Positions 1 to 64,000 of a DNA stretch of 64,000 nucleotides are shown here, piece after piece; position 1 is the first letter of the stretch; every line of letters starts with the position of its first letter. Source of the DNA: Lachnospiraceae bacterium (GTDB lineage: Bacteria > Bacillota > Clostridia > Lachnospirales > Lachnospiraceae). Location of the stretch: NCBI GenBank assembly GCA_028693165.1, contig JAQUVX010000022.1:1-64000 (forward strand). The letters run 5' to 3'. The translations under genes were made by a program, and so were the position numbers. The notes under the pieces were generated by a model. It ran no database searches. It saw only the letters and a program-made list of their open reading frames with translations, and was not told where the DNA came from.

Positions 1-58
1 CAAGTCAAAACTACGATAGACACAGAAAGTTAGTACGCTTTTCATAAAAATAAATAAG

Positions 59-101
59 TCCCAGAAACTATTGATTTTTCAACGGTTTCTGGGATTTTCA
101 T
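59..101 (+). terminator. Rho-independent terminator of a gene left of the window
   Basis: Inverted repeat TCCCAGAAAC / GTTTCTGGGA with a loop of about 15 nt is followed directly by TTTTC. It would end transcription arriving from the left on the + strand. The gene it serves is outside the window. Confidence 0.6.
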
Positions 102-257
102 CGTAATAAAGTGTCAAAGATGGGATATTACGTTTTCACTTTTACCGTTTCATTATAACAGTTTTCAAAAGGCTTCACAATGGGCTTCTATACCGATTGG
201 CTATCCGAGGCTGAAGAGTACATCTTAACCAAAAGCAATCTCAACAAAAAACAATAA
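102..257. other. Gene-poor left edge; only a 25-codon ORF
   Basis: No convincing gene is present here. An ATG at 180 opens a 25-residue frame ending at 257 with no visible ribosome binding site. It may be the tail of a decayed gene. No insertion-sequence ends or duplicated tRNA 3' end are seen. Confidence 0.3.
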
Positions 258-283
258 CCGCCACAGGAGTATTCCCATGGCGG
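244..283 (-). terminator. Terminator downstream of tRNA-Lys
   Basis: On the minus strand the stem CCGCCA / TGGCGG (283-278 and 263-258) is followed by a T-rich run containing six consecutive Ts. It lies downstream of the minus-strand trxA/tRNA-Lys block. The stem is only 6 bp, so this is moderate support. Confidence 0.45.
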
Positions 284-450
284 CTACTGCTCATAGTGTT
301 TACAAATATAATGATTCCCACCTGCAAATAGACTGCTTTGCATTTGATAATCTATTTAACCGTTCAATATTCACGCAAACCCACGCATTTAAAGCAAACA
401 AAAAAGCCCCGACCCAACAGTTCGCAGCCTGTCAAATCAGAACTTTTACC

Positions 451-523
451 TGCGCCTTCGGGGGCTCGAACCCCGGACAAATAGATTAAGAGTCTACTGC
501 TCTACCAACTGAGCTAAAGGCGC
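451..523 (-). tRNA. tRNA-Lys (anticodon CUU)
   Basis: The minus strand folds into a full cloverleaf. The acceptor stem GCGCCTT pairs with AAGGCGC. The D arm holds AGCTCAGTTGGTAGAGC, the seven-base anticodon loop CTCTTAA places CTT at positions 34-36, and the T loop is TTCGAGC. The discriminator base is A. CCA is not encoded (AGGT follows), so it must be added after transcription. The anticodon reads AAG lysine codons. Confidence 0.95.
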
Positions 524-639
524 ATCTGTGTTTGTGCCAGCCAAGCTATCTCAGCGGCACGAACACAATTCTAACCTAAGGGGAAGAAAAAGTCAACCCT
601 TTTTTACGAAATTTTTACTTTTTTTGCAATGCGGGGTTT

Positions 640-966
640 TCAGGCTTCCCGGATCATCCTGAGGACGTCTTCCTTTGACTGGATGCCGATGAGTTTGTTG
701 ACGGGCTGGCCCTGTTTAAACACCATCAGGGTGGGGATCGTCATTACACTGTAGCGCTCGGCGAGCGCTTCGTTCTCGTCCACGTTGAGCTTGCCGACGA
801 CGATGCTGTCTCCTGGTTCCTTTGCCAGCTCCTCCGCCAGCTGCGCCACAAGCGGCGCCATCATCTTGCAGGGACCGCACCAGTCGGCGTAGAAGTCCAC
901 CAGAACCGTCTTGTCTGACTGAAGTACCTCCGAATCAAAATTGGAAGCCGTAAATAATTTCTCCAT
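640..966 (-). CDS. trxA: Thioredoxin
   Basis: Small cytoplasmic dithiol/disulfide oxidoreductase that passes electrons from thioredoxin reductase to target proteins. The 108 residues match the usual thioredoxin length. The active site WCGPCK (W29, C30, C33) follows the strand VLVDFYAD, and the cis-proline motif TIPTLMVF comes later. The start ATG at 966 has AAGGAG about 8 nt upstream. It lies downstream of trmB on the same strand, and the stop codon of a doubtful small ORF directly abuts its start. A single-domain thioredoxin is the only reasonable reading; no reductase gene is adjacent. Confidence 0.95.
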   Translation of the reverse strand: MEKLFTASNFDSEVLQSDKTVLVDFYADWCGPCKMMAPLVAQLAEELAKEPGDSIVVGKLNVDENEALAERYSVMTIPTLMVFKQGQPVNKLIGIQSKEDVLRMIREA

Positions 967-1149
967 TTAATGATCTCCTTTCCCGGAACACTTGCCCTGG
1001 TTCAGTATCTTCTTTACTTCACAAAAGCTCTTATTCCACCTCAGGATACGGCGGTTTAAATCCTCTTTATCGCTGGTAGCGCTGCGCAGCGTACAGGTAA
1101 GCCTTGTTTTCCAATCCATACCGTTTACATTCCCAGGATTTATTATCAC
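967..1149 (-). CDS. Possible small protein between trmB and trxA
   Basis: This frame of up to 60 codons runs from a GTG at 1149 (internal ATG at 1119) to a TAA immediately before the trxA ATG. It would fill the otherwise empty 200-bp trmB-trxA gap and be translationally coupled to trxA. The product is basic with three cysteines in its second half and no recognised domain. No good ribosome binding site precedes either start, so it may be only leader RNA. I do not recognise a family. Confidence 0.25.
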   Translation of the reverse strand: MIINPGNVNGMDWKTRLTCTLRSATSDKEDLNRRILRWNKSFCEVKKILNQGKCSGKGDH

Positions 1150-1165
1150 TTACAGTATATGCAGT

Positions 1166-1801
1166 TTAGCGTCCCGCTATCAGCTTGCAGATCGGATTTC
1201 CCATGGAGGAAAATTTTTCTTCATATTCCGTCATGACGTTTCCCTCGTTCATCTCGCTGTGATGCAGATCACGCGTGCAGGCTTTGATCGTCCATCCTGC
1301 TTCCGGAATGGACTCCAGCGAGTAGGTGAACAGATCCTGATTGTCCGTCTTGAATTCCACAACTCCATCCTTTCGGAGGATCTGATCATAGACCTTCATG
1401 AATTCCGGCGATGTCAGGCGACGTCTGGCGTGGCGGTCCTTGGGCCACGGGTCGGAAAAATTCAGATAAAGCTTCTCGATCTCCTCCGGCGCAAAGATGT
1501 CAGCCAGATTGATCGCGTCCACACACATAAAATAAATATTCGGAAGCTCCAGCTCCGCGCGTTTCTGTAAGGCGCGTAGCAGAACGCTGGGATAACGCTC
1601 GATGCCGATATAATTGATCTCCGGATTCTGCCGTGCCAGCTCCATGATGAATCTTCCTTTTCCCATGCCGACCTCGATCCGAATCGGATGGTCATTGCCG
1701 AACAGCTCGCAAAATCTGCCCCGGTACTGTGCCGCCTCCTGCACTACATATGGGCTGGCCGCAATGGTCTCCTCGGCTCCCCGAATATGGCGTAATCTCA
1801 T
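1166..1801 (-). CDS. trmB: tRNA (guanine-N7-)-methyltransferase
   Basis: SAM-dependent enzyme that makes m7G46 in the variable loop of tRNAs. The 211-residue product has the SAM-binding segment EVGMGKGRFI, then NYIGIERYPSV, and the TrmB signature NFSDPWPKDRHARRR. The length is typical. The start ATG at 1801 follows TTGGAGGAAA. It is read on the same strand as trxA with a 200-bp gap, so a common transcript is possible. The assignment rests on the DPWPK-type signature and is not in doubt. Confidence 0.95.
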   Translation of the reverse strand: MRLRHIRGAEETIAASPYVVQEAAQYRGRFCELFGNDHPIRIEVGMGKGRFIMELARQNPEINYIGIERYPSVLLRALQKRAELELPNIYFMCVDAINLADIFAPEEIEKLYLNFSDPWPKDRHARRRLTSPEFMKVYDQILRKDGVVEFKTDNQDLFTYSLESIPEAGWTIKACTRDLHHSEMNEGNVMTEYEEKFSSMGNPICKLIAGR

Positions 1802-1902
1802 AATCTATTTTTCCTCCAACAATCCATTTTATTTTGCCCCCATTTTACCAGACCCCGTCTTCCTTTGCAACAAAATCCATTTCTTTGTTTTTTGTTTTTT
1901 TA

Positions 1903-1931
1903 GTGCACAATTCGTCTGCTTGTAGTATAAT
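1903..1931 (+). promoter_or_regulatory. Candidate promoter for the DUF4145/SH3 gene
   Basis: A consensus -10 box TATAAT lies at 1926-1931, about 45 bp before the next ATG. The matching -35 region (GTGCAC) is poor. The upstream DNA is T-rich. Confidence 0.45.
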
Positions 1932-1975
1932 GAAGATAATATAGCGCCGTACGATTCACACAAAGGAGGACAGCC

Positions 1976-2827
1976 ATGGGAACCAACTTAAACAGCAGCT
2001 GGGAGAAGATCCAGCAGGGAGTCAGCGATGTGGAACGACTGATCTGTCAGAAAGAATACAACGCTTCCATGATCAAAGCGCGTCAGACACTCGAATTTAT
2101 GGTGAATCTTCTGGCGGAGCGCGCAGGATTCACCGAAACGGCAGATTTAAAGACGCAGATTGATACCCTTTATCAGAACCGCCTGATCAGCAAGAACACC
2201 TGCGAACGCTACCATAAGATCCGCATTATCGGCAACAAGGCTGCACACGAGGGCGATGCCAACGCATACAATGCCAATCAGGCTTATCACACGCTGTCCC
2301 AGGAGGTCTACGCCTTCGCCGACCTCAGGACAGCACCGCAGAAGGGAAGCCGTCCGGCAGCGACAACCACGCGTCGTACCGCCTCACCTTCCACTGTGAC
2401 GCAGCGCAGTTCTGCAACCCGGAGCCGCAGACGACAGGCACACCGGGCACCTGGATTTACCGTCTATGATCTCCTGAAACTGCTGATTCCGATTCTGTGC
2501 ATCGTTCTGGTCTTCTGCATCGTTCGTCTGGTGCGCCCCGGCAAGGGCGGCAGCCAGCCCACCGCGGAGCCAACTACTTCGATGTCCGAATCAACCCCGA
2601 CCGAAACCACCGCGGCACCTGAGACGGAAACGGAGGCAACGCAAGTCTACAAGACCAGCACCGTACTGAATGTACGCCCGGAGCCTAACACGACCAGCGA
2701 GCGGATCGGACAACTTGATGCCGGTACTACAGTCGAATATGTCGGCACCTACGATGACACCTGGGCCATCATTCGCTACAACGATCAGGAGGCTTACGTC
2801 GCAAGCCAGTATCTAACCACAGAATAA
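1976..2827 (+). CDS. Membrane protein with DUF4145-like and bacterial SH3 domains
   Basis: Protein of 283 residues with three parts. Residues 1-110 are helical and resemble DUF4145, with the conserved-looking stretch RIIGNKAAHEGDA. A basic Arg/Thr-rich linker follows, then one membrane helix at about 160-183 (LLKLLIPILCIVLVFCIV). The rest is a Thr/Glu-rich spacer and a C-terminal SH3b domain (LNVRPEPNTTSERIG to the end). This predicts a cytoplasmic N-domain and an extracellular wall-facing SH3 domain. The start follows AAAGGAGG. It is monocistronic, with its own promoter and terminator. A role in sensing or binding the wall is inference. Confidence 0.75.
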   Translation: MGTNLNSSWEKIQQGVSDVERLICQKEYNASMIKARQTLEFMVNLLAERAGFTETADLKTQIDTLYQNRLISKNTCERYHKIRIIGNKAAHEGDANAYNANQAYHTLSQEVYAFADLRTAPQKGSRPAATTTRRTASPSTVTQRSSATRSRRRQAHRAPGFTVYDLLKLLIPILCIVLVFCIVRLVRPGKGGSQPTAEPTTSMSESTPTETTAAPETETEATQVYKTSTVLNVRPEPNTTSERIGQLDAGTTVEYVGTYDDTWAIIRYNDQEAYVASQYLTTE

Positions 2828-2860
2828 CCACAGAATGGCGTTTTACCATACGCATTCGGG

Positions 2861-2904
2861 GAGGTGCAGCACGAAATCACCGCGTGCTGCACCTCTATTT
2901 TTGT
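2861..2904 (+). terminator. Strong Rho-independent terminator
   Basis: A perfect 13-bp stem (GAGGTGCAGCACG at 2861-2873, complement at 2883-2895) is followed by TATTTTTG. It separates the SH3 gene from the V-ATPase operon. Confidence 0.85.
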
Positions 2905-3068
2905 CAATCAACATATTCCACGAAAAAAGTTTGTTAATTTTTTGATTTTTATTGGTTTTCATTCTGGATATTTCAGAAAAAAGGTGTATTATGGAAGCTG
3001 GACTCTTATATTCCCCATAGGATTAAAGCTATGGATAAAACGATAAAATAAAGACAAGGAGGACTGGG

Positions 3069-3380
3069 ATGGATACCGTTATCACGAAAATATCCGAAAT
3101 CGATGCTGCCGCCGGAGCGGTCATGGATGAAGCCAATGCCCGCAAGAAAGCATTCTCGCAGGAGATGGATGAGAAAACGACTGCGTTTGACCGGGATTTG
3201 GAAGCTCAGACAGAACAGAAGGTCAGCGATCTGCGTGCCAAGATGGAAGTTGAAATGAATTCCAAGTTGTCAAAGCAAAAAAGTGATGCGCAGGATCTGC
3301 TGCGCCGTATGACGCAGAATTATGAAGATCATCACGAAGAATATGCCCGTGCTTTATTTCAGGCATTGATAAAGGAGTGA
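3069..3380 (+). CDS. V-type ATPase peripheral stalk subunit (G/H type)
   Basis: First gene of the V-ATPase operon. The 103-residue product is almost wholly charged, coiled-coil helix, rich in Glu, Lys, Ala and Gln, and has no membrane segment. That fits the stalk subunit called NtpF in Enterococcus and AhaH in archaea, which pairs with subunit E to tie the catalytic head to the membrane part. The start follows AAGGAGG at about 8 nt, and the next gene begins 4 nt after the stop. The call rests on position and coiled-coil character, because these stalk proteins have little sequence signature. Confidence 0.7.
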   Translation: MDTVITKISEIDAAAGAVMDEANARKKAFSQEMDEKTTAFDRDLEAQTEQKVSDLRAKMEVEMNSKLSKQKSDAQDLLRRMTQNYEDHHEEYARALFQALIKE

Positions 3381-3384
3381 GCCT

Positions 3385-4428
3385 ATGAGCCTTTTGACTT
3401 ACAGTGGGATAACCACGAAGGTAAGGGCTATGGAAAGTCATCTGATTACCGATGATCAGTTCCGGGAAATGGCAGCTCTGGAGGATGTGCGAAGTGCTGC
3501 CGATTATTTGAAGCTGCTTCCGGCATACGCCGATTTCTTCGCTGATCTGGATGACACCAAACTGCACCGGGGATTTATCGAACAGCTGCTGACGCAGTCG
3601 GAGTACCGGGATTTCTCAAAGCTGTATCGCTTTGCCAATCTCGCGCAGCGCAAATTCCTGGACCTTTACTTTATGCATTATGAGATTACATTGATCAAAC
3701 AGGCCCTGCGCCACGTGATCGGCCACAGGGAGACCACACTGGATCTGTCCATGTTTCAGGACTTCTTTGATCAGCATTCCACCATCGATCTGGTTGCACT
3801 GTCGCAGGCAGAAAACCTGAACGATTTTATCGCTCATCTCGCCGGTTCGCCTTACCACGACCTGCTGAATCGATTGTCAGACAATGGACTGACTGTTTCC
3901 TTCGACTACGAGATGCAGTTGGATCTCTTCTATTTTAAGACGCTCTGGCGCCTCAAGACAAAGGAGCTGTCCAAACAGGATCAGAGGATTCTCGACCAGT
4001 GCTTCGGGTGCCGCCTGGATCTTCTAAATCTCCAGTGGATCTGTCGGGCAAAGCGGTTTTACAGCTTGTCTTCCAGTGAGATCTACGCGCTGCTGATTCC
4101 GGTCAATTACCGGCTGCGCACCGCACAGGTCAAACAGCTTGTGGAAGCTGCCACGATGGACGATTTTTATACCATTTTAAAAAGCACCGCCTACGGAACT
4201 CTCCCGGATGCACAGCTGAATGAGACACCGGATTTGAAAGCGTTGTATCAGCAGCTTTTATACCGGATTTATCAAAATACCAGCCGCAAGCATCCCTATT
4301 CCATCGCCGCGCTGGATTCTTATCTTTATTTTAAGGAAGTGGAGATGCAGCGAATCATCACCACAATAGAAGGAATCCGTTATGGCCTTGGCGCAGGCGA
4401 GATCATCGCTCTTGCAGCAAAACAATAA
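3385..4428 (+). CDS. ntpC: V-type ATPase subunit C (AC39/NtpC family)
   Basis: Subunit C (the d subunit of eukaryotic V-ATPases) is the socket connecting the central rotor D/F to the proteolipid ring. The 347-residue length matches the family. The sequence is helical with the N-terminal YSGITTKVRAMES segment common to NtpC-like proteins and ends KEVEMQRIITTIEGIRYG. No membrane helix is visible, as expected. The stop overlaps the ribosome binding site of the subunit I gene, so the two are translationally linked. Gene order C before I differs from Enterococcus ntpFIKECGABD. Confidence 0.85.
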   Translation: MSLLTYSGITTKVRAMESHLITDDQFREMAALEDVRSAADYLKLLPAYADFFADLDDTKLHRGFIEQLLTQSEYRDFSKLYRFANLAQRKFLDLYFMHYEITLIKQALRHVIGHRETTLDLSMFQDFFDQHSTIDLVALSQAENLNDFIAHLAGSPYHDLLNRLSDNGLTVSFDYEMQLDLFYFKTLWRLKTKELSKQDQRILDQCFGCRLDLLNLQWICRAKRFYSLSSSEIYALLIPVNYRLRTAQVKQLVEAATMDDFYTILKSTAYGTLPDAQLNETPDLKALYQQLLYRIYQNTSRKHPYSIAALDSYLYFKEVEMQRIITTIEGIRYGLGAGEIIALAAKQ

Positions 4429-4441
4429 GGAGGCAACACCT

Positions 4442-6370
4442 GTGATAGAGAAAATGAAGTTCTTAAGCATTACCGGTCCAAAAGCTGATATTGACCGCGT
4501 CATCGACCAGTATCTCTCCAAATATGAGATTCATCTGGAAAATGCACTGTCCGAGCTGAAAACCGTGACAAGCTTAAGACCCTATCTTGAAATTAACCCG
4601 TACAAATCGGAACTGCAGACAGCGAACGCGCTGATCAACAGCTTCCACGATATTCTGCCCCGGAGTACCGACAAGAAGGTATCCTTAGACGAGGCCATTC
4701 AGACGGTTCACGATCTGGATCATGCCCTGAAGGAGCTGACCAGTCAAAAGGATGCTCTGACCAAAGAGGCCGACACCATCAATACATCCATGAACAACGT
4801 CATCCCCTTTACCAATTTGAATTATGACGTCAAGGATATCCTGAAATTCGATCACGTCAAATTCCGGTTTGGGCGCATGACACATGAGTATTATGACAAA
4901 TTCATGAATTATGTCTACGACACCATCGACACCGTCCTTCATCCCTGTCAGGAGGATGCGGATTATGTCTGGCTGGTTTATTTTGTGCCGGAGACCTTGA
5001 GTGACAAAATCGATGCCATCTATGCTTCCCTGCATTTTGAGCGGTTCTTCCTTGCTGATGAATATGAAGGAACCCCGACGGAAGCGACCCACAAGCTGGA
5101 ACATCGGCTGGCCGACCTCTATGAGAAGGTTCGAAGTATCGACGAGCAAATCGCGCAGACTCTGGACCAACACAAGGAGAATTTAGTCGCCGCCTGTCAG
5201 AAGCTGACCACCTACTCCACCAACTTTGACGTGCGCAAGCTGGCTGCCTGCACCAAGCAGGAAGATCACACCTTCTACATTCTCTGTGGGTGGATGAGTG
5301 AATCGGATGCCGCCGCATTCTGCAAAGAGATCGAGCAGGACGGCTCCACCTTCTGCTTCGTTGAGAATGATCATGGCAACATCATGAGCACGCCGCCGAC
5401 CAAGCTCAAGAACCCGGGACTGTTCAAACCGTTTGAGATGTTCCTTCAGATGTATGGGCTCCCGGCTTACGATGAGATTGATCCAACCATCATTCTGGGA
5501 CTGACCTACTCCTTCCTCTTCGGCTTCATGTTCGGAGATGCCGGACAGGGCCTGTGCCTGCTGCTGGGAGGATTCCTGTTGTACCGCGCAAAGAAGATGA
5601 ATCTGGCAGCGATCATCTCCTGCTGTGGCTTCTTCTCCACGATTTTTGGATTCCTGTTCGGAAGCGTCTTCGGCTTTGAGAATATCATCGAACCGATCTG
5701 GCTGCACCCGAAGGAGGCCATGATGCATCTGCCGTTTATCGGCAACTTAAATACCGTATTCGTGGTCGCTATCGCCATGGGTATGGGCATCGTGCTGATG
5801 ACCATGGTACTCAATGTCATCAACAGCCTGCGCTCCCACAATACGGAGAAGGCCTATTTTGACACCAACGGCATTGCCGGCATCGTGTTCTACGGCGCAC
5901 TGGCGGTGACCATCGTCCTCTATATGAGCGGCAACACCCTTCCTGCCACCTTCGTGCTGGTTGTGATGTTCCTCGTTCCGCTGGCTGTGATCTTCTTCAA
6001 GGAGCCGCTGACGGCCCTGGTTGAGAAGAAAGCGGAAGTGATGCCGAAAGAGAAAGGCATGTTTTTCGTGCAGGGCTTCTTCGAACTGTTCGAGGTATGC
6101 TTAAGCTATTTTTCCAACACCCTTTCCTTCGTCCGTGTCGGCGCGTTCGCCGTCAGCCATGCGGCGATGATGGAGGTGGTATTGATGCTTGCAGGTGCAG
6201 AAGCCGGAACCCCGAACTGGGTGGTCATCGTGCTGGGCAACCTGTTCGTCTGCGGTATGGAGGGCCTGATCGTCGGCATTCAGGTACTGCGTCTGGAATA
6301 TTATGAATTGTTCAGCCGGTTCTACAAAGGCACCGGCCGTGCATTTAAGCCTTACGGCAAAACGGAATAA
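4442..6370 (+). CDS. ntpI: V-type ATPase subunit I (membrane a-subunit)
   Basis: Membrane stator subunit that forms the ion half-channels beside the proteolipid ring. The start is taken as GTG 4442, with AAGGAGG ending 8 nt upstream; an earlier in-frame ATG lies inside ntpC without a site, and ATG 4454 is too far away. The 642-residue protein has a cytoplasmic N-half with coiled coils and then about seven or eight membrane helices from residue 340 (LGLTYSFLFGFMFGDAGQG onward). The family motif SFVRVGAFAVSHAAMM carries the conserved arginine facing the proteolipid glutamate. Confidence 0.93.
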   Translation: MIEKMKFLSITGPKADIDRVIDQYLSKYEIHLENALSELKTVTSLRPYLEINPYKSELQTANALINSFHDILPRSTDKKVSLDEAIQTVHDLDHALKELTSQKDALTKEADTINTSMNNVIPFTNLNYDVKDILKFDHVKFRFGRMTHEYYDKFMNYVYDTIDTVLHPCQEDADYVWLVYFVPETLSDKIDAIYASLHFERFFLADEYEGTPTEATHKLEHRLADLYEKVRSIDEQIAQTLDQHKENLVAACQKLTTYSTNFDVRKLAACTKQEDHTFYILCGWMSESDAAAFCKEIEQDGSTFCFVENDHGNIMSTPPTKLKNPGLFKPFEMFLQMYGLPAYDEIDPTIILGLTYSFLFGFMFGDAGQGLCLLLGGFLLYRAKKMNLAAIISCCGFFSTIFGFLFGSVFGFENIIEPIWLHPKEAMMHLPFIGNLNTVFVVAIAMGMGIVLMTMVLNVINSLRSHNTEKAYFDTNGIAGIVFYGALAVTIVLYMSGNTLPATFVLVVMFLVPLAVIFFKEPLTALVEKKAEVMPKEKGMFFVQGFFELFEVCLSYFSNTLSFVRVGAFAVSHAAMMEVVLMLAGAEAGTPNWVVIVLGNLFVCGMEGLIVGIQVLRLEYYELFSRFYKGTGRAFKPYGKTE

Positions 6371-6410
6371 TTACCCATTAAATCTTAAGGATAAAAAGGA
6401 GATCATTATT

Positions 6411-6836
6411 ATGACAACATTAGCAAAAATCACTCTGGCAGCAGCATTAATCTTAAGCATCGCAATTCCGTTCGGCGCATTTGCCGCCGGAGAGAAAACC
6501 AAGGGCCGTTACAAAACCGCACTGGGTGTCAATGCACTTCTGTTCATGGGCACCATCGTTGTTGCAAGCGGCATGCTGTTTTCCGGCCGTGCATTCGCAG
6601 CAGAGACCGCAGTCGCTTCCAGTGCAGCCGGACTTGGCTACCTGGCCGCTGCACTTTCCACCGGTATGTCCTGCCTGGGCGGTGGTATCGCCGTATCCGC
6701 AGCAGCATCCGCAGCACTGGGCGCCATCAGCGAAGACGGCTCCATTCTTGGTAAATCCCTCATCTTCGTAGGTCTTGCCGAAGGTGTATGTCTGTATGGA
6801 CTGATCATCTCCTTCATGATCTTAGGTCAGCTGTAA
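6411..6836 (+). CDS. ntpK: V-type ATPase proteolipid subunit K (c-ring)
   Basis: Ring subunit that carries the translocated ion. The start is ATG 6411 with AAGGAG 9 nt upstream; the longer open frame before it has no site and overlaps ntpI. The 141 residues form four membrane helices, a doubled hairpin. Only the last hairpin holds the ion-binding carboxylate, E124 in GLAEGVCLYG; the first hairpin lacks one, as in Enterococcus NtpK. Whether H+ or Na+ is carried cannot be decided by eye. The downstream subunit F gene begins 4 nt after the stop. Confidence 0.93.
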   Translation: MTTLAKITLAAALILSIAIPFGAFAAGEKTKGRYKTALGVNALLFMGTIVVASGMLFSGRAFAAETAVASSAAGLGYLAAALSTGMSCLGGGIAVSAAASAALGAISEDGSILGKSLIFVGLAEGVCLYGLIISFMILGQL

Positions 6837-6840
6837 TTCT

Positions 6841-7149
6841 ATGAACATGTATCTGATCAGCGATAACGTGGATTCCTGGACCGGCATGAAGCTGGCCGGT
6901 GTGGACGGCGTTGTCGTTCATGAGAAAGAAGAACTGAAACAGGCACTCGATAAGGTCCTGGCCGATAAGGAGATCGGAATCGTTCTGCTGACAGAGAAAT
7001 TCGGACGGGATTTTCCCGATCTGATCAACGATGTGCGGCTCAATCATGCGCATCCTCTGTTCGTCGAGATTCCGGACCGCCACGGAACCGGCCGCAAGCC
7101 GGATTTTATCACAGCCTATGTGAATGAAGCTATTGGATTGAAACTTTAG
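6841..7149 (+). CDS. V-type ATPase subunit F
   Basis: Small soluble subunit (102 residues, usual length) of the central rotor that binds subunit D. Typical features are the N-terminal MYLISDNVDSWTGMKLAGVDG segment and the GIVLLTEKFG strand followed by the PLFVEIPDRHG motif. It begins 4 nt after ntpK; its ribosome binding site is weak (TAGGT inside the ntpK end), which suggests translational coupling. It sits between K and E in the operon. Confidence 0.88.
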   Translation: MNMYLISDNVDSWTGMKLAGVDGVVVHEKEELKQALDKVLADKEIGIVLLTEKFGRDFPDLINDVRLNHAHPLFVEIPDRHGTGRKPDFITAYVNEAIGLKL

Positions 7150-7156
7150 AAAGCAG

Positions 7157-7771
7157 GTGACCACTTTGACCACTGAGGAAAAATTACAACATTTTCTGGA
7201 TACCTGTATGGAAGATGCCAGGGATCGCAGCAATCATATGCTGGACGACTACATGACGGCTCTGGAAAAGACCTTCGCAGAGCATCAGGCCGACGCCAAC
7301 CGCCGGGCGCAGATGCAGCTTCGTCAGGAAACTGAGAAGATCGAGCGCGATATCAACAAGAAGCTCTCCATTGAGCAGATCGATATCAAGCGCACCCTTG
7401 GACAGAAACAGGAAGAACTGAAAGACAAATTATTTGTGGAATTAAAAGATATGCTGGCAAATTTCCTGGAGACGCAGGAATACCAGAAGCTCCTGGAAGT
7501 CCAGGTGCAGCACGCCGTAGACTTTGCAGGCGGCCACGAGGTTACCATTTACTTAGATCCGGTCGATGAGGATAAGGTTCGCCGGCTGGCGCTGCACCAT
7601 GGCAACGCCCAGTTCAAGGTCAGCGACTATTCTTTTACAGGTGGCATGCGGGCCGTCATTCCGTCCCGTCACATCCTGATCGACAATTCCTTCCAGACCA
7701 AACTGGCGGAGGCGAAAGAGAACTTCCATTTCGATCTGAGTCTGACAGAAGGAGGACATACGAATGGCTAA
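7157..7771 (+). CDS. ntpE: V-type ATPase subunit E (peripheral stalk)
   Basis: Elongated stalk subunit that pairs with the G/H-type subunit to hold the head static. About 204 residues: a long charged N-terminal helix (EKIERDINKKLSIEQIDIKR) and a mixed C-terminal domain containing GGMRAVIPSRHILIDNSF, the motif that places it in the E family. The start is either GTG 7157 or TTG 7166. TTG 7166 has the better-placed AGGTGA, so the N-terminus is uncertain by three residues. Its end overlaps the ntpA start by 8 bp. Confidence 0.9.
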   Translation: MTTLTTEEKLQHFLDTCMEDARDRSNHMLDDYMTALEKTFAEHQADANRRAQMQLRQETEKIERDINKKLSIEQIDIKRTLGQKQEELKDKLFVELKDMLANFLETQEYQKLLEVQVQHAVDFAGGHEVTIYLDPVDEDKVRRLALHHGNAQFKVSDYSFTGGMRAVIPSRHILIDNSFQTKLAEAKENFHFDLSLTEGGHTNG

Positions 7772-9530
7772 GACAGGCATTATTTACGGAATCAACGGCC
7801 CAATCATCCATCTGAAGGGCGATGCCGGATTCATGATGAACGAGATGGTTTACGTCGGTTCTGAAAATCTGGTAGGCGAGGTCATCGGACTGAAATCCAA
7901 CGACACCATCGTCCAGGTTTATGAGGAAACCACCGGGATCAAACCGGGCGAGATCGTGACCGGAACCGGAGCACCGGTATCCGTCACGCTGGCACCTGGT
8001 ATCCTGACCAATATTTTCGACGGTATTGAACGGCCCTTAAGTGAGATCGCGAAGACCGGCGGCGCATACATCAGCCGTGGTGTCAATGTGGATTCTCTGG
8101 ACACCACAAAGAAATGGCAGACGCACATGACCGTCAAAAAGGGCGACCGCGTATTCGGCGGCACCATCATCGCAGAAGTTCCGGAGACCCCGGCAATCAC
8201 CCACAAGGTTATGATTCCGCCGGACAAAGAGGGCTACGTCTTAGACGTGGTCGCAGACGGTGAGTACACGATCAATGAACCGCTTCTGACTCTGCAGCTG
8301 GCTGATTCCAGCGAGATCAAGATCACGATGACGCAGAAATGGCCGATCCGTGTGGCACGTCCTGCGGCAAAGCGTTTCCCGGCATCCCAGCCGCTGGTGA
8401 CCGGACAGCGTATCCTCGATACCCTGTTCCCGCTTGCCAAGGGCGGCACCGCTGCCATCCCGGGCGGATTCGGTACCGGAAAGACCATGACCCAGCATCA
8501 GATCGCAAAATGGTCTGACGCCAATATTATCATCTACATCGGTTGCGGAGAGCGCGGCAACGAGATGACCCAGGTACTGGAAGAGTTCTCCCAGCTGATC
8601 GACCCAAAGAGCGGCAACCCGCTGATGGACCGCACCACCCTGATCGCCAACACCTCCAACATGCCGGTTGCCGCCCGTGAGGCGAGCCTTTACTCTGGCC
8701 TGACGCTGGCCGAGTATTACCGCGATATGGGCTATCATGTGGCCATCATGGCTGACTCCACCTCCCGTTGGGCCGAGGCTCTGCGAGAGCTGTCCGGACG
8801 TCTGGAGGAGATGCCGGCCGAGGAAGGTTTCCCGGCATACTTGGCTTCCAAGCTCTCCGCATTCTATGAGCGCGCCGGCATGATGCAGAACTTAAACGGC
8901 AGCGAAGGCAGCGTCACCATCATCGGTGCCGTATCCCCGCAGGGCGGAGATTTCTCCGAGCCGGTCACCCAGAACACCAAGCGTTTCGTCCGCTGCTTCT
9001 GGGGTCTGGATAAGAACCTGGCCTACGCGAGACATTTCCCGGCCATCTCCTGGCTGACCAGCTATTCCGAGTATTTGAATGACCTCGGCTCCTGGTACAC
9101 CGAGAAGGTGGATAAGAAATTCGTGGATTACCGCAACCAGATCGTCTACCTGCTTTCTCAGGAAAGCAGCCTGATGGAGATCGTCAAATTGATCGGCGGC
9201 GACGTCCTTCCGGACGACCAGAAGCTGATCCTCGAGATCGCCAAGGTGATCCGTGTCGGATTCCTGCAGCAGAATGCGTTCCACAAAGACGACACCTGCG
9301 TTCCGATGGAAAAGCAGTTTAAGATGATGGATATCATCCTGTACCTGTACAAGAAATCCCGCTCCCTGATCTCCATGGGGATGCCGATGTCCGTGCTGAA
9401 GCAGGATCCGATCTACGACAAGGTCATCGCGATCAAATACGATGTGCCGAACGACCATCTGGAAATGCTGGATGATTACAAGAAACAGATTGATAAGTTC
9501 TACGATGATGTCGTAGAGCGGAATGCATAA
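7764..9530 (+). CDS. ntpA: V-type ATPase catalytic subunit A
   Basis: Catalytic nucleotide-binding subunit of the V1 head. The 588 residues match the family. The Walker A loop GGFGTGKT spans 234-241 (K240). Other A-subunit marks are IGCGERGNEM, the MADSTSRWAEALRE segment and the long non-homologous insert near residues 110-200 that separates A subunits from F-type beta. The start ATG follows GAAGGAGG and lies inside the end of ntpE. It is followed after 15 bp by ntpB. Confidence 0.97.
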   Translation: MAKTGIIYGINGPIIHLKGDAGFMMNEMVYVGSENLVGEVIGLKSNDTIVQVYEETTGIKPGEIVTGTGAPVSVTLAPGILTNIFDGIERPLSEIAKTGGAYISRGVNVDSLDTTKKWQTHMTVKKGDRVFGGTIIAEVPETPAITHKVMIPPDKEGYVLDVVADGEYTINEPLLTLQLADSSEIKITMTQKWPIRVARPAAKRFPASQPLVTGQRILDTLFPLAKGGTAAIPGGFGTGKTMTQHQIAKWSDANIIIYIGCGERGNEMTQVLEEFSQLIDPKSGNPLMDRTTLIANTSNMPVAAREASLYSGLTLAEYYRDMGYHVAIMADSTSRWAEALRELSGRLEEMPAEEGFPAYLASKLSAFYERAGMMQNLNGSEGSVTIIGAVSPQGGDFSEPVTQNTKRFVRCFWGLDKNLAYARHFPAISWLTSYSEYLNDLGSWYTEKVDKKFVDYRNQIVYLLSQESSLMEIVKLIGGDVLPDDQKLILEIAKVIRVGFLQQNAFHKDDTCVPMEKQFKMMDIILYLYKKSRSLISMGMPMSVLKQDPIYDKVIAIKYDVPNDHLEMLDDYKKQIDKFYDDVVERNA

Positions 9531-9545
9531 GGAGGGCTGATCACA

Positions 9546-10967
9546 ATGGCAATCGAATATTTAGGTTTAAGTGCGATCAACGGCCCGATGGTCGTCCTGG
9601 AGGGCATCCAGGAAGCCGCTTATGATGAGATCGTAGAGATGACCATCGATGGAACCAAAAAGAAGCTTGGCCGCATCATCGAGGTCTATGAGGACAAGGC
9701 CATCATTCAGGTATTTGAAGGTACCGAGGGCCTTTCCCTGAGAAATGTACACACACGGCTGACCGGGCACCCGATGGAGCTTGGCGTGTCGGAGGAAATG
9801 CTGGGCCGCACCATGAACGGCATCGGTGTTCCCATCGACGGTCTGGGCGAGATCATCCCGGAGAAAATGCTGGATGTCAACGGCAAACCGCTTAACCCGG
9901 TGACCCGTGAATATCCGCGTAACTACATTCGTACCGGTATCTCGGCAATTGACGGTCTGATGACCCTGATCCGCGGGCAGAAGCTGCCGATCTTCTCCGG
10001 CAATGGTCTTCCGCATGATCAGCTTGCAGCGCAGATCGTACAGCAGGCTTCCCTGGGCGATGATTCCGATGAGGAGTTCGCGATCGTGTTCGCCGCCATG
10101 GGCGTCAAGCATGACGTGGCCGAATTCTTCCGCAAGACCTTTGACGAGAGCGGCGTTTCGTCCCACGTAGCCATGTTCATCAATCTGGCCAACGATCCGG
10201 TCGTGGAGCGTCTGATCACCCCGAAGGTGGCGCTGACGCTGGCTGAGTATCTGGCCTTTGAGAAAAACATGCACATCCTGGTAATCCTGACGGATATGAC
10301 CTCCTTCGCAGAGGCCATGCGTGAGGTCTCCTCCTCCAAAGGAGAGATCCCTTCCCGTAAAGGTTTCCCAGGTTATCTGTACAGCGAGCTGGCTGCCCTT
10401 TATGAGCGCGCCGGTATCGTAAAAGGCATCAACGGCTCCGTCACCCAGATTCCGATTCTGACCATGCCAAACGATGATATTACCCACCCGATTCCTGACT
10501 TAACCGGATACATTACCGAGGGCCAGATCGTGCTGGATCGAAACTTAAACGGCCAGTCCGTCTACCCGCCGATCAATGTGCTGCCGAGCCTGTCCCGACT
10601 GATGAAGGATGGTATCGGTGAGGGCTTTACCCGGGCAGACCATCAGGACGTTGCCAACCAGCTCTTCTCCTGCTACGCAAAGGTGGGCGACGCAAGAGCG
10701 CTGGCCTCCGTCATCGGTGAAGATGAGCTGTCTCCGCTGGACAAGAAATATCTGCTGTTCGGCAAAGAATTCGAGAAGAATTTCGTCGGGCAGGATCCGC
10801 ATGACAACCGAAACATCTTAAAGACACTGGAGATCGGCTGGAATCTGCTCGGCCTGCTTCCGCGTGCGGAGCTGGATCGAATCGATACGAAGGTTCTGGA
10901 TCAATATTACAAACCTGTCACTCTGGATGAGAACGGAGATCTGGTTGCTGCTGTCGCTGAAGCATAA
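9546..10967 (+). CDS. ntpB: V-type ATPase regulatory subunit B
   Basis: Non-catalytic partner of subunit A in the hexameric head. The 473 residues are standard. The P-loop is degenerate ([15 protein letters not shown] in place of GxxxxGKT), as expected for B subunits. [16 protein letters not shown] and [18 protein letters not shown] are family-typical. The start has AAGGAGG about 7 nt upstream. It lies in an unbroken A-B-D run. Confidence 0.97.
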
Positions 10968-10981
10968 GGGAGGAAACGCCA

Positions 10982-11599
10982 ATGGATCCAAATACATTTC
11001 CCACTAAGGGAAACCTGATTCTGGCAAAGAATTCTCTGGCGCTGGCCAGTCAGGGATATGATCTGATGGACAAGAAGCGCAACATCCTGCTGCGTGAGCT
11101 GATGGGTCTGATCGATCAGGCAAAGGGAATTCAGTCCGAGATTGACTCAACCTTTACCGCGGCTTATACTGCACTTCAGAAGGCCAACATCGAACTTGGC
11201 ATCAATTTCGTGCAGGATATCAGCGCTTCCATTCCCCTGGACGACACCGTTCGGATCAAGACCCGAAGCATCATGGGCACGGAGATTCCGCTGGTTCAGC
11301 ACGAACCGACGCCTCCGGCACTGACCTACGCCTTTTACAGCACCAGTGAATCTTTGGATGAGGCGCGGCTGAACTTCGAGAAGGTCAAGGAGCTGACCAT
11401 CAAACTTTCCATGGTGGAGAATTCCGCCTACCGGCTTGCCGCCAGCATCCACAAGACCCAGAAGCGTGCCAACGCGCTGAAGAATATCACGATTCCGACC
11501 TATCAGGGCCTGGTAACCAACATCAGCAACGCGCTGGAGGAAAAAGACCGGGAAGAATTCACCCGCCTGAAGGTCATCAAACGAAACAGGGAAAAATAA
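10982..11599 (+). CDS. ntpD: V-type ATPase subunit D (central rotor shaft)
   Basis: Coiled-coil shaft inside the A3B3 head. The 205 residues begin with the typical FPTKGNLILAKNSLALASQG helix and end with the second helix (RRL-like segment RANALKNITIPTYQ). It is the last gene of the operon. No terminator is visible between its stop and the promoter four bases later, so operon transcripts probably run into the lysine riboswitch and end at its terminator. Confidence 0.95.
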   Translation: MDPNTFPTKGNLILAKNSLALASQGYDLMDKKRNILLRELMGLIDQAKGIQSEIDSTFTAAYTALQKANIELGINFVQDISASIPLDDTVRIKTRSIMGTEIPLVQHEPTPPALTYAFYSTSESLDEARLNFEKVKELTIKLSMVENSAYRLAASIHKTQKRANALKNITIPTYQGLVTNISNALEEKDREEFTRLKVIKRNREK

Positions 11600-11602
11600 T
11601 GA

Positions 11603-11631
11603 TTGACAGCCCTGTGAAAACGTCTTATGAT
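11603..11631 (+). promoter_or_regulatory. Strong sigma-A promoter for the riboswitch transcript
   Basis: TTGACA (11603-11608), a 17-bp spacer and TATGAT (11626-11631). It lies only 3 bp past the ntpD stop and about 25 bp before the riboswitch P1 stem. Confidence 0.8.
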
Positions 11632-11655
11632 AATAACGTCAATTACAAATAAATC

Positions 11656-11822
11656 AGCAATAGAGGTGCGAACCTTATCAGTAACAGTCCCGAGGGAACG
11701 GAGATCCCGCAGAAGGACTGTGAAAGGAAGCTTCGCCGAAACCGCCGGCATTCCCGTTGTCTGCGAGTTGGGGCACAGTTTAAGAGACTGTGCACTCTCA
11801 CCAGATGGTGGAGGAGCTATTG
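11656..11822 (+). promoter_or_regulatory. Lysine riboswitch (L box)
   Basis: The leader carries the lysine aptamer core in order: AGAGGTGCG, TCAGTA, a first hairpin arm, CTGTGAAAGG, CGCCGAAA, then GTTGGGG, ACTGTGCA and GGAGGAGCTAT. The 5' AATAG (11659-11663) pairs with CTATT (11817-11821) to close P1. An intrinsic terminator follows at 11843. By family knowledge this layout switches the downstream genes off when lysine is abundant. The ligand call rests on the conserved core blocks, which match known L boxes closely. Confidence 0.9.
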
Positions 11823-11842
11823 GTTCATGCATAGATCTATGA

Positions 11843-11873
11843 AGCAGTGGTGTTCGTATACCACTGCTTTTTT
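11843..11873 (+). terminator. Riboswitch expression-platform terminator
   Basis: AGCAGTGG pairs with CCACTGCT around a short loop and is followed by a run of Ts. It sits between the aptamer and the symporter gene, so it is probably the regulated attenuator. Confidence 0.85.
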
Positions 11874-11921
11874 CTGTCTTAAGGGCAGAATTGCTGATAC
11901 AAATTCAAGGGGGATTTACCA

Positions 11922-13400
11922 ATGATTAATTTTCTTAACTGGCTCGACGGAATTCTGTGGGGCCTGCCGCTCATCATTCTGATGGTTGTAACGGGTTTCT
12001 ATTTTACGATCCGCTCTGGCTTCTTCCAGTTCCGTCATTTCGGCTGGATCATGCAGCGCACAATCGGGCAGATTTTCAAGAAATCATCGCCTGAGTCCAG
12101 CAATGAGAAGGGCATGCTGAGTCCGTTCGAGGCGATTTCTACTGCCGTAGGCGGCACCGTAGGCTTCGGCAATATCGCTGGTGTCGCTACCGCAGTTTCC
12201 GCAGGCGGCCCGGGTGCGATCCTGTGGATGTGGCTGACTGCCTGTCTCGGCATGATCTTAAAGCAGGTCGAGGTTACCTTGGGCTGCTACTATCGCCGCA
12301 CCAATGATAACGGCGAATCCTACGGCGGCCCGACCTACTACATGGAGCGTGGACTCGGCGAGGAACACAAGTGGGGCAAACTGTGGATAATCCCTGCCGG
12401 CATCTTTGGCGTTGGTATCTTCTCCACCTTCTTTGTAACCTCCTCCACCCTGACCGCAGCTCAGGTTGTATCCGGGGCATTTAAGCTCGGAACCTATCAG
12501 ATCGGCGGCTTTCAGATCGAGGGCGTTATCATTGTCGGCGCTCTGCTCTGCGTCCTGACCTACATCATCACCAGCGGCGGCACGAAGAAGATCGCCTCCA
12601 CCTTCAGCAAACTGGTTCCGTTTATGAGCCTGATCTATATTCTGATGGGAATCGGTATGATCCTGGTCAATATTACGCGCGTGCCGGAAGCGCTTGCTTC
12701 CATCTTCACCAACGCTTTTACCGGAACCGCTGCCATCGGCGGCTTCGCAGGCTGTGCAGTCAGCCAGATGATCCGCGTCGGCATGGCCCGTTCCGTATAT
12801 TCCAACGAGGCCGGCTGGGGTACTTCTCCTATGATCCACGCTTCTGCCAAGACCCGTCATCCGGTAGAACAGGGACTGTGGGGCTCCTTCGAGGTATTCT
12901 TTGATACCTTTATCGTGTGTTCCATCACCGCGCTTTCCGTGATTTTAAGCGGTCACTGGACCAACGGCACCAACGGCGGCACCCTGGCACTGAGCTCCTT
13001 CTCCGAGGGCTTCGGCACGGTCGGAAGTCTGCTTCTGGCGGTCATCATGATCATCTTTACCGTGACCACCTCCGGCGGCTGGTTCACCTACTACCTGGCG
13101 ATCCTGGAGCATCTGTACAAGCAGGAAGGCATCGTCAAGACCATCGTTATGAAGATTTTCTATGCGATCCGTGCACTTCCGGGTCTGCTGTGGCTGATCT
13201 ATCTGGTCAAGACCGACAACCAGGGCTTCATCTGGACCGTCGTGGACATTACCTCCGCGATTCCGACCTTCATCAACGTGGCGGTCATCCTGCTCCTGTC
13301 CGGTCAATATTTCAAGCTTCTGAAGGATTACAAGGCACGCTACCTCGGCGTGGGTGAGGTAGATCCAGATACCTGTCTGTTCTATGAGGATAGAAAATAA
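11922..13400 (+). CDS. AGCS-family sodium:amino-acid symporter
   Basis: Cation-coupled amino-acid uptake protein of the alanine/glycine:cation symporter family. The 492 residues, about eleven membrane helices, contain PFEAISTAVGGTVGFGNIAG near residue 70 and the AGCS signature NEAGWGTSPMIHASAKT near 295. The start ATG follows AAGGGGG. The gene lies directly behind the lysine riboswitch and 15 bp before an amidohydrolase. Family members usually carry alanine, glycine or glutamine, so lysine control is unexpected. The real substrate may be lysine or a lysine-containing compound (inference). Confidence 0.88.
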   Translation: MINFLNWLDGILWGLPLIILMVVTGFYFTIRSGFFQFRHFGWIMQRTIGQIFKKSSPESSNEKGMLSPFEAISTAVGGTVGFGNIAGVATAVSAGGPGAILWMWLTACLGMILKQVEVTLGCYYRRTNDNGESYGGPTYYMERGLGEEHKWGKLWIIPAGIFGVGIFSTFFVTSSTLTAAQVVSGAFKLGTYQIGGFQIEGVIIVGALLCVLTYIITSGGTKKIASTFSKLVPFMSLIYILMGIGMILVNITRVPEALASIFTNAFTGTAAIGGFAGCAVSQMIRVGMARSVYSNEAGWGTSPMIHASAKTRHPVEQGLWGSFEVFFDTFIVCSITALSVILSGHWTNGTNGGTLALSSFSEGFGTVGSLLLAVIMIIFTVTTSGGWFTYYLAILEHLYKQEGIVKTIVMKIFYAIRALPGLLWLIYLVKTDNQGFIWTVVDITSAIPTFINVAVILLLSGQYFKLLKDYKARYLGVGEVDPDTCLFYEDRK

Positions 13401-13415
13401 GAAGGGACGATTTTT

Positions 13416-15035
13416 ATGAAAACGATTTATTATAATGGTATTGTATACACCGGTACACTTCCGCTGGTGGAAGCCTTCGTCGTGGAAGATGAGCATTTCA
13501 TTTTTGCAGGAAGCAATGAAGAAGCGAAGGCGCTGGCGGTCGGCTCCAACCCGGCTGCCCGGTTCGTCGATCTGGACGGACGCTTCGTGTGCAGCGGCTT
13601 CAACGACAGCCACATGCACCTTTTAAACTATGGCAATGCTTTGAGTACCGCACAGCTTGCTGCCCATACGGAAAGTCTTGCGGATATGCTGGACTGTCTG
13701 AGCCAGTTTGAGGCAGAGCATCCGCACAGCGGCAGCGCATGGCTGATGGGACGAGGCTGGAATCAGGATTATTTCACCGATGTGAAACGGATGCCGAACC
13801 GTTATGATCTGGATCAGGTTTCCACCGAGGTTCCGATCTGCGCGGTACGTGCCTGCGGACACTGCCTTATCGTCAACAGCAAAGCATTGGAGCTGCTTGG
13901 CGTGACCGTTGACACCCCTCAGCCGGATGGCGGCCACATCGGCATCGAGGACGGTGTCCCGGACGGGCGTTTCTTCGACAACGCCATGAATCAGGTCTAT
14001 GATGCCATTCCGGTTCCGGACAAGGCAGCGCTGAAGGACATGATCCGCACGGCCTGCAAGGCGCTGAATTCCTACGGTATTACCAGCAGCCAGACCGATG
14101 ATTACTGTGTCTACCGCCAGGTGCCGTGGCAGACGGTCAATGAAGCGTATCAGGAATTGGAAGCGAGCGGCGAGCTGACGGTGCGCGTCTATGAGCAGAG
14201 CAATTTCACGACGCTTTCGGAGCTGAAGAAATTCGTAAAATCCGGCCACATGACCGGTGCCGGAAGCAGCCTGTTCAAGATCGGGCCGCTGAAGCTGCTG
14301 GGAGATGGCTCTCTTGGCTCCCGCACGGCATTCTTAAGCCAGCCTTATGCGGACGATCCCTCCACCTGCGGTCTGCCGGTATTCAGCCAGGAGACCCTGG
14401 ATGAGATGATCGGCTACGCCAACGCACAGGGCATGCAGGTGGCTGTTCACGCCATCGGCGACGCCTGCCTCGACCGCGTGCTGAACGCTTACGAAAAAGC
14501 GCTGCGTGAGCACCCGCGGAAGGATCACCGCCACGGGATTGTCCACTGTCAGATCACCCGTGCTGACCAGCTTCAGAAGATCGAGGAACTTGGCCTGCAC
14601 ATCTACGCGCAGAGCATCTTCCTCGACTACGACAATCACATCATTGAGGCGCGTGTCGGCAGGGAACTGGCGGCCACCAGCTATAACTGGAAGACCTTGA
14701 TGCGGCATGGCATCTGCGTCAGCAACGGCACCGACTGCCCGGTAGAGCTTCCGGATGCCCTGGCAAGCATGCAGTGCGCCGTGACCCGCACGACTCTTCA
14801 TGATCATGTCGGACCTTATCTGCCGGATCAGTGCTTTACCGTGCAGGAGGCGCTGGACAGCTATACCAGCTGCGGCGCGCGCGGAAGCTTCGAGGAGACT
14901 CTAAAAGGCCAGATCAAGCCGGGTATGCTGGCGGATTTTGTTGTGCTGGGTAAGAATCCATTTGAGGTTGATGTGGCGGCGATCAAGGATATCCCGGTCT
15001 GTGAGACCTGGCTGGGCGGGGTGAAGGTGTACTGA
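13416..15035 (+). CDS. YtcJ-like metal-dependent amidohydrolase
   Basis: Amidohydrolase-superfamily enzyme of the YtcJ/AepA type (539 residues, usual length). The metal-binding HxH is H66-M-H68 in FNDSHMHLL. Further ligands are suggested by AVHAIGD, HGIVHCQ and the late NGTDCP aspartate. The N-terminal and C-terminal strands form the usual beta-sandwich (DFVVLGKNPFEVD near the end). The substrate is unknown; homologues act on N-acyl or urea-type bonds. It shares the riboswitch transcript with the symporter, which suggests uptake of an amide that is then cleaved, possibly to release lysine (inference). Confidence 0.85.
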   Translation: MKTIYYNGIVYTGTLPLVEAFVVEDEHFIFAGSNEEAKALAVGSNPAARFVDLDGRFVCSGFNDSHMHLLNYGNALSTAQLAAHTESLADMLDCLSQFEAEHPHSGSAWLMGRGWNQDYFTDVKRMPNRYDLDQVSTEVPICAVRACGHCLIVNSKALELLGVTVDTPQPDGGHIGIEDGVPDGRFFDNAMNQVYDAIPVPDKAALKDMIRTACKALNSYGITSSQTDDYCVYRQVPWQTVNEAYQELEASGELTVRVYEQSNFTTLSELKKFVKSGHMTGAGSSLFKIGPLKLLGDGSLGSRTAFLSQPYADDPSTCGLPVFSQETLDEMIGYANAQGMQVAVHAIGDACLDRVLNAYEKALREHPRKDHRHGIVHCQITRADQLQKIEELGLHIYAQSIFLDYDNHIIEARVGRELAATSYNWKTLMRHGICVSNGTDCPVELPDALASMQCAVTRTTLHDHVGPYLPDQCFTVQEALDSYTSCGARGSFEETLKGQIKPGMLADFVVLGKNPFEVDVAAIKDIPVCETWLGGVKVY

Positions 15036-15112
15036 TTTCTTGACGCCGAACCGGTTTGCCGGCTTATACGACCTGGCGTTCAAACTTATTATGTGATAAA
15101 AACTACGTTTCA

Positions 15113-15147
15113 GACTGCTTCGGAATTTTCCGGAGCGGTCTTTTTTT
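15113..15147 (+). terminator. Terminator of the riboswitch operon
   Basis: GACTGCTTCGGA pairs with TCCGGAGCGGTC around ATTT, followed by seven Ts. The structure is strong and clear. Confidence 0.9.
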
Positions 15148-15200
15148 GCGTTCTTATTGCGTTCTCGTTGCATTCTCGTTGCATTCTCACAGCTTTCTCA
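15146..15200 (+). repeat. Five tandem 11-bp repeats upstream of the Trk operon
   Basis: Units TTGCGTTCTTA, TTGCGTTCTCG, TTGCATTCTCG, TTGCATTCTCA and CAGCTTTCTCA follow one another without gaps. The period is close to one helical turn. They lie between the preceding terminator and the TPR gene, where regulatory protein sites would be expected. The motif TCTCAC recurs at 15185-15190, 15196-15201 and 15216-15221. Confidence 0.7.
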
Positions 15201-15292
15201 CACCGGACAGCGACCTCTCACACCAAAGTCACAAAATACCTGTTACCATAAGCTCATGAAGTTATTCTTTTATTTGAAAGGAGGCATTCACA

Positions 15293-15685
15293 ATGAGCGT
15301 ACAGAACAACCCTGCCGACAAAGCCGAACTGAACGCGTTATGCAGTAAAGTCAGAGCGCTTGTCGGCGTTGGAAACTATCAAGTATGTACCAGTATGATC
15401 GTATCGGCCATGAGCAAATATCCTCATGCACCGCAACCGCACAATTTATTCGGTGTGCTGCTGGAAAAGCAGGGTGACCACGTTACAGCTATGAAACACT
15501 TTCGCGCTGCCTGGGCACTTGACGCGACCTATTTACCAGCTCGGCAAAACCTTGATTGCTTTGGCACATTTTTATCCTGCGGGAAATGTGCCTTTGACGA
15601 GAGCGACTGCCCCGAAGAAAAACAGGATAATTACAAAATCGAATTTGACGCACATGGCATCGGCCATGTAGTTAGGAGGGACTGA
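15293..15685 (+). CDS. TPR-type protein encoded ahead of the Trk genes
   Basis: Protein of 130 residues. Residues 15-80 form one or two tetratricopeptide helix pairs (PHNLFGVLLEKQGDHVTAMK, then AWALDATYLPARQNL). The C-terminal part holds CGKCAFDESDC, a small cysteine cluster that could bind a metal. No signal peptide is seen. The start has AAAGGAGG. It precedes trkA by 2 bp, so it belongs to the potassium operon. Its role is unknown; an adaptor or regulator of Trk is a guess from context. Confidence 0.65.
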   Translation: MSVQNNPADKAELNALCSKVRALVGVGNYQVCTSMIVSAMSKYPHAPQPHNLFGVLLEKQGDHVTAMKHFRAAWALDATYLPARQNLDCFGTFLSCGKCAFDESDCPEEKQDNYKIEFDAHGIGHVVRRD

Positions 15686-15687
15686 AT

Positions 15688-16176
15688 ATGGAACTGTTCA
15701 AGAAGAAAAAAGGGAATATGGATTACACCATTATTATCGGCTGCGGCAGATTGGGGGCCAACCTTGCAAATACACTGTCCGATGAGGATGGTAATGTTTT
15801 AGTCATTGACAAGGACAAGGATGCCTTCCGCAAACTGTCGCCCTCTTTCGGCGGCCTTACTATGACGGGCGATGCCACAGACTTTGATGTCCTGAATGAA
15901 GCGCAGATGAGCCGAGCCGGTGTCGTTGTCGCCGTAACAAATAATGACAACATCAACATTATGACCGCCCAGATCGTGCGGGAACTGTTCAAAATACAGC
16001 GTGTGATTGCAAGACTTTATGACCCGGATCGGGAATGCGTTTACCGCGAATTAGCGATTGACACGATTTGTCCCGCCGTTTTGTCCGCACAGGAAATAGA
16101 CAAGATTTTATCCCAGACCGCGAGAACTGACGACGAGAACTGTTCGGAACAGATCAGCAAGGAGGCAATCAAATGA
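15688..16176 (+). CDS. TrkA-type NAD-binding regulator of K+ uptake, single RCK-N domain
   Basis: Cytoplasmic nucleotide-binding subunit of a Trk/Ktr potassium transporter. The 162 residues contain one Rossmann RCK domain: IIIGCGRLGANLANTL near residue 15, acidic strand end VLVIDKD and TGDATD. There is no RCK-C domain, so it is shorter than classical TrkA. The start follows AGGAGGG. It overlaps the next gene by 4 bp (ATGA). Two separate TrkA-like genes suggest a hetero-oligomeric gating ring. Confidence 0.85.
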   Translation: MELFKKKKGNMDYTIIIGCGRLGANLANTLSDEDGNVLVIDKDKDAFRKLSPSFGGLTMTGDATDFDVLNEAQMSRAGVVVAVTNNDNINIMTAQIVRELFKIQRVIARLYDPDRECVYRELAIDTICPAVLSAQEIDKILSQTARTDDENCSEQISKEAIK

Positions 16177-16838
16177 AAACAAATATACTGTTGGTAGGCG
16201 GCAGGAGCAAAGCAAAATCGCTCGCTACCTCTCTTATGCACAGAGGCTACCGTGTAACCGTGATAAACGAGATCTATGAGGATTGTCTGAAATTAGCGGA
16301 AATCGACAAGCTGACCGTCATCCAGGGCGATGGAACAAAGCCATTTGTCTTAGAGGACGCAAACGCAGGAAGTGCGGATATCGCGATTGCTCTTACAAAC
16401 AAAGACGAGGACAATTTGGTGATATGCGAGCTGTGTAAAAAACAGTTCCATGTCAAAAAAACCGTCGCCCTGGTATCTGACCCGAAGAAAACAGAGTTCT
16501 TCTATTCCATGGGGATCGATCGTGTTGTCTGTGCGATTGCCGCTATCACGGATATTATTGAACAGCAGGCCGTTGTCGATAAAATGGCGACCTTGGTTCC
16601 GATTGGCGAAGGGCGCGTTAGTATTGCCGAAGTGCCGATTACAAACGCCGCGCCCGTAATCGGAAAGAAACTATGGGAAATCAATCTGCCGAAGCAGGTT
16701 ATCATTGGCTGTATCCTCCGGGGCGATACCACTATGGTGCCGCGTGGTGATACGCGTATCCTTGCCGGGGATATGCTTGTCCTCATATCCTCAGACAAAC
16801 AGGAAATGGCAGCGATTAAAGAATTGACAGGGAGGTAA
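16173..16838 (+). CDS. trkA: TrkA-type K+ uptake protein with RCK-N and RCK-C domains
   Basis: Second gating-ring protein, 221 residues. The N-terminal Rossmann domain (NILLVGGRSKAKSLATSL, later VIQGDGTKP) is followed by a C-terminal RCK-C domain (VSIAEVPI to RILAGDMLVLISSDK). The glycine motif GGRSKA departs from the usual GxGxxG, so NAD/ATP binding may be altered. The start overlaps the preceding stop as ATGA, and trkH begins 6 bp after its end. The size is the same as KtrA/CeoB proteins. Confidence 0.88.
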   Translation: MKTNILLVGGRSKAKSLATSLMHRGYRVTVINEIYEDCLKLAEIDKLTVIQGDGTKPFVLEDANAGSADIAIALTNKDEDNLVICELCKKQFHVKKTVALVSDPKKTEFFYSMGIDRVVCAIAAITDIIEQQAVVDKMATLVPIGEGRVSIAEVPITNAAPVIGKKLWEINLPKQVIIGCILRGDTTMVPRGDTRILAGDMLVLISSDKQEMAAIKELTGR

Positions 16839-16844
16839 TTTTTC

Positions 16845-18323
16845 ATGCGTCGTTTTTCAAGTTGTAATAATTGTGGGAAACTCATGCTGCTGATCGGTTT
16901 GCTGATAGCCGTCCCCCTTGCCGTGCTGCCGTTTTATCCGGCAGATTGCAAATACGCACTCTCTTTTATCATTCCCTCGTTTGGCTCCATCATACTGGGG
17001 GCAGCCGTGTGCTGTTTTGGCCGGCGTGACGATCATGGTCTGGAACGTAATTTATCCACGCAGCACAGCAGCCTGATTGTACTGTTCGCATGGGCGTGGG
17101 GTATTTTTATCGGTGCTGTTCCGTTTGTCCTTAGCGGACAGCTAACCATGGTTCAGGCTCTGTTTGAGGCGGTCAGCGGATGGACGACGACGGGACTCTC
17201 CGCTATGGATGTATCGCAGACGCCGACCATCTTTCTGTTTCATAGAAGCTTTATGCAGTTTTGCGGCGGGCTTGGATTTGTAATGATGATGGTCATGCTT
17301 GTGCAGGGAAAGCAATCTATGAATCTCTACAATGCAGAAGGACACCCGGACAAGCTCATGCCGAATCTGAAAAAGACCGCGCAGACCATATTTCTCATGT
17401 ACAACGGACTTCTGGTCGTTGGAACGCTTGCCTACCGCATCGCCGGAATGAGCCTGTTTGACGGAATATGCCATGCGATGTGTGCGTTATCTACGGGCGG
17501 TTTTTCCACAAAGCTGAACAGTATCGGCGCGTATGAAAGTTTGCCGATTGAGCTGATTACCATTTTACTTATGCTGATCGGAACAACAAACTTTGCCGTT
17601 CTTTTACTTATGACAAAAAGGAAATGGCGGCAGGTCCTTCATGTGAGCGAAATGCGCTTTATGTTTCTGCTTCTGCTGATTTCCATTCCCCTGACCGCCT
17701 TATCGCTTTCGAGCGGCCTTCATATTGGCATTGGCGAAGGCATCCGGCGCGCGTCCTTTGATCTTGTATCGGCGCTGTCCACTACGGGCTACTCCACTAT
17801 GAGCTATGCTGCATGGCCGCCCTTTGCAATCGGCGTTTTGATCTTGATGATGCTGATCGGCGGCGGTATCGGCTCTACGGCGGGCGGCCTCAAGCTGACG
17901 CGTGTTTACCTCATGCTGCGGCTGGCAGGGCAGAATATCCGCAAGCGCTTTTCCCCCAGCCGGAGTGTTGAAACCCCCTATTATATCAAAGCACAGGGCA
18001 AGACGTTCATCGACCAGACACTTGTGGCAGATACAACGGGATTTGTTGTGTGCTACTTTCTGATTTTCATTGCCGGCACACTGTTAATCACCCTGACCGC
18101 AGGCTGCTCCCTGACCGCAGCCATGTTCGAGTTCGCGTCCTCCCTCGGCACCGTCGGGCTCTCCATCGGGATCACCTCTCCCGCCACCGCTTCGGCAACC
18201 TTGATTGTCGAAATGTGCGGGATGCTGCTGGGGCGTTTGGAGATCTTTATTGTGCTGATTGGGGTTTATTCCGGGGTTGCTGCGATACGGCAGCGCCAGA
18301 GACAAGGGAAGAACCATTTCTGA
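16845..18323 (+). CDS. trkH: TrkH-family potassium transporter
   Basis: Membrane pore subunit for K+ (possibly Na+-coupled) uptake. The 492 residues hold the four repeated membrane-pore-membrane units of TrkH/KtrB. Filter-like glycine loops appear as SGWTTTGLSAM, ALSTGGFST, ALSTTGYSTM and SLGTVGLSIG. The start ATG follows GGGAGG. It is the last gene of the TPR-TrkA-TrkA-TrkH operon and is convergent with the AraC gene, with an inverted repeat between them. Confidence 0.93.
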   Translation: MRRFSSCNNCGKLMLLIGLLIAVPLAVLPFYPADCKYALSFIIPSFGSIILGAAVCCFGRRDDHGLERNLSTQHSSLIVLFAWAWGIFIGAVPFVLSGQLTMVQALFEAVSGWTTTGLSAMDVSQTPTIFLFHRSFMQFCGGLGFVMMMVMLVQGKQSMNLYNAEGHPDKLMPNLKKTAQTIFLMYNGLLVVGTLAYRIAGMSLFDGICHAMCALSTGGFSTKLNSIGAYESLPIELITILLMLIGTTNFAVLLLMTKRKWRQVLHVSEMRFMFLLLLISIPLTALSLSSGLHIGIGEGIRRASFDLVSALSTTGYSTMSYAAWPPFAIGVLILMMLIGGGIGSTAGGLKLTRVYLMLRLAGQNIRKRFSPSRSVETPYYIKAQGKTFIDQTLVADTTGFVVCYFLIFIAGTLLITLTAGCSLTAAMFEFASSLGTVGLSIGITSPATASATLIVEMCGMLLGRLEIFIVLIGVYSGVAAIRQRQRQGKNHF

Positions 18324-18373
18324 AGTTTAAAAGCTTTCGAAACTCTTTGGTATTACGGTAATTGGCATAAGCC

Positions 18374-18403
18374 CTGTTCTGACAATCCCGGTTGTCAGAA
18401 CAG
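18374..18403. terminator. Inverted repeat between convergent trkH and AraC genes
   Basis: CTGTTCTGACAA and its exact complement enclose TCCCGG. A 12-bp perfect stem between convergent genes suggests a two-way transcription stop. Neither side has a proper T-run, so efficiency is uncertain. Confidence 0.5.
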
Positions 18404-18406
18404 AGC

Positions 18407-19630
18407 CTACAAGGATGTACCATATCTTTGCTTATCTGCCCGATACTGCGATGGGGTCACACCAATCACTTTCTTAAACACCTTCGTAAAATAATTCAAA
18501 TCCAAAAATCCCACACTTTCTGCAATGGCAGATATGGTATCGTCAGTATGTTCTAAACGGTTGGCGGCACGTACCATCCGCTGATTGTTGATATAAGCAG
18601 TCAACGTCTGGCCCGTTTCCTGTTTGAACAAATTGGACAAATAGCTGGAGCTGACATGAAAAGCATCGGACAGGATGTTTAAGGACTGGGATTCTGCCAG
18701 ATTCAAGTTGATGTAATTGATTACCTTCTGCATAAGGGGAGAATACTGGCGCAGAGAATATTTCTGCACATAGGCACTGTATTCCCGAAGCATGTCGATA
18801 TTCATCTGATTCAGCTCCTGCTCACTCTTTGCATTTTCTATGGCATTGGAATAGCGGCCGCTGATTTCATCAATGTAATATGGATGAACCTTGGCCCGTT
18901 CTATAGCCTTGCGCAGCAGAGTGTTGGCGATGATAACGCCGTTCTGTTTTTTACGGAGAGAGCCGACAAAGCGGGAACCCAAATCAAACGTGCGGAATAT
19001 ATTCCAGTACTGGACTGCCTGATCCGCATTACCGGCAGAAACCGCTTCCATAAAGGCATTTTCTGCTTCATATCGCCGTTCCAGCATGGCAGCTGGAATA
19101 TCCCATTGAAATGATGGTTCATGGAAATAGCTCAAATCCGGTTCCATCCTCAAAGGAATATATTCCCGGGATTCTACGATACGCAGAGTTCCAGCCGGAT
19201 ACAACATAGAAACCAGAGGTGGTAGCGTGCGAAACAGCATGGCTGCTTCAATAACAGGAATTCCGCTGTAATAGCTTTGCAGAATCGCACTGTTTTCAGG
19301 CCCCAGATGCTGTTTGATCCAGGTGATTTTTTCTGTAGTGTGGTCCTCTGAAAGGAACGGCCCGATAATGACAAAATCTCCTGTAGTAGCTGGCGGCAGA
19401 AAGATGCCATAGTGTACACCCAGAAAATCTTCGGTCATAGTTAGTGTTTCCGCGACCGTTTCCGTTAGAAGCAGCTCTGTAAAATGCTTCCATTCAAAAT
19501 ATGGGTCAATGACTTTTCGAAGACCATAGTCAAAATCTTCAATTCCCTCATATGGTGCAGTAAAATACTGAACCGATATATTGAAAACCATCAGATAATT
19601 TCTCAATGCTTCAATTAAATCAACCTGCAT
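18407..19630 (-). CDS. AraC-family transcriptional regulator
   Basis: DNA-binding activator of 407 residues. The last 100 carry the two AraC helix-turn-helix units (LNILSDAFHVSSSYLSNLF and ISAIAESVGFLDLNYFTKVF, then GVTPSQYR). The N-terminal 290 residues form a PocR/GAF-like sensory part without a membrane helix. It is read in the same direction as the TM2 and GPH symporter genes, so it is a good candidate for the glucuronide-locus regulator, replacing the TetR-type GusR of enterobacteria (inference). Confidence 0.85.
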   Translation of the reverse strand: MQVDLIEALRNYLMVFNISVQYFTAPYEGIEDFDYGLRKVIDPYFEWKHFTELLLTETVAETLTMTEDFLGVHYGIFLPPATTGDFVIIGPFLSEDHTTEKITWIKQHLGPENSAILQSYYSGIPVIEAAMLFRTLPPLVSMLYPAGTLRIVESREYIPLRMEPDLSYFHEPSFQWDIPAAMLERRYEAENAFMEAVSAGNADQAVQYWNIFRTFDLGSRFVGSLRKKQNGVIIANTLLRKAIERAKVHPYYIDEISGRYSNAIENAKSEQELNQMNIDMLREYSAYVQKYSLRQYSPLMQKVINYINLNLAESQSLNILSDAFHVSSSYLSNLFKQETGQTLTAYINNQRMVRAANRLEHTDDTISAIAESVGFLDLNYFTKVFKKVIGVTPSQYRADKQRYGTSL

Positions 19631-19678
19631 ACCACCAACCTCCGATTCCTGATCTGCCTCGTTGCGTAAAAGAGCAAC

Positions 19679-20065
19679 TTATAAAGTAATCAACCCCTTT
19701 TCGTCCGCTTTCATCGGGATTGCTTCCATAGCATCAAAGACACAGGATACGAAAGGGACTCCAGTCCAGAAGAACAGGCTGTACAGAATACCCAGCACAT
19801 ATCTCCCCTGATAATAGCGGTGTCCGCCAAACCAGCCAGTAAAAAGAATAAGCCATAGATAAATCTTTTTCCGAAAAGTATGGCAGCCCTTCCTGCTGTG
19901 ACACCAGACCGAGAATCTCCAGAACACTCCCCACATACCATAGGTCTGCTCTGTCTGTCCATTGGCCTGCTGTGCAGACTGGCGGCTGAAATCGAGCTCC
20001 ACCAAATCGCTGATACTGCCAGATGCCTGCTCCATAACCAACGCCGTATTCTTCTTTACTGCCAT
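19679..20065 (-). CDS. TM2-domain membrane protein
   Basis: Small membrane protein, 128 residues from the ATG at 20065, which has GGAGGG 7 nt upstream; an earlier in-frame start has no site. The C-terminal half has two hydrophobic helices around the TM2-type motif GGHRYYQGRYVLGILYSLFF. The first half is hydrophilic. It lies between the GPH symporter (75 bp) and araC (49 bp) on the same strand. The function is unknown for the family. Its presence inside a sugar-uptake operon is unexplained. Confidence 0.7.
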   Translation of the reverse strand: MAVKKNTALVMEQASGSISDLVELDFSRQSAQQANGQTEQTYGMWGVFWRFSVWCHSRKGCHTFRKKIYLWLILFTGWFGGHRYYQGRYVLGILYSLFFWTGVPFVSCVFDAMEAIPMKADEKGLITL

Positions 20066-20139
20066 ATTGATAACCCTCCATTTATTTCCATCCGCGCTCA
20101 ATGTTTTTCAGCAATTTTATTTTAACATATTTATGTAGC

Positions 20140-21771
20140 CTAAACAGCACTTTTTGCTTTTGCTTCATTTTTAATCCTTGCGATTTCATCCTGGATTTCT
20201 TCCATCTTTTCTTTTGTCAGCGGATAGAACTTCATAGCAACCAGGTTCAGAATCCAGCCAATCATCGGCATACCAAGATAGCAGACCAGCGTACAGATTA
20301 AGACCCCTGTGGTAAATGGATCCGCCTGGGTAGGCAGTGTACTGGTGTATCCAATAACGGCAAATACAACAGCAACCAGTGTAGCAGACAGAGAGGAAAT
20401 CAGCTTGTCTACAAAGCTGAACAGAGTTCCCATAAGGCCTGGAACATAACGGCCGGAGCGGTATACCTCATAGTCGGCACAGTCAGCGGTCATCGGGATA
20501 ACGATGGAACTTGAAAGCTGTGAAAATCCTTTCATAAGGATATAAATAAGTACAAAAGCCACACCGATGATATTCCAGTTGGCACCATTAAAAAGTCCGG
20601 CCCAGGTTGCTGGCTTGGTGATGCCAAAGGTAGGAAGCGACATGCCGATGTCATGGCCAAAGGTAATGAGAAGACCTAAGGCAATCGCAGCCAGAATGGC
20701 ACCAATCGTACCTGTAACCAGGCATTTTTTCTGTCCCATATTTCGGGCGATGATACCCATACCAAATACACCAATCAAAACAACCGGAATACCAGTGATA
20801 GCAGACATAGAACCATTTAATGCATAGTTCCCAAATATAATCCCAAACAGTGCCATGGTGACAGCGGAGTTTGAAGTACAGTTTAAAGCAAGCTTATCGG
20901 AAGATGCAGCAACTACCAACATCTGGATTCCACGATTATGGGCAAGTACATCTGCATAGTCCTTAAATCCAATACGTTCTGCTTTTCCAATTCCAAAGTA
21001 TTTTGGATTATCCTTACGTGACAAACCAACGATTGCAAGCACGGCAAATACTGCAGCGATGATACCAACGGTAATCTGCGCCTCCTGCCACATCCCAGGA
21101 TTGTAAAGACCGCTTAAGGTCCGGACGCCATTGGCTTCGGTCACAACCTTAACCAGATTGGTATGCTGGGCAAGCAGTGCATTTAAAGCGTCGCCCTGAG
21201 CGGCACTGGTCAGCGTGTATTTAGGAACCATAGTTCCGGATAAATATACAGGCCAGAAGATGCTCATCAGAAAAATATTGTAGCAGCAGTCAAACATAGA
21301 GAACATAGGGCGCTGCTTTGGATCATTGGTCAGACAGGTCTGTGCGGATTTGGTAACGACGCACTGGAAGGTATAACCTATAATATATACCGCATACATC
21401 AGGATAAATACGATGAAGCGCCCACTGCTGGGAATACTCGGTATAATGCGGAACATCAGGAAGGTCATCGTAAATAGAATCACCTGTCCGATAACGATAA
21501 ATGGCCGGTTCTTACCAAATTTGGTATTGGTATTATCCACAATCAGCCCTACAAATGGATCCGTAACACCATCCCAGATTCTCATGACGGTCACTATGGA
21601 GCCTGCCAGGACGGCACCGACGCCTACGATACCAACCAGAAAATAAGAAATAGAAGCTACCAGCATCATGTAAGCGTTTGTAGATGTGTTATTGAGGGTG
21701 AAAAATCCGATTTCCCATAATTTCGCGCGGTGTACACCCGTCTTTGGATCATCTAAAGGTAAGTTTGACAT
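20140..21771 (-). CDS. GPH-family glycoside/glucuronide:cation symporter
   Basis: Secondary sugar transporter, 543 residues with about twelve membrane helices. The GPH mark is IWDGVTDPFVGLIVDNTNTK after the second helix and KFGKNRPFIVIG at the cytoplasmic loop. Helix 6-7 carries a longer loop than usual, making the protein some 70 residues longer than GusB or MelB. The start follows GAAAGGAG. It is divergent from beta-glucuronidase, so a glucuronide is the likely substrate (inference). TM2 and araC follow on the same strand. Confidence 0.85.
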   Translation of the reverse strand: MSNLPLDDPKTGVHRAKLWEIGFFTLNNTSTNAYMMLVASISYFLVGIVGVGAVLAGSIVTVMRIWDGVTDPFVGLIVDNTNTKFGKNRPFIVIGQVILFTMTFLMFRIIPSIPSSGRFIVFILMYAVYIIGYTFQCVVTKSAQTCLTNDPKQRPMFSMFDCCYNIFLMSIFWPVYLSGTMVPKYTLTSAAQGDALNALLAQHTNLVKVVTEANGVRTLSGLYNPGMWQEAQITVGIIAAVFAVLAIVGLSRKDNPKYFGIGKAERIGFKDYADVLAHNRGIQMLVVAASSDKLALNCTSNSAVTMALFGIIFGNYALNGSMSAITGIPVVLIGVFGMGIIARNMGQKKCLVTGTIGAILAAIALGLLITFGHDIGMSLPTFGITKPATWAGLFNGANWNIIGVAFVLIYILMKGFSQLSSSIVIPMTADCADYEVYRSGRYVPGLMGTLFSFVDKLISSLSATLVAVVFAVIGYTSTLPTQADPFTTGVLICTLVCYLGMPMIGWILNLVAMKFYPLTKEKMEEIQDEIARIKNEAKAKSAV

Positions 21772-22231
21772 ATTGTTTCTCCTTTCGAAACGGTGAATTG
21801 TGATATCTGCCTATGCCTCTGCCAAGGACAGCAGGATATTTTTCAGAGCCTTTTGTAATGATAGCTACATTATGAAGGAAAACAGGAAAAACAGTTAGTA
21901 AAATTTTTGTGTAAATATGGAAATTTTTTAAATATTTTATACAAATTTCATATAGAAAGTATGATTTGAATCATAATCCAGTGCACTAAGAAGCCATATG
22001 ACGGGAAAAGAAAAATTACGAAAACAGCCAAAAATAATTCTAACAATAATCTGTGGATTATGGCATACTTACGTCAAGAGCCTTGAAGATGAATCATATA
22101 TAATCCGCCGTCTGCCAACGACTGATTATAGGAAACAATAAACGGGTGTACAGATGAATCTATCATGATAAGCATGATGCACATTTCACAGCAAGTACAT
22201 CGAAAAGATATTATACGAGGAGGATACAGCT
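21772..22231. promoter_or_regulatory. Divergent control region of the glucuronide locus
   Basis: AT-rich 460-bp region between the GPH symporter and beta-glucuronidase genes. Two palindromes stand out: TATGATT-TG-AATCATA at 21960-21975 and ATCATG-ATAAG-CATGAT at 22162-22178. Either could bind the AraC or another regulator. No consensus promoter could be chosen with confidence. The ribosome site of uidA (GAGGAGG) is at the right end. Confidence 0.5.
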
Positions 22232-24058
22232 ATGGAGAAATCATTGCTTTACCCACGTCAGACAGCCTCTAGACGTGTTGTTTCTATGAATGGCATGTGG
22301 AAGTTCCAGTTCGATTCTGAAAGCACAGGCATCGCCTCTGACTGGGAAAATGGACTTCCCGAATCCGTGAGCATGCCGGTTCCATCCAGCTTTTGTGACT
22401 TGTTCACTGACAAAGACAGCCGGGAATATACCGGGGACTTCTGGTATGAAACGGATTTCTTCGTTCCGGGAGAATGGATGGGAAATGAAGTCCTCATTCG
22501 CTTTGGTTCAGCCACACACAAAGCCAGAGTCTTCGTAAATGGGCTGGAAGTCGGGCAGCATGTGGGTGGATTCCTTCCATTTAATGTCCGTGTCACTGAA
22601 ATCGTCCGTTACAACCAGTACAACAAACTGACTGTACTCATGAACAATGAGCTAAGTGAAACTATGATTCCATGCGGCACAACAAAAACCCTTTCCAATG
22701 GAAAGAAGATGAGTCTTCCTTATTTTGACTTTTATAATTACGCAGGCCTTCAAAGACCTGTCAGCCTGCTGATGCTGCCAAAGGAAACCATCACAGATTT
22801 TACCGTGAACCATACCTTAAGCGGGAAAGACGCTGTGGTAGACTATACGGTTACAACTAATGGAAACCACGAAGTGTCTGTAACCGCGAAGGATGAATCA
22901 GGAACCGTAGTGGCCGAAGCTTCCGGGACAAAGGGAAGCCTTCTGATTAAGGATGCCCGGTTATGGAATGTTCATCAGTCATACCTGTATACCTTTACAG
23001 TCCGCATCATCAATGGAAACCAGATTATAGACGAATATTTCGACCGAATCGGTATCCGCACCTTCGAAATCCAGAATGGACATTTCCTGTTAAACGGAAA
23101 TCCGGTATATCTAAAGGGCTTTGGCCGCCATGAGGACAGCGATATCCGCGGGCGCGGACTGGACCTGCCCACCATCAAACGTGATTATGAATGTATGAAA
23201 TGGATTGGAGCAAACTGCTTCCGTACCAGCCATTATCCTTATGCAGAAGAGATGTATTATATGGCTGATGAAGAAGGATTTCTGGTCATTGACGAAGTTC
23301 CGGCTGTGGGAATGATGCAGAGCGTTACCAATTTCCTTGCAGCAAACCGTGGAAATCAGATTAAGGAGACATTTTTTGAAAAGGAAACCACGCCCCAGCT
23401 TTTGGAACACCATAAGGAGTGTATCCGCGAGATGATCAGCCGTGATAAGAATCATGCGTCTGTCATTGCCTGGAGCCTGCTTAACGAGCCACAGACTACC
23501 CATGAAACTTCAGCTCCATATTTTGAAGAGGTGTTTTCTTATGCAAAAGAGCTGGATGTACAGAAGCGTCCCTGCACCTTTGCAGTGATTATGATGAGCA
23601 CGCCGGATACCTGTAAATGCTGGCAGTTCTGCGATTTTGTTTCCCTGAACCGTTATTATGGCTGGTATATGCTGGGCGGATATCAGATGTCCGACGCAGA
23701 GGAAGCATTCCGCAAGGAGATGGATGCCTGGGGCAGGATTCGCGGGGACAGGCCATTTATCTTTACCGAATATGGAGCAGATACTTACTTCAGCGAGCAT
23801 AAGCTTCCAAGCGTTATGTGGAGCCAGGAATATCAGGATGAGTATCTCGATATGAACCATAAAGTATTTGACAGCTATCCATGGGTGCAGGGAGAACTGG
23901 TATGGAACTTTGCGGATTTCCAGACAACAGAGGGAATCATGCGGGCCAATGGAAATAAAAAAGGTATCTTCACCAGACAGCGTCAGCCAAAAGATGCGGC
24001 CTATCTATTTAAAGCAAGATGGGAGAATATGCCGGTAGATTATAAATGCGGGAAGTGA
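22232..24058 (+). CDS. uidA: Beta-glucuronidase (GH2)
   Basis: Hydrolyses beta-D-glucuronides in the cytoplasm. The 608 residues show the GH2 order: sugar-binding jelly roll, immunoglobulin-like domain and TIM barrel. The acid/base is E419 in LLNEPQ and the nucleophile E513 in FTEYGAD. The glucuronate-recognition N-x-K pair is N575/K577 in GNKKGIF, which separates it from beta-galactosidases. The segment after AVG (about residues 364-405) is as long as in the E. coli enzyme, suggesting a Loop-1-type active site. The start follows GAGGAGG. No signal peptide is present. The GH3 gene follows after 47 bp. Confidence 0.95.
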   Translation: MEKSLLYPRQTASRRVVSMNGMWKFQFDSESTGIASDWENGLPESVSMPVPSSFCDLFTDKDSREYTGDFWYETDFFVPGEWMGNEVLIRFGSATHKARVFVNGLEVGQHVGGFLPFNVRVTEIVRYNQYNKLTVLMNNELSETMIPCGTTKTLSNGKKMSLPYFDFYNYAGLQRPVSLLMLPKETITDFTVNHTLSGKDAVVDYTVTTNGNHEVSVTAKDESGTVVAEASGTKGSLLIKDARLWNVHQSYLYTFTVRIINGNQIIDEYFDRIGIRTFEIQNGHFLLNGNPVYLKGFGRHEDSDIRGRGLDLPTIKRDYECMKWIGANCFRTSHYPYAEEMYYMADEEGFLVIDEVPAVGMMQSVTNFLAANRGNQIKETFFEKETTPQLLEHHKECIREMISRDKNHASVIAWSLLNEPQTTHETSAPYFEEVFSYAKELDVQKRPCTFAVIMMSTPDTCKCWQFCDFVSLNRYYGWYMLGGYQMSDAEEAFRKEMDAWGRIRGDRPFIFTEYGADTYFSEHKLPSVMWSQEYQDEYLDMNHKVFDSYPWVQGELVWNFADFQTTEGIMRANGNKKGIFTRQRQPKDAAYLFKARWENMPVDYKCGK

Positions 24059-24105
24059 AAAGACCTGTTATGTAGATTCTGAACAGCTACAGAAAAGGAG
24101 GAAAT

Positions 24106-26343
24106 ATGGCAAAAAAAGCATCAGAGAATATAAAATATTTTAAAAATGAACATGGGCCTGTCATTGGAACTGTGTCCAGAAATGTGATTGAACAGGACGG
24201 TATGTATTTTAAGGATATAGATGGCTCCGGTGAGTTGAAGGAATATGATGACTGGCGTCTTCCGGCAGCGGACAGAGCCAGGGCTCTAACCAGAAATCTG
24301 ACCGTGGAGGAGAAAATCGGCCAGCTGTTCATTTCCGATTGGAGGATGGGATTATCTCAGGAAGATATGGATAAAAGAGATGAATCCGGACTTTTAGATG
24401 ATGCAGAATTTCATGGAAAAACAATTTTTGGTGAGCAGCATCTTCCGGGAACCACTGTTCTGCTAAAAAAATGGTGGGCGCGCCATATGATTCTGCGTGC
24501 CAATCCAAAGCCTGATGAGATGGCAGATTACTTAAACCAGCTCCAGGCCGTAGCGGAGGAATGCAGTCATTTCGTTCCCGTAAGCGTGGCTTCAAACTCC
24601 AGAAATGAGAGCGGCGAAGTGGTATTTGGCATGAATGACGCATCCGGCGTATTCGCGGCATGGCCGGGAACCTTAGGAATCGCAGCGGCTGTCAAAGGCG
24701 AAGGCAATCTGGACATCATCGATGAATTTGCAGACTGTATCCGCCGTGAATGGGATGCCACAGGTCTTCGCAAAGGATATATGTATATGGCCGACGTAGT
24801 TTCAGACCCACGCTGGCAGAGAACCTTCGGAACCTTTGGAGAAGATCCTGAGCTGATTTGCCATATCTTTCAGCATTTGCTTCCGCGAATCCAGGGAAGC
24901 AAAGAAGGACTGGCTTCAGATGGAGTTGCCATGACCGTAAAGCATTTCCCGGGCGGCGGTGCCCGGGAAAACGGATTTGATCCACACTACTCCATGGGAC
25001 AGTGGAACATCTACCAGACGGAGGGGTCTCTGGAGAAATACCACATTCCCGCATTCCAGGTGGCAGTGGAGAACCATGCTTCTTCTGTGATGCCTTACTA
25101 TGCAAAGCCTTGTAAGGAAAAGAGCACAGTCCAGACCTATCAGGGCGAAAACCTGGAATTTAAGCCTTACGGCTTTGCCTTCAATAAACCATTGGTTGAC
25201 GGACTCCTTCGTAAGAAAATGGGGTTCCAGGGATATATCAACTCCGATACGGGTATTATCCACAACATGGACTGGGGTGTTGAGATGCTGGATGAACCAG
25301 AGCGGATTGCATTTGCAGTCAATCATGCAGGGGTCGATTTAATCAGCGGACTGTTCGATATAGAATATGGAATGGAAGCTTATCATCGTGGTAAAAACGG
25401 ATATTATGATACCCATCAGGTACCAGAGGGCTTCACGAAGGAGCAGCTGATTCTCACCGATGAAGCACTGGACCGTGCTGTTTCCAACACGCTTCGTGAG
25501 ATGTTCGAGCTGGGGATGTTCGAGAATCCATACCGCAATCCTCACGAAGCAGTGAATGCGGTGGCCAATGAAAAAGACTGGGAAAATGCAGCGAAAGCAC
25601 ACCGCAAGAGTGTAGTTCTGTTAAAAAATGATGGAACGCTTCCAGTTACCGCAGAAAAACTTATCGGAAAGAAAGTTTATGCAGAATGCTTCTTCAAGGA
25701 TCCGGAAACTGGAAAAAAGGCAACCGTGGCGCTTCGTCAAAAGCTCTCCTCTGTAATCCTTACGGAAAATCCTGCCGAAGCTGATTATGCCATCCTTATG
25801 CTGACACCATCCTCAGGTGCATACTTCAATGCCACTCCCGGCTATTTGGAGCTGGATTTGTGCGAAGACAAGACAGTATGTAATACAGATGAAACAGGCC
25901 GCCCAATTTCCATGACTCATACAGAAACGACTCTTTCCGGTGTAAAACGCATCAAAGACATTTCTGAAGCAGTCCATAACCATAGTGGTAAGGTTATCAT
26001 GAATGTAAATATCAGTATGGCCTGGATGTTAGGCAATATTGAGCCTTATGCCGATGCACTGACTGCAGGTTTTTACACCGCAGAAGAAGCAATTCTTGAT
26101 GTAATGACCGGAAAATACCAGCCAACCGGCAAGCTTCCACTGACACTTCCTCGTGGAGATGAAGTCCTTTCCGTAAATGCGGATGGTGTGTGCATCAGTC
26201 CGAACGATGTACCGGGCTATGACAAAGACAAATATATGCCAGATTCCTTAAAGGATGAAAACGGAAAAGCATATGCTTACCGGGATGGAGCAGGAAATTA
26301 TTATGAACTGGATTTTGGATTATCTTATCCGAGTAAAAAATAG
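24106..26343 (+). CDS. Glycoside hydrolase family 3 exo-glycosidase
   Basis: Cytoplasmic GH3 enzyme, 745 residues. The N-terminal TIM barrel has VAMTVKHFPGGGARENG (the KHF/PGGG signature) and the nucleophile aspartate in GYINSDTGI. The C-terminal sandwich domain starts near residue 500 (AHRKSVVLLKNDGTLPV). No signal peptide is present. The start has AAAGGAGG. It shares a transcript with uidA, so it probably trims aryl or flavonoid glycosides or the glycan left after glucuronidase action. The sugar specificity cannot be read from sequence. Confidence 0.88.
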   Translation: MAKKASENIKYFKNEHGPVIGTVSRNVIEQDGMYFKDIDGSGELKEYDDWRLPAADRARALTRNLTVEEKIGQLFISDWRMGLSQEDMDKRDESGLLDDAEFHGKTIFGEQHLPGTTVLLKKWWARHMILRANPKPDEMADYLNQLQAVAEECSHFVPVSVASNSRNESGEVVFGMNDASGVFAAWPGTLGIAAAVKGEGNLDIIDEFADCIRREWDATGLRKGYMYMADVVSDPRWQRTFGTFGEDPELICHIFQHLLPRIQGSKEGLASDGVAMTVKHFPGGGARENGFDPHYSMGQWNIYQTEGSLEKYHIPAFQVAVENHASSVMPYYAKPCKEKSTVQTYQGENLEFKPYGFAFNKPLVDGLLRKKMGFQGYINSDTGIIHNMDWGVEMLDEPERIAFAVNHAGVDLISGLFDIEYGMEAYHRGKNGYYDTHQVPEGFTKEQLILTDEALDRAVSNTLREMFELGMFENPYRNPHEAVNAVANEKDWENAAKAHRKSVVLLKNDGTLPVTAEKLIGKKVYAECFFKDPETGKKATVALRQKLSSVILTENPAEADYAILMLTPSSGAYFNATPGYLELDLCEDKTVCNTDETGRPISMTHTETTLSGVKRIKDISEAVHNHSGKVIMNVNISMAWMLGNIEPYADALTAGFYTAEEAILDVMTGKYQPTGKLPLTLPRGDEVLSVNADGVCISPNDVPGYDKDKYMPDSLKDENGKAYAYRDGAGNYYELDFGLSYPSKK

Positions 26344-26398
26344 CAGGAATTATGTTCAATGGCATGTGCAAATACATTCATAGAATGGAATCCCCCCG

Positions 26399-27043
26399 TC
26401 ACATCGCCTTCGGCAGATTCCACTTATAATGCCTTGCCAGCACCCGTATCACCACCACCAGCACCGCACTGGCGACCATCGCCACATTGCGCGCCATGAA
26501 CTGCATCAGCACCGCATAGCAGACCGCGCCAGCGATGGACGCACAGGCGTAGATATGCTTGCGCAGAACTGCCGGGGTCTGACCGGCCATAATGTCACGC
26601 AGGATACCGCCGCCTACGCCGGTAATCACGCCAAGAAAAATCACCAGAAAGTGATAATCTCCGTAGCCGGCGGCAATTCCTGTATCGATTCCGACCACAG
26701 TAAATGCCCCCAGTCCGATCGCATCCAGCAGATTCATCACCCGCTCATATCCCTCGGACACCAGGATATTGATCGACAGATGCCGGCCCTTCACGAACAA
26801 AAACAAGACCATGACCGACACAAATGCCATGAACACGTACACCGGATTTACAAACAGGGATGGAGGAATCACTCCCACAAGCAGATCCCGCAGCATCCCG
26901 CCCCCGCAGGCCGTCGTCACGCCCAGCACGATAATCCCCAGAAGATCCAGCCGCTTCTCGATCGCCACCATCGCCCCCGACCAGGCAAATGCCACCGTTC
27001 CAATCATTTCTACAATAAAAAATACCGTGATTTCCCCAAACAT
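26399..27043 (-). CDS. TRIC/UPF0126-family membrane protein
   Basis: Membrane protein, 214 residues from ATG 27043, which has GGGAGG 9 nt upstream; two earlier in-frame ATGs have poorer sites. It has two copies of the UPF0126 unit, each with a glycine-rich GGGMLRDLLVG-type motif (a second GGGILRDIMAG follows). About seven helices. Bacterial members are called trimeric intracellular cation channels; the physiological role is uncertain. It is convergent with the GH3 gene and has no evident operon partner. Confidence 0.85.
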   Translation of the reverse strand: MFGEITVFFIVEMIGTVAFAWSGAMVAIEKRLDLLGIIVLGVTTACGGGMLRDLLVGVIPPSLFVNPVYVFMAFVSVMVLFLFVKGRHLSINILVSEGYERVMNLLDAIGLGAFTVVGIDTGIAAGYGDYHFLVIFLGVITGVGGGILRDIMAGQTPAVLRKHIYACASIAGAVCYAVLMQFMARNVAMVASAVLVVVIRVLARHYKWNLPKAM

Positions 27044-27147
27044 TTCGCAAATCCTCCCGGTTATCCCCAAACTTTTCATTTCTCCCACTGCTCATTGTCT
27101 ACAGTATATCCACACGCAGTTTCGTTTGTCAATCTGCTTCGCGCTAA

Positions 27148-27320
27148 CGAAGCACTACCCTTATCGGACACTCAAATATTTCTTTAACAAAAAAGTACAG
27201 AAGTATGGAAATGTATAAATCGCGTCCTGCATCCCGATATTCCCGCCTGTCAGTTTGATTCCTCTTTGGATGTCCGGATACTTATCCGACTGAAGCAGTG
27301 TTCTCAATGATTTTGACTTT
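27148..27320 (-). pseudogene. C-terminal remnant of an AAA_14/DUF4143 ATPase
   Basis: The stretch is about 90% identical to the end of the intact ATPase gene at 31359-31530. The minus-strand frame still reads about 52 C-terminal residues, including LLQSDKYPDIQRGIKLTGGN and ends YLSVR, with a stop at 27161-27163. Several differences from the intact copy are synonymous (for example the S-L-R-T codons). So it is the stump of a second, diverged gene and not a fresh duplication. The rest of that gene is gone. Confidence 0.8.
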
Positions 27321-27348
27321 CTAAATAATAATTATCTCAGCTGCATTT

Positions 27349-28281
27349 TTAGATTCGCCCTCTCTCTGCAAAATAATCCGACGCATGTTTCACAAATGCC
27401 TTTGCCGGAAGTGAGTACGTTCCTGCTTTGGAATAAGCAATCACAAAGGTCCAGACCGCCTGATAAAAATCCTCCATATAACAGAACACCGGATCACCCT
27501 CACATCGGAAAAGCTGAATATAGCTTTCCGGCAAAAATGTTATGCCCATCCCGGCACTGGCAAATCGTAACGTTGTCTGAACACTGCTACTGGTCAGAAC
27601 GATTTCTGGTGTAATTTCAGCATTTCTCAAAATACGGTCTGTAATCTGTCGGACTCTCTGCCACGGAAATGACAAGATAAATTTTTCGCCTTTTGCCATC
27701 TCAGGATCAATATATGGGTATTTTTCGCCTGCTTTGCTGTAAACGTATTGATTCAGAGGATGATTCTTTGCAAATGCCATCACATAACGATCCTTCCCAA
27801 TAACCTCATAACAGGGCGGCTCAAACTCTTTGAATGGCAGATGCAAAAGTGCCAGATCCAGTTCATCCAAAGCCAGTTTTCGCTCCAGCATCTGAGAATT
27901 TCCCTCCGTAATATCAACCGTAATATTAGGATAGCGTTCTTCGAATGCAGGCAATGTTTGTGGAAGGCACAAGGATCCGATGTGAGCGGATGTACCAATT
28001 GTCAACCGTCCCCGATTTAGAGAATGAATGCTCTCCAATTCTTCCTCAAAGGTTTCATACAATTTTTCAATCTGCTGAGCCATAGCCACATATCGTTCTC
28101 CTGCATAGGTCAGAATTAATCCACCTGTACTTCTTGTAAACAGTGTGACATTCAAGCTTTTTTCCAGACGTGACAAAAACAGGCTCAACGCAGGCTGCGA
28201 GATAAACAGCCGTTTTGCCGCAGAAGAAATGTTTTTTTCCTCTGCCAGAACCAGTACATATTCCAAATCTTTATTATTCAT
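27349..28281 (-). CDS. LysR-family transcriptional regulator
   Basis: Protein of 310 residues; start ATG 28281 with GGAG upstream (an upstream in-frame TTG is less likely). N-terminal winged helix-turn-helix: NISSAAKRLFISQPALSLFL near residues 16-35. The substrate-binding domain follows, with GTSAHIGSLCLP and LDELDLALLHLP. It lies downstream of and is co-directional with the CitMHS and hydrolase genes. A dyad matching a LysR box stands at 30745-30768 before the hydrolase, making that unit its probable target. The ligand is unknown, perhaps the organic acid carried by the transporter. Confidence 0.88.
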   Translation of the reverse strand: MNNKDLEYVLVLAEEKNISSAAKRLFISQPALSLFLSRLEKSLNVTLFTRSTGGLILTYAGERYVAMAQQIEKLYETFEEELESIHSLNRGRLTIGTSAHIGSLCLPQTLPAFEERYPNITVDITEGNSQMLERKLALDELDLALLHLPFKEFEPPCYEVIGKDRYVMAFAKNHPLNQYVYSKAGEKYPYIDPEMAKGEKFILSFPWQRVRQITDRILRNAEITPEIVLTSSSVQTTLRFASAGMGITFLPESYIQLFRCEGDPVFCYMEDFYQAVWTFVIAYSKAGTYSLPAKAFVKHASDYFAERGRI

Positions 28282-28446
28282 TCTTCCGGTCTCCAATCAT
28301 CAGGTTTCCGCTCAGACTTCCGAAAGCTTTCTGCGCTCTTTTCTCTCCATATTGTAGCAGAAATGCCCCAGTCAGACAAGCAACCAGAGCATTTCCATGA
28401 GTTATCATATATGTAGATTTTCGGAAATTAATGCAACATGTTTCGA

Positions 28447-29766
28447 CTACATTACAATATGGCCGGTAATGCACCCAAACACAATCATAGCAAGACCGAT
28501 TAACCATAATGGAAGGAACGATGCTTTCATATGATCTTTCAGTTCCAATCCGGATACTGCCAATCCAAGATAGGTAGATGCAATAACCGGAGCCATCGTA
28601 AAGGTACTATCTGCACCGATACCAAATGCGATTGCAACACTCTGTGCCGGAACGCCAAACTGTCCGCAAACCTCAATCAGTACTGGAAGGATTCCATAAT
28701 ACAGCGTATCCGGTGATACGGCCAGTCCGATAAATCCCCCAAAGAATGCAAAAACCAGATGAAGATGTGCTCCCATAGATGCCGGAAGAATATTGATGAT
28801 GGTATTTGCCATGGCAACAATGATACCGGTTTCATTCAGTACACCAACCATAACACCTGCACTTAAAACAGTTGCAACCAGAGAAATCAATGCTGGAGCA
28901 TGTGCTCTCAACCTTGCATCCTGATCTTTTACATTCGGATAGTTTACCATCAATGCAATGACATCTCCAAGCATGAACACAAAGTAGTTTGGCAGAGATG
29001 TGGTAAACAGGAGCACAAATACACCAATAGTCAGCAAAACATTGAACCAGAACAGCTTTGGTCTTTGCAGGGAAAGATCTACTATCGCTTCTCCCTCTCC
29101 ATTTCCCTCCGTTACTTCCTCCATATTATGCTTGCCTGCACCGCGGTTCTTCTCAATCTTGGCCATTACAAAAGCCAGAACAACGCAGCAGATCAAGCCA
29201 AATATCTGCATCGGAAGATACATTTTCCACAGTTCATTCGAATCCATAGCCAAGGTAACGGACTGCCTGTTCAAAACACCTCCCCATGGAACCAGATTCA
29301 TCACAGTAATGGTTGCACAGCAGACTACCATAATGGAAGAGATGCGAATCTTCATCTTTTTACAAAGAGGAAGCAATGCAGGAATCGTAATCAGGTAAGT
29401 TGTCGGGCTGTTGCCGTCCAAATGACCCAAGATACCAATTACAACAACGATCAGAAAAATACCAAGGATATGGCCATCCACAATATACAACAGTTTCTTA
29501 ACCAGTCTGTCAAACATTCCCACATCAGTCATAATACCGAAGAATGTGATAACAAATACGAACAATGCTGCCATGCCCCAGGTTGTTGACACACCTTTTT
29601 TAATAAAATCTGTGATTTCTGCAATGCTGTAACCGTTAATTGCCGCTGCAATCACAGGGAGCACCACAAACAATGTCATTGCAGATGCCTTTCCCTTCAA
29701 CAGAAAGAACATTAAAAGTCCAATCATAATAAATCCCGTTAAAGCCAATACAAATTCACTTCCCAT
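28447..29766 (-). CDS. CitMHS-family organic acid transporter
   Basis: Integral membrane transporter, 439 residues with about twelve helices. It resembles CitM/CitH of the citrate-Mg2+:H+ family: GHLDGNSPTTYLITIPALLPL near residue 113 is the family segment, and MNLVPWGGVLNRQ follows. SPDTLYYGILPV near 357 belongs to the second half. The start follows TAGGAGG. It is 32 bp after the alpha/beta hydrolase stop, so one transcript. Citrate or a related carboxylate is likely, but the substrate in this lineage is not certain. Confidence 0.85.
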   Translation of the reverse strand: MGSEFVLALTGFIMIGLLMFFLLKGKASAMTLFVVLPVIAAAINGYSIAEITDFIKKGVSTTWGMAALFVFVITFFGIMTDVGMFDRLVKKLLYIVDGHILGIFLIVVVIGILGHLDGNSPTTYLITIPALLPLCKKMKIRISSIMVVCCATITVMNLVPWGGVLNRQSVTLAMDSNELWKMYLPMQIFGLICCVVLAFVMAKIEKNRGAGKHNMEEVTEGNGEGEAIVDLSLQRPKLFWFNVLLTIGVFVLLFTTSLPNYFVFMLGDVIALMVNYPNVKDQDARLRAHAPALISLVATVLSAGVMVGVLNETGIIVAMANTIINILPASMGAHLHLVFAFFGGFIGLAVSPDTLYYGILPVLIEVCGQFGVPAQSVAIAFGIGADSTFTMAPVIASTYLGLAVSGLELKDHMKASFLPLWLIGLAMIVFGCITGHIVM

Positions 29767-29797
29767 AATAGCCTCCTAAATGTATTCTACCTGAATC

Positions 29798-30637
29798 CTA
29801 CATAGAAATTGCTTTTCTCATAAATTCCGCCAAAAGACGGTTGAACTTCTCTGCCTCAAAGAGAAACATCAGATGTCCACTCTCGTAAAATTCATTCACT
29901 TCATGGTAACCACCGACCATCCCTGCAAAGTGCTCTGGCATATCCAGGCCGTATGCTTTCGACTGTGCTCCGAAAAATGCTGCCGGTACCGTAATTTTAT
30001 GAAGATTGCTGACATTATCTGTATGGCAGAAATCGTAATGAAGCTCCACAGCTGACCACGGTGCCGTCTTTCTGCACTCACGGATGATCCATGCCCGATC
30101 CTCAGCGCTCATCTCTCCGTTGTTGGAGATACGGTTTAAAAATTTGTCGTAAAATTCCTGCGGATTGTAGATCAACGGCAGGTAGTTATCGAACCAATTC
30201 TCAATATCGTAATTCCTTGCCCGATGATGATTCCACCCCTCACCTGAGAATGGGAATAGAGATCCATCCATCATCACCAGTCCCTGCAGGTGCTCCTGAT
30301 TGAATTCACTGGCAAAAGTCATAACGGTTGATGCGGCCAGAGACCAGCCAAGCAAAATCACCTTATTCAGTCCCAGATGCTCAATCAACTCTTTGATATC
30401 CTGTGCATGACGCTTCAATGTGTTTCCGGATGCTGTCTTAGACGAATATCCCTGACCACGTGGATCCATCAAAATTACGCGAAACTCTTTAGAAAGAACT
30501 TCTGCATTCTTCTGAAAGAACTTTGTCGTACATAAAAATCCAGGTATCATTACCAGGGGAAATCCGGTTCCATAATCTTCGTAATAAATGTGAGCATCGT
30601 CTGATGTTACAAAAAAGTTATCTCTGCTAATACCCAT
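29798..30637 (-). CDS. Alpha/beta-fold hydrolase
   Basis: Soluble hydrolase of 279 residues. The oxyanion region is MIPGFLCTT. The nucleophile elbow LGWSLAA places the serine near residue 98. The acid lies around LDMPEHFAG and the late histidine is in ESGHLMFLFE. It resembles ester or carbon-carbon hydrolases that act on small acids. The start has GAGGAGG. It is first in the hydrolase-CitMHS-LysR unit, which hints that it acts on the transported compound. No signal peptide is seen. Confidence 0.8.
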   Translation of the reverse strand: MGISRDNFFVTSDDAHIYYEDYGTGFPLVMIPGFLCTTKFFQKNAEVLSKEFRVILMDPRGQGYSSKTASGNTLKRHAQDIKELIEHLGLNKVILLGWSLAASTVMTFASEFNQEHLQGLVMMDGSLFPFSGEGWNHHRARNYDIENWFDNYLPLIYNPQEFYDKFLNRISNNGEMSAEDRAWIIRECRKTAPWSAVELHYDFCHTDNVSNLHKITVPAAFFGAQSKAYGLDMPEHFAGMVGGYHEVNEFYESGHLMFLFEAEKFNRLLAEFMRKAISM

Positions 30638-30697
30638 AGTTCCTCCTCATGTTGCTAATCAGCTGTGTGCACTGTGTCTGATTTCTTTATATTTGGG

Positions 30698-30768
30698 ATT
30701 ATATAATGTCTTTTCTGAAAAATCCAATTTCAAATACAAATATTGAATATAACAATCATGTTATATTC
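30698..30768 (-). promoter_or_regulatory. Promoter with a LysR-type operator
   Basis: On the minus strand a TATAAT -10 (30703-30698) follows a weak TTGGAT -35 box. Further upstream lies a perfect 9-bp dyad, GAATATAAC-N6-GTTATATTC (30745-30768). It contains ATAAC-N6-GTTAT, the LysR-type shape, centred near -65, the usual LysR recognition distance. The hydrolase start is 60 bp downstream of the -10. Confidence 0.65.
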
Positions 30769-30888
30769 ATCTCTGGTCTTCCTGCATTAAATAAAATCCA
30801 ATATCTTGCAATTGACTTTCAATTTTCTGGAAATCCTATTTTGCACAGTACTGCACGCTGTTCCTGCCTATTAACCATAAAGGGACAA

Positions 30889-30927
30889 CACAAAATAGCT
30901 CTTGCGATATCAAATTGTCGCAAGAGC
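30889..30927 (-). terminator. Terminator on the minus strand
   Basis: GCTCTTGCGA (30927-30918) pairs with TCGCAAGAGC (30907-30898), then TATTTTG. It ends transcription from the ATPase remnant and the intact ATPase upstream. Confidence 0.7.
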
Positions 30928-30945
30928 CCTCATCATGTCATAACC

Positions 30946-31348
30946 TTATTTTAATTTCAATTTTTTGTCAATATACCCTCTCAGGATTCCCACGTACGGT
31001 TCCTGATGATCCGGCTGTACATTGATATCCATAACTTCCTGCAATACTTCTTCTACGGTTCTACCATAAGTATTACTTTGAGGGTGATACAGTTGAAAAT
31101 TATCTAATACCCATATATTTTCCTTTGGCACATTAACCAGAATGCTAGGCGAATGCGTTGTCATAATAAATTGTATCTTTGGAAAAATCCGAATCAAATT
31201 GCTGACAACCCTTTTCTCCATCACTCAACATTCTTACAGGAAACTTCTCTGTAAGCATTCCCCTGCTGATGATAACTTCCAATCTTTTTCTGAAAACCTG
31301 TTCATAAAGCACCTCCAATTCACTGTGACTTTCTGTCATATAGTTCAT
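30946..31348 (-). pseudogene. Deleted and frameshifted AAA-type ATPase
   Basis: Two overlapping minus-strand frames carry parts of one SMC/RecF-like AAA ATPase. The upstream frame ends with the LSDGEK signature. The downstream frame continues with KRVVSNLIRIFPKIQFIMTTHSPSIL and a C-terminal tail. The usual Walker B stretch (an LIDE-type motif) between them is missing, so there was an internal deletion plus a frame change. No Walker A part remains. It lies immediately downstream of the intact AAA_14 ATPase. Confidence 0.7.
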
Positions 31349-31370
31349 CTTTCATTCCCGAAGCACTCCC

Positions 31371-32702
31371 TTATCGGACACTCAAGTAGTTCTTCAACAA
31401 AAAACTACAGAAGTATGGAAATGTATAGATCGCGTCCTGCATCCCGATATTCCCGCCTGTCAGTTTGATTCCTCTTTGGATGTCCGGATACTTATCCGAC
31501 TGAAGCAGCGTCCTCAGTGACTTTGATCTTCCATTCTGAGCCTTTACCTCTACCGGGATCAGCTCCGCGGCTGTCCGCACGAAAAAATCTTCCTCTAATG
31601 TAGAATTTTCTCTTTTGTAGTAATAAAGTCCATAGCCGCTTTTCTTCAATGCCTCTCCCACAATATTTTCATACAATGCACCCTTATAGACATTCAGATT
31701 CTTATTCGCACGCAGATCTTCCTGCGCTTCTTCGTCCAGCATCGCTACCAGCAAGCCGGTGTCCGCAAAATAGAGCTTATATTTTTCTTCATTATAATTT
31801 CCCTTAAGCGGTAATTCCGGATAATGCATACAATAACAGATCTGAATAATGCCTGCATCCCGCAGCCATTCAATGCAGCCTCTGTAATCTTTAAAACGTG
31901 CACCGGTGGCAACCTTTGAAATCTGAAACTTCTTATTGTCTTTTGCAAGCTGAACCGGAATATGTTCAAATACATTCAATATTCTCGTCTGATCAATTCC
32001 CTGTGCATATTTGCGTATATCTTCGCGGTAATCCGCAAGCAGCTGCCTCTGTGTCATCAGAGAATTCTCAAAGGTTCCCTTCAAAATATATTCCCGCACA
32101 ACAGCCGGCATCCCGCCCAGGATACAATAGTCCAGAAACAGGGACTGATACACTGACAACTCCATCTCGGAAAACGGCCGCAGATCCATCATATGCTGCA
32201 ACATAGAGTCAATCACGGGCTGCCCATATCCCTTCGCCCACAAAAACTCTTCGAAATCCAGTGAACACATCTCATAATCCACCTTATAGCCCACGCTGTT
32301 GCTTTCAATCCTCCTGTAGTTTATCCCCAGCATGGAGCCACTGCAGATCACATCATATCGACCATCCAGACAAAAGAATTTCAGGGCCGTCGCGATCTCC
32401 GGATACTCCTGCAACTCATCAAAAAACAGCAGCGTCCTGCCCTCCACGAATTTTTTAGATGGGTCTAACAATGAGATATTCTTGATGATATCCGCCGCCT
32501 TATACCCATCCGATGTGATCATCTTGTACTTTGGCTCTTCGACAAAGTTGATATAAACCAGATTCTCATAATTTTTTTCAGCAAAATAGCGGATAGACTC
32601 CGTCTTCCCCACCTGCCGCGGTCCCTTCACGATCAGTGGCTTCTTGTCCAGCTCCTCTTTCCAATTCTGCAATAACAGATCAATTTTTCTCTGTAAATAC
32701 AT
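31371..32702 (-). CDS. AAA_14/DUF4143 ATP-binding protein
   Basis: Protein of 443 residues; start ATG 32702 with GGAGGGG 7 nt upstream. The P-loop is KGPRQVGKTES near residues 25-35. Walker B is LLFFDELQEYP, and sensor I is VICSGSMLG. The C-terminal half is the DUF4143 domain with a nuclease-like fold (LIPVEVKAQNGRSKSLR). Proteins of this kind are common, often several per genome, in anaerobes, with unclear function. Defence, transposition or stress roles have been suggested but none is shown. A second copy has been reduced to a stump at 27.15 kb. Confidence 0.85.
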   Translation of the reverse strand: MYLQRKIDLLLQNWKEELDKKPLIVKGPRQVGKTESIRYFAEKNYENLVYINFVEEPKYKMITSDGYKAADIIKNISLLDPSKKFVEGRTLLFFDELQEYPEIATALKFFCLDGRYDVICSGSMLGINYRRIESNSVGYKVDYEMCSLDFEEFLWAKGYGQPVIDSMLQHMMDLRPFSEMELSVYQSLFLDYCILGGMPAVVREYILKGTFENSLMTQRQLLADYREDIRKYAQGIDQTRILNVFEHIPVQLAKDNKKFQISKVATGARFKDYRGCIEWLRDAGIIQICYCMHYPELPLKGNYNEEKYKLYFADTGLLVAMLDEEAQEDLRANKNLNVYKGALYENIVGEALKKSGYGLYYYKRENSTLEEDFFVRTAAELIPVEVKAQNGRSKSLRTLLQSDKYPDIQRGIKLTGGNIGMQDAIYTFPYFCSFLLKNYLSVR

Positions 32703-33010
32703 CAGGACACCCCTCCATATCTTTATCAACACGCTTTAGTATATGGATATCGTACCACATTATTCCCTCGCAGACAAGGTTTTTACAATTTCATGGGCGA
32801 ATACTTCTTGATTTCCACTATTTCATGAGTGAATACTTCTTAATTTTTACGTTTTTATGAGCGAATATCCCTTTGCTTTCACATTCCTGCTATTCCTTTA
32901 TGATTCAGAGTCCGCATCCCCCGCTGCCGGCTTTGTCAATCCGCTCTGGACTTTTCCCCATGAAAGGACTACAATAAATGCATTGAAAAACCGAAAAGGA
33001 TGGACATACC
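32703..33010. repeat. Intergenic region with three 32-bp tandem repeats
   Basis: Three head-to-tail units of exactly 32 bp start at 32789, 32821 and 32853. The shared core is TTTCATGAGTGAATACTTCTT with changes in each copy. They lie upstream of the + strand membrane-protein gene and of the - strand ATPase gene. No gene is seen; short frames reading MSEY... are repeat translations. The rest of the region shows nothing clear. Confidence 0.7.
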
Positions 33011-33700
33011 ATGATGAAGCTGCTGCACCAGATGCTTGGCATCCTCTGCGCATTCGCGCTGATGATCACCCTGCTGATTACCTCCGTGGAGGCCGTGACC
33101 TACTGGACTCCCGGATTTTATGAAAAAGAATATGCCAAATATCACGTTCTGGACGATGTAAATATGGAAATGGAGGATCTGCTGGACGTAACCCATGAGA
33201 TGATGGCCTTCCTGCGCGGCGACCGTGCCGATCTGCATGTGCCTACGGTCGTCGGCGGACAGCCGCGGGAATTCTTCAATGAACGCGAGATCGCTCATAT
33301 GGAAGACGTGCAGGGGCTTTTCCTCGCCGCACTTGCCATCCGCCGGGTCTGCCTGGCTCTGATGGCCGCCTGCGTGCTTCTGCTGTTTGCCTTAAAAGCG
33401 GACGTCAAACGCGTGCTGCCAAAGATGCTCTGTATCGGGACGGGATTATTCTTCGCCATCCTTGCCGTGCTGACGGGGATTATATCCACAGACTTTTCCA
33501 AATACTTTATTGTTTTCCACCATATCTTTTTCAACAATGATTTGTGGATGCTGGACCCCCGCACCGACCTGCTGATCAACATCGTGCCGGAGCCCTTCTT
33601 TGCGGACACTGCGGCGCGCATCGGCATCACCTACGGAGTCTCGGTGCTGGTCGTCTTTGCCCTGTGCCTGCTGTGGATCAAACGTGGAAAAACAAAATAA
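33011..33700 (+). CDS. TIGR01906/DUF1461-family membrane protein
   Basis: Integral membrane protein, 229 residues with four main hydrophobic helices (near 7-30, 110-126, 140-160, 205-222). The extracytoplasmic loop after helix 1 contains YWTPGFYEKEYAKYHV, followed by DLLDVTHEMMAFLRG and the HMEDVQGLF segment typical of TIGR01906. The late IFFNNDLWMLDPRTDLLI segment is also family-specific. Function unknown. It has a modest AAAAGGA site and stands alone. Confidence 0.82.
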   Translation: MMKLLHQMLGILCAFALMITLLITSVEAVTYWTPGFYEKEYAKYHVLDDVNMEMEDLLDVTHEMMAFLRGDRADLHVPTVVGGQPREFFNEREIAHMEDVQGLFLAALAIRRVCLALMAACVLLLFALKADVKRVLPKMLCIGTGLFFAILAVLTGIISTDFSKYFIVFHHIFFNNDLWMLDPRTDLLINIVPEPFFADTAARIGITYGVSVLVVFALCLLWIKRGKTK

Positions 33701-33722
33701 TATTCCCAATTTAGCCGAAACA

Positions 33723-33780
33723 GTTGACAACGTCAACCATTTCGGCTATGATATTGTTCGTATGGTTGATCTAGGTCAAC
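33723..33780 (+). promoter_or_regulatory. Promoter with two MarR-type operators
   Basis: TTGACA (33724-33729), 17-bp spacer, TATGAT (33747-33752). A palindrome GTTGAC-AAC-GTCAAC (33723-33737) covers the -35 box and GTTGAT-CTAG-GTCAAC (33765-33780) lies just past the start point. The pair would block RNA polymerase both at binding and at escape. A MarR gene is third in the operon that follows, so self-control is likely. Confidence 0.8.
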
Positions 33781-33827
33781 TTTAAACTGAAACCCGCGTA
33801 CTACACACTTGATTACAGGAGGAAGCT

Positions 33828-34916
33828 ATGTCCTATTTATTTGAACCCGTAACCATTGGCAGCATCACATTGAAAAACCGCATCGTATTCGCTCCGGCAA
33901 GCATGGGCCGGGACGCGCTCTCCTGGTATGAGAAGCTGGCGCGCGGAGGCTGCGGCATGATCATTCTGGCCGATCTTTCGGTTGTCCCCTCCCTGTTTGG
34001 TGCCCCGGGACTGGGCAGCATGCAGTATGCCGATCATTTCCGGCAGATCATTAAAATCTGCCATACCTATGACTGCAAGGTATCTGCGCAGCTTTTCCAC
34101 CCCGAATATGATATCCGGCTGATCCGGGAACTGTACCAGACACTTGGGCAAACCGATCCGCAGAAGGTGCGCCAGGCGCTGAATGACAGCATCGAGACAT
34201 TCTGTGACACACTGACACCAGAGCGGATTCACGAAATCCTGCATGATTTTGAGCTTGCCGCCCGGCGTGCGGAATGTCTCGGCTTTGATATGATCCAGAT
34301 TCACGGCGACCGTCTGGCCGGAAGTTTTACCTCGCCGGTCTTTAATCACAGAACCGATGACTATCACACCTTCTGGCAATTCCCGGAAGAGATGGTGCGC
34401 GCGGTTCGGACAGGTGCGCTCCATATCCCGATCGATTACAAACTGACCATCCGCACGGAGGATCCGGCTTACGGGCGCGGCGGGATCAGCATGGATCAGG
34501 TTCCTGAATTTGTACGGAGGCTGGAACGCTGCGGCATCGACAGCTTCCATGTATCACTTGCCAATCACACGGCGACCGGCGACACCATCCCGATGGCCAA
34601 TCACCCTTATTTTACCGGAGAAGCCTGCTTTTCCAGGCTGGCGCTGGAGGTTTCCCGCCATACGGCAAAGCCGGTGTGCTGCGTTGGAAAGATCCAGTCG
34701 CCCGAAGCCGCGGAGGAATTGTGCCGTGGGGGCATCTCGCTGATCGGCATGTGCCGCCAGCTGATCGCCGACCCGAAGTGGCCGAACAAAGTTTTTGAAA
34801 ACCGCACCGATGAGATTCTCCGCTGCCTTTACTGCAATCGCGCCTGCGTGGGCGCACTAAAAGGCGGGCGTGGAGTCAGCTGTATTCTGCATACGAATGA
34901 GGAGGAGACCTTATGA
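33828..34916 (+). CDS. Old-yellow-enzyme-type NADH:flavin oxidoreductase
   Basis: TIM-barrel flavoprotein, 362 residues, related to the catalytic domain of 2-enoate reductase. NRIVFAPASMG, the SAQLFHPEYDI strand and the QIHGDRLAGSF segment match the FMN barrel. The C-terminus has CLYCNRACVG and a further cysteine in GVSCILH, the beginning of a 4Fe-4S site. The larger FAD/NAD domains of enoate reductases are absent. It reduces an activated alkene or xenobiotic (inference). The start has AGGAGG. The next gene overlaps it by 4 bp. Confidence 0.85.
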   Translation: MSYLFEPVTIGSITLKNRIVFAPASMGRDALSWYEKLARGGCGMIILADLSVVPSLFGAPGLGSMQYADHFRQIIKICHTYDCKVSAQLFHPEYDIRLIRELYQTLGQTDPQKVRQALNDSIETFCDTLTPERIHEILHDFELAARRAECLGFDMIQIHGDRLAGSFTSPVFNHRTDDYHTFWQFPEEMVRAVRTGALHIPIDYKLTIRTEDPAYGRGGISMDQVPEFVRRLERCGIDSFHVSLANHTATGDTIPMANHPYFTGEACFSRLALEVSRHTAKPVCCVGKIQSPEAAEELCRGGISLIGMCRQLIADPKWPNKVFENRTDEILRCLYCNRACVGALKGGRGVSCILHTNEEETL

Positions 34917-35404
34917 AAATTTTACGTTTTGCTTCCGTACTGATCGGCTCCTGTCTGCTTGTTGGCTGCGCCGGCAAACCTGCTGTCAGCACGCCGGATG
35001 CCGTCTCCTCCGCCTCCCAGGTTTTCTACCAGTCCTCCTCCCTTACCGGAGACGAGCTTCTGGAAGCAATCCGGCAGGCAGACGGTTCCTGCACCATCGC
35101 CACCGTCAATGCAGACGGCTCGCCAAACCTGATCGTCTCCGTCGCCGGTGTCGCCGACGATGACCACCTGGTATTCGGCTGGGCCGACAATGCCACAAAG
35201 GCAAATCTCCTGCGTGACAAACAGGCTATTATCGCTTATTATATATATGACAAGGACGGCGCAGAAAAAAATAATCGTCATCGCGGCGCACGTCTGGTCT
35301 GTCAGTTGGAGGAAGATGAAGCCGTACTTCAAAAACTGGAAGAAAGCTCCGGCGCTTCCCAGGGCACCTTTCTGCGCATCGTGGAAACGCTTCCGATTGG
35401 CTGA
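34913..35404 (+). CDS. Lipoprotein with pyridoxamine-phosphate-oxidase-like fold
   Basis: Secreted lipoprotein, 163 residues. The lipobox LVGC places the lipidated Cys at residue 19. The mature part resembles the FMN-binding split-barrel family (TIATVNADGSPNLIV, VFGWADNATKANLL). It probably binds a flavin or similar outside the membrane. It sits between the flavin oxidoreductase and MarR genes, joined by ATGA to the first. A secreted flavin-type partner beside a cytoplasmic flavoprotein is uncommon. Confidence 0.75.
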   Translation: MKILRFASVLIGSCLLVGCAGKPAVSTPDAVSSASQVFYQSSSLTGDELLEAIRQADGSCTIATVNADGSPNLIVSVAGVADDDHLVFGWADNATKANLLRDKQAIIAYYIYDKDGAEKNNRHRGARLVCQLEEDEAVLQKLEESSGASQGTFLRIVETLPIG

Positions 35405-35436
35405 CCCATTTTATGAACCTGAGGGAGACAACATCC

Positions 35437-35874
35437 ATGGAACCATTCTGGAACAACAACCCGGCCCTGTATATCGGTTACCTGGCCCGCAATTTAAAAC
35501 AATCCTACGAGACCGCTCTGGAGCCATACGGCCTGACCGGTTCCCTGTATTTCTATCTGCTCTACGTGGACGGCAAGGGCGGCTGCTCCCTGGCTGACCT
35601 TTCCCGCCAGCTTCACGTGGACAAGGCTTATGTCACGCGCACCATCCGCCAGCTCGAGACGTCCGGGTACATTCTGCGCCGGCGCAATCCCGATGACAAC
35701 CGTGCATTTCTTCTGGAAACCACCGACTCCGGCAAAGAGATTCTGGACATGATGAAGCAGCTGTTTGAACAATGGAATATGGATCTGAAGACGCAGTTTT
35801 CTGAAGAGGAATACCAGATGCTGCAAACACTGCTTACAAAGGCATTTTCCGTCAAATCTCACAGGCCTGTGTAA
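35437..35874 (+). CDS. MarR-family transcriptional regulator
   Basis: Winged-helix repressor, 145 residues from ATG 35437 (GAGGGAG upstream; an earlier in-frame ATG has none). The helix-turn-helix is SLADLSRQLHVDKAYVTRTI, and the wing RRNPDDNRAFLLETT has the MarR DxRxxxxxLT-like pattern. It is third in the operon whose promoter carries two GTTGAY...GTCAAC palindromes. Probably an autorepressor that responds to a small aromatic or oxidising compound (inference). Confidence 0.88.
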   Translation: MEPFWNNNPALYIGYLARNLKQSYETALEPYGLTGSLYFYLLYVDGKGGCSLADLSRQLHVDKAYVTRTIRQLETSGYILRRRNPDDNRAFLLETTDSGKEILDMMKQLFEQWNMDLKTQFSEEEYQMLQTLLTKAFSVKSHRPV

Positions 35875-35894
35875 CACTTCCGTAATATTTTTTC

Positions 35895-35935
35895 TTTACT
35901 TGTCCGCCGTTTTCCTTTATACTATGGGGTATAGT
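35895..35935 (+). promoter_or_regulatory. Promoter for the D,D-carboxypeptidase gene
   Basis: TTTACT (35895-35900), 17-bp spacer and TATACT (35918-35923). The palindrome ACTAT-GGGGT-ATAGT (35921-35935) overlaps the end of the -10 and may be an operator. Confidence 0.5.
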
Positions 35936-35968
35936 CTTTCAATTCGATATAGAATTCGGAGAAATGCG

Positions 35969-37639
35969 ATGAAACGATTTTTGACCTTTATCCTTTGTCT
36001 GGTCCTGACCAGCGGCAGTATGCTTCAAACCGCATACGCTGCACCGTCCTGGCCTGACAATGTCAGCGTGTCCGCAGAAGCCGGTGTCGTGATCGATGCC
36101 CGCTCCGGCGCAGTGCTGTATGGAAAGAATATTCATCTCCCCTATTACCCGGCCAGTATCACGAAGATCCTGACCGCTCTTGTGGTGATTGAAAACTGCA
36201 ATCTGGACGATATTGTGACCTTTTCTCAGAATGCGGTCTACAGCGTAGAGGCCGGGAGCAGCAGCGCCGGGATGGACACCGGCGATCAGCTTACCGTCCG
36301 CGACTGCCTCTATGCCATGATGCTGAAATCGGCCAATGAGGTCGCTAACGCACTCGCAGAGCATACCGCTGGTTCGATCCCGGCCTTCTCCAAGATGATG
36401 AATGAGAAAGCGGCCTCTTTGGGCTGCACCGATTCTCATTTTAACAATCCCAGCGGGCTGAACGATCCGAGGCATTATACCTCCGCTTATGACATGGCGC
36501 TGATTGCTCAGGCGGCCTTTCAAAACGAGACCTTTTCCGCCATCGATTCTTCTCTCAGCTACGATCTCCCTGCTACCAAACGGAACCCGGACGGCTTCCG
36601 CGTATATCCGGGCCATCGTATGATGAAAAAAAATACTGCCCAGTATTATCCCGGCATTATCGGCGGCAAGACCGGCTACACGTCACTTGCCGGCAACACT
36701 CTGGTTACCTGCGCGGAGCGGGACGGCATGAAACTCATCGCCGTCGTGCTGAACGGTCACCAGACTCACTATATCGACACCAAGGCGATGCTGGATTTTG
36801 GCTTTGCCAATTTCCGCTCTGTGAACATCGCTGACCTGGAGACCACCTATGCATCGATCGTCAATGATATGACGATTTCCGGCCTTCCGACGACGGATCT
36901 GTCCATCCTGCGCATGCAGGACAACTGCCGCATCTCATTGCCAAATGCCGCTGATTTTTCCGACGCTAAATCGACGATATCCTATGAGCTTTCAACCTCT
37001 GCACCCGCGCACGCCATCGCGCGGATCTCCTACCAGTACAACGACCGGCAGGTCGGGGCCGGCTATCTGATTCACAATGAAGCCGGAGCCGCCGCAACAC
37101 AGCCGGCCGTGGAGATTTCCAGCGAAGCAGATACTGAGGCGGATACGTATGGGGCTGAGGGGAATGGAGCTGGCGGGGATGGTGCCGGGGCTGCCGATGA
37201 TTCCGGTAATGCTGACGCCGGAGCCAGAGCTGCCGGTAATGGGGCCAGAACTGCTGACGGGGCCAGAACTGCCGGTGCTGCCGGAACTGCCGATGATTCC
37301 GCCGCAGCGACTTCCGGTCTCTCCGCATCCCTCAGCAGCGAAGCTCCTGCCAAAGGCTTCCATATTCCCGCGATCGTATCGCTCGTGCTTGCAGTGATTC
37401 TTCTGCTGGCTGCTCTGATCGGCGGGCTGATCCTGCTAAAAGTAACCATTGAAAAGCGGGAAGAGGCAGAGCGCACCGCGCGCTATCAGCGCCGCCAGAA
37501 GCGTCTGAGTGACATGGGTATGTCCTCTTCGGATTTTGACCTTCTGATCCAACAAAAGCGTTCCGATTCCGCACTTCGTCAGACAAAATCAGACAAGCGC
37601 CGGAAGCATCACAAATCGTTTCTGGACTCCAAACGTTAA
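35969..37639 (+). CDS. dacF: D-alanyl-D-alanine carboxypeptidase (PBP5/DacF type)
   Basis: Trims the terminal D-Ala from peptidoglycan stem peptides at the outer membrane face. Start ATG 35969 with GGAGA upstream; 556 residues. Signal peptide 1-25. Catalytic motifs: S63-I-T-K66, S121-A-N123 and KTG near 235 (GGKTGYTS). After the C-terminal beta domain comes a low-complexity Gly/Ala/Asp/Thr linker of about 75 residues (DNA 37130-37320), then a membrane helix and a basic cytoplasmic tail (RRQKRLSDMG onward). The C-terminal helix and tail differ from the amphipathic anchor of classical PBP5. Confidence 0.9.
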   Translation: MKRFLTFILCLVLTSGSMLQTAYAAPSWPDNVSVSAEAGVVIDARSGAVLYGKNIHLPYYPASITKILTALVVIENCNLDDIVTFSQNAVYSVEAGSSSAGMDTGDQLTVRDCLYAMMLKSANEVANALAEHTAGSIPAFSKMMNEKAASLGCTDSHFNNPSGLNDPRHYTSAYDMALIAQAAFQNETFSAIDSSLSYDLPATKRNPDGFRVYPGHRMMKKNTAQYYPGIIGGKTGYTSLAGNTLVTCAERDGMKLIAVVLNGHQTHYIDTKAMLDFGFANFRSVNIADLETTYASIVNDMTISGLPTTDLSILRMQDNCRISLPNAADFSDAKSTISYELSTSAPAHAIARISYQYNDRQVGAGYLIHNEAGAAATQPAVEISSEADTEADTYGAEGNGAGGDGAGAADDSGNADAGARAAGNGARTADGARTAGAAGTADDSAAATSGLSASLSSEAPAKGFHIPAIVSLVLAVILLLAALIGGLILLKVTIEKREEAERTARYQRRQKRLSDMGMSSSDFDLLIQQKRSDSALRQTKSDKRRKHHKSFLDSKR

Positions 37640-37657
37640 ATATTTCCATAACAAAAC

Positions 37658-37708
37658 AACCCCCGTGGAGCTGCGATTTTATCCGCATTCCACAGGGGTT
37701 TTCTTTTT
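37658..37708. terminator. Bidirectional terminator between dacF and the exonuclease
   Basis: An imperfect stem (AACCCCCGTGGA with TCCACAGGGGTT, plus GCG/CGC inside) is flanked by T-rich runs on both strands. The exonuclease stop codon lies in the loop. Confidence 0.8.
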
Positions 37709-38716
37709 CTTTCGGACGGCCTTTTGCTGCACATCCTGCTGCTGACGTTTCCGCTTCGCTTTATTGCGCTCGGAACGCTTCTTTCGAACATATTCCTTGC
37801 GTTCCATGATCCGCTCCACGCCCTCTTCGTCGGTAAATTTCAGCGTCCGGATCACAAATACCCGGTCATCATCGACCTTCTTGATCCGAAGCTTTCCCTT
37901 CAGATAGCCATGTTCCGGGCAGTTTGCCAGCCCATAATAAATCTTCTGGTTTGGCGTGAACCAGCGCACCTTCTTGCGCAGCGTGCGCCCGCACATATAA
38001 CACTTCATCTCCGTGACACCGCGATCCGCCATGGCTGCCTCACGCGACGGAAAGATCCGCGACACATATTTGGAATAGCTCGGAAATGTCATCCGAAGCT
38101 CCTCCTCGCGCGATGCCGGTAAACGAAAATAATCCACCGACCAATACTGCAAAAGCTGCTCTGCCCCCGGATCTTCGCTCAAAACCTCCAGCACCCTTCC
38201 GGTGTAATACGCATCATCCAGCGCACGATGAAACGGCCGATCCTCCAAAAGTCCAAGCTCCTCCACCGCCACATCCAGCGACGGCTTCGCGCCTTCCCGG
38301 TAAAGCAGACCATACAGCTTCTGCACATCGTAATAATAAAGAGGATTCTTAAACGGATTCTCAATCTGATAATACTTCAGATTCCGCTGCAGCTCCGCAA
38401 GATCCATCGAGCCCCAGGTGCAGTACACGGCCTCCGGCCCGCACCACCGGACAAAGTCCGCAGCCGCCGTCGCGAAATCCTCGCCCTGACTCTGCAACTC
38501 CTCCATATCCATATGGGTCACTTCCGAGATCACGTAATGCATCTGCTGATAGACCTGCGGCCGGATCAGTCGATGAAACTCCTCGATTCTATGAAATTGT
38601 TCGTCCAGCTTTACCGCACCGATCTCAATAATCTCAAACGGAAAGTCCTCGATAGACTCCTCTTTTCCGTGCGGACTCTGGTTCCATTCCAGGTCAAATA
38701 CAATATATGTTTTCAT
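37679..38716 (-). CDS. DEDD-type 3'-5' exonuclease
   Basis: Exonuclease of the DnaQ/RNase T fold, 345 residues. Motif I is FDLEWNQ (D8, E10), motif II near DFVRWCG, and motif III HRALDDAYYTGR supplies H and D. The C-terminal 140 residues are an extra domain with CYMCG...NCPEHG, likely a zinc ribbon, ending in a Lys/Arg-rich tail. No ribosome binding site is seen; a TATAAT box sits about 10 bp before the ATG. It follows alaX by 27 bp, so operon expression is also possible. The substrate (RNA or DNA) is unknown. Confidence 0.85.
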   Translation of the reverse strand: MKTYIVFDLEWNQSPHGKEESIEDFPFEIIEIGAVKLDEQFHRIEEFHRLIRPQVYQQMHYVISEVTHMDMEELQSQGEDFATAAADFVRWCGPEAVYCTWGSMDLAELQRNLKYYQIENPFKNPLYYYDVQKLYGLLYREGAKPSLDVAVEELGLLEDRPFHRALDDAYYTGRVLEVLSEDPGAEQLLQYWSVDYFRLPASREEELRMTFPSYSKYVSRIFPSREAAMADRGVTEMKCYMCGRTLRKKVRWFTPNQKIYYGLANCPEHGYLKGKLRIKKVDDDRVFVIRTLKFTDEEGVERIMERKEYVRKKRSERNKAKRKRQQQDVQQKAVRKKKKTPVECG

Positions 38717-38743
38717 AATAAAAGCATTATATCATAAAGTAAT

Positions 38744-39940
38744 TCATTTGCATAGGTAGCTCCTGATCGCATCGCAAAGCCCGCCGCCCGCGCACTGCGG
38801 ACCACCGGCAGCACCCGCCACCGTTCCCTGTACCATCTGCGATTTGCCGCCGCCCTTTCCCGGAAAAGTCTCATGAAATTCCTTCAAAAAGGTTTTCAAG
38901 TCCACGCTCTGACTGCCCAGCGTGTATTGATATCCGCTCTCATCGTTCCCAAGGAAAATGCCGCAGATCCCGCTGCATTTCTGCATCCCTGCGTCCACGA
39001 ACTTCCGCGCGGCATTCTTGTCCATCTCCGGCTCGAACAATATATAGTCTTTCGTTTCCGCCGATAGTTCTTCCAGCTTTTTCTCAAGATAAGCGGTCTG
39101 TGTGCGGATCAGCTTCTCTTTCCACTGCTGTAGCTCCGTCTGCATCCGCTGCACCGCCTCTGCCGTCTCGTAAGGCTTGACGGAAAGCTGGCGCGAAATC
39201 TCTATGATATTCCGTTCCTTCATCCGATAATCCTGCAATGCCCGGAAGCCGCAGACCATCGTGACCCGGGTGCCGCCCTTATACTTTATGGCATCCACCA
39301 GACGGATCATCCCGATCTCACCCGTGAGAGACACGTGCGGCGCACAGCAGGCACACACATCATACCCCGGCACAATCACGATCCGCACCTGACCGGAAAG
39401 CTCCTTTTTGCTGCGATAATCCAGCTCATCCAGCTCCTGTCTGGTCGGATAAATGACCTGTATCGGAATATTCTGTGTGACCGCCGCATTGGCCTCCCGC
39501 TCGATCTGACAGAGCTGCTCCCCGGTAAAGGTTCCATTAAAATCCATGGTTACCAGTTCCTGGCCCAGATGAAATCCGACATTGTCATAACCAAAATAAC
39601 GGTGCACCAGCCCTGACACGATGTGCTCCCCGGAATGCTGCTGCATCTTGGAAAAACGCTCCTCGTAATCGATGACGCCCTGCACCTGCGCGCCCGCCTC
39701 CAGCGGCTGTTTCAGATAGTGAAGAACCCGTTCGTCCTTCTCCTTTACATCCTCCACCGCAATCCCGCCCAGCACGCCGGAATCCGCATACTGGCCGCCG
39801 CCTTCCGGAAAGAATGCGGTGCGGTCCAATACCACGCCGTAAGCATTCTTTTTCTCATCCCATTCGCAGGACAGTACCTGCGCGGTAAATTCCCGCATAT
39901 GGCTGTCCTGATAATACAATTTCTCGGTCGCGTCTGTCAT
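38744..39940 (-). CDS. Alanyl-tRNA editing protein (AlaX-L type with DHHA1)
   Basis: Free-standing editing enzyme that hydrolyses mischarged Ser- or Gly-tRNA(Ala). The 398 residues have an AlaRS-like second domain with the Zn motifs HSGEH and CCAPH. FFPEGGGQ is at the N-terminal start of the editing core. A coiled coil leads to a C-terminal DHHA1-like domain with GKGGGKSQMVQG. Length and order fit AlaX-L. The start follows AAAGGAG. Read with the exonuclease gene, it also follows the ferredoxin gene by 26 bp. Confidence 0.9.
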   Translation of the reverse strand: MTDATEKLYYQDSHMREFTAQVLSCEWDEKKNAYGVVLDRTAFFPEGGGQYADSGVLGGIAVEDVKEKDERVLHYLKQPLEAGAQVQGVIDYEERFSKMQQHSGEHIVSGLVHRYFGYDNVGFHLGQELVTMDFNGTFTGEQLCQIEREANAAVTQNIPIQVIYPTRQELDELDYRSKKELSGQVRIVIVPGYDVCACCAPHVSLTGEIGMIRLVDAIKYKGGTRVTMVCGFRALQDYRMKERNIIEISRQLSVKPYETAEAVQRMQTELQQWKEKLIRTQTAYLEKKLEELSAETKDYILFEPEMDKNAARKFVDAGMQKCSGICGIFLGNDESGYQYTLGSQSVDLKTFLKEFHETFPGKGGGKSQMVQGTVAGAAGGPQCAGGGLCDAIRSYLCK

Positions 39941-39965
39941 TTTGGTTCTCCTTTTTGTCTTTTCT

Positions 39966-40679
39966 TTAGTCTAAAATACGTCCGTCCACCCCGATGGTCA
40001 CCACCTGCCACGGAATGAATTTCCCGCTGTTTTTCAGCGCGGTAACTGCCGCATGCTCAATCCCGCCGCAGCACGGCACCTCCATGCGCACGATGGTCAG
40101 ACTGCGAATCGAATTGCTGCTGATGATCTCCGTCAGCTTCTCGCTGTAATCACCCATGTCCAGCTTGGGACAGCCGATCAGCGTAACCTTGCCGCGAATG
40201 AAATCATTGTGAAAATTTCCGTATGCGTAAGCCGTGCAGTCCGCCGCGATCAGCAGATTGGCATTCTCAAAATACGGCGCGTTGATCGGTGCAAGCTTGA
40301 TCTGCACCGGCCATTGGGATAGCTGCGATGGCGTTGGAGGCGTCGATGCTGTTGATGCTGTTGGCATCGTTGGTGGCGTTGGCATCGGTGCTGTCGGTGT
40401 CATCTGCGGCTGCGCTACTGTCGATACCCTCACTGCCACGCCGGCCTTCTTCTTTTGCTCCACCGCTGCTTCATCGTAGGCCGCCGCCTCGCGCTCCACG
40501 AAGCTGATCGCATTCGTCGGACAGGTCGGCAGGCAGTCGCCCAGCCCATCGCAGTAATCGTCCCGCAGCAGTGTCGCCTTTCCGTCCACCATCCCGATGG
40601 CTCCCTCGTGGCAAGCCTGCGCACACGCACCGCATCCATTACAAGCTTCCTGATCAATGTGAATAATTTTACGAATCAT
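39966..40679 (-). CDS. 4Fe-4S ferredoxin-type protein
   Basis: Protein of 237 residues with a two-cluster ferredoxin head: CNGCGACAQAC near residue 14 and CDGLGDCLPTCP near 43. The middle is a Pro/Thr/Met-rich linker. The C-terminal half begins QWPVQIKLAPINAPYF, a domain seen with this ferredoxin in anaerobes, containing CPKLD and the CCGG motif. It is divergent from a Crp/Fnr regulator with a palindromic site between them. It may serve as a redox carrier or sensor; the partner is unknown. The start has AGGAGG. Confidence 0.82.
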   Translation of the reverse strand: MIRKIIHIDQEACNGCGACAQACHEGAIGMVDGKATLLRDDYCDGLGDCLPTCPTNAISFVEREAAAYDEAAVEQKKKAGVAVRVSTVAQPQMTPTAPMPTPPTMPTASTASTPPTPSQLSQWPVQIKLAPINAPYFENANLLIAADCTAYAYGNFHNDFIRGKVTLIGCPKLDMGDYSEKLTEIISSNSIRSLTIVRMEVPCCGGIEHAAVTALKNSGKFIPWQVVTIGVDGRILD

Positions 40680-40759
40680 GTCGACTCCTCCTGATTTTTC
40701 CTGAATTCAATACTTCTTGTGTTTTCATGAGAATTGTACTATACTATCCGCAGCAAATA

Positions 40760-40775
40760 TGTTGTTATTACAACA
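40760..40775. promoter_or_regulatory. Palindromic operator between divergent ferredoxin and Crp/Fnr genes
   Basis: TGTTGT-TATT-ACAACA is a perfect 6-4-6 inverted repeat. It is in the right place for the Crp/Fnr-type regulator to control itself and the ferredoxin-type protein. Confidence 0.65.
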
Positions 40776-40813
40776 AAATTATCCGAAATCAGACAGAAAG
40801 GAGCCTTAACCTC

Positions 40814-41479
40814 TTGGACACCACCTTCTTAGCCAACACTCCGCTCTTCCAGGGCACAACACCCGACGAAATCACCGCGATGCTCCGCTGCCTGGACGTG
40901 GTTCGCAAATCCTGCCAGAAAGGCGAGTACCTCTATCATGCCGGGGATTTTGCGCAGAATCTGGGTATCCTGCTCTCCGGCGGCATCAACATCGAAAGCG
41001 ATGACCTGTGGGGCAATAAAAGTATCCTGAATCATGTTTTCCCCGGACAGATCTTCGCCGAAGCATACGCCAGCGTTCCCGGCGAGCCGCTGATGGTCAG
41101 CGTCGTGGCCGACGAGCCAAGCGAAGTCCTGATGGTCAACGTCGCCCGCATCCTGCACACCTGCCCGTCCTCCTGCGAACACCACAACCGACTGATCCGC
41201 AATCTGCTGGCCGTAACCGCGCAGAAGAACTTAAACCTTTCCCGGCGCATCCTGCACACCTCCGCCAAGACCATCCGCAGACGGATACTCTCCTACCTGT
41301 CCTTCGAGGCTTCCCGCCAGGGCTCCGGCAGCGTTGCCATCCCCTTCAACCGCCAGCAGCTGGCTGATTATCTGAATGTGGACCGCAGTGCGCTCTCCAA
41401 TGAACTGAGCAAGATGCGGCGCGACGGCATTCTGACTGTGAATAAAAATCATTTTACTTTAAAGGAGGATCTCTCATGA
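40814..41479 (+). CDS. Crp/Fnr-family transcriptional regulator
   Basis: Regulator of 221 residues. Start taken as TTG 40814 with AAAGGAG 10 nt upstream; the ATG at 40727 gives an unlikely extension. The N-terminal part is a cyclic-nucleotide-type beta roll (GEYLYHAGDFAQNLGILLSG). The C-terminal helix-turn-helix is FNRQQLADYLNVDRSALSNE. No N-terminal Fe-S cysteine cluster as in Fnr is seen, so the signal is unknown. The stop overlaps the next gene by 4 bp. The divergent ferredoxin gene is the likely target. Confidence 0.85.
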   Translation: MDTTFLANTPLFQGTTPDEITAMLRCLDVVRKSCQKGEYLYHAGDFAQNLGILLSGGINIESDDLWGNKSILNHVFPGQIFAEAYASVPGEPLMVSVVADEPSEVLMVNVARILHTCPSSCEHHNRLIRNLLAVTAQKNLNLSRRILHTSAKTIRRRILSYLSFEASRQGSGSVAIPFNRQQLADYLNVDRSALSNELSKMRRDGILTVNKNHFTLKEDLS

Positions 41480-41742
41480 AACGACCCAAAATCAAGATTA
41501 CCCTGGTCGATCAGTTAGGCGATCACGGCTGCCACCACGGCCACAAGATCGGTGACACCTTTGATTACGACACCGACCGCGGAAAGCTCTGCCCCATGGC
41601 GATGCATGTCGCCTTTCCCTATATCGATATCCTTCGCTACGGCGGCACCCTCCCGACCGGAAGCAGCGGTGACATCCGCTTCTGCTGCCCGGACGTCGAC
41701 GTGATCAACGTATTCCGCCTGGAGCTTGTGGAGGAGGAGTGA
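41476..41742 (+). CDS. TIGR04076-family small protein
   Basis: Soluble 88-residue protein. Family marks are HGHKIGDTFDYDT, LCPMAMHVAFPYI and CCPDVDVINVFRL. Several cysteines and histidines suggest a metal or Fe-S link. It overlaps the Crp/Fnr gene (ATGA) and shares its transcript, so it is probably tied to the same redox response. Function unknown for the family. Confidence 0.8.
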   Translation: MKRPKIKITLVDQLGDHGCHHGHKIGDTFDYDTDRGKLCPMAMHVAFPYIDILRYGGTLPTGSSGDIRFCCPDVDVINVFRLELVEEE

Positions 41743-42003
41743 GGCGAGTTATGTGACGCGGGTTCTGATTCCGTGCGCTGTTCGTCTCGTTCGCTGGCTC
41801 CGCGATGATTCCGGGCGCTGTTCTTCCCGTGCGCTGATTCCGTGATGCTTTCCCCTCCCAACAACGCACCGGACGGCGTTAGCATTATTATAATGCCTTG
41901 GCGCGCTGTTTTCAATGTGAAAAATTCACACTGCAATTCCTGATCTCACAGCGTTTCTATGTGTTTCTATGTGTTTGGATGATTTCTGGTCAATAACTTG
42001 AAA
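41743..42003. other. Non-coding stretch with short repeats and palindromes
   Basis: No gene. It has repeats of GATTCCGTGCGCTG type (41765-41855), a palindrome GCATTAT-T-ATAATGC (41882-41896), TGTGA-AAAAT-TCACA (41916-41930) and CTATGTGTTT repeats near 41957-41975. The TGTGA/TCACA dyad looks like a Crp-type half-site pair but has a five-base gap. Confidence 0.45.
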
Positions 42004-42748
42004 ATTGTCCAACCACCAACACTTTTACCGCAACAATCCGGGCGATTGGGTAATTATCAAATCAAGCTTGCTTGAATTGTCCAGGAATTGCTGGATTTGT
42101 GGGCAGGCATCCTTAATTTCAAGCAAGTATTGTCCAAACCCTCCCACTTTCGGTATTATGAGGGCGCAGATTGGGCAGCCGTGCACACCCAGATGCTAAA
42201 ATTGTCCAAAACAAATTTAGGTGCGAGCACTTTCGATAGTACAAGCAACCACTTTGGATCGCTACACACATCCAGACTGCAAAATTGTCCAAAACAAATT
42301 TAGGTGCGAGCACTTTCGATAGTACGAGCAACCACTTTGGATCGCTACACACATCCAGACTGCAAAATTGTCCAAAACAAATTTAGGTGCGAGCACTTTC
42401 GATAGTACGAGCAACCACTTTGGATCACTGCACACATCCAGATGACAAAATTGTCCAACCACCAACACTTTTACTGCAACAATCCGGACGATTGGATAAT
42501 TATCAAATCAAAATTGCGAGAATTGTCCAGGAATTGCTGGATTTGTGGGCAGGGGTCTTCAATTTCAAGCAAGTATTGTCCAAACCCTCCCACTTTCGGC
42601 ATTATGAGGGAGCAGATTGGGCAGCCGTGCACATCCAGGCAGCAAAATTGTCCAAAACAAATTAAGAGCAAGCATTTTCGATAGTACGAGCAAGCAGCAC
42701 AACCAAGCACATTGGACAGCTACACACAGCCAGACCACACAATTGTCC
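42004..42748. repeat. Composite repeat array with ATTGTCC anchors
   Basis: Eleven ATTGTCC words start at 42004, 42076, 42129, 42201, 42284, 42367, 42450, 42522, 42575, 42647 and 42742. The intervals are 72, 53, 72, 83, 83, 83, 72, 53, 72 and 95. The 197-bp set (72-53-72) occurs twice, 446 bp apart, nearly identical. The 83-bp unit occurs three times, and a 95-bp version, 12 bp longer, closes the array. Copy one of the set has a perfect 10-bp inverted repeat (42067-42076 with 42118-42127). No real gene is inside; open frames are repeat translations. Confidence 0.85.
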
Positions 42749-42754
42749 AACGGC

Positions 42755-42898
42755 GCAACATAAAGCGAAGCATAAAGCGAAACATAAACCGAAGCACAAA
42801 CCGAAACACAAACCGAAACACAAACCGAAACACAAACCACAACATAAACCGCAACATAAACCACAACACAAACCAAAACACAAACCGAAACACAATCC
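42755..42898. repeat. 12-bp tandem repeat, twelve copies
   Basis: Twelve consecutive units of 12 bp, consensus GAAACACAAACC with variants such as GCAACATAAACC. Purine-rich on the + strand. It begins 6 bp after the last ATTGTCC anchor and ends 30 bp before the oleate hydratase -35 box. Confidence 0.9.
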
Positions 42899-42927
42899 CC
42901 CACCCCCAAAAAATCCTCCTGAATTTC

Positions 42928-42956
42928 TTGCACCTTTCCTCCAAATCCATTATACT
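42928..42956 (+). promoter_or_regulatory. Promoter for oleate hydratase
   Basis: TTGCAC (42928-42933), 17-bp spacer, TATACT (42951-42956). It is 37 bp before the start codon. Confidence 0.7.
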
Positions 42957-42992
42957 AAGTACAAATGAGTGTAGTAGAAAGGAGACCATTTC

Positions 42993-44768
42993 ATGTATTA
43001 TTCCAGTGGAAATTATGAGGCATTTGCAAGACCGCAAAAGCCCGAGGGTGTCGATGGCAAGTCGGCGTATATCGTCGGGTCTGGACTTGCGGCGCTGGCG
43101 GCGGCGTGTTTTCTGGTTCGTGACGGGCAGATGAAGGGCGAGCATGTTCACGTTCTGGAGAAAGATCCGATTCCGGGCGGTGCCTGCGACGGCTACCAGT
43201 ATGAAAATCTTGGATATATCATGCGCGGCGGGCGCGAGATGGACAATCACTTTGAGTGCATGTGGGACCTGTTTCGGTCGATCCCGTCCATTGAAACTGA
43301 GGGTATCAGCGTGCTCGATGAGTATTACTGGCTGAACAAAAAGGACCCCAACTTCTCTCTGATGCGCGCGACGGAGCGATGCGGCCAGGACGCACACACA
43401 GACAAGAAATTCGGCCTCTCCGATGAGGCTTCCATGGAGATCATGAAGCTCTTTTTCACCCCGGATGAGCAGCTCTACAACAAGCGCATCGACGAATTTT
43501 TTGACGATGCCGTCTTCGGCTCCAACTTCTGGCTTTACTGGCGCACGATGTTTGCCTTTGAAACCTGGCACAGCGCGCTTGAGATGAAGCGCTACATCAA
43601 ACGCTTCATTCACCATGTCGGAGGTCTGCCGGATTTCACCGCACTGCGCTTTACCAAATACAATCAGTACGAGTCCATGATCCTGCCGATGGTGGAGTAT
43701 TTGAAATCCTTTGGCGTCATCTTCCATTTCAGTACGCAGGTTGTGAACGTGGAATTTGAAATTCAGGCGGACAAGAAGGCCGCCCGGAAGATCCTGCTCC
43801 TGCATGAAGGTCAGGAGCAGACCATCGATCTGACGGACAATGACCTCGTCTTTATCACCAACGGCGGCTGTGTGGAGAATTCCTCCTACGGAAGCCAGAC
43901 CACACCGGCACCGTTTCAGACCGAGATCAAGGAAGGCGGCGGCTGGGATATGTGGCGCAAAATTGCGGCGCAGGATGCCTCCTTCGGTCACCCGGACAAA
44001 TTCTGCCACGACCCGGAGCAGTCCAACTGGATGAGCGCCACCACGACGACCCTGGACGACAAGATTCCTCCCTATATTCAGAAGATCTGCAAGCGAGATC
44101 CTTTCTCTGGCGGCGTTGTCACCGGCGGCATTGTCACCGCGAAGGATTCCGGCTGGCTTCTGAGCTGGACCGTCAACCGCCAGCCGCAGTTCCGCAGCCA
44201 GCCGAAGGGGCAGCTCGTCGTCTGGATCTATGGTCTGTTCACCGACCGCCCCGGTGATTTCATCAAAAAACCGATGCGTGAATGCACCGGCGAAGAGATC
44301 TGTATGGAATGGCTGTACCACATGGGCGTTCCGACAGACGAGATCGCCGGGATGGCCAGCCACAGCGCCAACACCATTCCCTGCATGATGCCATATGTCA
44401 CTGCATTTTTCATGCCGCGCGAGCTGGGCGACCGCCCGCAGATTGTCCCGGACAAAGCCGTCAACTTCGCATTCCTCGGACAGTTTGCCGAGACCGAACG
44501 CGACACGATCTTCACGACCGAGTATTCCATCCGAACCGGCATGGAAGCCGTCTACACCCTGCTGAACGTGGACCGCGGTGTCCCGGAGGTCTGGGGCAGC
44601 ACCTTTGATATCCGCGATCTCTTAAACTCTGTCGTCGCTCTGCGCGATGGCAAAAAGGTGACGGAGATGAAGCTTGGATTTGTACAGAAGATGGTATTAA
44701 ACCAGATTTTGAAGAAGCTTGAAGGAACCGACATCGATCTTTTGTTGAAGGAACATCGGCTGATCTGA
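42993..44768 (+). CDS. ohyA: Oleate hydratase (FAD-dependent fatty acid hydratase)
   Basis: Adds water to cis-9 double bonds of unsaturated fatty acids to give 10-hydroxy acids; known as the myosin-cross-reactive antigen family. The 591 residues match. The FAD Rossmann motif is IVGSGLAALAAACFL near residue 31, then EKDPIPGGACDGY. GGREMDNHFECMWDL and the loop MRATERCGQD are family-typical, as is FTKYNQYESMILPM. The start has AAAGGAG. It is monocistronic, with promoter and terminator of its own. It likely serves detoxification of host or dietary fatty acids (family knowledge). Confidence 0.95.
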   Translation: MYYSSGNYEAFARPQKPEGVDGKSAYIVGSGLAALAAACFLVRDGQMKGEHVHVLEKDPIPGGACDGYQYENLGYIMRGGREMDNHFECMWDLFRSIPSIETEGISVLDEYYWLNKKDPNFSLMRATERCGQDAHTDKKFGLSDEASMEIMKLFFTPDEQLYNKRIDEFFDDAVFGSNFWLYWRTMFAFETWHSALEMKRYIKRFIHHVGGLPDFTALRFTKYNQYESMILPMVEYLKSFGVIFHFSTQVVNVEFEIQADKKAARKILLLHEGQEQTIDLTDNDLVFITNGGCVENSSYGSQTTPAPFQTEIKEGGGWDMWRKIAAQDASFGHPDKFCHDPEQSNWMSATTTTLDDKIPPYIQKICKRDPFSGGVVTGGIVTAKDSGWLLSWTVNRQPQFRSQPKGQLVVWIYGLFTDRPGDFIKKPMRECTGEEICMEWLYHMGVPTDEIAGMASHSANTIPCMMPYVTAFFMPRELGDRPQIVPDKAVNFAFLGQFAETERDTIFTTEYSIRTGMEAVYTLLNVDRGVPEVWGSTFDIRDLLNSVVALRDGKKVTEMKLGFVQKMVLNQILKKLEGTDIDLLLKEHRLI

Positions 44769-44804
44769 TTTTGATTTAGTAATAAGTGTCTTCGGCACTT
44801 CAAC

Positions 44805-44855
44805 TTCCCTGATTCCCCTCATTCATGAGGGGGATCAGGGGAATGTCCTTTTTTC
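44805..44855 (+). terminator. Terminator of oleate hydratase
   Basis: TTCCCTGATTCCCCTC pairs with GAGGGGGATCAGGGGAA, then TGTCC and six Ts. It overlaps the end of the convergent GT2 gene. Confidence 0.88.
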
Positions 44856-45797
44856 AATAAGATACCTCGGTCTTGCTTTTACCTCCATATATATTTTTCC
44901 AATATATTCTCCCAGAACTCCCAGACCGATCAGTTGAACTCCCCCTAAAAAGCAAATCAAGCTGGTCATACTGGCCCAGCCGGTGACGGTATTCCCCCCA
45001 AAAAAGCGAAGCACCGACCATACAACGCCGATAAAGCTCAAAAGTGCAACACAAAGCCCGATGCCTCCAATCATCCGCAGCGGCTTTACACTCAGGCTTG
45101 TGATGCCGTCAAACGCAAGGGAAAGCATTTTAGACAAGGGATAATGGCTGATTCCTGCTGCCCGCTCCCTGCGTTTATAATAAACGCTGGTGCTCTTGAA
45201 CCCAATTAGGGGAATCATACCCCGAAGATATAGATTCACCTCCTTAAATTCCGCAAGTTCCTGCAATACCCTCCCGGACAGCAGGCGGTAATCGGCATGG
45301 TTAAATACCACATCCGCCCCCATCCATTTCAAAATACGGTAAAAGCCTTCCGCCGTAAAGCGTTTGAAACGGGTATCCGTATCCCGGTTATCCCTTACCC
45401 CATATACCACTTCGCAGCCATTTTCGTATTCACTTATCATATCCTCCATTGCATGAACATCATCCTGCCCATCGCAGTCAATGGAAATCGAGATATCACA
45501 CTTTGTCAATGCCTCCATCAAGCCTGCCAGAACCGCACTCTGGTGTCCCCTGTTCCGGCTCTGGGAGATTCCTATAAAATGCTTATTATCTTTGGCAAAA
45601 TTGCTGATAAGCTGCCATGTATGATCCTTGCTCCCATCATCCACAAACAGAATTCTGCTGTCATCGCTGATTCTCTCAGCCTGTATGAGGTCATCTAATT
45701 CCTGCAAAAATACAGGGCCGGTCACCGGCAATACTTTTTCCTCATTGTAACAAGGAATCACAATATACAAAACCGGCTTGTTTGTCCTTTCTCTCAT
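44835..45797 (-). CDS. Family 2 glycosyltransferase (polyprenyl-phosphate sugar synthase type)
   Basis: Transfers a sugar from a nucleotide to undecaprenyl phosphate at the inner membrane face (DPM1/GtrB type). Start ATG 45797 with AGGAG 8 nt upstream; 320 residues. N-terminal GT-A domain: VIPCYNEEKVL, FVDDGSKDHTW, and SIDCDGQDD for the metal site. Two membrane helices come at about 230-255 and 265-290. Last gene of the glycosylation block; its ribosome site overlaps the upstream stop. The donor sugar (mannose or glucose) cannot be told from sequence. Confidence 0.9.
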   Translation of the reverse strand: MRERTNKPVLYIVIPCYNEEKVLPVTGPVFLQELDDLIQAERISDDSRILFVDDGSKDHTWQLISNFAKDNKHFIGISQSRNRGHQSAVLAGLMEALTKCDISISIDCDGQDDVHAMEDMISEYENGCEVVYGVRDNRDTDTRFKRFTAEGFYRILKWMGADVVFNHADYRLLSGRVLQELAEFKEVNLYLRGMIPLIGFKSTSVYYKRRERAAGISHYPLSKMLSLAFDGITSLSVKPLRMIGGIGLCVALLSFIGVVWSVLRFFGGNTVTGWASMTSLICFLGGVQLIGLGVLGEYIGKIYMEVKARPRYLIEKRTFP

Positions 45798-45802
45798 ATC
45801 AA

Positions 45803-47365
45803 TCACTCCTGTTTTTCTTCATGAAATTCCTGTTCCGTATTGACATTCCATACATTGTCCTTTTCCTTTTTTCCATGGAGAATATTGTCCACCGCCTCAA
45901 ACGAAGTTGCCATAGAATGATCCATGTTATTATACCGGTGCTGTCCATTGCGCCCCACGCAGTACAGATTTTCAAATTCATCCAGATAATGAATCAGCTG
46001 ATGAATCTCACTGTAGGTATCAAAATAAGCCGGATATGCCTTCTTGACCTTAACACAGTGAAAATCCAGTACGTCCATTTCCCCATCAATCACCCCCATC
46101 TGGGTCAGCTCCTGGATTCCCTTATGCGCCCATTCCTCCTCGCTCATACGCCAGAACGTATCCCCCTCAGAGCAAAAGTATTCCAGGCCAATCCACACTG
46201 TCTCCTCCGGCTTTGCCACCAAATAAGGCGACCAGTTGTTAAATATTTGAATCCGGCCCAGCCTTACCCCCGTATCCTGAATGTAAATCCAGCAATCCGG
46301 CACAAGATGATTTAAGGTTTTCAGTTTTGTCTCATTTTTAAGCTTCATTTTTTTTAATAAAATACCTACTGTAACAAAATCCCGATACGGAAGCCCCTCT
46401 GCAATCCTTTTTATGGAATCCGGCACAGCCTCCATTCCCCGTATCAAATCCTTCAACGGCATGGAGGATATCACATAATCCGCCTGCTCGGTGCAGATTC
46501 CTTCCGGTGTTTCATAGGTAACGGAAGTAATTCGTCCATGCGTTCCACGCACCCCGGTGACCCGACAGTTTTTCCTGATACTGCCGCCCATCCGTTCCAT
46601 ATCCTCCGCAGCGATTTCCCACAATTGACCCGGGCCGTATTTGGGATAGGAGAATTGTTCAATCAAAGAAGTTTCTATATGTTCCCTTTTACCTCCAGGC
46701 AGCAGCTTGCTTACCACATCTTTGAAAATGGCTGTGATTGATAAGCCTTTCACTCTCTGAGCGCCCCAGTCCGCTGATATTTCCCCTGGATGTCTTCCCC
46801 AAAGCTTTTCTGTGTAGCCCTCAAAAAACATGGAATACAAAACTCTGCCAAACCGGTTAATATAAAAGTCCTCCAGAGAGCATTCCTTTCTTTTGTGAAC
46901 GACCGCCGCCAGATAGCCAAAGCCAGCTCTTACCGTCACCAGAAATCCCATATTCCGTATGGTATTCACATTCAGCTTTACCGGATAATCAAAAAATTTC
47001 TTTTTATAATAAATTCTGGACACCCGTTTTCTGGTCAGCATGACCCGGTCCGCCTGGTCAGGATCCGGTCCGCCTTCAGCAAGCTCCACCTCACGCGAAA
47101 GAAGCTTATCGTCAAAAGAAGGGCTTCCCTGAAGTGGCATCAGCTGCTTCCACCAGTCCATGACCCGCCGGTCCTTTGAAAAAAATCGATGACCGCCAAT
47201 ATCCATGCGGTTTCCCTTGTATTTTTCGGTTCGTGAAATTCCACCAAGCTGATCCGTTTCCTCCAATACAATTACCTCATATTGGTCGGAATGCTTCGCC
47301 AGCTCATAGCCGGCCGTAATTCCTGCCGGCCCGGCTCCAATGATGATTACCTTCTCCTTTTTCAT
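45803..47365 (-). CDS. FAD-dependent oxidoreductase related to UDP-galactopyranose mutase
   Basis: Flavoprotein of 520 residues. The FAD site is [18 protein letters not shown], then [23 protein letters not shown] follows, as in mutase/protoporphyrinogen-oxidase-like proteins. [20 protein letters not shown] and [16 protein letters not shown] near the end support a sugar mutase or desaturase role. It is about 130 residues longer than Glf. Its neighbours are glycosyltransferases on both sides, so it may make a furanose or modified sugar donor. Exact reaction unknown. Confidence 0.8.
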
Positions 47366-47389
47366 GTGCTCCCCCTTTTCATGTACAGT

Positions 47390-48853
47390 TTATCGAATGA
47401 ACAGAAACATCAGACAGGAAAAAACACTGTATATCATCGTTTCTGCGACAATCACCCTGCGCATCCATTCTCTTTTTTCAGCGGCAAATTCCTTTCCCAC
47501 CAGAAGGGCCCCCAGAACCCCCAATACCAGCACATATCGAAAATCCATGCTGCAGCCAAAGGGATACTGATAATAGAAATAAACCGTACTTGACAAAACG
47601 ATTCCAAAAGCGATAGCTGCAAATGTTCCGTAAACATCCGTTTTTCTCCTGCGAAGCTGGTGGATGATGGAAATTACCACAATAACCGACAAAATCAGCC
47701 CGGAAAGCATCAGAATCACAGGAATCCAGTCTGAAATTTCATAGGAAAATTCTCCAAAAAGTGAGGATTTTATCAAATACACCGGAAGATTATAGTCACT
47801 CCACGCATCCCCATATGGGCTGTGCAAAAGGTTCGGAATATCCGGGAGAATAAATCGCTGCACCAGAGAATGATCTCCTGTGTAGATTTTTGATTCCTCT
47901 GATATACGTAGCACATACCCCAGCGTCTGACCAAATAATCTATAATTGCGCAGGCTGTACCATAGTCCCAGCGGGAAGCTGATACATCCAAATGCCAGAT
48001 ATTTTCCAAAAATTGCTCCCAGCTCATGTGATTTTCTGTGGTTCCACAGTACAAGTGCAAATACACCCGCTGTAAAAATTGCCATAATCCCACAGGAAAT
48101 TTTTGTCATCATGCCCAGTCCATAGATAACTGCCAGAACCAGAATATTTTTCCAGCTCTGCTTTTCATGCCAACGGCAGGTATATAAAAATGCCGCTGTC
48201 ATAAAAAATGCTGTCTGGGCATCACCAACTACACTTCCGCCTGTCAGATAAAAACCCGGCAAAAAAGCAATCAGGGCGATTGAAATCACCTTTGCTGTTT
48301 TGTCCAGCTTCAATATTTCCCCAAGTTTTCCGGCTGCAAGCAGAGTAAAGCAGGAAAAGCAGCAGGACACAACCTTTGCGGCATCAACCAGAAAATAGGG
48401 TTCCGTACACCGCAAGGCAGAGTTGATGATTCTCGATGCATAGCTTCCCAGTATGTAAAAAAGTGGCTGCTGGTAATACTGCAGATCATTACTGTTCGGA
48501 AGCTTCCCCGTCTCAATCAGTGTCAGGATATACCCCGCATGACCACCTCCATTTGACGTAAGGTCTCGTAAATCATGCTCTCGCACCTCACATCCTGTAT
48601 AGAGCATGTAGCCTATACGCATAGCAAATCCAAAAAGAATGATGCTTTTATAAAGCAGTTCCAGACTCCATTTTTTTTGATGATACATAAACATATGATA
48701 TTGAATGAGGGCTATCCCAAAGACCAGCATCCCCCCCTGTATCCATACTGGATGCTGATAGAGCTTTAATTTTCTGGACAGCATATAAAGCAATGTAATT
48801 CCAATCACCAAAGCAATGGCCTGACATATGGTTCTTCTCTCTCCTTTACTCAT
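47390..48853 (-). CDS. GT-C-type membrane glycosyltransferase
   Basis: Membrane protein of 487 residues with about eleven helices. The first extracytoplasmic loop carries TGCEVREHDLRDLTSNGGGHAG, with the acidic residues seen in lipid-linked sugar transferases, and QYYQQPLFYILG, a PMT/ArnT-like loop. Start follows AAGGAGGG. It lies 9 bp after the PMT-type gene. Probably uses an undecaprenyl-phosphate sugar as donor outside the membrane. Acceptor unknown. Confidence 0.75.
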   Translation of the reverse strand: MSKGERRTICQAIALVIGITLLYMLSRKLKLYQHPVWIQGGMLVFGIALIQYHMFMYHQKKWSLELLYKSIILFGFAMRIGYMLYTGCEVREHDLRDLTSNGGGHAGYILTLIETGKLPNSNDLQYYQQPLFYILGSYASRIINSALRCTEPYFLVDAAKVVSCCFSCFTLLAAGKLGEILKLDKTAKVISIALIAFLPGFYLTGGSVVGDAQTAFFMTAAFLYTCRWHEKQSWKNILVLAVIYGLGMMTKISCGIMAIFTAGVFALVLWNHRKSHELGAIFGKYLAFGCISFPLGLWYSLRNYRLFGQTLGYVLRISEESKIYTGDHSLVQRFILPDIPNLLHSPYGDAWSDYNLPVYLIKSSLFGEFSYEISDWIPVILMLSGLILSVIVVISIIHQLRRRKTDVYGTFAAIAFGIVLSSTVYFYYQYPFGCSMDFRYVLVLGVLGALLVGKEFAAEKREWMRRVIVAETMIYSVFSCLMFLFIR

Positions 48854-48862
48854 GCGCCCTCC

Positions 48863-51268
48863 TTAGACAAACCGCCAGCGAGACAGCCATCGAAGTCCCT
48901 GGCAAATATAGTTGGTAATAACCGGATACCCGGAGGTAATGGGGTAAAAGAGCAAAAATGCTCCAAAGGCTGCCCCAAGAAACCATACACCAGCCCTCTT
49001 ATATTTCCAGGAGATATCTGCAAAGGACTGCACCAGCATAAGCGGCAGAATCAATGCACAGCCAAAATACTGGTAGATAAAAACTGTCCGATGAACAAAC
49101 AGCCATGGAAGCAGCATGGACAAGTAGCTTATACACAGATAGCCAGACTTTTCCTGTCCTTTTCCCCTCCAAAGATAAAAGTTATGGAATAATGCCACAA
49201 TTCCACCCCACCAGATAATCGGATTCCCAAAGGTCGCAACAACACTTACCAGTTCCCCTTCTGTATGAGTCAGAGCATCCAGCAAAGGCACCTTTACCCA
49301 TAGCCACTCAAACCACTCTGAAGAATACGGATGGTCAGCTACCGTTGTCTTATGGTATCCCAGCATGAACTTTGAGTTTTCAACTGCAATCTGAAGCAGA
49401 TTGTTTGATGCATCTCCTCTCAGATACGGAATATAAGAAAGAACGTATATGGTCAGCGGGAGAATGATAAAGGAAAGGAAACAGATCCCAAATAAACGGA
49501 GCAGATACCCGGATGCCGCCTTTATCCTTTCCGGAGAATGGTACACACTCAGCAGATGGAGAAAAAGGCAAACCGCTATGCCGCATGCCGCATAAACGGC
49601 CGTCCATTTCGTTGCAATTCCGCACCCAACCACCAATCCACACAGAAGGAAAGCTCCCGTCTCACGCCACCCCAGCAGTTTTTTGGAAAGCACCGCATTT
49701 GCCTCTCCTTTCACCTGCGTGAATAGCTGCATGGAATGCCGGTTCAGCAGCCCGAGGCACCTGTAAAACAGATAGAACATGAGTACAATAAAGAACGCCA
49801 CATATATATCAATGGTCGCAATCCTGGAAAGTGTCTGATGCATAAAATCCAGATTTACCAGCATCGCGGCCAAACATGCCCCTTTCCTCTTCCCTGTCAG
49901 CTGTCTTGAAAACAAATAGATCATCGGTACCAAAAGTACCCCCAGCACTCCGCCCACAAAGCGCCAGCCAAACGGTGTCATTCCGAATGCCGAAATTCCT
50001 ATTCCCATTAAAATCTTCCCCATGGGCGGATGGCTGATTTCATAAATAGGCAGTCCATGAAGCATCTCGTAGGCGGTTCGTGCATGATATACCTCGTCAA
50101 ACATAGTGCCATAATAATAGGTAGAGAACTGCGGATACAACTCCTGCTCATCAAAGACAGCCGGATACTGATTGGCATTTACCGGCAATATCGGATTCCC
50201 TTCCTCATCCAAAATAACCATCTCGTAAATATAGGAATCACTGTTTTCCATGCTCACCACGCCAAGTCTGGTGAGCGGACGGTTTACCTCCACCTCGTTC
50301 CACGTAAATACCGACTGAATATTCTGCTTCGATGCAAATACATCCCACTGATTTACGGACGCATTGAAGCTGGAAAAAGAGAACTTTCTTGCCGATACCG
50401 GTCCAAGAAAAATTTTAATTTTAGAAATGGATACCTCATGGTCAAAATCAAGTACCATCTGTCTGCTGTCTGTTGTCTGCTGGAATTTCATTCCGGTCTG
50501 AGGGGATGAGAAGCTTCCCAGTCTCCCAAAAACCAGGAATGTGCTGATTGCTGTAAGGATCAGCAGGTACAAAATATCCCTTTTTCCAAAGGGCTCCGAT
50601 GTATGCAGCTGATTCTCTCTGCACTGCTTTTTTTCTTCACCCTGTTCTGCTGTCCGGCTCTGATTGACGGATTTCTGAGTTCCTTTATAAAGATACCAAA
50701 GCCCTCCCACTACAGACGCGGACACCAACAATACCATAAGCATCCATAAAACAGGATACTGATTGTCACCTGCCTGGCACTGCACCAGCGATTGGTCTAA
50801 AACATCCTCCGACAGCATAATTCCATATGCTCCCATTGAAAATAATGCATATATGTAGAAAAGAACCGTATGCTGGTACGATTTCCCTGTTTTTTTCACT
50901 TTTTGCACCAGCCAGACACCTGCCGGCAATAACAGCCAAATCATAACCGCCCTTGCTGTCCTTCCGGAAAACACTGCGGCCAGAACAGCCGGATTCCATA
51001 TATAGAGAGAAAGTATCTGGTCTTTTCTTTCCCTGTCCTTTTTCACCAAAAGATACAGATAGAAAAAAGACAGTGCGTCTATCAGCAGACAAATCCCCAC
51101 TGCCTCACCATGTGTCTCACCCATACAATAGAGAACAAAACGAGTCAACCCATAACCTCCTAATGGGAAAAAAGCTTTTTTCCTCTCAGGCCCTTGATTG
51201 ATTGTTAATCCATAGATTACAAAAAAGATACTACAGGACAATCCGATCGCCCAATACACTGAAATCAT
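48863..51268 (-). CDS. PMT-type (GT39) glycosyltransferase with extracellular domain
   Basis: Polyprenyl-phosphate-sugar dependent transferase, 801 residues. The PMT loop holds the catalytic-type acidic pair in MFDEVYHARTAYEML (near residue 392) and ISHPPMGKILMG. About a dozen helices. An N-terminal membrane part (about 200 residues) is followed by an insert of some 150 residues that looks like a galactose-binding or discoidin-like fold (DFDHEVSISKIKIFLG). Start has AAGGAG. PMTs transfer mannose to Ser/Thr of secreted proteins; the Ser/Thr-rich protein 115 bp upstream is the obvious possible acceptor (inference). Confidence 0.85.
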   Translation of the reverse strand: MISVYWAIGLSCSIFFVIYGLTINQGPERKKAFFPLGGYGLTRFVLYCMGETHGEAVGICLLIDALSFFYLYLLVKKDRERKDQILSLYIWNPAVLAAVFSGRTARAVMIWLLLPAGVWLVQKVKKTGKSYQHTVLFYIYALFSMGAYGIMLSEDVLDQSLVQCQAGDNQYPVLWMLMVLLVSASVVGGLWYLYKGTQKSVNQSRTAEQGEEKKQCRENQLHTSEPFGKRDILYLLILTAISTFLVFGRLGSFSSPQTGMKFQQTTDSRQMVLDFDHEVSISKIKIFLGPVSARKFSFSSFNASVNQWDVFASKQNIQSVFTWNEVEVNRPLTRLGVVSMENSDSYIYEMVILDEEGNPILPVNANQYPAVFDEQELYPQFSTYYYGTMFDEVYHARTAYEMLHGLPIYEISHPPMGKILMGIGISAFGMTPFGWRFVGGVLGVLLVPMIYLFSRQLTGKRKGACLAAMLVNLDFMHQTLSRIATIDIYVAFFIVLMFYLFYRCLGLLNRHSMQLFTQVKGEANAVLSKKLLGWRETGAFLLCGLVVGCGIATKWTAVYAACGIAVCLFLHLLSVYHSPERIKAASGYLLRLFGICFLSFIILPLTIYVLSYIPYLRGDASNNLLQIAVENSKFMLGYHKTTVADHPYSSEWFEWLWVKVPLLDALTHTEGELVSVVATFGNPIIWWGGIVALFHNFYLWRGKGQEKSGYLCISYLSMLLPWLFVHRTVFIYQYFGCALILPLMLVQSFADISWKYKRAGVWFLGAAFGAFLLFYPITSGYPVITNYICQGLRWLSRWRFV

Positions 51269-51309
51269 CTGTTCTCCTTATTTTCCGCTATTGTTTTCTC
51301 ATAGCAAGA

Positions 51310-51344
51310 ATACAGGGAACCTTATTGATGCAGATTCCCTGTAT
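51310..51344 (-). terminator. Hairpin between the mucin-like protein and the PMT gene
   Basis: ATACAGGGAA pairs with TTCCCTGTAT around a 15-nt loop. On the minus strand it lies after the wall-binding protein gene; the following bases are only moderately T-rich, so it may let part of the transcripts through. Confidence 0.5.
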
Positions 51345-51383
51345 TGTAGCAAACAGCAATGCCGATATTATGTATAAAACTTT

Positions 51384-52739
51384 TTACTTATCCTTTGTTA
51401 CAGACTGTGGAAGATATGATGTTTCTGTAATGACTGTTGGTGCTTCCGTTGTCTTTGGTGCTGCTGATGACATGCCTTCTGGTAGTTCTGATGTTGTCAC
51501 CGGATCCAGAGATTCTGTCCCTTGCGGTGATTCTGTCCCTTGCGGTGTTTCCGTCCCTTGCGGTGTTTCCGTCCCTTGCGGTGTTTCTGTCCCTTGCGGT
51601 GTTTCCGTCCCTTGCGGCGTTTCCGTCCCTTGCGGTCTTTCCGTCTCTTGCGGTCTTTCCGTCTCTTGCGGTCTTTCCGTCTCTTGCGGTCTTTCCGTCT
51701 CTTGCGGTCTTTCCGTCTCTTGCGGTCTTTCCGTCTCTTGCGGTCTTTCCGTCTCTTGCGGTCTTTCTGTCACTTCCGGCGACACTTCCGGTGTCGCTGA
51801 CGGTTCCACGGTCGGTGACACTTCCGGTGTCGCCGACGGTTCCACGGTCGGCGATGCTTCCGGTGTCGCTGACGGTTCCACGGTCGGTGACACTTCCGGT
51901 GTCGCTGACGGTTCCACGGTCGGCGATACTTCCGGTGTCGCTGACGGTTCCACGGTCGGCGATACTTCCGGTGTCGCTGACGGTTCCACGGTCGGCGATA
52001 CTTCCGGTGTCGCTGACGGTTCCACGGTCGGTGTCACTTCCGGTGTCGCTGACGGTTCCACGGTCGGTGATACTTCTGGTGACACAGATGGTGTTTCTGT
52101 CTCTTCTGGCGCCTCTGTTGTCTCTTCTGGCGCCTCTGTTGTCTCTTCTGGCGCCTCTGTTGTCTCTTCTGGTGCCTCCGTTGTCTCTACCGGCGCCTCC
52201 GTTGTCTCTTCTGGTGCCTCCGTTGTTGGTGGTACATAATAATTATCATCATCATCATTATCAGATGACGATGTCGTCTTTTGTATATTAATTTCTTGAA
52301 TAGTTCCTGCCACATCTACGGAATAGCTCACATCTGGCTTAGGCTTTCTGCTGCCAACTGCAACTCCATTCTCATCAAACTGGTAAAGTTCGTTTCCTAT
52401 CCAGGTGCTGCCTGTTTCCATAGCTCCTGAGTTGTTAAAATAGTAAACGCTTCCATTAATCTCGGCAGCTCCGGTAATCATTGCACCTGACGCACTGAGG
52501 AAATACCTGTTCAAACTATCCTTCAGCCATCCTGTCTGCATGATACCCTTATCGTTGAAGAAGTACCACTTCCCGCTAATCTGTGCCCATCCGGTTGCAT
52601 TGCGCCCTTCCGTTACATATGTCCATAATCCGTCCTGAGTTTGGTTCCAGTCAGCAAAGGCCGGCATGGAAAAAGAACTTCCAGCAACAAAAACACTCAA
52701 ACAAAATGCACACGTCTTCTTTAAACTGTATTTCTTCAT
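51384..52739 (-). CDS. Secreted cell-wall-binding protein with Ser/Thr/Pro-rich tandem repeats
   Basis: Protein of 451 residues; start ATG 52739 with AGAGGAG upstream. Signal peptide 1-30 ending SFSMPAFA. Residues 31-130 hold four to five choline-binding-type repeats (GWAQISGKWYFFNDKG, MQTGWLKDSLNRYF and so on). A short acidic stretch (SSSDNDDDD) follows. The rest is low complexity: TEAPEET-type units, nine units of VSPTVEPSATPE type, seven of ERPQET and six of ETPQGT. It has no sortase motif. The dense Thr/Ser/Pro repeats resemble a mucin stalk. It heads the co-directional glycosylation genes. Confidence 0.85.
   Translation of the reverse strand: MKKYSLKKTCAFCLSVFVAGSSFSMPAFADWNQTQDGLWTYVTEGRNATGWAQISGKWYFFNDKGIMQTGWLKDSLNRYFLSASGAMITGAAEINGSVYYFNNSGAMETGSTWIGNELYQFDENGVAVGSRKPKPDVSYSVDVAGTIQEINIQKTTSSSDNDDDDNYYVPPTTEAPEETTEAPVETTEAPEETTEAPEETTEAPEETTEAPEETETPSVSPEVSPTVEPSATPEVTPTVEPSATPEVSPTVEPSATPEVSPTVEPSATPEVSPTVEPSATPEVSPTVEPSATPEASPTVEPSATPEVSPTVEPSATPEVSPEVTERPQETERPQETERPQETERPQETERPQETERPQETERPQETERPQGTETPQGTETPQGTETPQGTETPQGTETPQGTESPQGTESLDPVTTSELPEGMSSAAPKTTEAPTVITETSYLPQSVTKDK
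51520..52235 (-). repeat. Minisatellite coding the Ser/Thr/Pro repeats
   Basis: Nested arrays of 18-bp units (ERPQET and ETPQGT), 36-bp units (VSPTVEPSATPE) and TEAPEET-coding 21-bp units. Neighbouring units are nearly identical at DNA level, so the number of copies may vary between strains. All unit lengths are multiples of three, so changes would keep the frame. Confidence 0.85.
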
Positions 52740-53075
52740 TCTCATCTCCTCTTTCCTCTTTATTTTGCAAAAATTGTTACGCATAGCCATCTGTTGTTCG
52801 CGCCATATCCCGGTAGACCATACGCCTGCTCTCTGATTGCATCAAAGTTTTTCCGCTTTTCTGAAAGCATCTTGGCGCTGAACACAACTATGAACATAAC
52901 TATACATAAAAAGTATAGTCCTTTTTTGCAGTCAAAACCATTTTCTGCACCAAACGGCATTTTTCGAGCACAAATCGGGATTTCCAAGTCTTGTAGATGC
53001 TTTTTTAGTGTGATATACTATGAACGCTTAGCGAAATTTCTCACGAGCTACATCTACATAAACGGAGGACTCATC
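52740..53075. promoter_or_regulatory. Divergent control region with promoter for the two-component system
   Basis: TTGTAG (52991-52996), 17-bp spacer and TATACT (53014-53019) precede the response-regulator gene. A hairpin ACTATAC-ATAAAAA-GTATAGT followed by CCTTTTTT lies at 52899-52927 and may be a terminator or operator. No gene is convincing here. Confidence 0.6.
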
Positions 53076-53804
53076 ATGCATATTGCAGTTTGTGATGACA
53101 ATACAGACGAGCTTGCCCACATTGCCTCCCTGCTGGAACATTACCGGAGGGAATACAACAGCTCAATTACATACGAAACCTTTTACAGCGCCACCGAGCT
53201 TTTGGAGACGATGAAAACGCGGCGGTTTGACCTGTTGTTTTTGGACATCCTCATGCCTGGAGTTAACGGCATTGATGCCGCCCGGGAAATCCGATGCACC
53301 GATGAGGATATTCCGATTTTCTTTCTTACCGCATCCCGTGAATTTGCGATAGAAAGCTATCGGGTAAATGCTGAGGACTACATGATGAAGCCTGCCAAAG
53401 AAGAGGAGATTTTCTCAGCTCTTGACAAACAGCTCGCCCGGCTTTCGGAAAACTCAGCGTATCTGATACTAAAAATTACAGACGGCATTGTAAAGCTTCC
53501 CCTTTCCCAAATCGTCTTTGTGGAAGTCCTCAATCACACGGTGTACTTCACTCTCAAAAACGGAGCCGTACGGGAAGTGACCGGCTCTCTCTCCGATTAT
53601 GAAAGCACGCTGCTGACTGACCCCGCCTTTTACAAGCCACACCGCTCCTATGTGGTGAATCTGGAGCAGGTCGTCGAGCTTAGCAAAAAAGGGTTTTTTA
53701 CCACCGTAGGAAAAACCGTGCCGATAGCAAGAGATACTTTTTCAAAAACAAAAGCTGCCTACATGAAATATATGATGGGCGGAAACGGAGGCTGTGGGAT
53801 ATGA
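53076..53804 (+). CDS. LytTR-type response regulator (AgrA-like)
   Basis: Regulator of 242 residues. Receiver domain 1-120: CDDNTDE at the N-terminus, phosphorylated D57 in FLDILMPG, and conserved lysine in YMMKPA. LytTR DNA-binding domain from about 140 (ITDGIVKLPLSQIVFVEVLN, FYKPHRSYVVN). Start ATG 53076 with CGGAGGA. It is followed by a GHKL kinase with a 4-bp overlap. LytTR regulators often control wall and secreted proteins, and such proteins flank this pair on both sides. No agrB or agrD-like gene is near. Confidence 0.9.
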   Translation: MHIAVCDDNTDELAHIASLLEHYRREYNSSITYETFYSATELLETMKTRRFDLLFLDILMPGVNGIDAAREIRCTDEDIPIFFLTASREFAIESYRVNAEDYMMKPAKEEEIFSALDKQLARLSENSAYLILKITDGIVKLPLSQIVFVEVLNHTVYFTLKNGAVREVTGSLSDYESTLLTDPAFYKPHRSYVVNLEQVVELSKKGFFTTVGKTVPIARDTFSKTKAAYMKYMMGGNGGCGI

Positions 53805-55090
53805 GTATGATTACTTCTATGATGTTGATTATTTACGGTATTATCATCATGTCCATGCTGCTTGATTTACACCCGAACAAGCTACCGCCTGGAAAGCGGG
53901 GCGCCGCAATTCTGTACACCTTTGTCATTGTTGCAGGCAACGGCCTTGCAATGAAGCTTTTAGGGCAGCCGCTTTATGGGAAATACTATTTGTTTCTGGT
54001 GCAGATCCCCCTCTATACAGGCTTCGCTATCTTTTCATGCTACAAAGGGGTAAAGCTGTTTTTTGTACTGCTTTCTATCATTGTGCTGGCCGCACCGCCC
54101 ATTATGTGCGTTACGGCGCTGCGCACCTTTTGTCAGATTGATATGGCTACATCCCTGGTTGTATTTTTCATCTGCTATGTGCTCATGATAGCGTTTGTCT
54201 ATAAAATCCTCAAACCGGATTTTAATTATATGCTTGAAAACTGTGAAAGCCGCCATTTTTGGCTGTTCTGCCTCATCCCGATACTGGACTATGTGTACTC
54301 CTTTGTCCGCACGGGTTATAATTTTGTGCAGCATTTTTCACCGGAGGGCTACTGGATTCGCCAGATTCCCACCATGATTGTATTTGCCTCTTATATCCTG
54401 CTGGTGCGTGTATTTCGATCAACCCGGGAGAACCAACAGCTTCAGAATGAAACAAATATGATGCAAATGCAGATGGAAGCAGCACGGCTTCGTCTTAACG
54501 AACTTAAAAACGCACAGGAACAGGCAGTCATATACCGCCACGATATGCGGCACCATCTGTCTCTCCTTGCCGGATTCGTGGCCGAGGGCGATATGCAGAA
54601 AATCAAGAACTATCTTGCTGGCGCGGAAATCGATATGGATGCGGTTACGCCCACACACTACTGCGATAACGAAACGATTAATCTAATTTTATCCTTCTTT
54701 GACAAACAGGCGAAAAAAGAGGGCGTCAAGCTATGCACGGAGGTCAGACTGCCGAATGAACTTTCCATCAGCGACACGGAGCTTTGCACCCTGCTTTCCA
54801 ACGCTTTGGAAAACGCCATTACGGCCGCTGCACAGGTGGAGGATGAAACGCTGCGCAAGGTTTATATTCGCGCGCTGATTCATGACGGCAAGCTGCTCAT
54901 CTCCACAGAAAATGCCTATATCGGCACCATTGAAATGGATGGCGAGCTTCCGATTTCCAAGAATACGGAGGCCGGACATGGTTTCGGTGTTAAAAGCATA
55001 GTGGCTATCACAGAACACCACCATGGACTGTATTCCTTTGAAAAAGAGAACGGGGTGTTCGCTCTGCACCTCATGCTGCCGCTCTCATAA
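53801..55090 (+). CDS. GHKL-domain sensor histidine kinase (AgrC-like)
   Basis: Membrane kinase, 429 residues. Six or seven helices in the first 205 residues, then a coiled linker, and the phosphoacceptor H247 in YRHDMRHHLSLLAG. The ATPase part has NALENAI (N box) and GHGFGVKSI (G box). This is the AgrC/ComD architecture that senses peptides in other Firmicutes. It is co-translated with the LytTR regulator. The ligand is unknown because no peptide gene can be recognised next to it. Confidence 0.9.
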   Translation: MSMITSMMLIIYGIIIMSMLLDLHPNKLPPGKRGAAILYTFVIVAGNGLAMKLLGQPLYGKYYLFLVQIPLYTGFAIFSCYKGVKLFFVLLSIIVLAAPPIMCVTALRTFCQIDMATSLVVFFICYVLMIAFVYKILKPDFNYMLENCESRHFWLFCLIPILDYVYSFVRTGYNFVQHFSPEGYWIRQIPTMIVFASYILLVRVFRSTRENQQLQNETNMMQMQMEAARLRLNELKNAQEQAVIYRHDMRHHLSLLAGFVAEGDMQKIKNYLAGAEIDMDAVTPTHYCDNETINLILSFFDKQAKKEGVKLCTEVRLPNELSISDTELCTLLSNALENAITAAAQVEDETLRKVYIRALIHDGKLLISTENAYIGTIEMDGELPISKNTEAGHGFGVKSIVAITEHHHGLYSFEKENGVFALHLMLPLS

Positions 55091-55132
55091 GAAAAGAATG
55101 CGGAAAAGCTTCCGCTAATTGGAAAACATAAG

Positions 55133-55178
55133 AAATATCGCCCTGCTGATATTAAGGTCAGCAGGGCGATATTTTTAG
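55133..55178. terminator. Bidirectional terminator
   Basis: A perfect 17-bp stem (55133-55149 with 55158-55174) starts AAATATCGCC and ends GGCGATATTT with T tracts on both strands. It lies between the convergent kinase and giant-protein genes. Confidence 0.9.
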
Positions 55179-55235
55179 ATATTAATCATTTCAGTTATTA
55201 CTATTTATATTCGATGCCTCCCCCTCTGCTGTTTC

Positions 55236-58200
55236 TTATTTCTTCGGCACATTCAAATTCTGACCAATCCGTAAATCACTTTCATTAATACCCGGATTGG
55301 CGGCCCTTAAATCTACTATGCTGCAGCCATATCGGTTTGCGATCTTCCAGAGATTATCGCCCTGCTGAATCACATGTGTATTCTCTGACTTTTGCTCTGC
55401 CTGTGCTGCATTGCCTGCCTGTGCCGCCTCTTCTGCCGGTACTGCCTGGCCTGCCTTGTCTGCCGGGATCAGCACGTAGGTTGCGGCATTCTTAACTGCA
55501 AGTGTCACATAACCCTGCGCGTCTACCTGGCGTGGCTCATTTTCTACGCGTTCCAGTTTACCGGTCACGTTGTTGTAGCTGTACACATATACCTTGCTTC
55601 CAGCCGTAATTCCACTTGTGATACCGTCGGCTCGCTGTACGATGGACGAGATATGGATGCTGGCTGTCGTCGGCAGCATTCCGGAGTGACGGAAATTCAG
55701 TACAAGTCCATCCGTGCTCACTGCCTGAGCTGCACTGCGTAATGCTTTATCCGTTTCGGTCAATGCTGCGGTCGGTGTTACGTCAATCGCAAGATTTATG
55801 TCCGTCAATGCTGTCTGGGAGCCCTTCAACGCCGCTCCGTCCACAGTCCAGGAGAATTGCTCCACACCGAGTTCATTTTTCACTGCTACGGTAATGCTCT
55901 TTCCACTCTCGCGCGTCGCTTCCAGAACTGCCTTTTCCAGGATCAGTCCTCCGATCCGTACATCTGCGGATTTCGTCACTGCCGATGGAATCACCACGTT
56001 CATCTCTACTGTCGAGATCTGTGGATTCTGAAGCTGCGGCGTCATCGATGCAGAGGATACCGGTATTGTAACGTTCATCGGATTTTCTGCTGTTGCACCT
56101 GAAGTCTTTGCTGCCTGGAGCACGACATTGCTGTCTGCCTGAACCGTCATGGAAGCCTTATTTCCTTCTACCGATACCTGTGGTTCTTTAACCGAGATCT
56201 GGGTGTCTCTGGATATCACATTGCCTGCTGCATCCTTAATAATCTCGACATCTGCTGTGGTTCCCGCCGAACCCTCGATCTTCACTTCATCCACGGTTCC
56301 GCCATTTTCTGTCGGAGTTGTGGTAATGGTTCCTACATTAACGGTTCCGCTGCCTGCTGTGCTTCCGCCTGCGGTACTGCCGCCGGATGAGCTTCCGCCG
56401 CCACCGCCGCCACCGCCGCCGCTGGACTTTTTAGCAAAGGTCGCTGTCAGCTTAACTGTGCCAGCCGGCATAAGGAAGGTGGTTTCCTGCGCTTTCACGT
56501 CGGCCAAAAGTGCTGCCTGCTCTGATGCGCTCCAATCCTTGAACTGATATCCGCCTGCTGCTATTGCTTTCACTGTCACCGTTTCTCCCGGATAGAAGAT
56601 TCCGGTACCATCTCCTCCTATGATCTCCACGGTGCCATATTCTGCTGCTGTAATTACCTTGTAGCCTGCTCTCCATTTTGCATAGAGCGTCACGTCTGTC
56701 GTCACCAGATCGCTGAATGCATAAGCCCGGGTCAATGCCTGATCCAGATACCATCCATCAAATGCATAGTATGCAGTTCCGTCGGTTTCCTTCATCGGAT
56801 CGGTTGGTTTCTTCGCCAGTTCTCCGGCTGTCAGCTCCTGCGCCTCTACGGACGCACCGCCGTTGCTGTCAAATGTTACCTTCACGGTCGGGTAGCTGAT
56901 GGTGACCAGATACTCTTTGGTTGAATCATCCTCTGCGGTCACTGTGTATTTCACCGGTGTCGTTCTGCTGTTGGTAAAATCTACCGCCTTACCGCTCTCC
57001 GGGTTCACCGAAGCGTTGCTGTCTGTAGCTTTGATGGTCGGAGCAATGGTCTTTAATTCCGTACCGTAAGGCACAATGAGAGAAATCTTACCTTCTTTTT
57101 CCTCAAGCACCGTATCGCCCACCTGCTTCTCTACGGTAAATTCTGTAATCTGTTTGGTCCGGCTTTCGCCCACCGCTTTCACAAGAACGTCTCCTGCTGC
57201 CGGCAAATCCTTCGCAAATTTGATGGATGCCGTATCTTTCTCCTTGTCCGGAGTATAAGTATAATCCGTTCCATCTGTAAGAGTGTGGCTGATGCCGTCT
57301 TCGGTTACGGTAATCGTCACCTTCCTTTGTACACTGTAGCCTTCTTCTGCTGTCAAAGTCACTTCAAGCGGCTGCTTCAGCTCCATCTTTTCCGGCTGCT
57401 GATCGGCTGTCATATAGGTCAGATCGTAATCCACCTTATACGATGGAATCTGTACGGTCACCTCATATTCCTGAGTGTCACCATTTTCTGCTGTCACGGT
57501 ATAAATCACCGGATTTTTCACAGAATCACTAAAGTCTGACACTGCTCCGGAAATCGGACTAACCGTTGCATTGCTGTTTGACGCAAGCGTCACTACCGGC
57601 TTTAATTCTGCCAGTTTGGTTTGATAAGGCATTTCAATCGCGATGGTGTGATTCTCCTGGTCTAAGACCGTGTCACCCACCTGATTGTCAATGGCAAACT
57701 CTGTGATGCTCTTTTCGATGTTCAGTGCCTTCAAGGTAATCTGAACCGCTCCTGTCACCTGTTTGATGGTAATCGTTCCTGTAGCCCGGTCTTTGTCCAC
57801 CGTATACGTATAATCGGTTCCGGCCACCAAAACTTTCTCCGTCAGTTTTAAATCCTTCATGGTCACTTTCAGGTTATCGGTGTCCGTCTGAGGCGGTATG
57901 GTAAAGCCTGTTTTCGCTGTCAAAACTACGTTCAGTTCTTCATGCAGGTTTACCTTCTCCTTGCGGGCGGCATTTGCCACATTGGTCAGCGTATAGCCTA
58001 CCCCGTAGGACGGAATCTTTACGGTTACATCATATTTCTGAGTGCTGCCGTCTTCTGCGGTTACGGTGTAGACTACCGGAGTCTTCTCCGAGTTACTAAA
58101 GTCTGTTACCGCTCCGCTGGCCGGTACCACCTTGGCATCCGGACTCGGAGTTACCGTTGGCTTAATCGTCTTTAAATCTGTACCATGAGGCATCTGCACC

Positions 58201-61200
58201 TCAATGGTGTGTTCCTTTTCATCAATCACGGTAACGCCTACCTGCTTATCCACCGCAAATGCAGTGATTGCTTTTCGCTGATTCAATGCTTTTACCGTAA
58301 TTGATACATCACCGGTTACCTTTCCTGCCGCAATCTTAAGCGTTGCAGTGGATGGACTGGCAAGCGTAATCTTGTACTCATAATCGCTTCCCGCTGTCAG
58401 AGTTTTTGCCGTATCGTTCGCATCCTTCATCGTTACCACTAAGTTCTTGGTATCGGTCACTGCCGGCATACCATATTCACTCTTTGCCACCAGCGTCAAA
58501 TCAAGCGGCTGGTGAAGGGCAACGGTCTTCTGGGTCAGGGATGTCACGGTCTGGTTGGTCAGTGTGGATTCCAGCTTGTAGGATGGAATCTTTACCGTCA
58601 CTTCATATTTCTGAGTGTCACCATTTTCTGCTGTCACGGTGTAGATCACCGGATTCTTTACCGAATCACTAAAATCTTTTGCGTCCTTCGAAGCCGGGCT
58701 AACGGTCGCTTTGCTGTCTTTCGTGAGCGTAACCACCGGCTGCAGTGCGGTCAGAGCCGTTCCATAAGGCATCTCAACGACAATCGTATACGCGTTCTGG
58801 TTGATTACGGTCTCTCCAATCTGTTTCTCTACCTGGAAACCTGTAATCTCCTTTGCAGCATGAAGAGCCTTCACGGTAATGGATACAGCACCGGTTACCT
58901 TTGCAATCGTGATTGTCGCAGATGCTCTGTCTGTCGCCGGTGTATAGGTATAACCGGTTCCTGCTGTCAGAGGTACAGCTACCTTCTTCTCGTTCTGCAT
59001 GGTCACTATCAGATTCTTGGTGTCTGTCACGGCCGGTACTGTAAATCCAGTCTCTGTCTCCAGCTTCACAGAAAGTGTTTCATGCAGTTCTGCGGATGCC
59101 TTGCGGCCGGCGTCTGCCTTAATGTTGGGCAGATCATAAGCTACGGCATAGCTTGGAATTGTGACGGTCACCGGATAATCTTTGGTTGTCGTTCCGTCCT
59201 CTGCCGTTACCTTGAATACAACGGTATGGTCGGTCGGTGTCTTAAAATCAACCGCTGTTGCGCCGGAGGTTACCTCGTTGTTATTAACGGTAACTTTTGC
59301 ACCATCACTGACTGTAAAGGTTGGTTGCAAAGCTGCTAAATTTGTCTTCGTCGGCATCTCGATGGTAATCTTGCCATCGCTTACCGTATTACGTACCTGG
59401 TTGACAATCGTAAAGTCACTCAGCACTGTGAGCGTATTTACTGCCGTTATGGCAACCTCCACATCGCCTAATACTTTATCCGCCGGAATCGTAATCTTAA
59501 ATGTTTTGCCTGTTTGACTGGTGGTGAAGTCGTCCTTTTTAAGTACCGTTCCACCAACCTTAACCGTTACGTCCTTCTCTGCTACTATATAGTTTTCGGT
59601 CTTCAAATCAAAGGACTGCTTTAATATTTTTTGGCGCTCTACGGTTTTAGGCAGATTGGTTCCGGTCACATTTTTAAGGGTAAAGGAAACTTTGTATTTC
59701 GGAATCCTCACCGTCACTGCGTAGGTCTGTGTCGTACCATTTTGCGCGGTTACGGTATAGGTCACGGTATTGTTTGTTGCGTTTTCAAAATCTACTATAG
59801 CACCGCTTGCCGGAGATACCGCTGCACCCTTATCTAATGTAATCGTCGGTGCGATGGCTGTTAAATCTGTACCACTCGGCATATCCACCGTTATGGTATG
59901 CTTTGTCTGGTCAAGATTCAGGTTCTCACCGTTTGCTATAGTGAAGTCTGTAATCTTCTTGAGATCACTGAGTGCTTTTACCGTAATACTTACATCACCG
60001 GTTACCTTTGCAATCGTGATTGTCGCAGATGCCTTGTCTGTCGCCGGTGTATAGGTATAACCGGTTCCTGCTGTCAGAGGTACAGCTACCTTCTCCTCGT
60101 TCTGCATGGTCACTATCAGATTCGTGGAGTCTGTCGCGGCCGGTACTGTAAATCCGGTCTCTGTCTCCAGCTTCACAGAAAGTGTTTCATGCAGTTCTGC
60201 GGATGCCTTGCGGCCGGCGTCTGCCTTAATGTTAGCCAGATCATAGCCTACGGCATAGCTTGGAACTGTGACGGTCACCGGATAATCTTTGGTTGTCGTT
60301 CCGTCCTCTGCCGTTACCTTGAATACCAGGGTATTGTTAGCCGCTGCCTTAAAATCAAGCGATGTTGTGTCGGAGGTCACCTCGTTGTTATTAACGGTAA
60401 CTTTTGCACCACCACTGACTGTAAAGATTGGTTTCAAAGCTGCTAAATTTGTCTTCGCCGGCATCTCGATAGTAATCTTGCCATCGCTTACCGTATTGCG
60501 CACCTGGTTTTCAATCTTAAAATCCGTCAGTTCGGCTGCCGTGTTGTATGCCTTTGGTGTAATGGTAACGTTCCCCCCTGCCGACAATACGGTCAGCGTA
60601 GAGACTTTTGTGGTTGAATCGTATGTAAATGCATACTTGTCTTTTATGCCTGCGGTTGTCACCGTATCATTACCAATCTTAATATCTTTCTGTGTATATC
60701 CCTTGGCTGCGGTAAAGCTTACGCTGTATTCTTCCTCCCAGTCTACTGATTTTGGATTCTTCTCATCCGGTATGATGTTAGTTGCGGTATTATACTTAAC
60801 AGTATATGTTCTAATGGAGGCTGTCGCAGTATAGGTCGCTGTCTTCAGTTTATCTTCGGACACTACTGTAAATGTAATCTCAGCATCTTTGTCAAAATCA
60901 TAAGTTCCTGTCCAATACTCAACCCCCTCTATGGTCTTCTTCGTCACTTCTCCTGAATCAGAGGTAACTGTGGCTCCCGTACTTACCTTAATCTTAATCG
61001 GAAGGTTTTTTATCCATTCCCCATGATCATTCGCCTTTCGGAGCGCATGCCATAAGGTGAGTCCCATTTTAAGGTTCGCCTCATTCTTCTTGTCGATGGT
61101 ACCCGTTGTATTGCCACCACCTATAAAATTGGTTTCATATTCCAGTATCTCACATTCTGTACCGATCGACGGCTTTACTGTAATCTTTGTTCTGGCACTT

Positions 61201-64000
61201 TCCGGGCCGCCTGTGATCAGTGCGCTCAGCCAGTATTCCTGCTGGGCCGTAGGCGCGGTGGTGTAGGTAAGTGTAACCGTACTGCCGGATACACTAAGGG
61301 CTGGCTCGGTTACCTTGCTTCCCGCTGTCTCTGCTGTATATAGCCAATAGCTGTCTGCTGGTCCGTTGGTCAGTTTGAATGTCGCTGTTTTTGCTGTCTT
61401 ATCCGGCATCTCATATGTGGCTGTCGAAAGTGTCGGTGGTGCTGCAACGGTCTGCTTTGGAAGTTTTGAGTTCTGCTTTACAGTAGATGGTAACTTTAAC
61501 AGAATCGGCAGCTCACATTCGGCTCCCAGTTTTCCATTCGGAATTGACCAAGTCTCCGACCCCGACATACCAAGCCAGGTAATCCAATCCTGATCCGTTC
61601 CGATTGCCAAATCCACACCATTTCCATCTGTCTCTTTACCCCCTGTTACACCTGCTCCATTAATTATCATATCGTTTCTGGCGCGGTTATTAGACAGGTT
61701 CTTTGAGGTAGAATCACCTCCGAGGATTCTTCCGACTTTAGGCTTTTCTGCACCTGTTCCTTCTATCGTTGTTCCCAGTGCTACGCTGTCTTTAATACTA
61801 TCCGTGACAGAGTTATTAATTACACCTGCAATGCCACCTGCATTGACTGTCTTTGGAGCTGTTACATCCCACGAAACAGTTCCTGTGCTATAGCATTTCT
61901 CCAGTGTTGCGTAGCCCAAGCTTCCGGCAATTCCTCCGACGCTTGGTAAATCCCAGTCTTCACCCATATGGCCATTTGCACTGACCATACCGGTCTGATA
62001 ACAGTTGGAAATCGTTACCAGCATATTACTGGCTCCTTTTGCATTTCCAACGATACCTCCTACACTGTTCCGCGGCTCCGCCGTGCTCGTGCTTGTATCG
62101 CTGCTTTGACTGACTGACGCAGTATTGACACATTTTGTAATATTGCTGCCCTTTGTAGCTTGTCCAGCGATTCCTCCGACACAGTTCGCTGCACTGACTG
62201 CGCCTTCATTTACGCAGTATTGGATTGTCGTACTATAGGTGGTATCTCCAACGATTCCTCCTGCATATAGCATACCAGTAACGGCAGCCTCATTAACACA
62301 GTTCTTAATCTGATATTCAAGCGTACCGGCGATTCCACCGGCATACATGGCATCGCTTATTTTGCTTTTACCGGTAACCTGACAATTGTCCACTGAGCCC
62401 TTGGCATTTCCGGCAATAGCTCCCGCATTCGCTCCACCGCGGATTGTGACATTGTGCATAATTAGATTATTAACCTGACCTTGATCACCAAAGACTGCAA
62501 ACAGACCATTGTTAACACTGGTACCGTCGATGATGCTTGTTAGATTTGATATCGTATGATTCTGTCCATCCAACTGTCCATCCAGTATTCCTACAAAGGC
62601 TCCTCCTCCTTCTCCTGCAATAATTGGAGTCCAGTTTCCGTTTTCCGTATCTTCATCACTATCCAATCCGGCTAAATCAATGTCTGCATCCAGATAGATT
62701 GTCTTTCCAGGGAATGGGACCCCAGATTTAATATTTAATTCCGCAGGTACCGTCCCGCTGACAAGCCGGGCAAATGCATAGAGTTCACCTGCATCCTTAA
62801 TATGGAATTCCGTAGCACCTGGATTCTGGAGATACCAGGCATAATCTGCCATTGCCGGATTTATCTCAACCTTAGCATACTTTGCCGTGTGCCAGAAGGC
62901 ATTCGGGTTTGTGATTAATTGTAAGTCGCCTTTTTCACCCGCCCTTATCGTGCTGCCTGCTGCCAGAGTAGGCCTTACGGAAAGAGCCTGTCCAACGCTG
63001 CTATCACAACCAGCCAGAAGTTTTCCCCCGTCCATCTGAATCTGGGTCTCAACAATTATGCCTGCTACATTGTAGCCACTGTTATAAGCATCTGTTTGGG
63101 CATCTACATCTCCGTCTTTTATAATGACGGCTTTTGCTTTCAAACCTGCGCTGTTTCTACCACCCTGTCCAAATCCCGTTACCTTGCCGCTCTCAATGGT
63201 TAATATGCCGCCGGCAGCAATGCCGACGCTGTAGGCTTCCTTACCTGTACCACTAATAGAACCTCCCTTGGATTCGAGAGAACCTGTTCCTGAAATCTTT
63301 ATGTTGCCCTGAGCAAAGATTCCATAGGTTGACCAATCTGGATCATACGTTCCGGGCGCAATAACCGTATTCGTACCGGATATTTCCAGGTTAAGATCCC
63401 CTGATGCATAAATTCCCACTTTGGCTGACGCACCATTCACAGATTGATTACTGTACTTGGCGGTGCCTATCTCAACATCTTTTAAAGTAAGTGTATTGGT
63501 TGCCGGGTCGTAGGAAACCTTTTGATCCCCCAACACATCCCCAAGGTTACTCTCCGTAATAACAACTCCACCCACATTGACTGGGTACACCATCGATTTC
63601 GGTATAGATGGGGTCTGATCTCCACCTAAATCCCTAAGAGTTGGCAGCGTTGTATTTGATGCAATATTCCATACGCTTGTATCAAATCCATTCCAACCGC
63701 AGTCAACCGTGGCTGGTGGTGTTACGGTACAGTCTTCTCCGCTCCGGGTATCCTGGTCAAGCGAACTGTCTAACTTCTGAGTTTTAGGCGTTACAAGAAG
63801 CATATCACTTCGCCCATAGGAATTGGTTGTCGGTTTATGCTTGCCAGATGTATCCGTGTTTTCAGCGGCAAACACCCTTCCACGACGTGACGTCGCATAT
63901 TGGCTGGTTGAACCAATCTCGACCTTTGCTCCTAAAGAGCGCACATTTTTCAGCACATATGGCTCCTGGGAACTAATTCCTCCTGCATGGCTCGAATCCG
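55236..64000 (-). CDS. Giant secreted multi-repeat protein with C-terminal LysM (5' end outside window)
   Basis: The frame is open to the right edge, so the N-terminus is missing and at least 2,900 residues are visible. The first part (about 62.2-61.7 kb and to its right) has GLUG-like repeats (GGIAGTLEYQ, GGIVGDTTYS and others). Then come seven modules of about 185 residues (60.5 down to 56.9 kb), each with a DUF5018-like half (ITEFAIDNQVGDTV... VTAENGDTQEYEVTV) and a spacer half. An InlB-like unit (VTFDSNGG... LYAKW), a bacterial-repeat unit, a Gly/Ser linker and a C-terminal LysM (HVIQQGDNLWKIANRYGC) follow. LysM should anchor it to peptidoglycan. Adhesion is inferred. Confidence 0.85.
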   Translation of the reverse strand, partial: DSSHAGGISSQEPYVLKNVRSLGAKVEIGSTSQYATSRRGRVFAAENTDTSGKHKPTTNSYGRSDMLLVTPKTQKLDSSLDQDTRSGEDCTVTPPATVDCGWNGFDTSVWNIASNTTLPTLRDLGGDQTPSIPKSMVYPVNVGGVVITESNLGDVLGDQKVSYDPATNTLTLKDVEIGTAKYSNQSVNGASAKVGIYASGDLNLEISGTNTVIAPGTYDPDWSTYGIFAQGNIKISGTGSLESKGGSISGTGKEAYSVGIAAGGILTIESGKVTGFGQGGRNSAGLKAKAVIIKDGDVDAQTDAYNSGYNVAGIIVETQIQMDGGKLLAGCDSSVGQALSVRPTLAAGSTIRAGEKGDLQLITNPNAFWHTAKYAKVEINPAMADYAWYLQNPGATEFHIKDAGELYAFARLVSGTVPAELNIKSGVPFPGKTIYLDADIDLAGLDSDEDTENGNWTPIIAGEGGGAFVGILDGQLDGQNHTISNLTSIIDGTSVNNGLFAVFGDQGQVNNLIMHNVTIRGGANAGAIAGNAKGSVDNCQVTGKSKISDAMYAGGIAGTLEYQIKNCVNEAAVTGMLYAGGIVGDTTYSTTIQYCVNEGAVSAANCVGGIAGQATKGSNITKCVNTASVSQSSDTSTSTAEPRNSVGGIVGNAKGASNMLVTISNCYQTGMVSANGHMGEDWDLPSVGGIAGSLGYATLEKCYSTGTVSWDVTAPKTVNAGGIAGVINNSVTDSIKDSVALGTTIEGTGAEKPKVGRILGGDSTSKNLSNNRARNDMIINGAGVTGGKETDGNGVDLAIGTDQDWITWLGMSGSETWSIPNGKLGAECELPILLKLPSTVKQNSKLPKQTVAAPPTLSTATYEMPDKTAKTATFKLTNGPADSYWLYTAETAGSKVTEPALSVSGSTVTLTYTTAPTAQQEYWLSALITGGPESARTKITVKPSIGTECEILEYETNFIGGGNTTGTIDKKNEANLKMGLTLWHALRKANDHGEWIKNLPIKIKVSTGATVTSDSGEVTKKTIEGVEYWTGTYDFDKDAEITFTVVSEDKLKTATYTATASIRTYTVKYNTATNIIPDEKNPKSVDWEEEYSVSFTAAKGYTQKDIKIGNDTVTTAGIKDKYAFTYDSTTKVSTLTVLSAGGNVTITPKAYNTAAELTDFKIENQVRNTVSDGKITIEMPAKTNLAALKPIFTVSGGAKVTVNNNEVTSDTTSLDFKAAANNTLVFKVTAEDGTTTKDYPVTVTVPSYAVGYDLANIKADAGRKASAELHETLSVKLETETGFTVPAATDSTNLIVTMQNEEKVAVPLTAGTGYTYTPATDKASATITIAKVTGDVSITVKALSDLKKITDFTIANGENLNLDQTKHTITVDMPSGTDLTAIAPTITLDKGAAVSPASGAIVDFENATNNTVTYTVTAQNGTTQTYAVTVRIPKYKVSFTLKNVTGTNLPKTVERQKILKQSFDLKTENYIVAEKDVTVKVGGTVLKKDDFTTSQTGKTFKITIPADKVLGDVEVAITAVNTLTVLSDFTIVNQVRNTVSDGKITIEMPTKTNLAALQPTFTVSDGAKVTVNNNEVTSGATAVDFKTPTDHTVVFKVTAEDGTTTKDYPVTVTIPSYAVAYDLPNIKADAGRKASAELHETLSVKLETETGFTVPAVTDTKNLIVTMQNEKKVAVPLTAGTGYTYTPATDRASATITIAKVTGAVSITVKALHAAKEITGFQVEKQIGETVINQNAYTIVVEMPYGTALTALQPVVTLTKDSKATVSPASKDAKDFSDSVKNPVIYTVTAENGDTQKYEVTVKIPSYKLESTLTNQTVTSLTQKTVALHQPLDLTLVAKSEYGMPAVTDTKNLVVTMKDANDTAKTLTAGSDYEYKITLASPSTATLKIAAGKVTGDVSITVKALNQRKAITAFAVDKQVGVTVIDEKEHTIEVQMPHGTDLKTIKPTVTPSPDAKVVPASGAVTDFSNSEKTPVVYTVTAEDGSTQKYDVTVKIPSYGVGYTLTNVANAARKEKVNLHEELNVVLTAKTGFTIPPQTDTDNLKVTMKDLKLTEKVLVAGTDYTYTVDKDRATGTITIKQVTGAVQITLKALNIEKSITEFAIDNQVGDTVLDQENHTIAIEMPYQTKLAELKPVVTLASNSNATVSPISGAVSDFSDSVKNPVIYTVTAENGDTQEYEVTVQIPSYKVDYDLTYMTADQQPEKMELKQPLEVTLTAEEGYSVQRKVTITVTEDGISHTLTDGTDYTYTPDKEKDTASIKFAKDLPAAGDVLVKAVGESRTKQITEFTVEKQVGDTVLEEKEGKISLIVPYGTELKTIAPTIKATDSNASVNPESGKAVDFTNSRTTPVKYTVTAEDDSTKEYLVTISYPTVKVTFDSNGGASVEAQELTAGELAKKPTDPMKETDGTAYYAFDGWYLDQALTRAYAFSDLVTTDVTLYAKWRAGYKVITAAEYGTVEIIGGDGTGIFYPGETVTVKAIAAGGYQFKDWSASEQAALLADVKAQETTFLMPAGTVKLTATFAKKSSGGGGGGGGGSSSGGSTAGGSTAGSGTVNVGTITTTPTENGGTVDEVKIEGSAGTTADVEIIKDAAGNVISRDTQISVKEPQVSVEGNKASMTVQADSNVVLQAAKTSGATAENPMNVTIPVSSASMTPQLQNPQISTVEMNVVIPSAVTKSADVRIGGLILEKAVLEATRESGKSITVAVKNELGVEQFSWTVDGAALKGSQTALTDINLAIDVTPTAALTETDKALRSAAQAVSTDGLVLNFRHSGMLPTTASIHISSIVQRADGITSGITAGSKVYVYSYNNVTGKLERVENEPRQVDAQGYVTLAVKNAATYVLIPADKAGQAVPAEEAAQAGNAAQAEQKSENTHVIQQGDNLWKIANRYGCSIVDLRAANPGINESDLRIGQNLNVPKK
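58850..60540 (-). repeat. Near-identical internal duplication in the giant protein gene
   Basis: DNA at about 58,860-59,430 and 59,980-60,540 is almost the same, roughly 1.12 kb apart. Both code for the spacer SYAVxYDLxNIKADAGRK... and the VRNTVSDGKITIEMP module. The other modules differ much more, so this pair arose recently or is kept alike by gene conversion. Confidence 0.8.

Follow-up and report, generated by a model that had tools for sequence, protein, structure and literature searches.

The locus described here probably encodes a protein O-glycosylation system resembling Pgf, which would act on secreted Ser/Thr/Pro-rich proteins bound to the wall, a reading to which we give a probability of about 0.72. 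It lies in a 64,000-nucleotide stretch of a Lachnospiraceae contig (the window), in which ORF calls and profile searches place five genes on the minus strand, encoding a wall-binding repeat protein, a PMT-type glycosyltransferase (PMT), a second GT-C enzyme (GT-C2), a flavoprotein and a GT2. A first-pass annotation had placed the same five genes at these positions and in matching families; its central proposal, a protein O-glycosylation cassette beside a plausible acceptor, is supported by the linkage found across the clade of the PMT and by the gene order at a related locus, L171. Gene content, predicted folds, conserved residues and linkage were observed, and from these we infer all of the chemical steps. 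The arrangement has known counterparts, and the enzyme resembling UDP-galactopyranose mutase (UGM) in the position of an epimerase may be its unusual part.

The proposed acceptor and the PMT

The proposed acceptor is a secreted, wall-binding protein with Choline_bind_3/1 matches, encoded by ORF 51384-52790, or 51384..52739 from the likely start. That start, at 52739, is preceded by a purine-rich stretch, opens a signal peptide (MKKYSLKK...) and gives a protein of 451 aa in which choline-binding repeats accompany a Ser/Thr/Pro/Glu-rich tail. The stretch of about 300 Ser/Thr/Pro-rich residues noticed earlier was counted as 297 aa (51387..52277, minus strand), lies over three tandem DNA arrays with units of 18, 36 and 21 bp, and contains 28 S, 61 T, 54 P and 62 E (S+T = 30%). 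"Mucin-like" is a fair label for this tail, yet the tail is Glu-rich too.

The repeat gene lies upstream of the PMT gene (48863..51268), from which its end is separated by 115 bp; the four enzyme genes, PMT first, lie close together, with spacings of 9, 24 and −4 bp. The 801-aa PMT is assigned to the PMT-type GT-C protein O-glycosyltransferases (GT39) by Pfam, motif and structure model. It passes the Pfam cut-offs (PF02366, PMT, 53.5 bits; PF16192, PMT_4TMC, 44.8 bits), and its acidic Asp391-Glu392 motif (50093..50098), presumably situated in the first extracellular loop, is invariant in 20/20 sequences; the acidic Asp-Glu motif has a catalytic role in yeast PMTs. In a Foldseek search with the predicted model (pLDDT 81), the top seven matches (E 4e-15 to 3e-8) were Pmt4 and Pmt1-Pmt2 chains and OST and ArnT ranked behind them; the best structural counterparts are fungal Pmt enzymes, which are protein O-mannosyltransferases. 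The extra extracellular domain previously ascribed to the PMT appears in the model as a predicted beta-sandwich inserted at residues about 260-353 (50210..50491), and its CBM32-like character comes from a weak Foldseek match to CBM32 modules. A Pfam family name was also sought for the insert, and none matched.

Linkage of the PMT clade to Ser/Thr/Pro-rich secreted proteins

A Ser/Thr/Pro-rich secreted protein lies within three genes of the PMT at 8/17 loci of its clade. By a Ser/Thr-rich criterion fixed after the first loci had been inspected, 9/67 genes near the clade PMTs were flagged as such proteins vs 0/125 far from them (p=5e-5), and 8/64 vs 0/87 when this study's locus was taken out (p 8e-4); stricter settings on 8 full-length loci gave p values from 0.003 to 0.19. 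PMTs outside the clade showed no clear linkage (10/408 near vs 5/464 far, p 0.10), with a flagged neighbour at 8/88 of their loci (clade vs others, p 5.5e-4). Sorted by length class, the full-length group gave 6/28 near vs 0/77 far (p 2e-4), the long class 9/259 vs 4/295 (p 0.09) and the short class 4/188 vs 1/217 (p 0.14). L097 was sorted into the short class despite its full-type length. Of the 9/17 clade loci without a flagged neighbour, five fall short of three called genes to one side.

For these comparisons, genes were called as longest ORFs by a custom script, secretion was judged by a simple hydrophobicity rule for signal peptides, by which at least one secreted protein, L192, goes unrecognized, and ORFs <100 aa, cassette enzymes and genes at distance four were left out of the counts. 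From 116 PMT loci, 11 were removed as at least 80% identical to a retained one (L096, L148, L162 and L189 included); L168 has no called PMT. The clade at first held 12 members, from a tree of 35 rows, and grew to 17 once a quick tree had been made from all 105 rows; node support was 0.62 for 16 members and 0.997 for 17, and both trees were midpoint-rooted.

By BLAST outside the repeats, the flagged neighbours make up three or more families unrelated to one another: the protein of the window with that of L171; those of L056, L095 and L092 (position +1); those of L118, L146 and L185; and a further protein of L092 (position −3) that stands alone. Locus L171 preserves the order seen here, its PMT gene being immediately preceded by one for a wall-binding repeat protein. 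This gene-order check in relatives, with its 8/17 loci and 0/125 far genes, favors a cassette with its acceptor for the PMT clade and yields a neighborhood rule, namely that PMTs of this clade lie beside Ser/Thr/Pro-rich secreted proteins, which predicts acceptors in other species. An acceptor candidate placed beside the PMT by chance is unlikely in this clade, where the near/far comparison rejects it, though it does not do so for PMTs in general.

The same data bear on the proposal that the enzymes decorate a wall polymer, either teichoic acid or a wall polysaccharide, by way of the GT2, a flippase and the GT-C, with the repeat protein as a chance neighbor. This would fit the occurrence of GT2 homologues and of GT-C2/flavoprotein pairs in loci without a PMT or Ser/Thr-rich proteins, and the want of a flagged neighbor at 80/88 PMT loci outside the clade and 9/17 within it. 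We nevertheless consider it distinctly improbable, since separate Ser/Thr-rich secreted families recur next to clade PMTs, the nearest structures to the PMT model are those of protein O-mannosyltransferases, and the flanks are an oleate hydratase and a LytTR two-component system here and unrelated genes at L056 (MgtE, antiporter, GH28 and dihydroorotate dehydrogenase genes, with no polysaccharide genes).

Protein O-glycosylation being the preferred reading, its scope is a further question. A general system with several secreted substrates, the neighbor among them, is compatible with that reading, and we regard the odds on it as even. Flagged Ser/Thr-rich secreted proteins occur elsewhere in the genome, amounting to 6/333 genes in 19 regions, a background above the far-set rate in which some regions were picked on contigs known for choline-binding-repeat proteins. 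L196, apparently carboxypeptidase-like, and L198 are among those flagged, and L192 is another that the signal-peptide rule missed. Two reports offer parallels: deletion of the GT39 gene Cbes_1864 in Caldicellulosiruptor bescii removed detectable glycosylation, with glycostain lost from several exoproteins (PMC6151902), and the Pgf system of Streptococcus mutans modifies both Cnm and WapA (PMC5856776). These proteins elsewhere in the genome leave the dedication to one acceptor that had been suggested for the locus no more than a possibility, but the linkage suggests that the adjacent protein matters most.

The GT2, GT-C2 and a UGM-like flavoprotein

The GT2 (44835..45806, Glycos_transf_2), which has C-terminal membrane segments, resembles polyprenyl-phosphate-sugar synthases of the PgfS/ArnC type; PgfS (NF047588) is its best NCBIfam match, though under the cut-off (224 vs 500 bits). 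As a marker of the system it was rejected: among 20 loci fetched from the best GT2 matches (63-70% identity), the 18 usable ones had 1/93 near and 0/110 far genes flagged, which shows no linkage. GT-C2 (47390..48853, 487 aa, Pfam PMT_2/PMT) lies within three genes of the PMT at 6/17 clade loci vs 0/88 elsewhere, and the flavoprotein at 5/17 vs 0/88. The GT-C2 counted at clade locus L179 is just 25% identical. With or without the flavoprotein, GT-C2 occurs at many loci that lack a PMT or a Ser/Thr-rich neighbor, which counts against the earlier proposal; GT-C2 without a PMT was likewise dropped as a marker of protein glycosylation (19 loci, 1/94 near and 0/119 far). Both it and the flavoprotein look dispensable, because they have shrunk to a remnant at L171 and the flavoprotein carries an in-frame stop in genome G451.

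The flavoprotein (45803..47365, 520 aa) is a candidate nucleotide-sugar ring mutase. It has an Amino_oxidase Pfam match and scores above the cut-off of NF005549 (PRK07208; 799 vs 587 bits), a curated family named hypothetical protein. Its earlier description as mutase-like agrees with a sequence kinship to UDP-galactopyranose mutases (best E 1e-13), and when it was aligned to 4dsg, H59, R204, Y361, R371, Y444, R472, Y478 and N480 proved invariant in 12/12 homologues. With a presumed offset of 3 between the 4dsg chain index and published residue numbers, these retain the equivalents of TcUGM His62, Arg176, Tyr317, Arg327, Tyr395, Arg423, Tyr429 and Asn433, which include phosphate-binding and flavin-site residues of UGM; Asn201 is not among the residues matched. 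The sequence relation and shared active-site residues link it to the eukaryotic UGMs of T. cruzi and A. fumigatus, from which it differs in belonging to a separate curated family.

Another flavin enzyme, for instance an oxidoreductase that works on the glycan or on its carrier, would fit the absence of any curated UGM model over cut-off (TIGR00031, 43 vs 304 bits; no match to the GLF Pfam, PF03275), the noncommittal NF005549 name and the canonical Glf also encoded in the same genome. We think it rather unlikely in view of the invariant UGM residues and of the co-occurrence of the flavoprotein with the GT-C enzyme, in 39/46 genomes with GT-C2 (p 3e-27, with no kinship correction). Glf does rule out the flavoprotein as the genome's sole UGM-type enzyme, and because of Glf the substrate of the putative mutase may not be UDP-galactose and the sugar may differ from galactofuranose. 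The furanose suggestion gains from the conserved catalytic residues and loses from Glf and from the wide occurrence of GT-C2 and flavoprotein without a PMT. A furanose glycan is plausible, the ring-changing enzyme may give the coating a distinctive chemistry and, were the flavoprotein to supply furanose donors, the resulting glycan would be of a kind foreign to the host. Only tentatively, at clearly less than even odds, do we propose the fuller picture of a furanose-containing O-glycan that, in a PMT clade of gut Lachnospiraceae and Oscillospiraceae, would be built by the PMT and by GT-C2, with a dedicated UGM-like mutase feeding the latter, on mucin-like wall proteins that are exchangeable and encoded within the cassette. 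A search of the open-access literature found no bacterial system of this furanose O-glycan type and no described protein O-glycosylation system in gut Lachnospiraceae, of which the locus is a candidate case.

Proposed pathway and known systems

We envisage that the GT2, judging from its family, would move a sugar from a nucleotide donor to undecaprenyl phosphate on the cytoplasmic side, that a carrier for which the cassette shows no gene would flip the lipid-linked sugar outward, and that the PMT would hand it to Ser/Thr of a secreted acceptor outside the membrane, a step to which genomic linkage points, as it does to the adjacent choline-binding-repeat protein as the first acceptor candidate. 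GT-C2 may then lengthen the glycan with another lipid-linked sugar, and the flavoprotein may feed it a ring-contracted (furanose) nucleotide sugar, consistent with the mutase residues and gene co-occurrence. The repeats would hold the acceptor in the wall, putting a glycosylated, protease-resistant stalk on display.

With the flavoprotein counted, presumptively, as the nucleotide-sugar enzyme, the cassette shares with cnm-pgfS-pgfM1-pgfE-pgfM2 of S. mutans an adjacent acceptor, a GT2, two PMT-like GT-C proteins and such an enzyme (PMC5856776). The Pgf acceptor is a surface adhesin, whereas here it would be a choline-binding-repeat protein; the UDP-glucose epimerase PgfE has its place taken by the UGM-like flavoprotein; and the PMT bears a CBM32-like insert, with a GT2 that falls below the PgfS cut-off. 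Cbes_1864 has a carbohydrate-binding-like domain in loop 1, comparable to the insert here, and is encoded near the acceptor CelA, which has Thr-Pro linkers; it is smaller (556 aa vs 801), its acceptors are cellulases, and the part of the report available names neither a flavoprotein nor a second GT-C in the cluster (PMC6151902).

The PMT scores far below the actinobacterial protein O-mannosyltransferase equivalog NF058602 (76 vs 800 bits), and its sugar may differ from mannose. In actinobacteria, PMT works with a polyprenyl-phosphate-mannose synthase. The analogy drawn with that system holds as a GT39 plus GT2 type acting on secreted Ser/Thr/Pro-rich proteins, as in PMC12757957, but the precedent in clostridia, where the sugar is reported to be galactose, is the stronger one. 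The cassette bears on the dispute over the clostridial GT39 sugar, in which mannose is argued against the reported galactose.

Between the repeat gene and the PMT lies a hairpin (51309..51345, minus strand) with a 14-bp stem and no clear T-run, possibly an attenuator or processing site. It was absent from the output of a terminator scan that is blind to loops > 8, and for that reason the scan by itself was dropped as a test of operon membership and the gap was folded instead; a 131-base stretch with the hairpin gave z = -2.8. In S. mutans, cnm is co-transcribed with pgfS, pgfM1 and pgfE despite a putative terminator (PMC5856776), and by analogy read-through could hold for this hairpin too. Upstream of the repeat gene, a search for LytTR-binding repeats found no exact direct repeat of 8-12 bases within 40 bases; an imperfect direct repeat is present there.

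Cassette layout and proposed acceptor

O-glycosylation of Ser/Thr/Pro-rich wall proteins is the most likely function of the cassette, with the adjacent repeat protein as the foremost candidate. Gene calls and family matches bore out the five minus-strand genes described in the first-pass annotation, namely the repeat protein (51384-52739), a PMT (48863-51268), a second GT-C enzyme (GT-C2, 47390-48853), a mutase-like flavoprotein (45803-47365), and a GT2 (44835-45806), in an assembly of 42 contigs and 3.60 Mb. The proposal made there, an O-glycosylation cassette beside a plausible acceptor, is supported by gene linkage in the PMT clade together with the domain, motif, and fold of the PMT. The repeat protein probably starts at 52739 and combines a signal peptide and choline-binding repeats with a 297-residue tail (61 Thr, 54 Pro, 28 Ser) underlain by three tandem arrays. 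Gaps between the four enzyme genes are 9, 24, and -4 bases, and PMT starts 115 bases downstream of the end of the repeat gene, across a gap that holds a 14-bp hairpin (folding of the stretch, z -2.8). Genes for a LytTR response regulator and a GHKL kinase (53088-55090, plus strand) diverge from the repeat gene and may regulate the cassette. By eye, the sequence upstream of the repeat gene shows an imperfect tandem repeat of 12 bp (52880-52903, minus strand; 11/12 bases alike), which gave no match in a search of this region for exact repeats and is possibly a regulator site.

Enzymes and comparison with known systems

Because domain, motif, and predicted fold agree, we assign the PMT as a GT39-type enzyme. 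The 801-residue protein contains PMT and PMT_4TMC domains, and Asp391-Glu392 is invariant in an alignment of 20 homologues. Its AlphaFold2 model (pLDDT 81) best matched fungal Pmt4 and yeast Pmt1-Pmt2 chains (E 4e-15 to 3e-8), followed by archaeal oligosaccharyltransferase and ArnT. Residues ~260-353, which have no Pfam match, form a predicted beta-sandwich matching CBM32 modules (E 0.008 and weaker), preceded by ~220 residues with extra helices in which model confidence is lower. By score, the PMT lies outside the curated NF058602 equivalog. GT-C2 was modeled with a GT-C fold (pLDDT 93) and matched oligosaccharyltransferases, Pmt4, the arabinosyltransferase AftA, and ArnT.

The flavoprotein belongs to the curated family NF005549 (799 bits, cut-off 587) and is related in sequence to UDP-galactopyranose mutases (UGMs) of T. 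cruzi and A. fumigatus. Aligned to 4dsg, whose chain index appears offset by three from published T. cruzi numbering, it retains equivalents of His62, Arg176, Tyr317, Arg327, Tyr395, Arg423, Tyr429, and Asn433, all invariant in 12/12 homologues; Asn201 is not among the matched positions. Functions of these residues were taken from passages of PMC4192007. The idea that this enzyme signals a furanose thus holds in part: the UGM-equivalent residues are conserved, but the flavoprotein does not match the GLF family, and elsewhere the genome encodes a complete canonical Glf and a partial one. It is likely a nucleotide-sugar ring mutase, and its substrate may not be UDP-galactose. Galactofuranose is present in the glycans on cellulosomes from C. 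thermocellum or B. cellulosolvens; no paper joining cellulosome glycans and galactofuranose was found in the open-access literature searched. The canonical Glf lies at 40327-40947 of contig C27 of the window's genome, with the partial copy ~4 kb away, and this contig also carries several choline-binding-repeat matches and a GT2 paralogue.

By analogy, the cassette would work like the Pgf system, although by score its GT2 is not in the PgfS family: streptococcal PgfS was the top curated match (224 bits, cut-off 500), with the ArnC type second. Passages of PMC5856776 describe S. mutans pgfS (GT2), pgfM1 (PMT-2 type), and pgfE (UDP-glucose epimerase) as co-transcribed with the adhesin gene cnm, place pgfM2 downstream, and report that loss of any of the four pgf genes alters Cnm modification. 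Compared with the locus as described there, the window has a matching gene set, with the flavoprotein standing where S. mutans has the epimerase. In C. bescii, according to parts of PMC6151902, the first loop of the GT39 enzyme Cbes_1864 contains a carbohydrate-binding-like domain, celA lies nearby, and deletion of the enzyme left no detectable glycosylation of secreted Thr-Pro-linker enzymes. Galactose is the main sugar reported on clostridial linkers in a portion of PMC5939190, and a section of a review (PMC12757957) treats this sugar as a conflicting point.

Linkage in the PMT clade and candidate acceptor families

PMT matches occurred in 42 of 397 genomes of the family and GT-C2 in 46 (a few weak or partial matches counted in each), the flavoprotein in 71 (E 1e-100), and the GT2 in 145 (E 1e-70); the set includes the window's genome and was taken as identical for the four counts. 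With kinship ignored, 39 genomes contain both GT-C2 and the flavoprotein (p 3e-27), 15 both PMT and GT-C2 (p 1e-5), and 16 both PMT and the flavoprotein (p 8e-4). Of 23 further genomes searched in the window's genus, one contains a PMT match (36% identity). In genome G153 (locus L226), GT2 directly adjoins the flavoprotein, as in the window.

Neighborhoods were drawn from 35 stretches, 80 named loci (the best 80 of 574 relatives, mostly Lachnospiraceae with some Oscillospiraceae), and 20 more; 116 loci had a called PMT, window included, and 105 remained after removal of near-duplicates. In a quick tree of all 105 loci, the window fell within a 17-member clade (support 0.997); 12 of these members grouped at 100/100 in a more careful tree of 35. 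Lachnospiraceae and Oscillospiraceae records are intermixed in this clade, which suggests transfer between the two families, a reading to be taken with care since many records are metagenome bins.

The gene-order comparison with relatives, proposed as a check, favors the cassette reading in this clade. Among the loci listed, a Ser/Thr/Pro-rich secreted protein was flagged within three genes of PMT in 8/17 clade loci vs 8/88 elsewhere (p 5.5e-4), and in five of the nine clade loci lacking one, the gene calls on one side number fewer than three. Flagged genes in the clade made up 9/67 of those within three genes vs 0/125 of those five or more away (p 5e-5), or 8/64 vs 0/87 excluding the window (p 8e-4); outside it the figures were 10/408 vs 5/464 (p 0.10). 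The flavoprotein lay within three genes of PMT in 5/17 clade loci vs 0/88 outside, GT-C2 in 6/17 (one only 25% identical) vs 0/88, and GT2 in 5/17 vs 9/88, again among the loci listed. Gene calls and the signal-peptide rule were mechanical, the Ser/Thr threshold was picked after the first loci had been inspected, and p ranged from 1e-4 to 0.19 when thresholds and distances were varied over eight full-length loci. The own-genome rate of flagged proteins (6/333 genes in 19 regions, some chosen on contigs carrying choline-binding-repeat proteins) exceeds the clade's far-gene rate, and predicts about one among the 67 near genes where nine were observed.

Sorted by BLAST outside the repeats, the clade's flagged neighbors fall into three multi-locus families and a fourth with a single member, L092(-3). 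The first, with choline-binding repeats, comprises the window and locus L171, in which the repeat protein is likewise directly upstream of PMT and the GT-C2/flavoprotein region is reduced to a fused remnant. The second (L056, L095, L092) consists of secreted proteins that combine a short domain and a Thr-rich stretch with a membrane anchor at the C terminus; in L056 and L095 the genes run flavoprotein, PMT, GT-C2, putative acceptor, and in L092 GT2, PMT, putative acceptor. The L056 flavoprotein (genome G451) has an in-frame stop, and MgtE, antiporter, GH28, and dihydroorotate dehydrogenase genes surround that cassette. The third (L118, L146, L185) joins a different secreted domain to PSTTEG-, SEAPVDP- (read from L148, a near-duplicate of L146), or PSYAPS-type repeats, and GT2 is alongside in L118 and L146.

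Further proteins and flanking features

Beside a same-clade PMT in a Ruminococcus bin, L093 encodes an enzyme (2862-5438) that by eye resembles a cellulase and has a dockerin-like segment at its C terminus, which may point to a link with cellulosome glycosylation. Two secreted proteins whose tails are Ser/Thr-rich, one with a FecR domain (L079, 7410-9077) and one similar by eye (L180, 7351-8724), lie near PMTs that form a separate, well-supported pair outside the clade, one from the window's own genus. Contigs C27, C28, and C42 of the window's genome (L192, L196, L198) encode further Ser/Thr-rich choline-binding-repeat proteins, one with a carboxypeptidase-like part (read by eye), which are possible additional substrates. 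In the window, a very large protein (>2900 aa; 55236-63998, minus strand) lies near or over the edge and carries five DUF5018 stretches, Flg_new repeats, a C-terminal LysM domain, and a weak GLUG match. The oleate hydratase gene (42993-44768) is preceded by an 83-bp tandem repeat of 3.3 copies (42184-42458) and a 12-bp tandem repeat of 11.6 copies (42757-42895).
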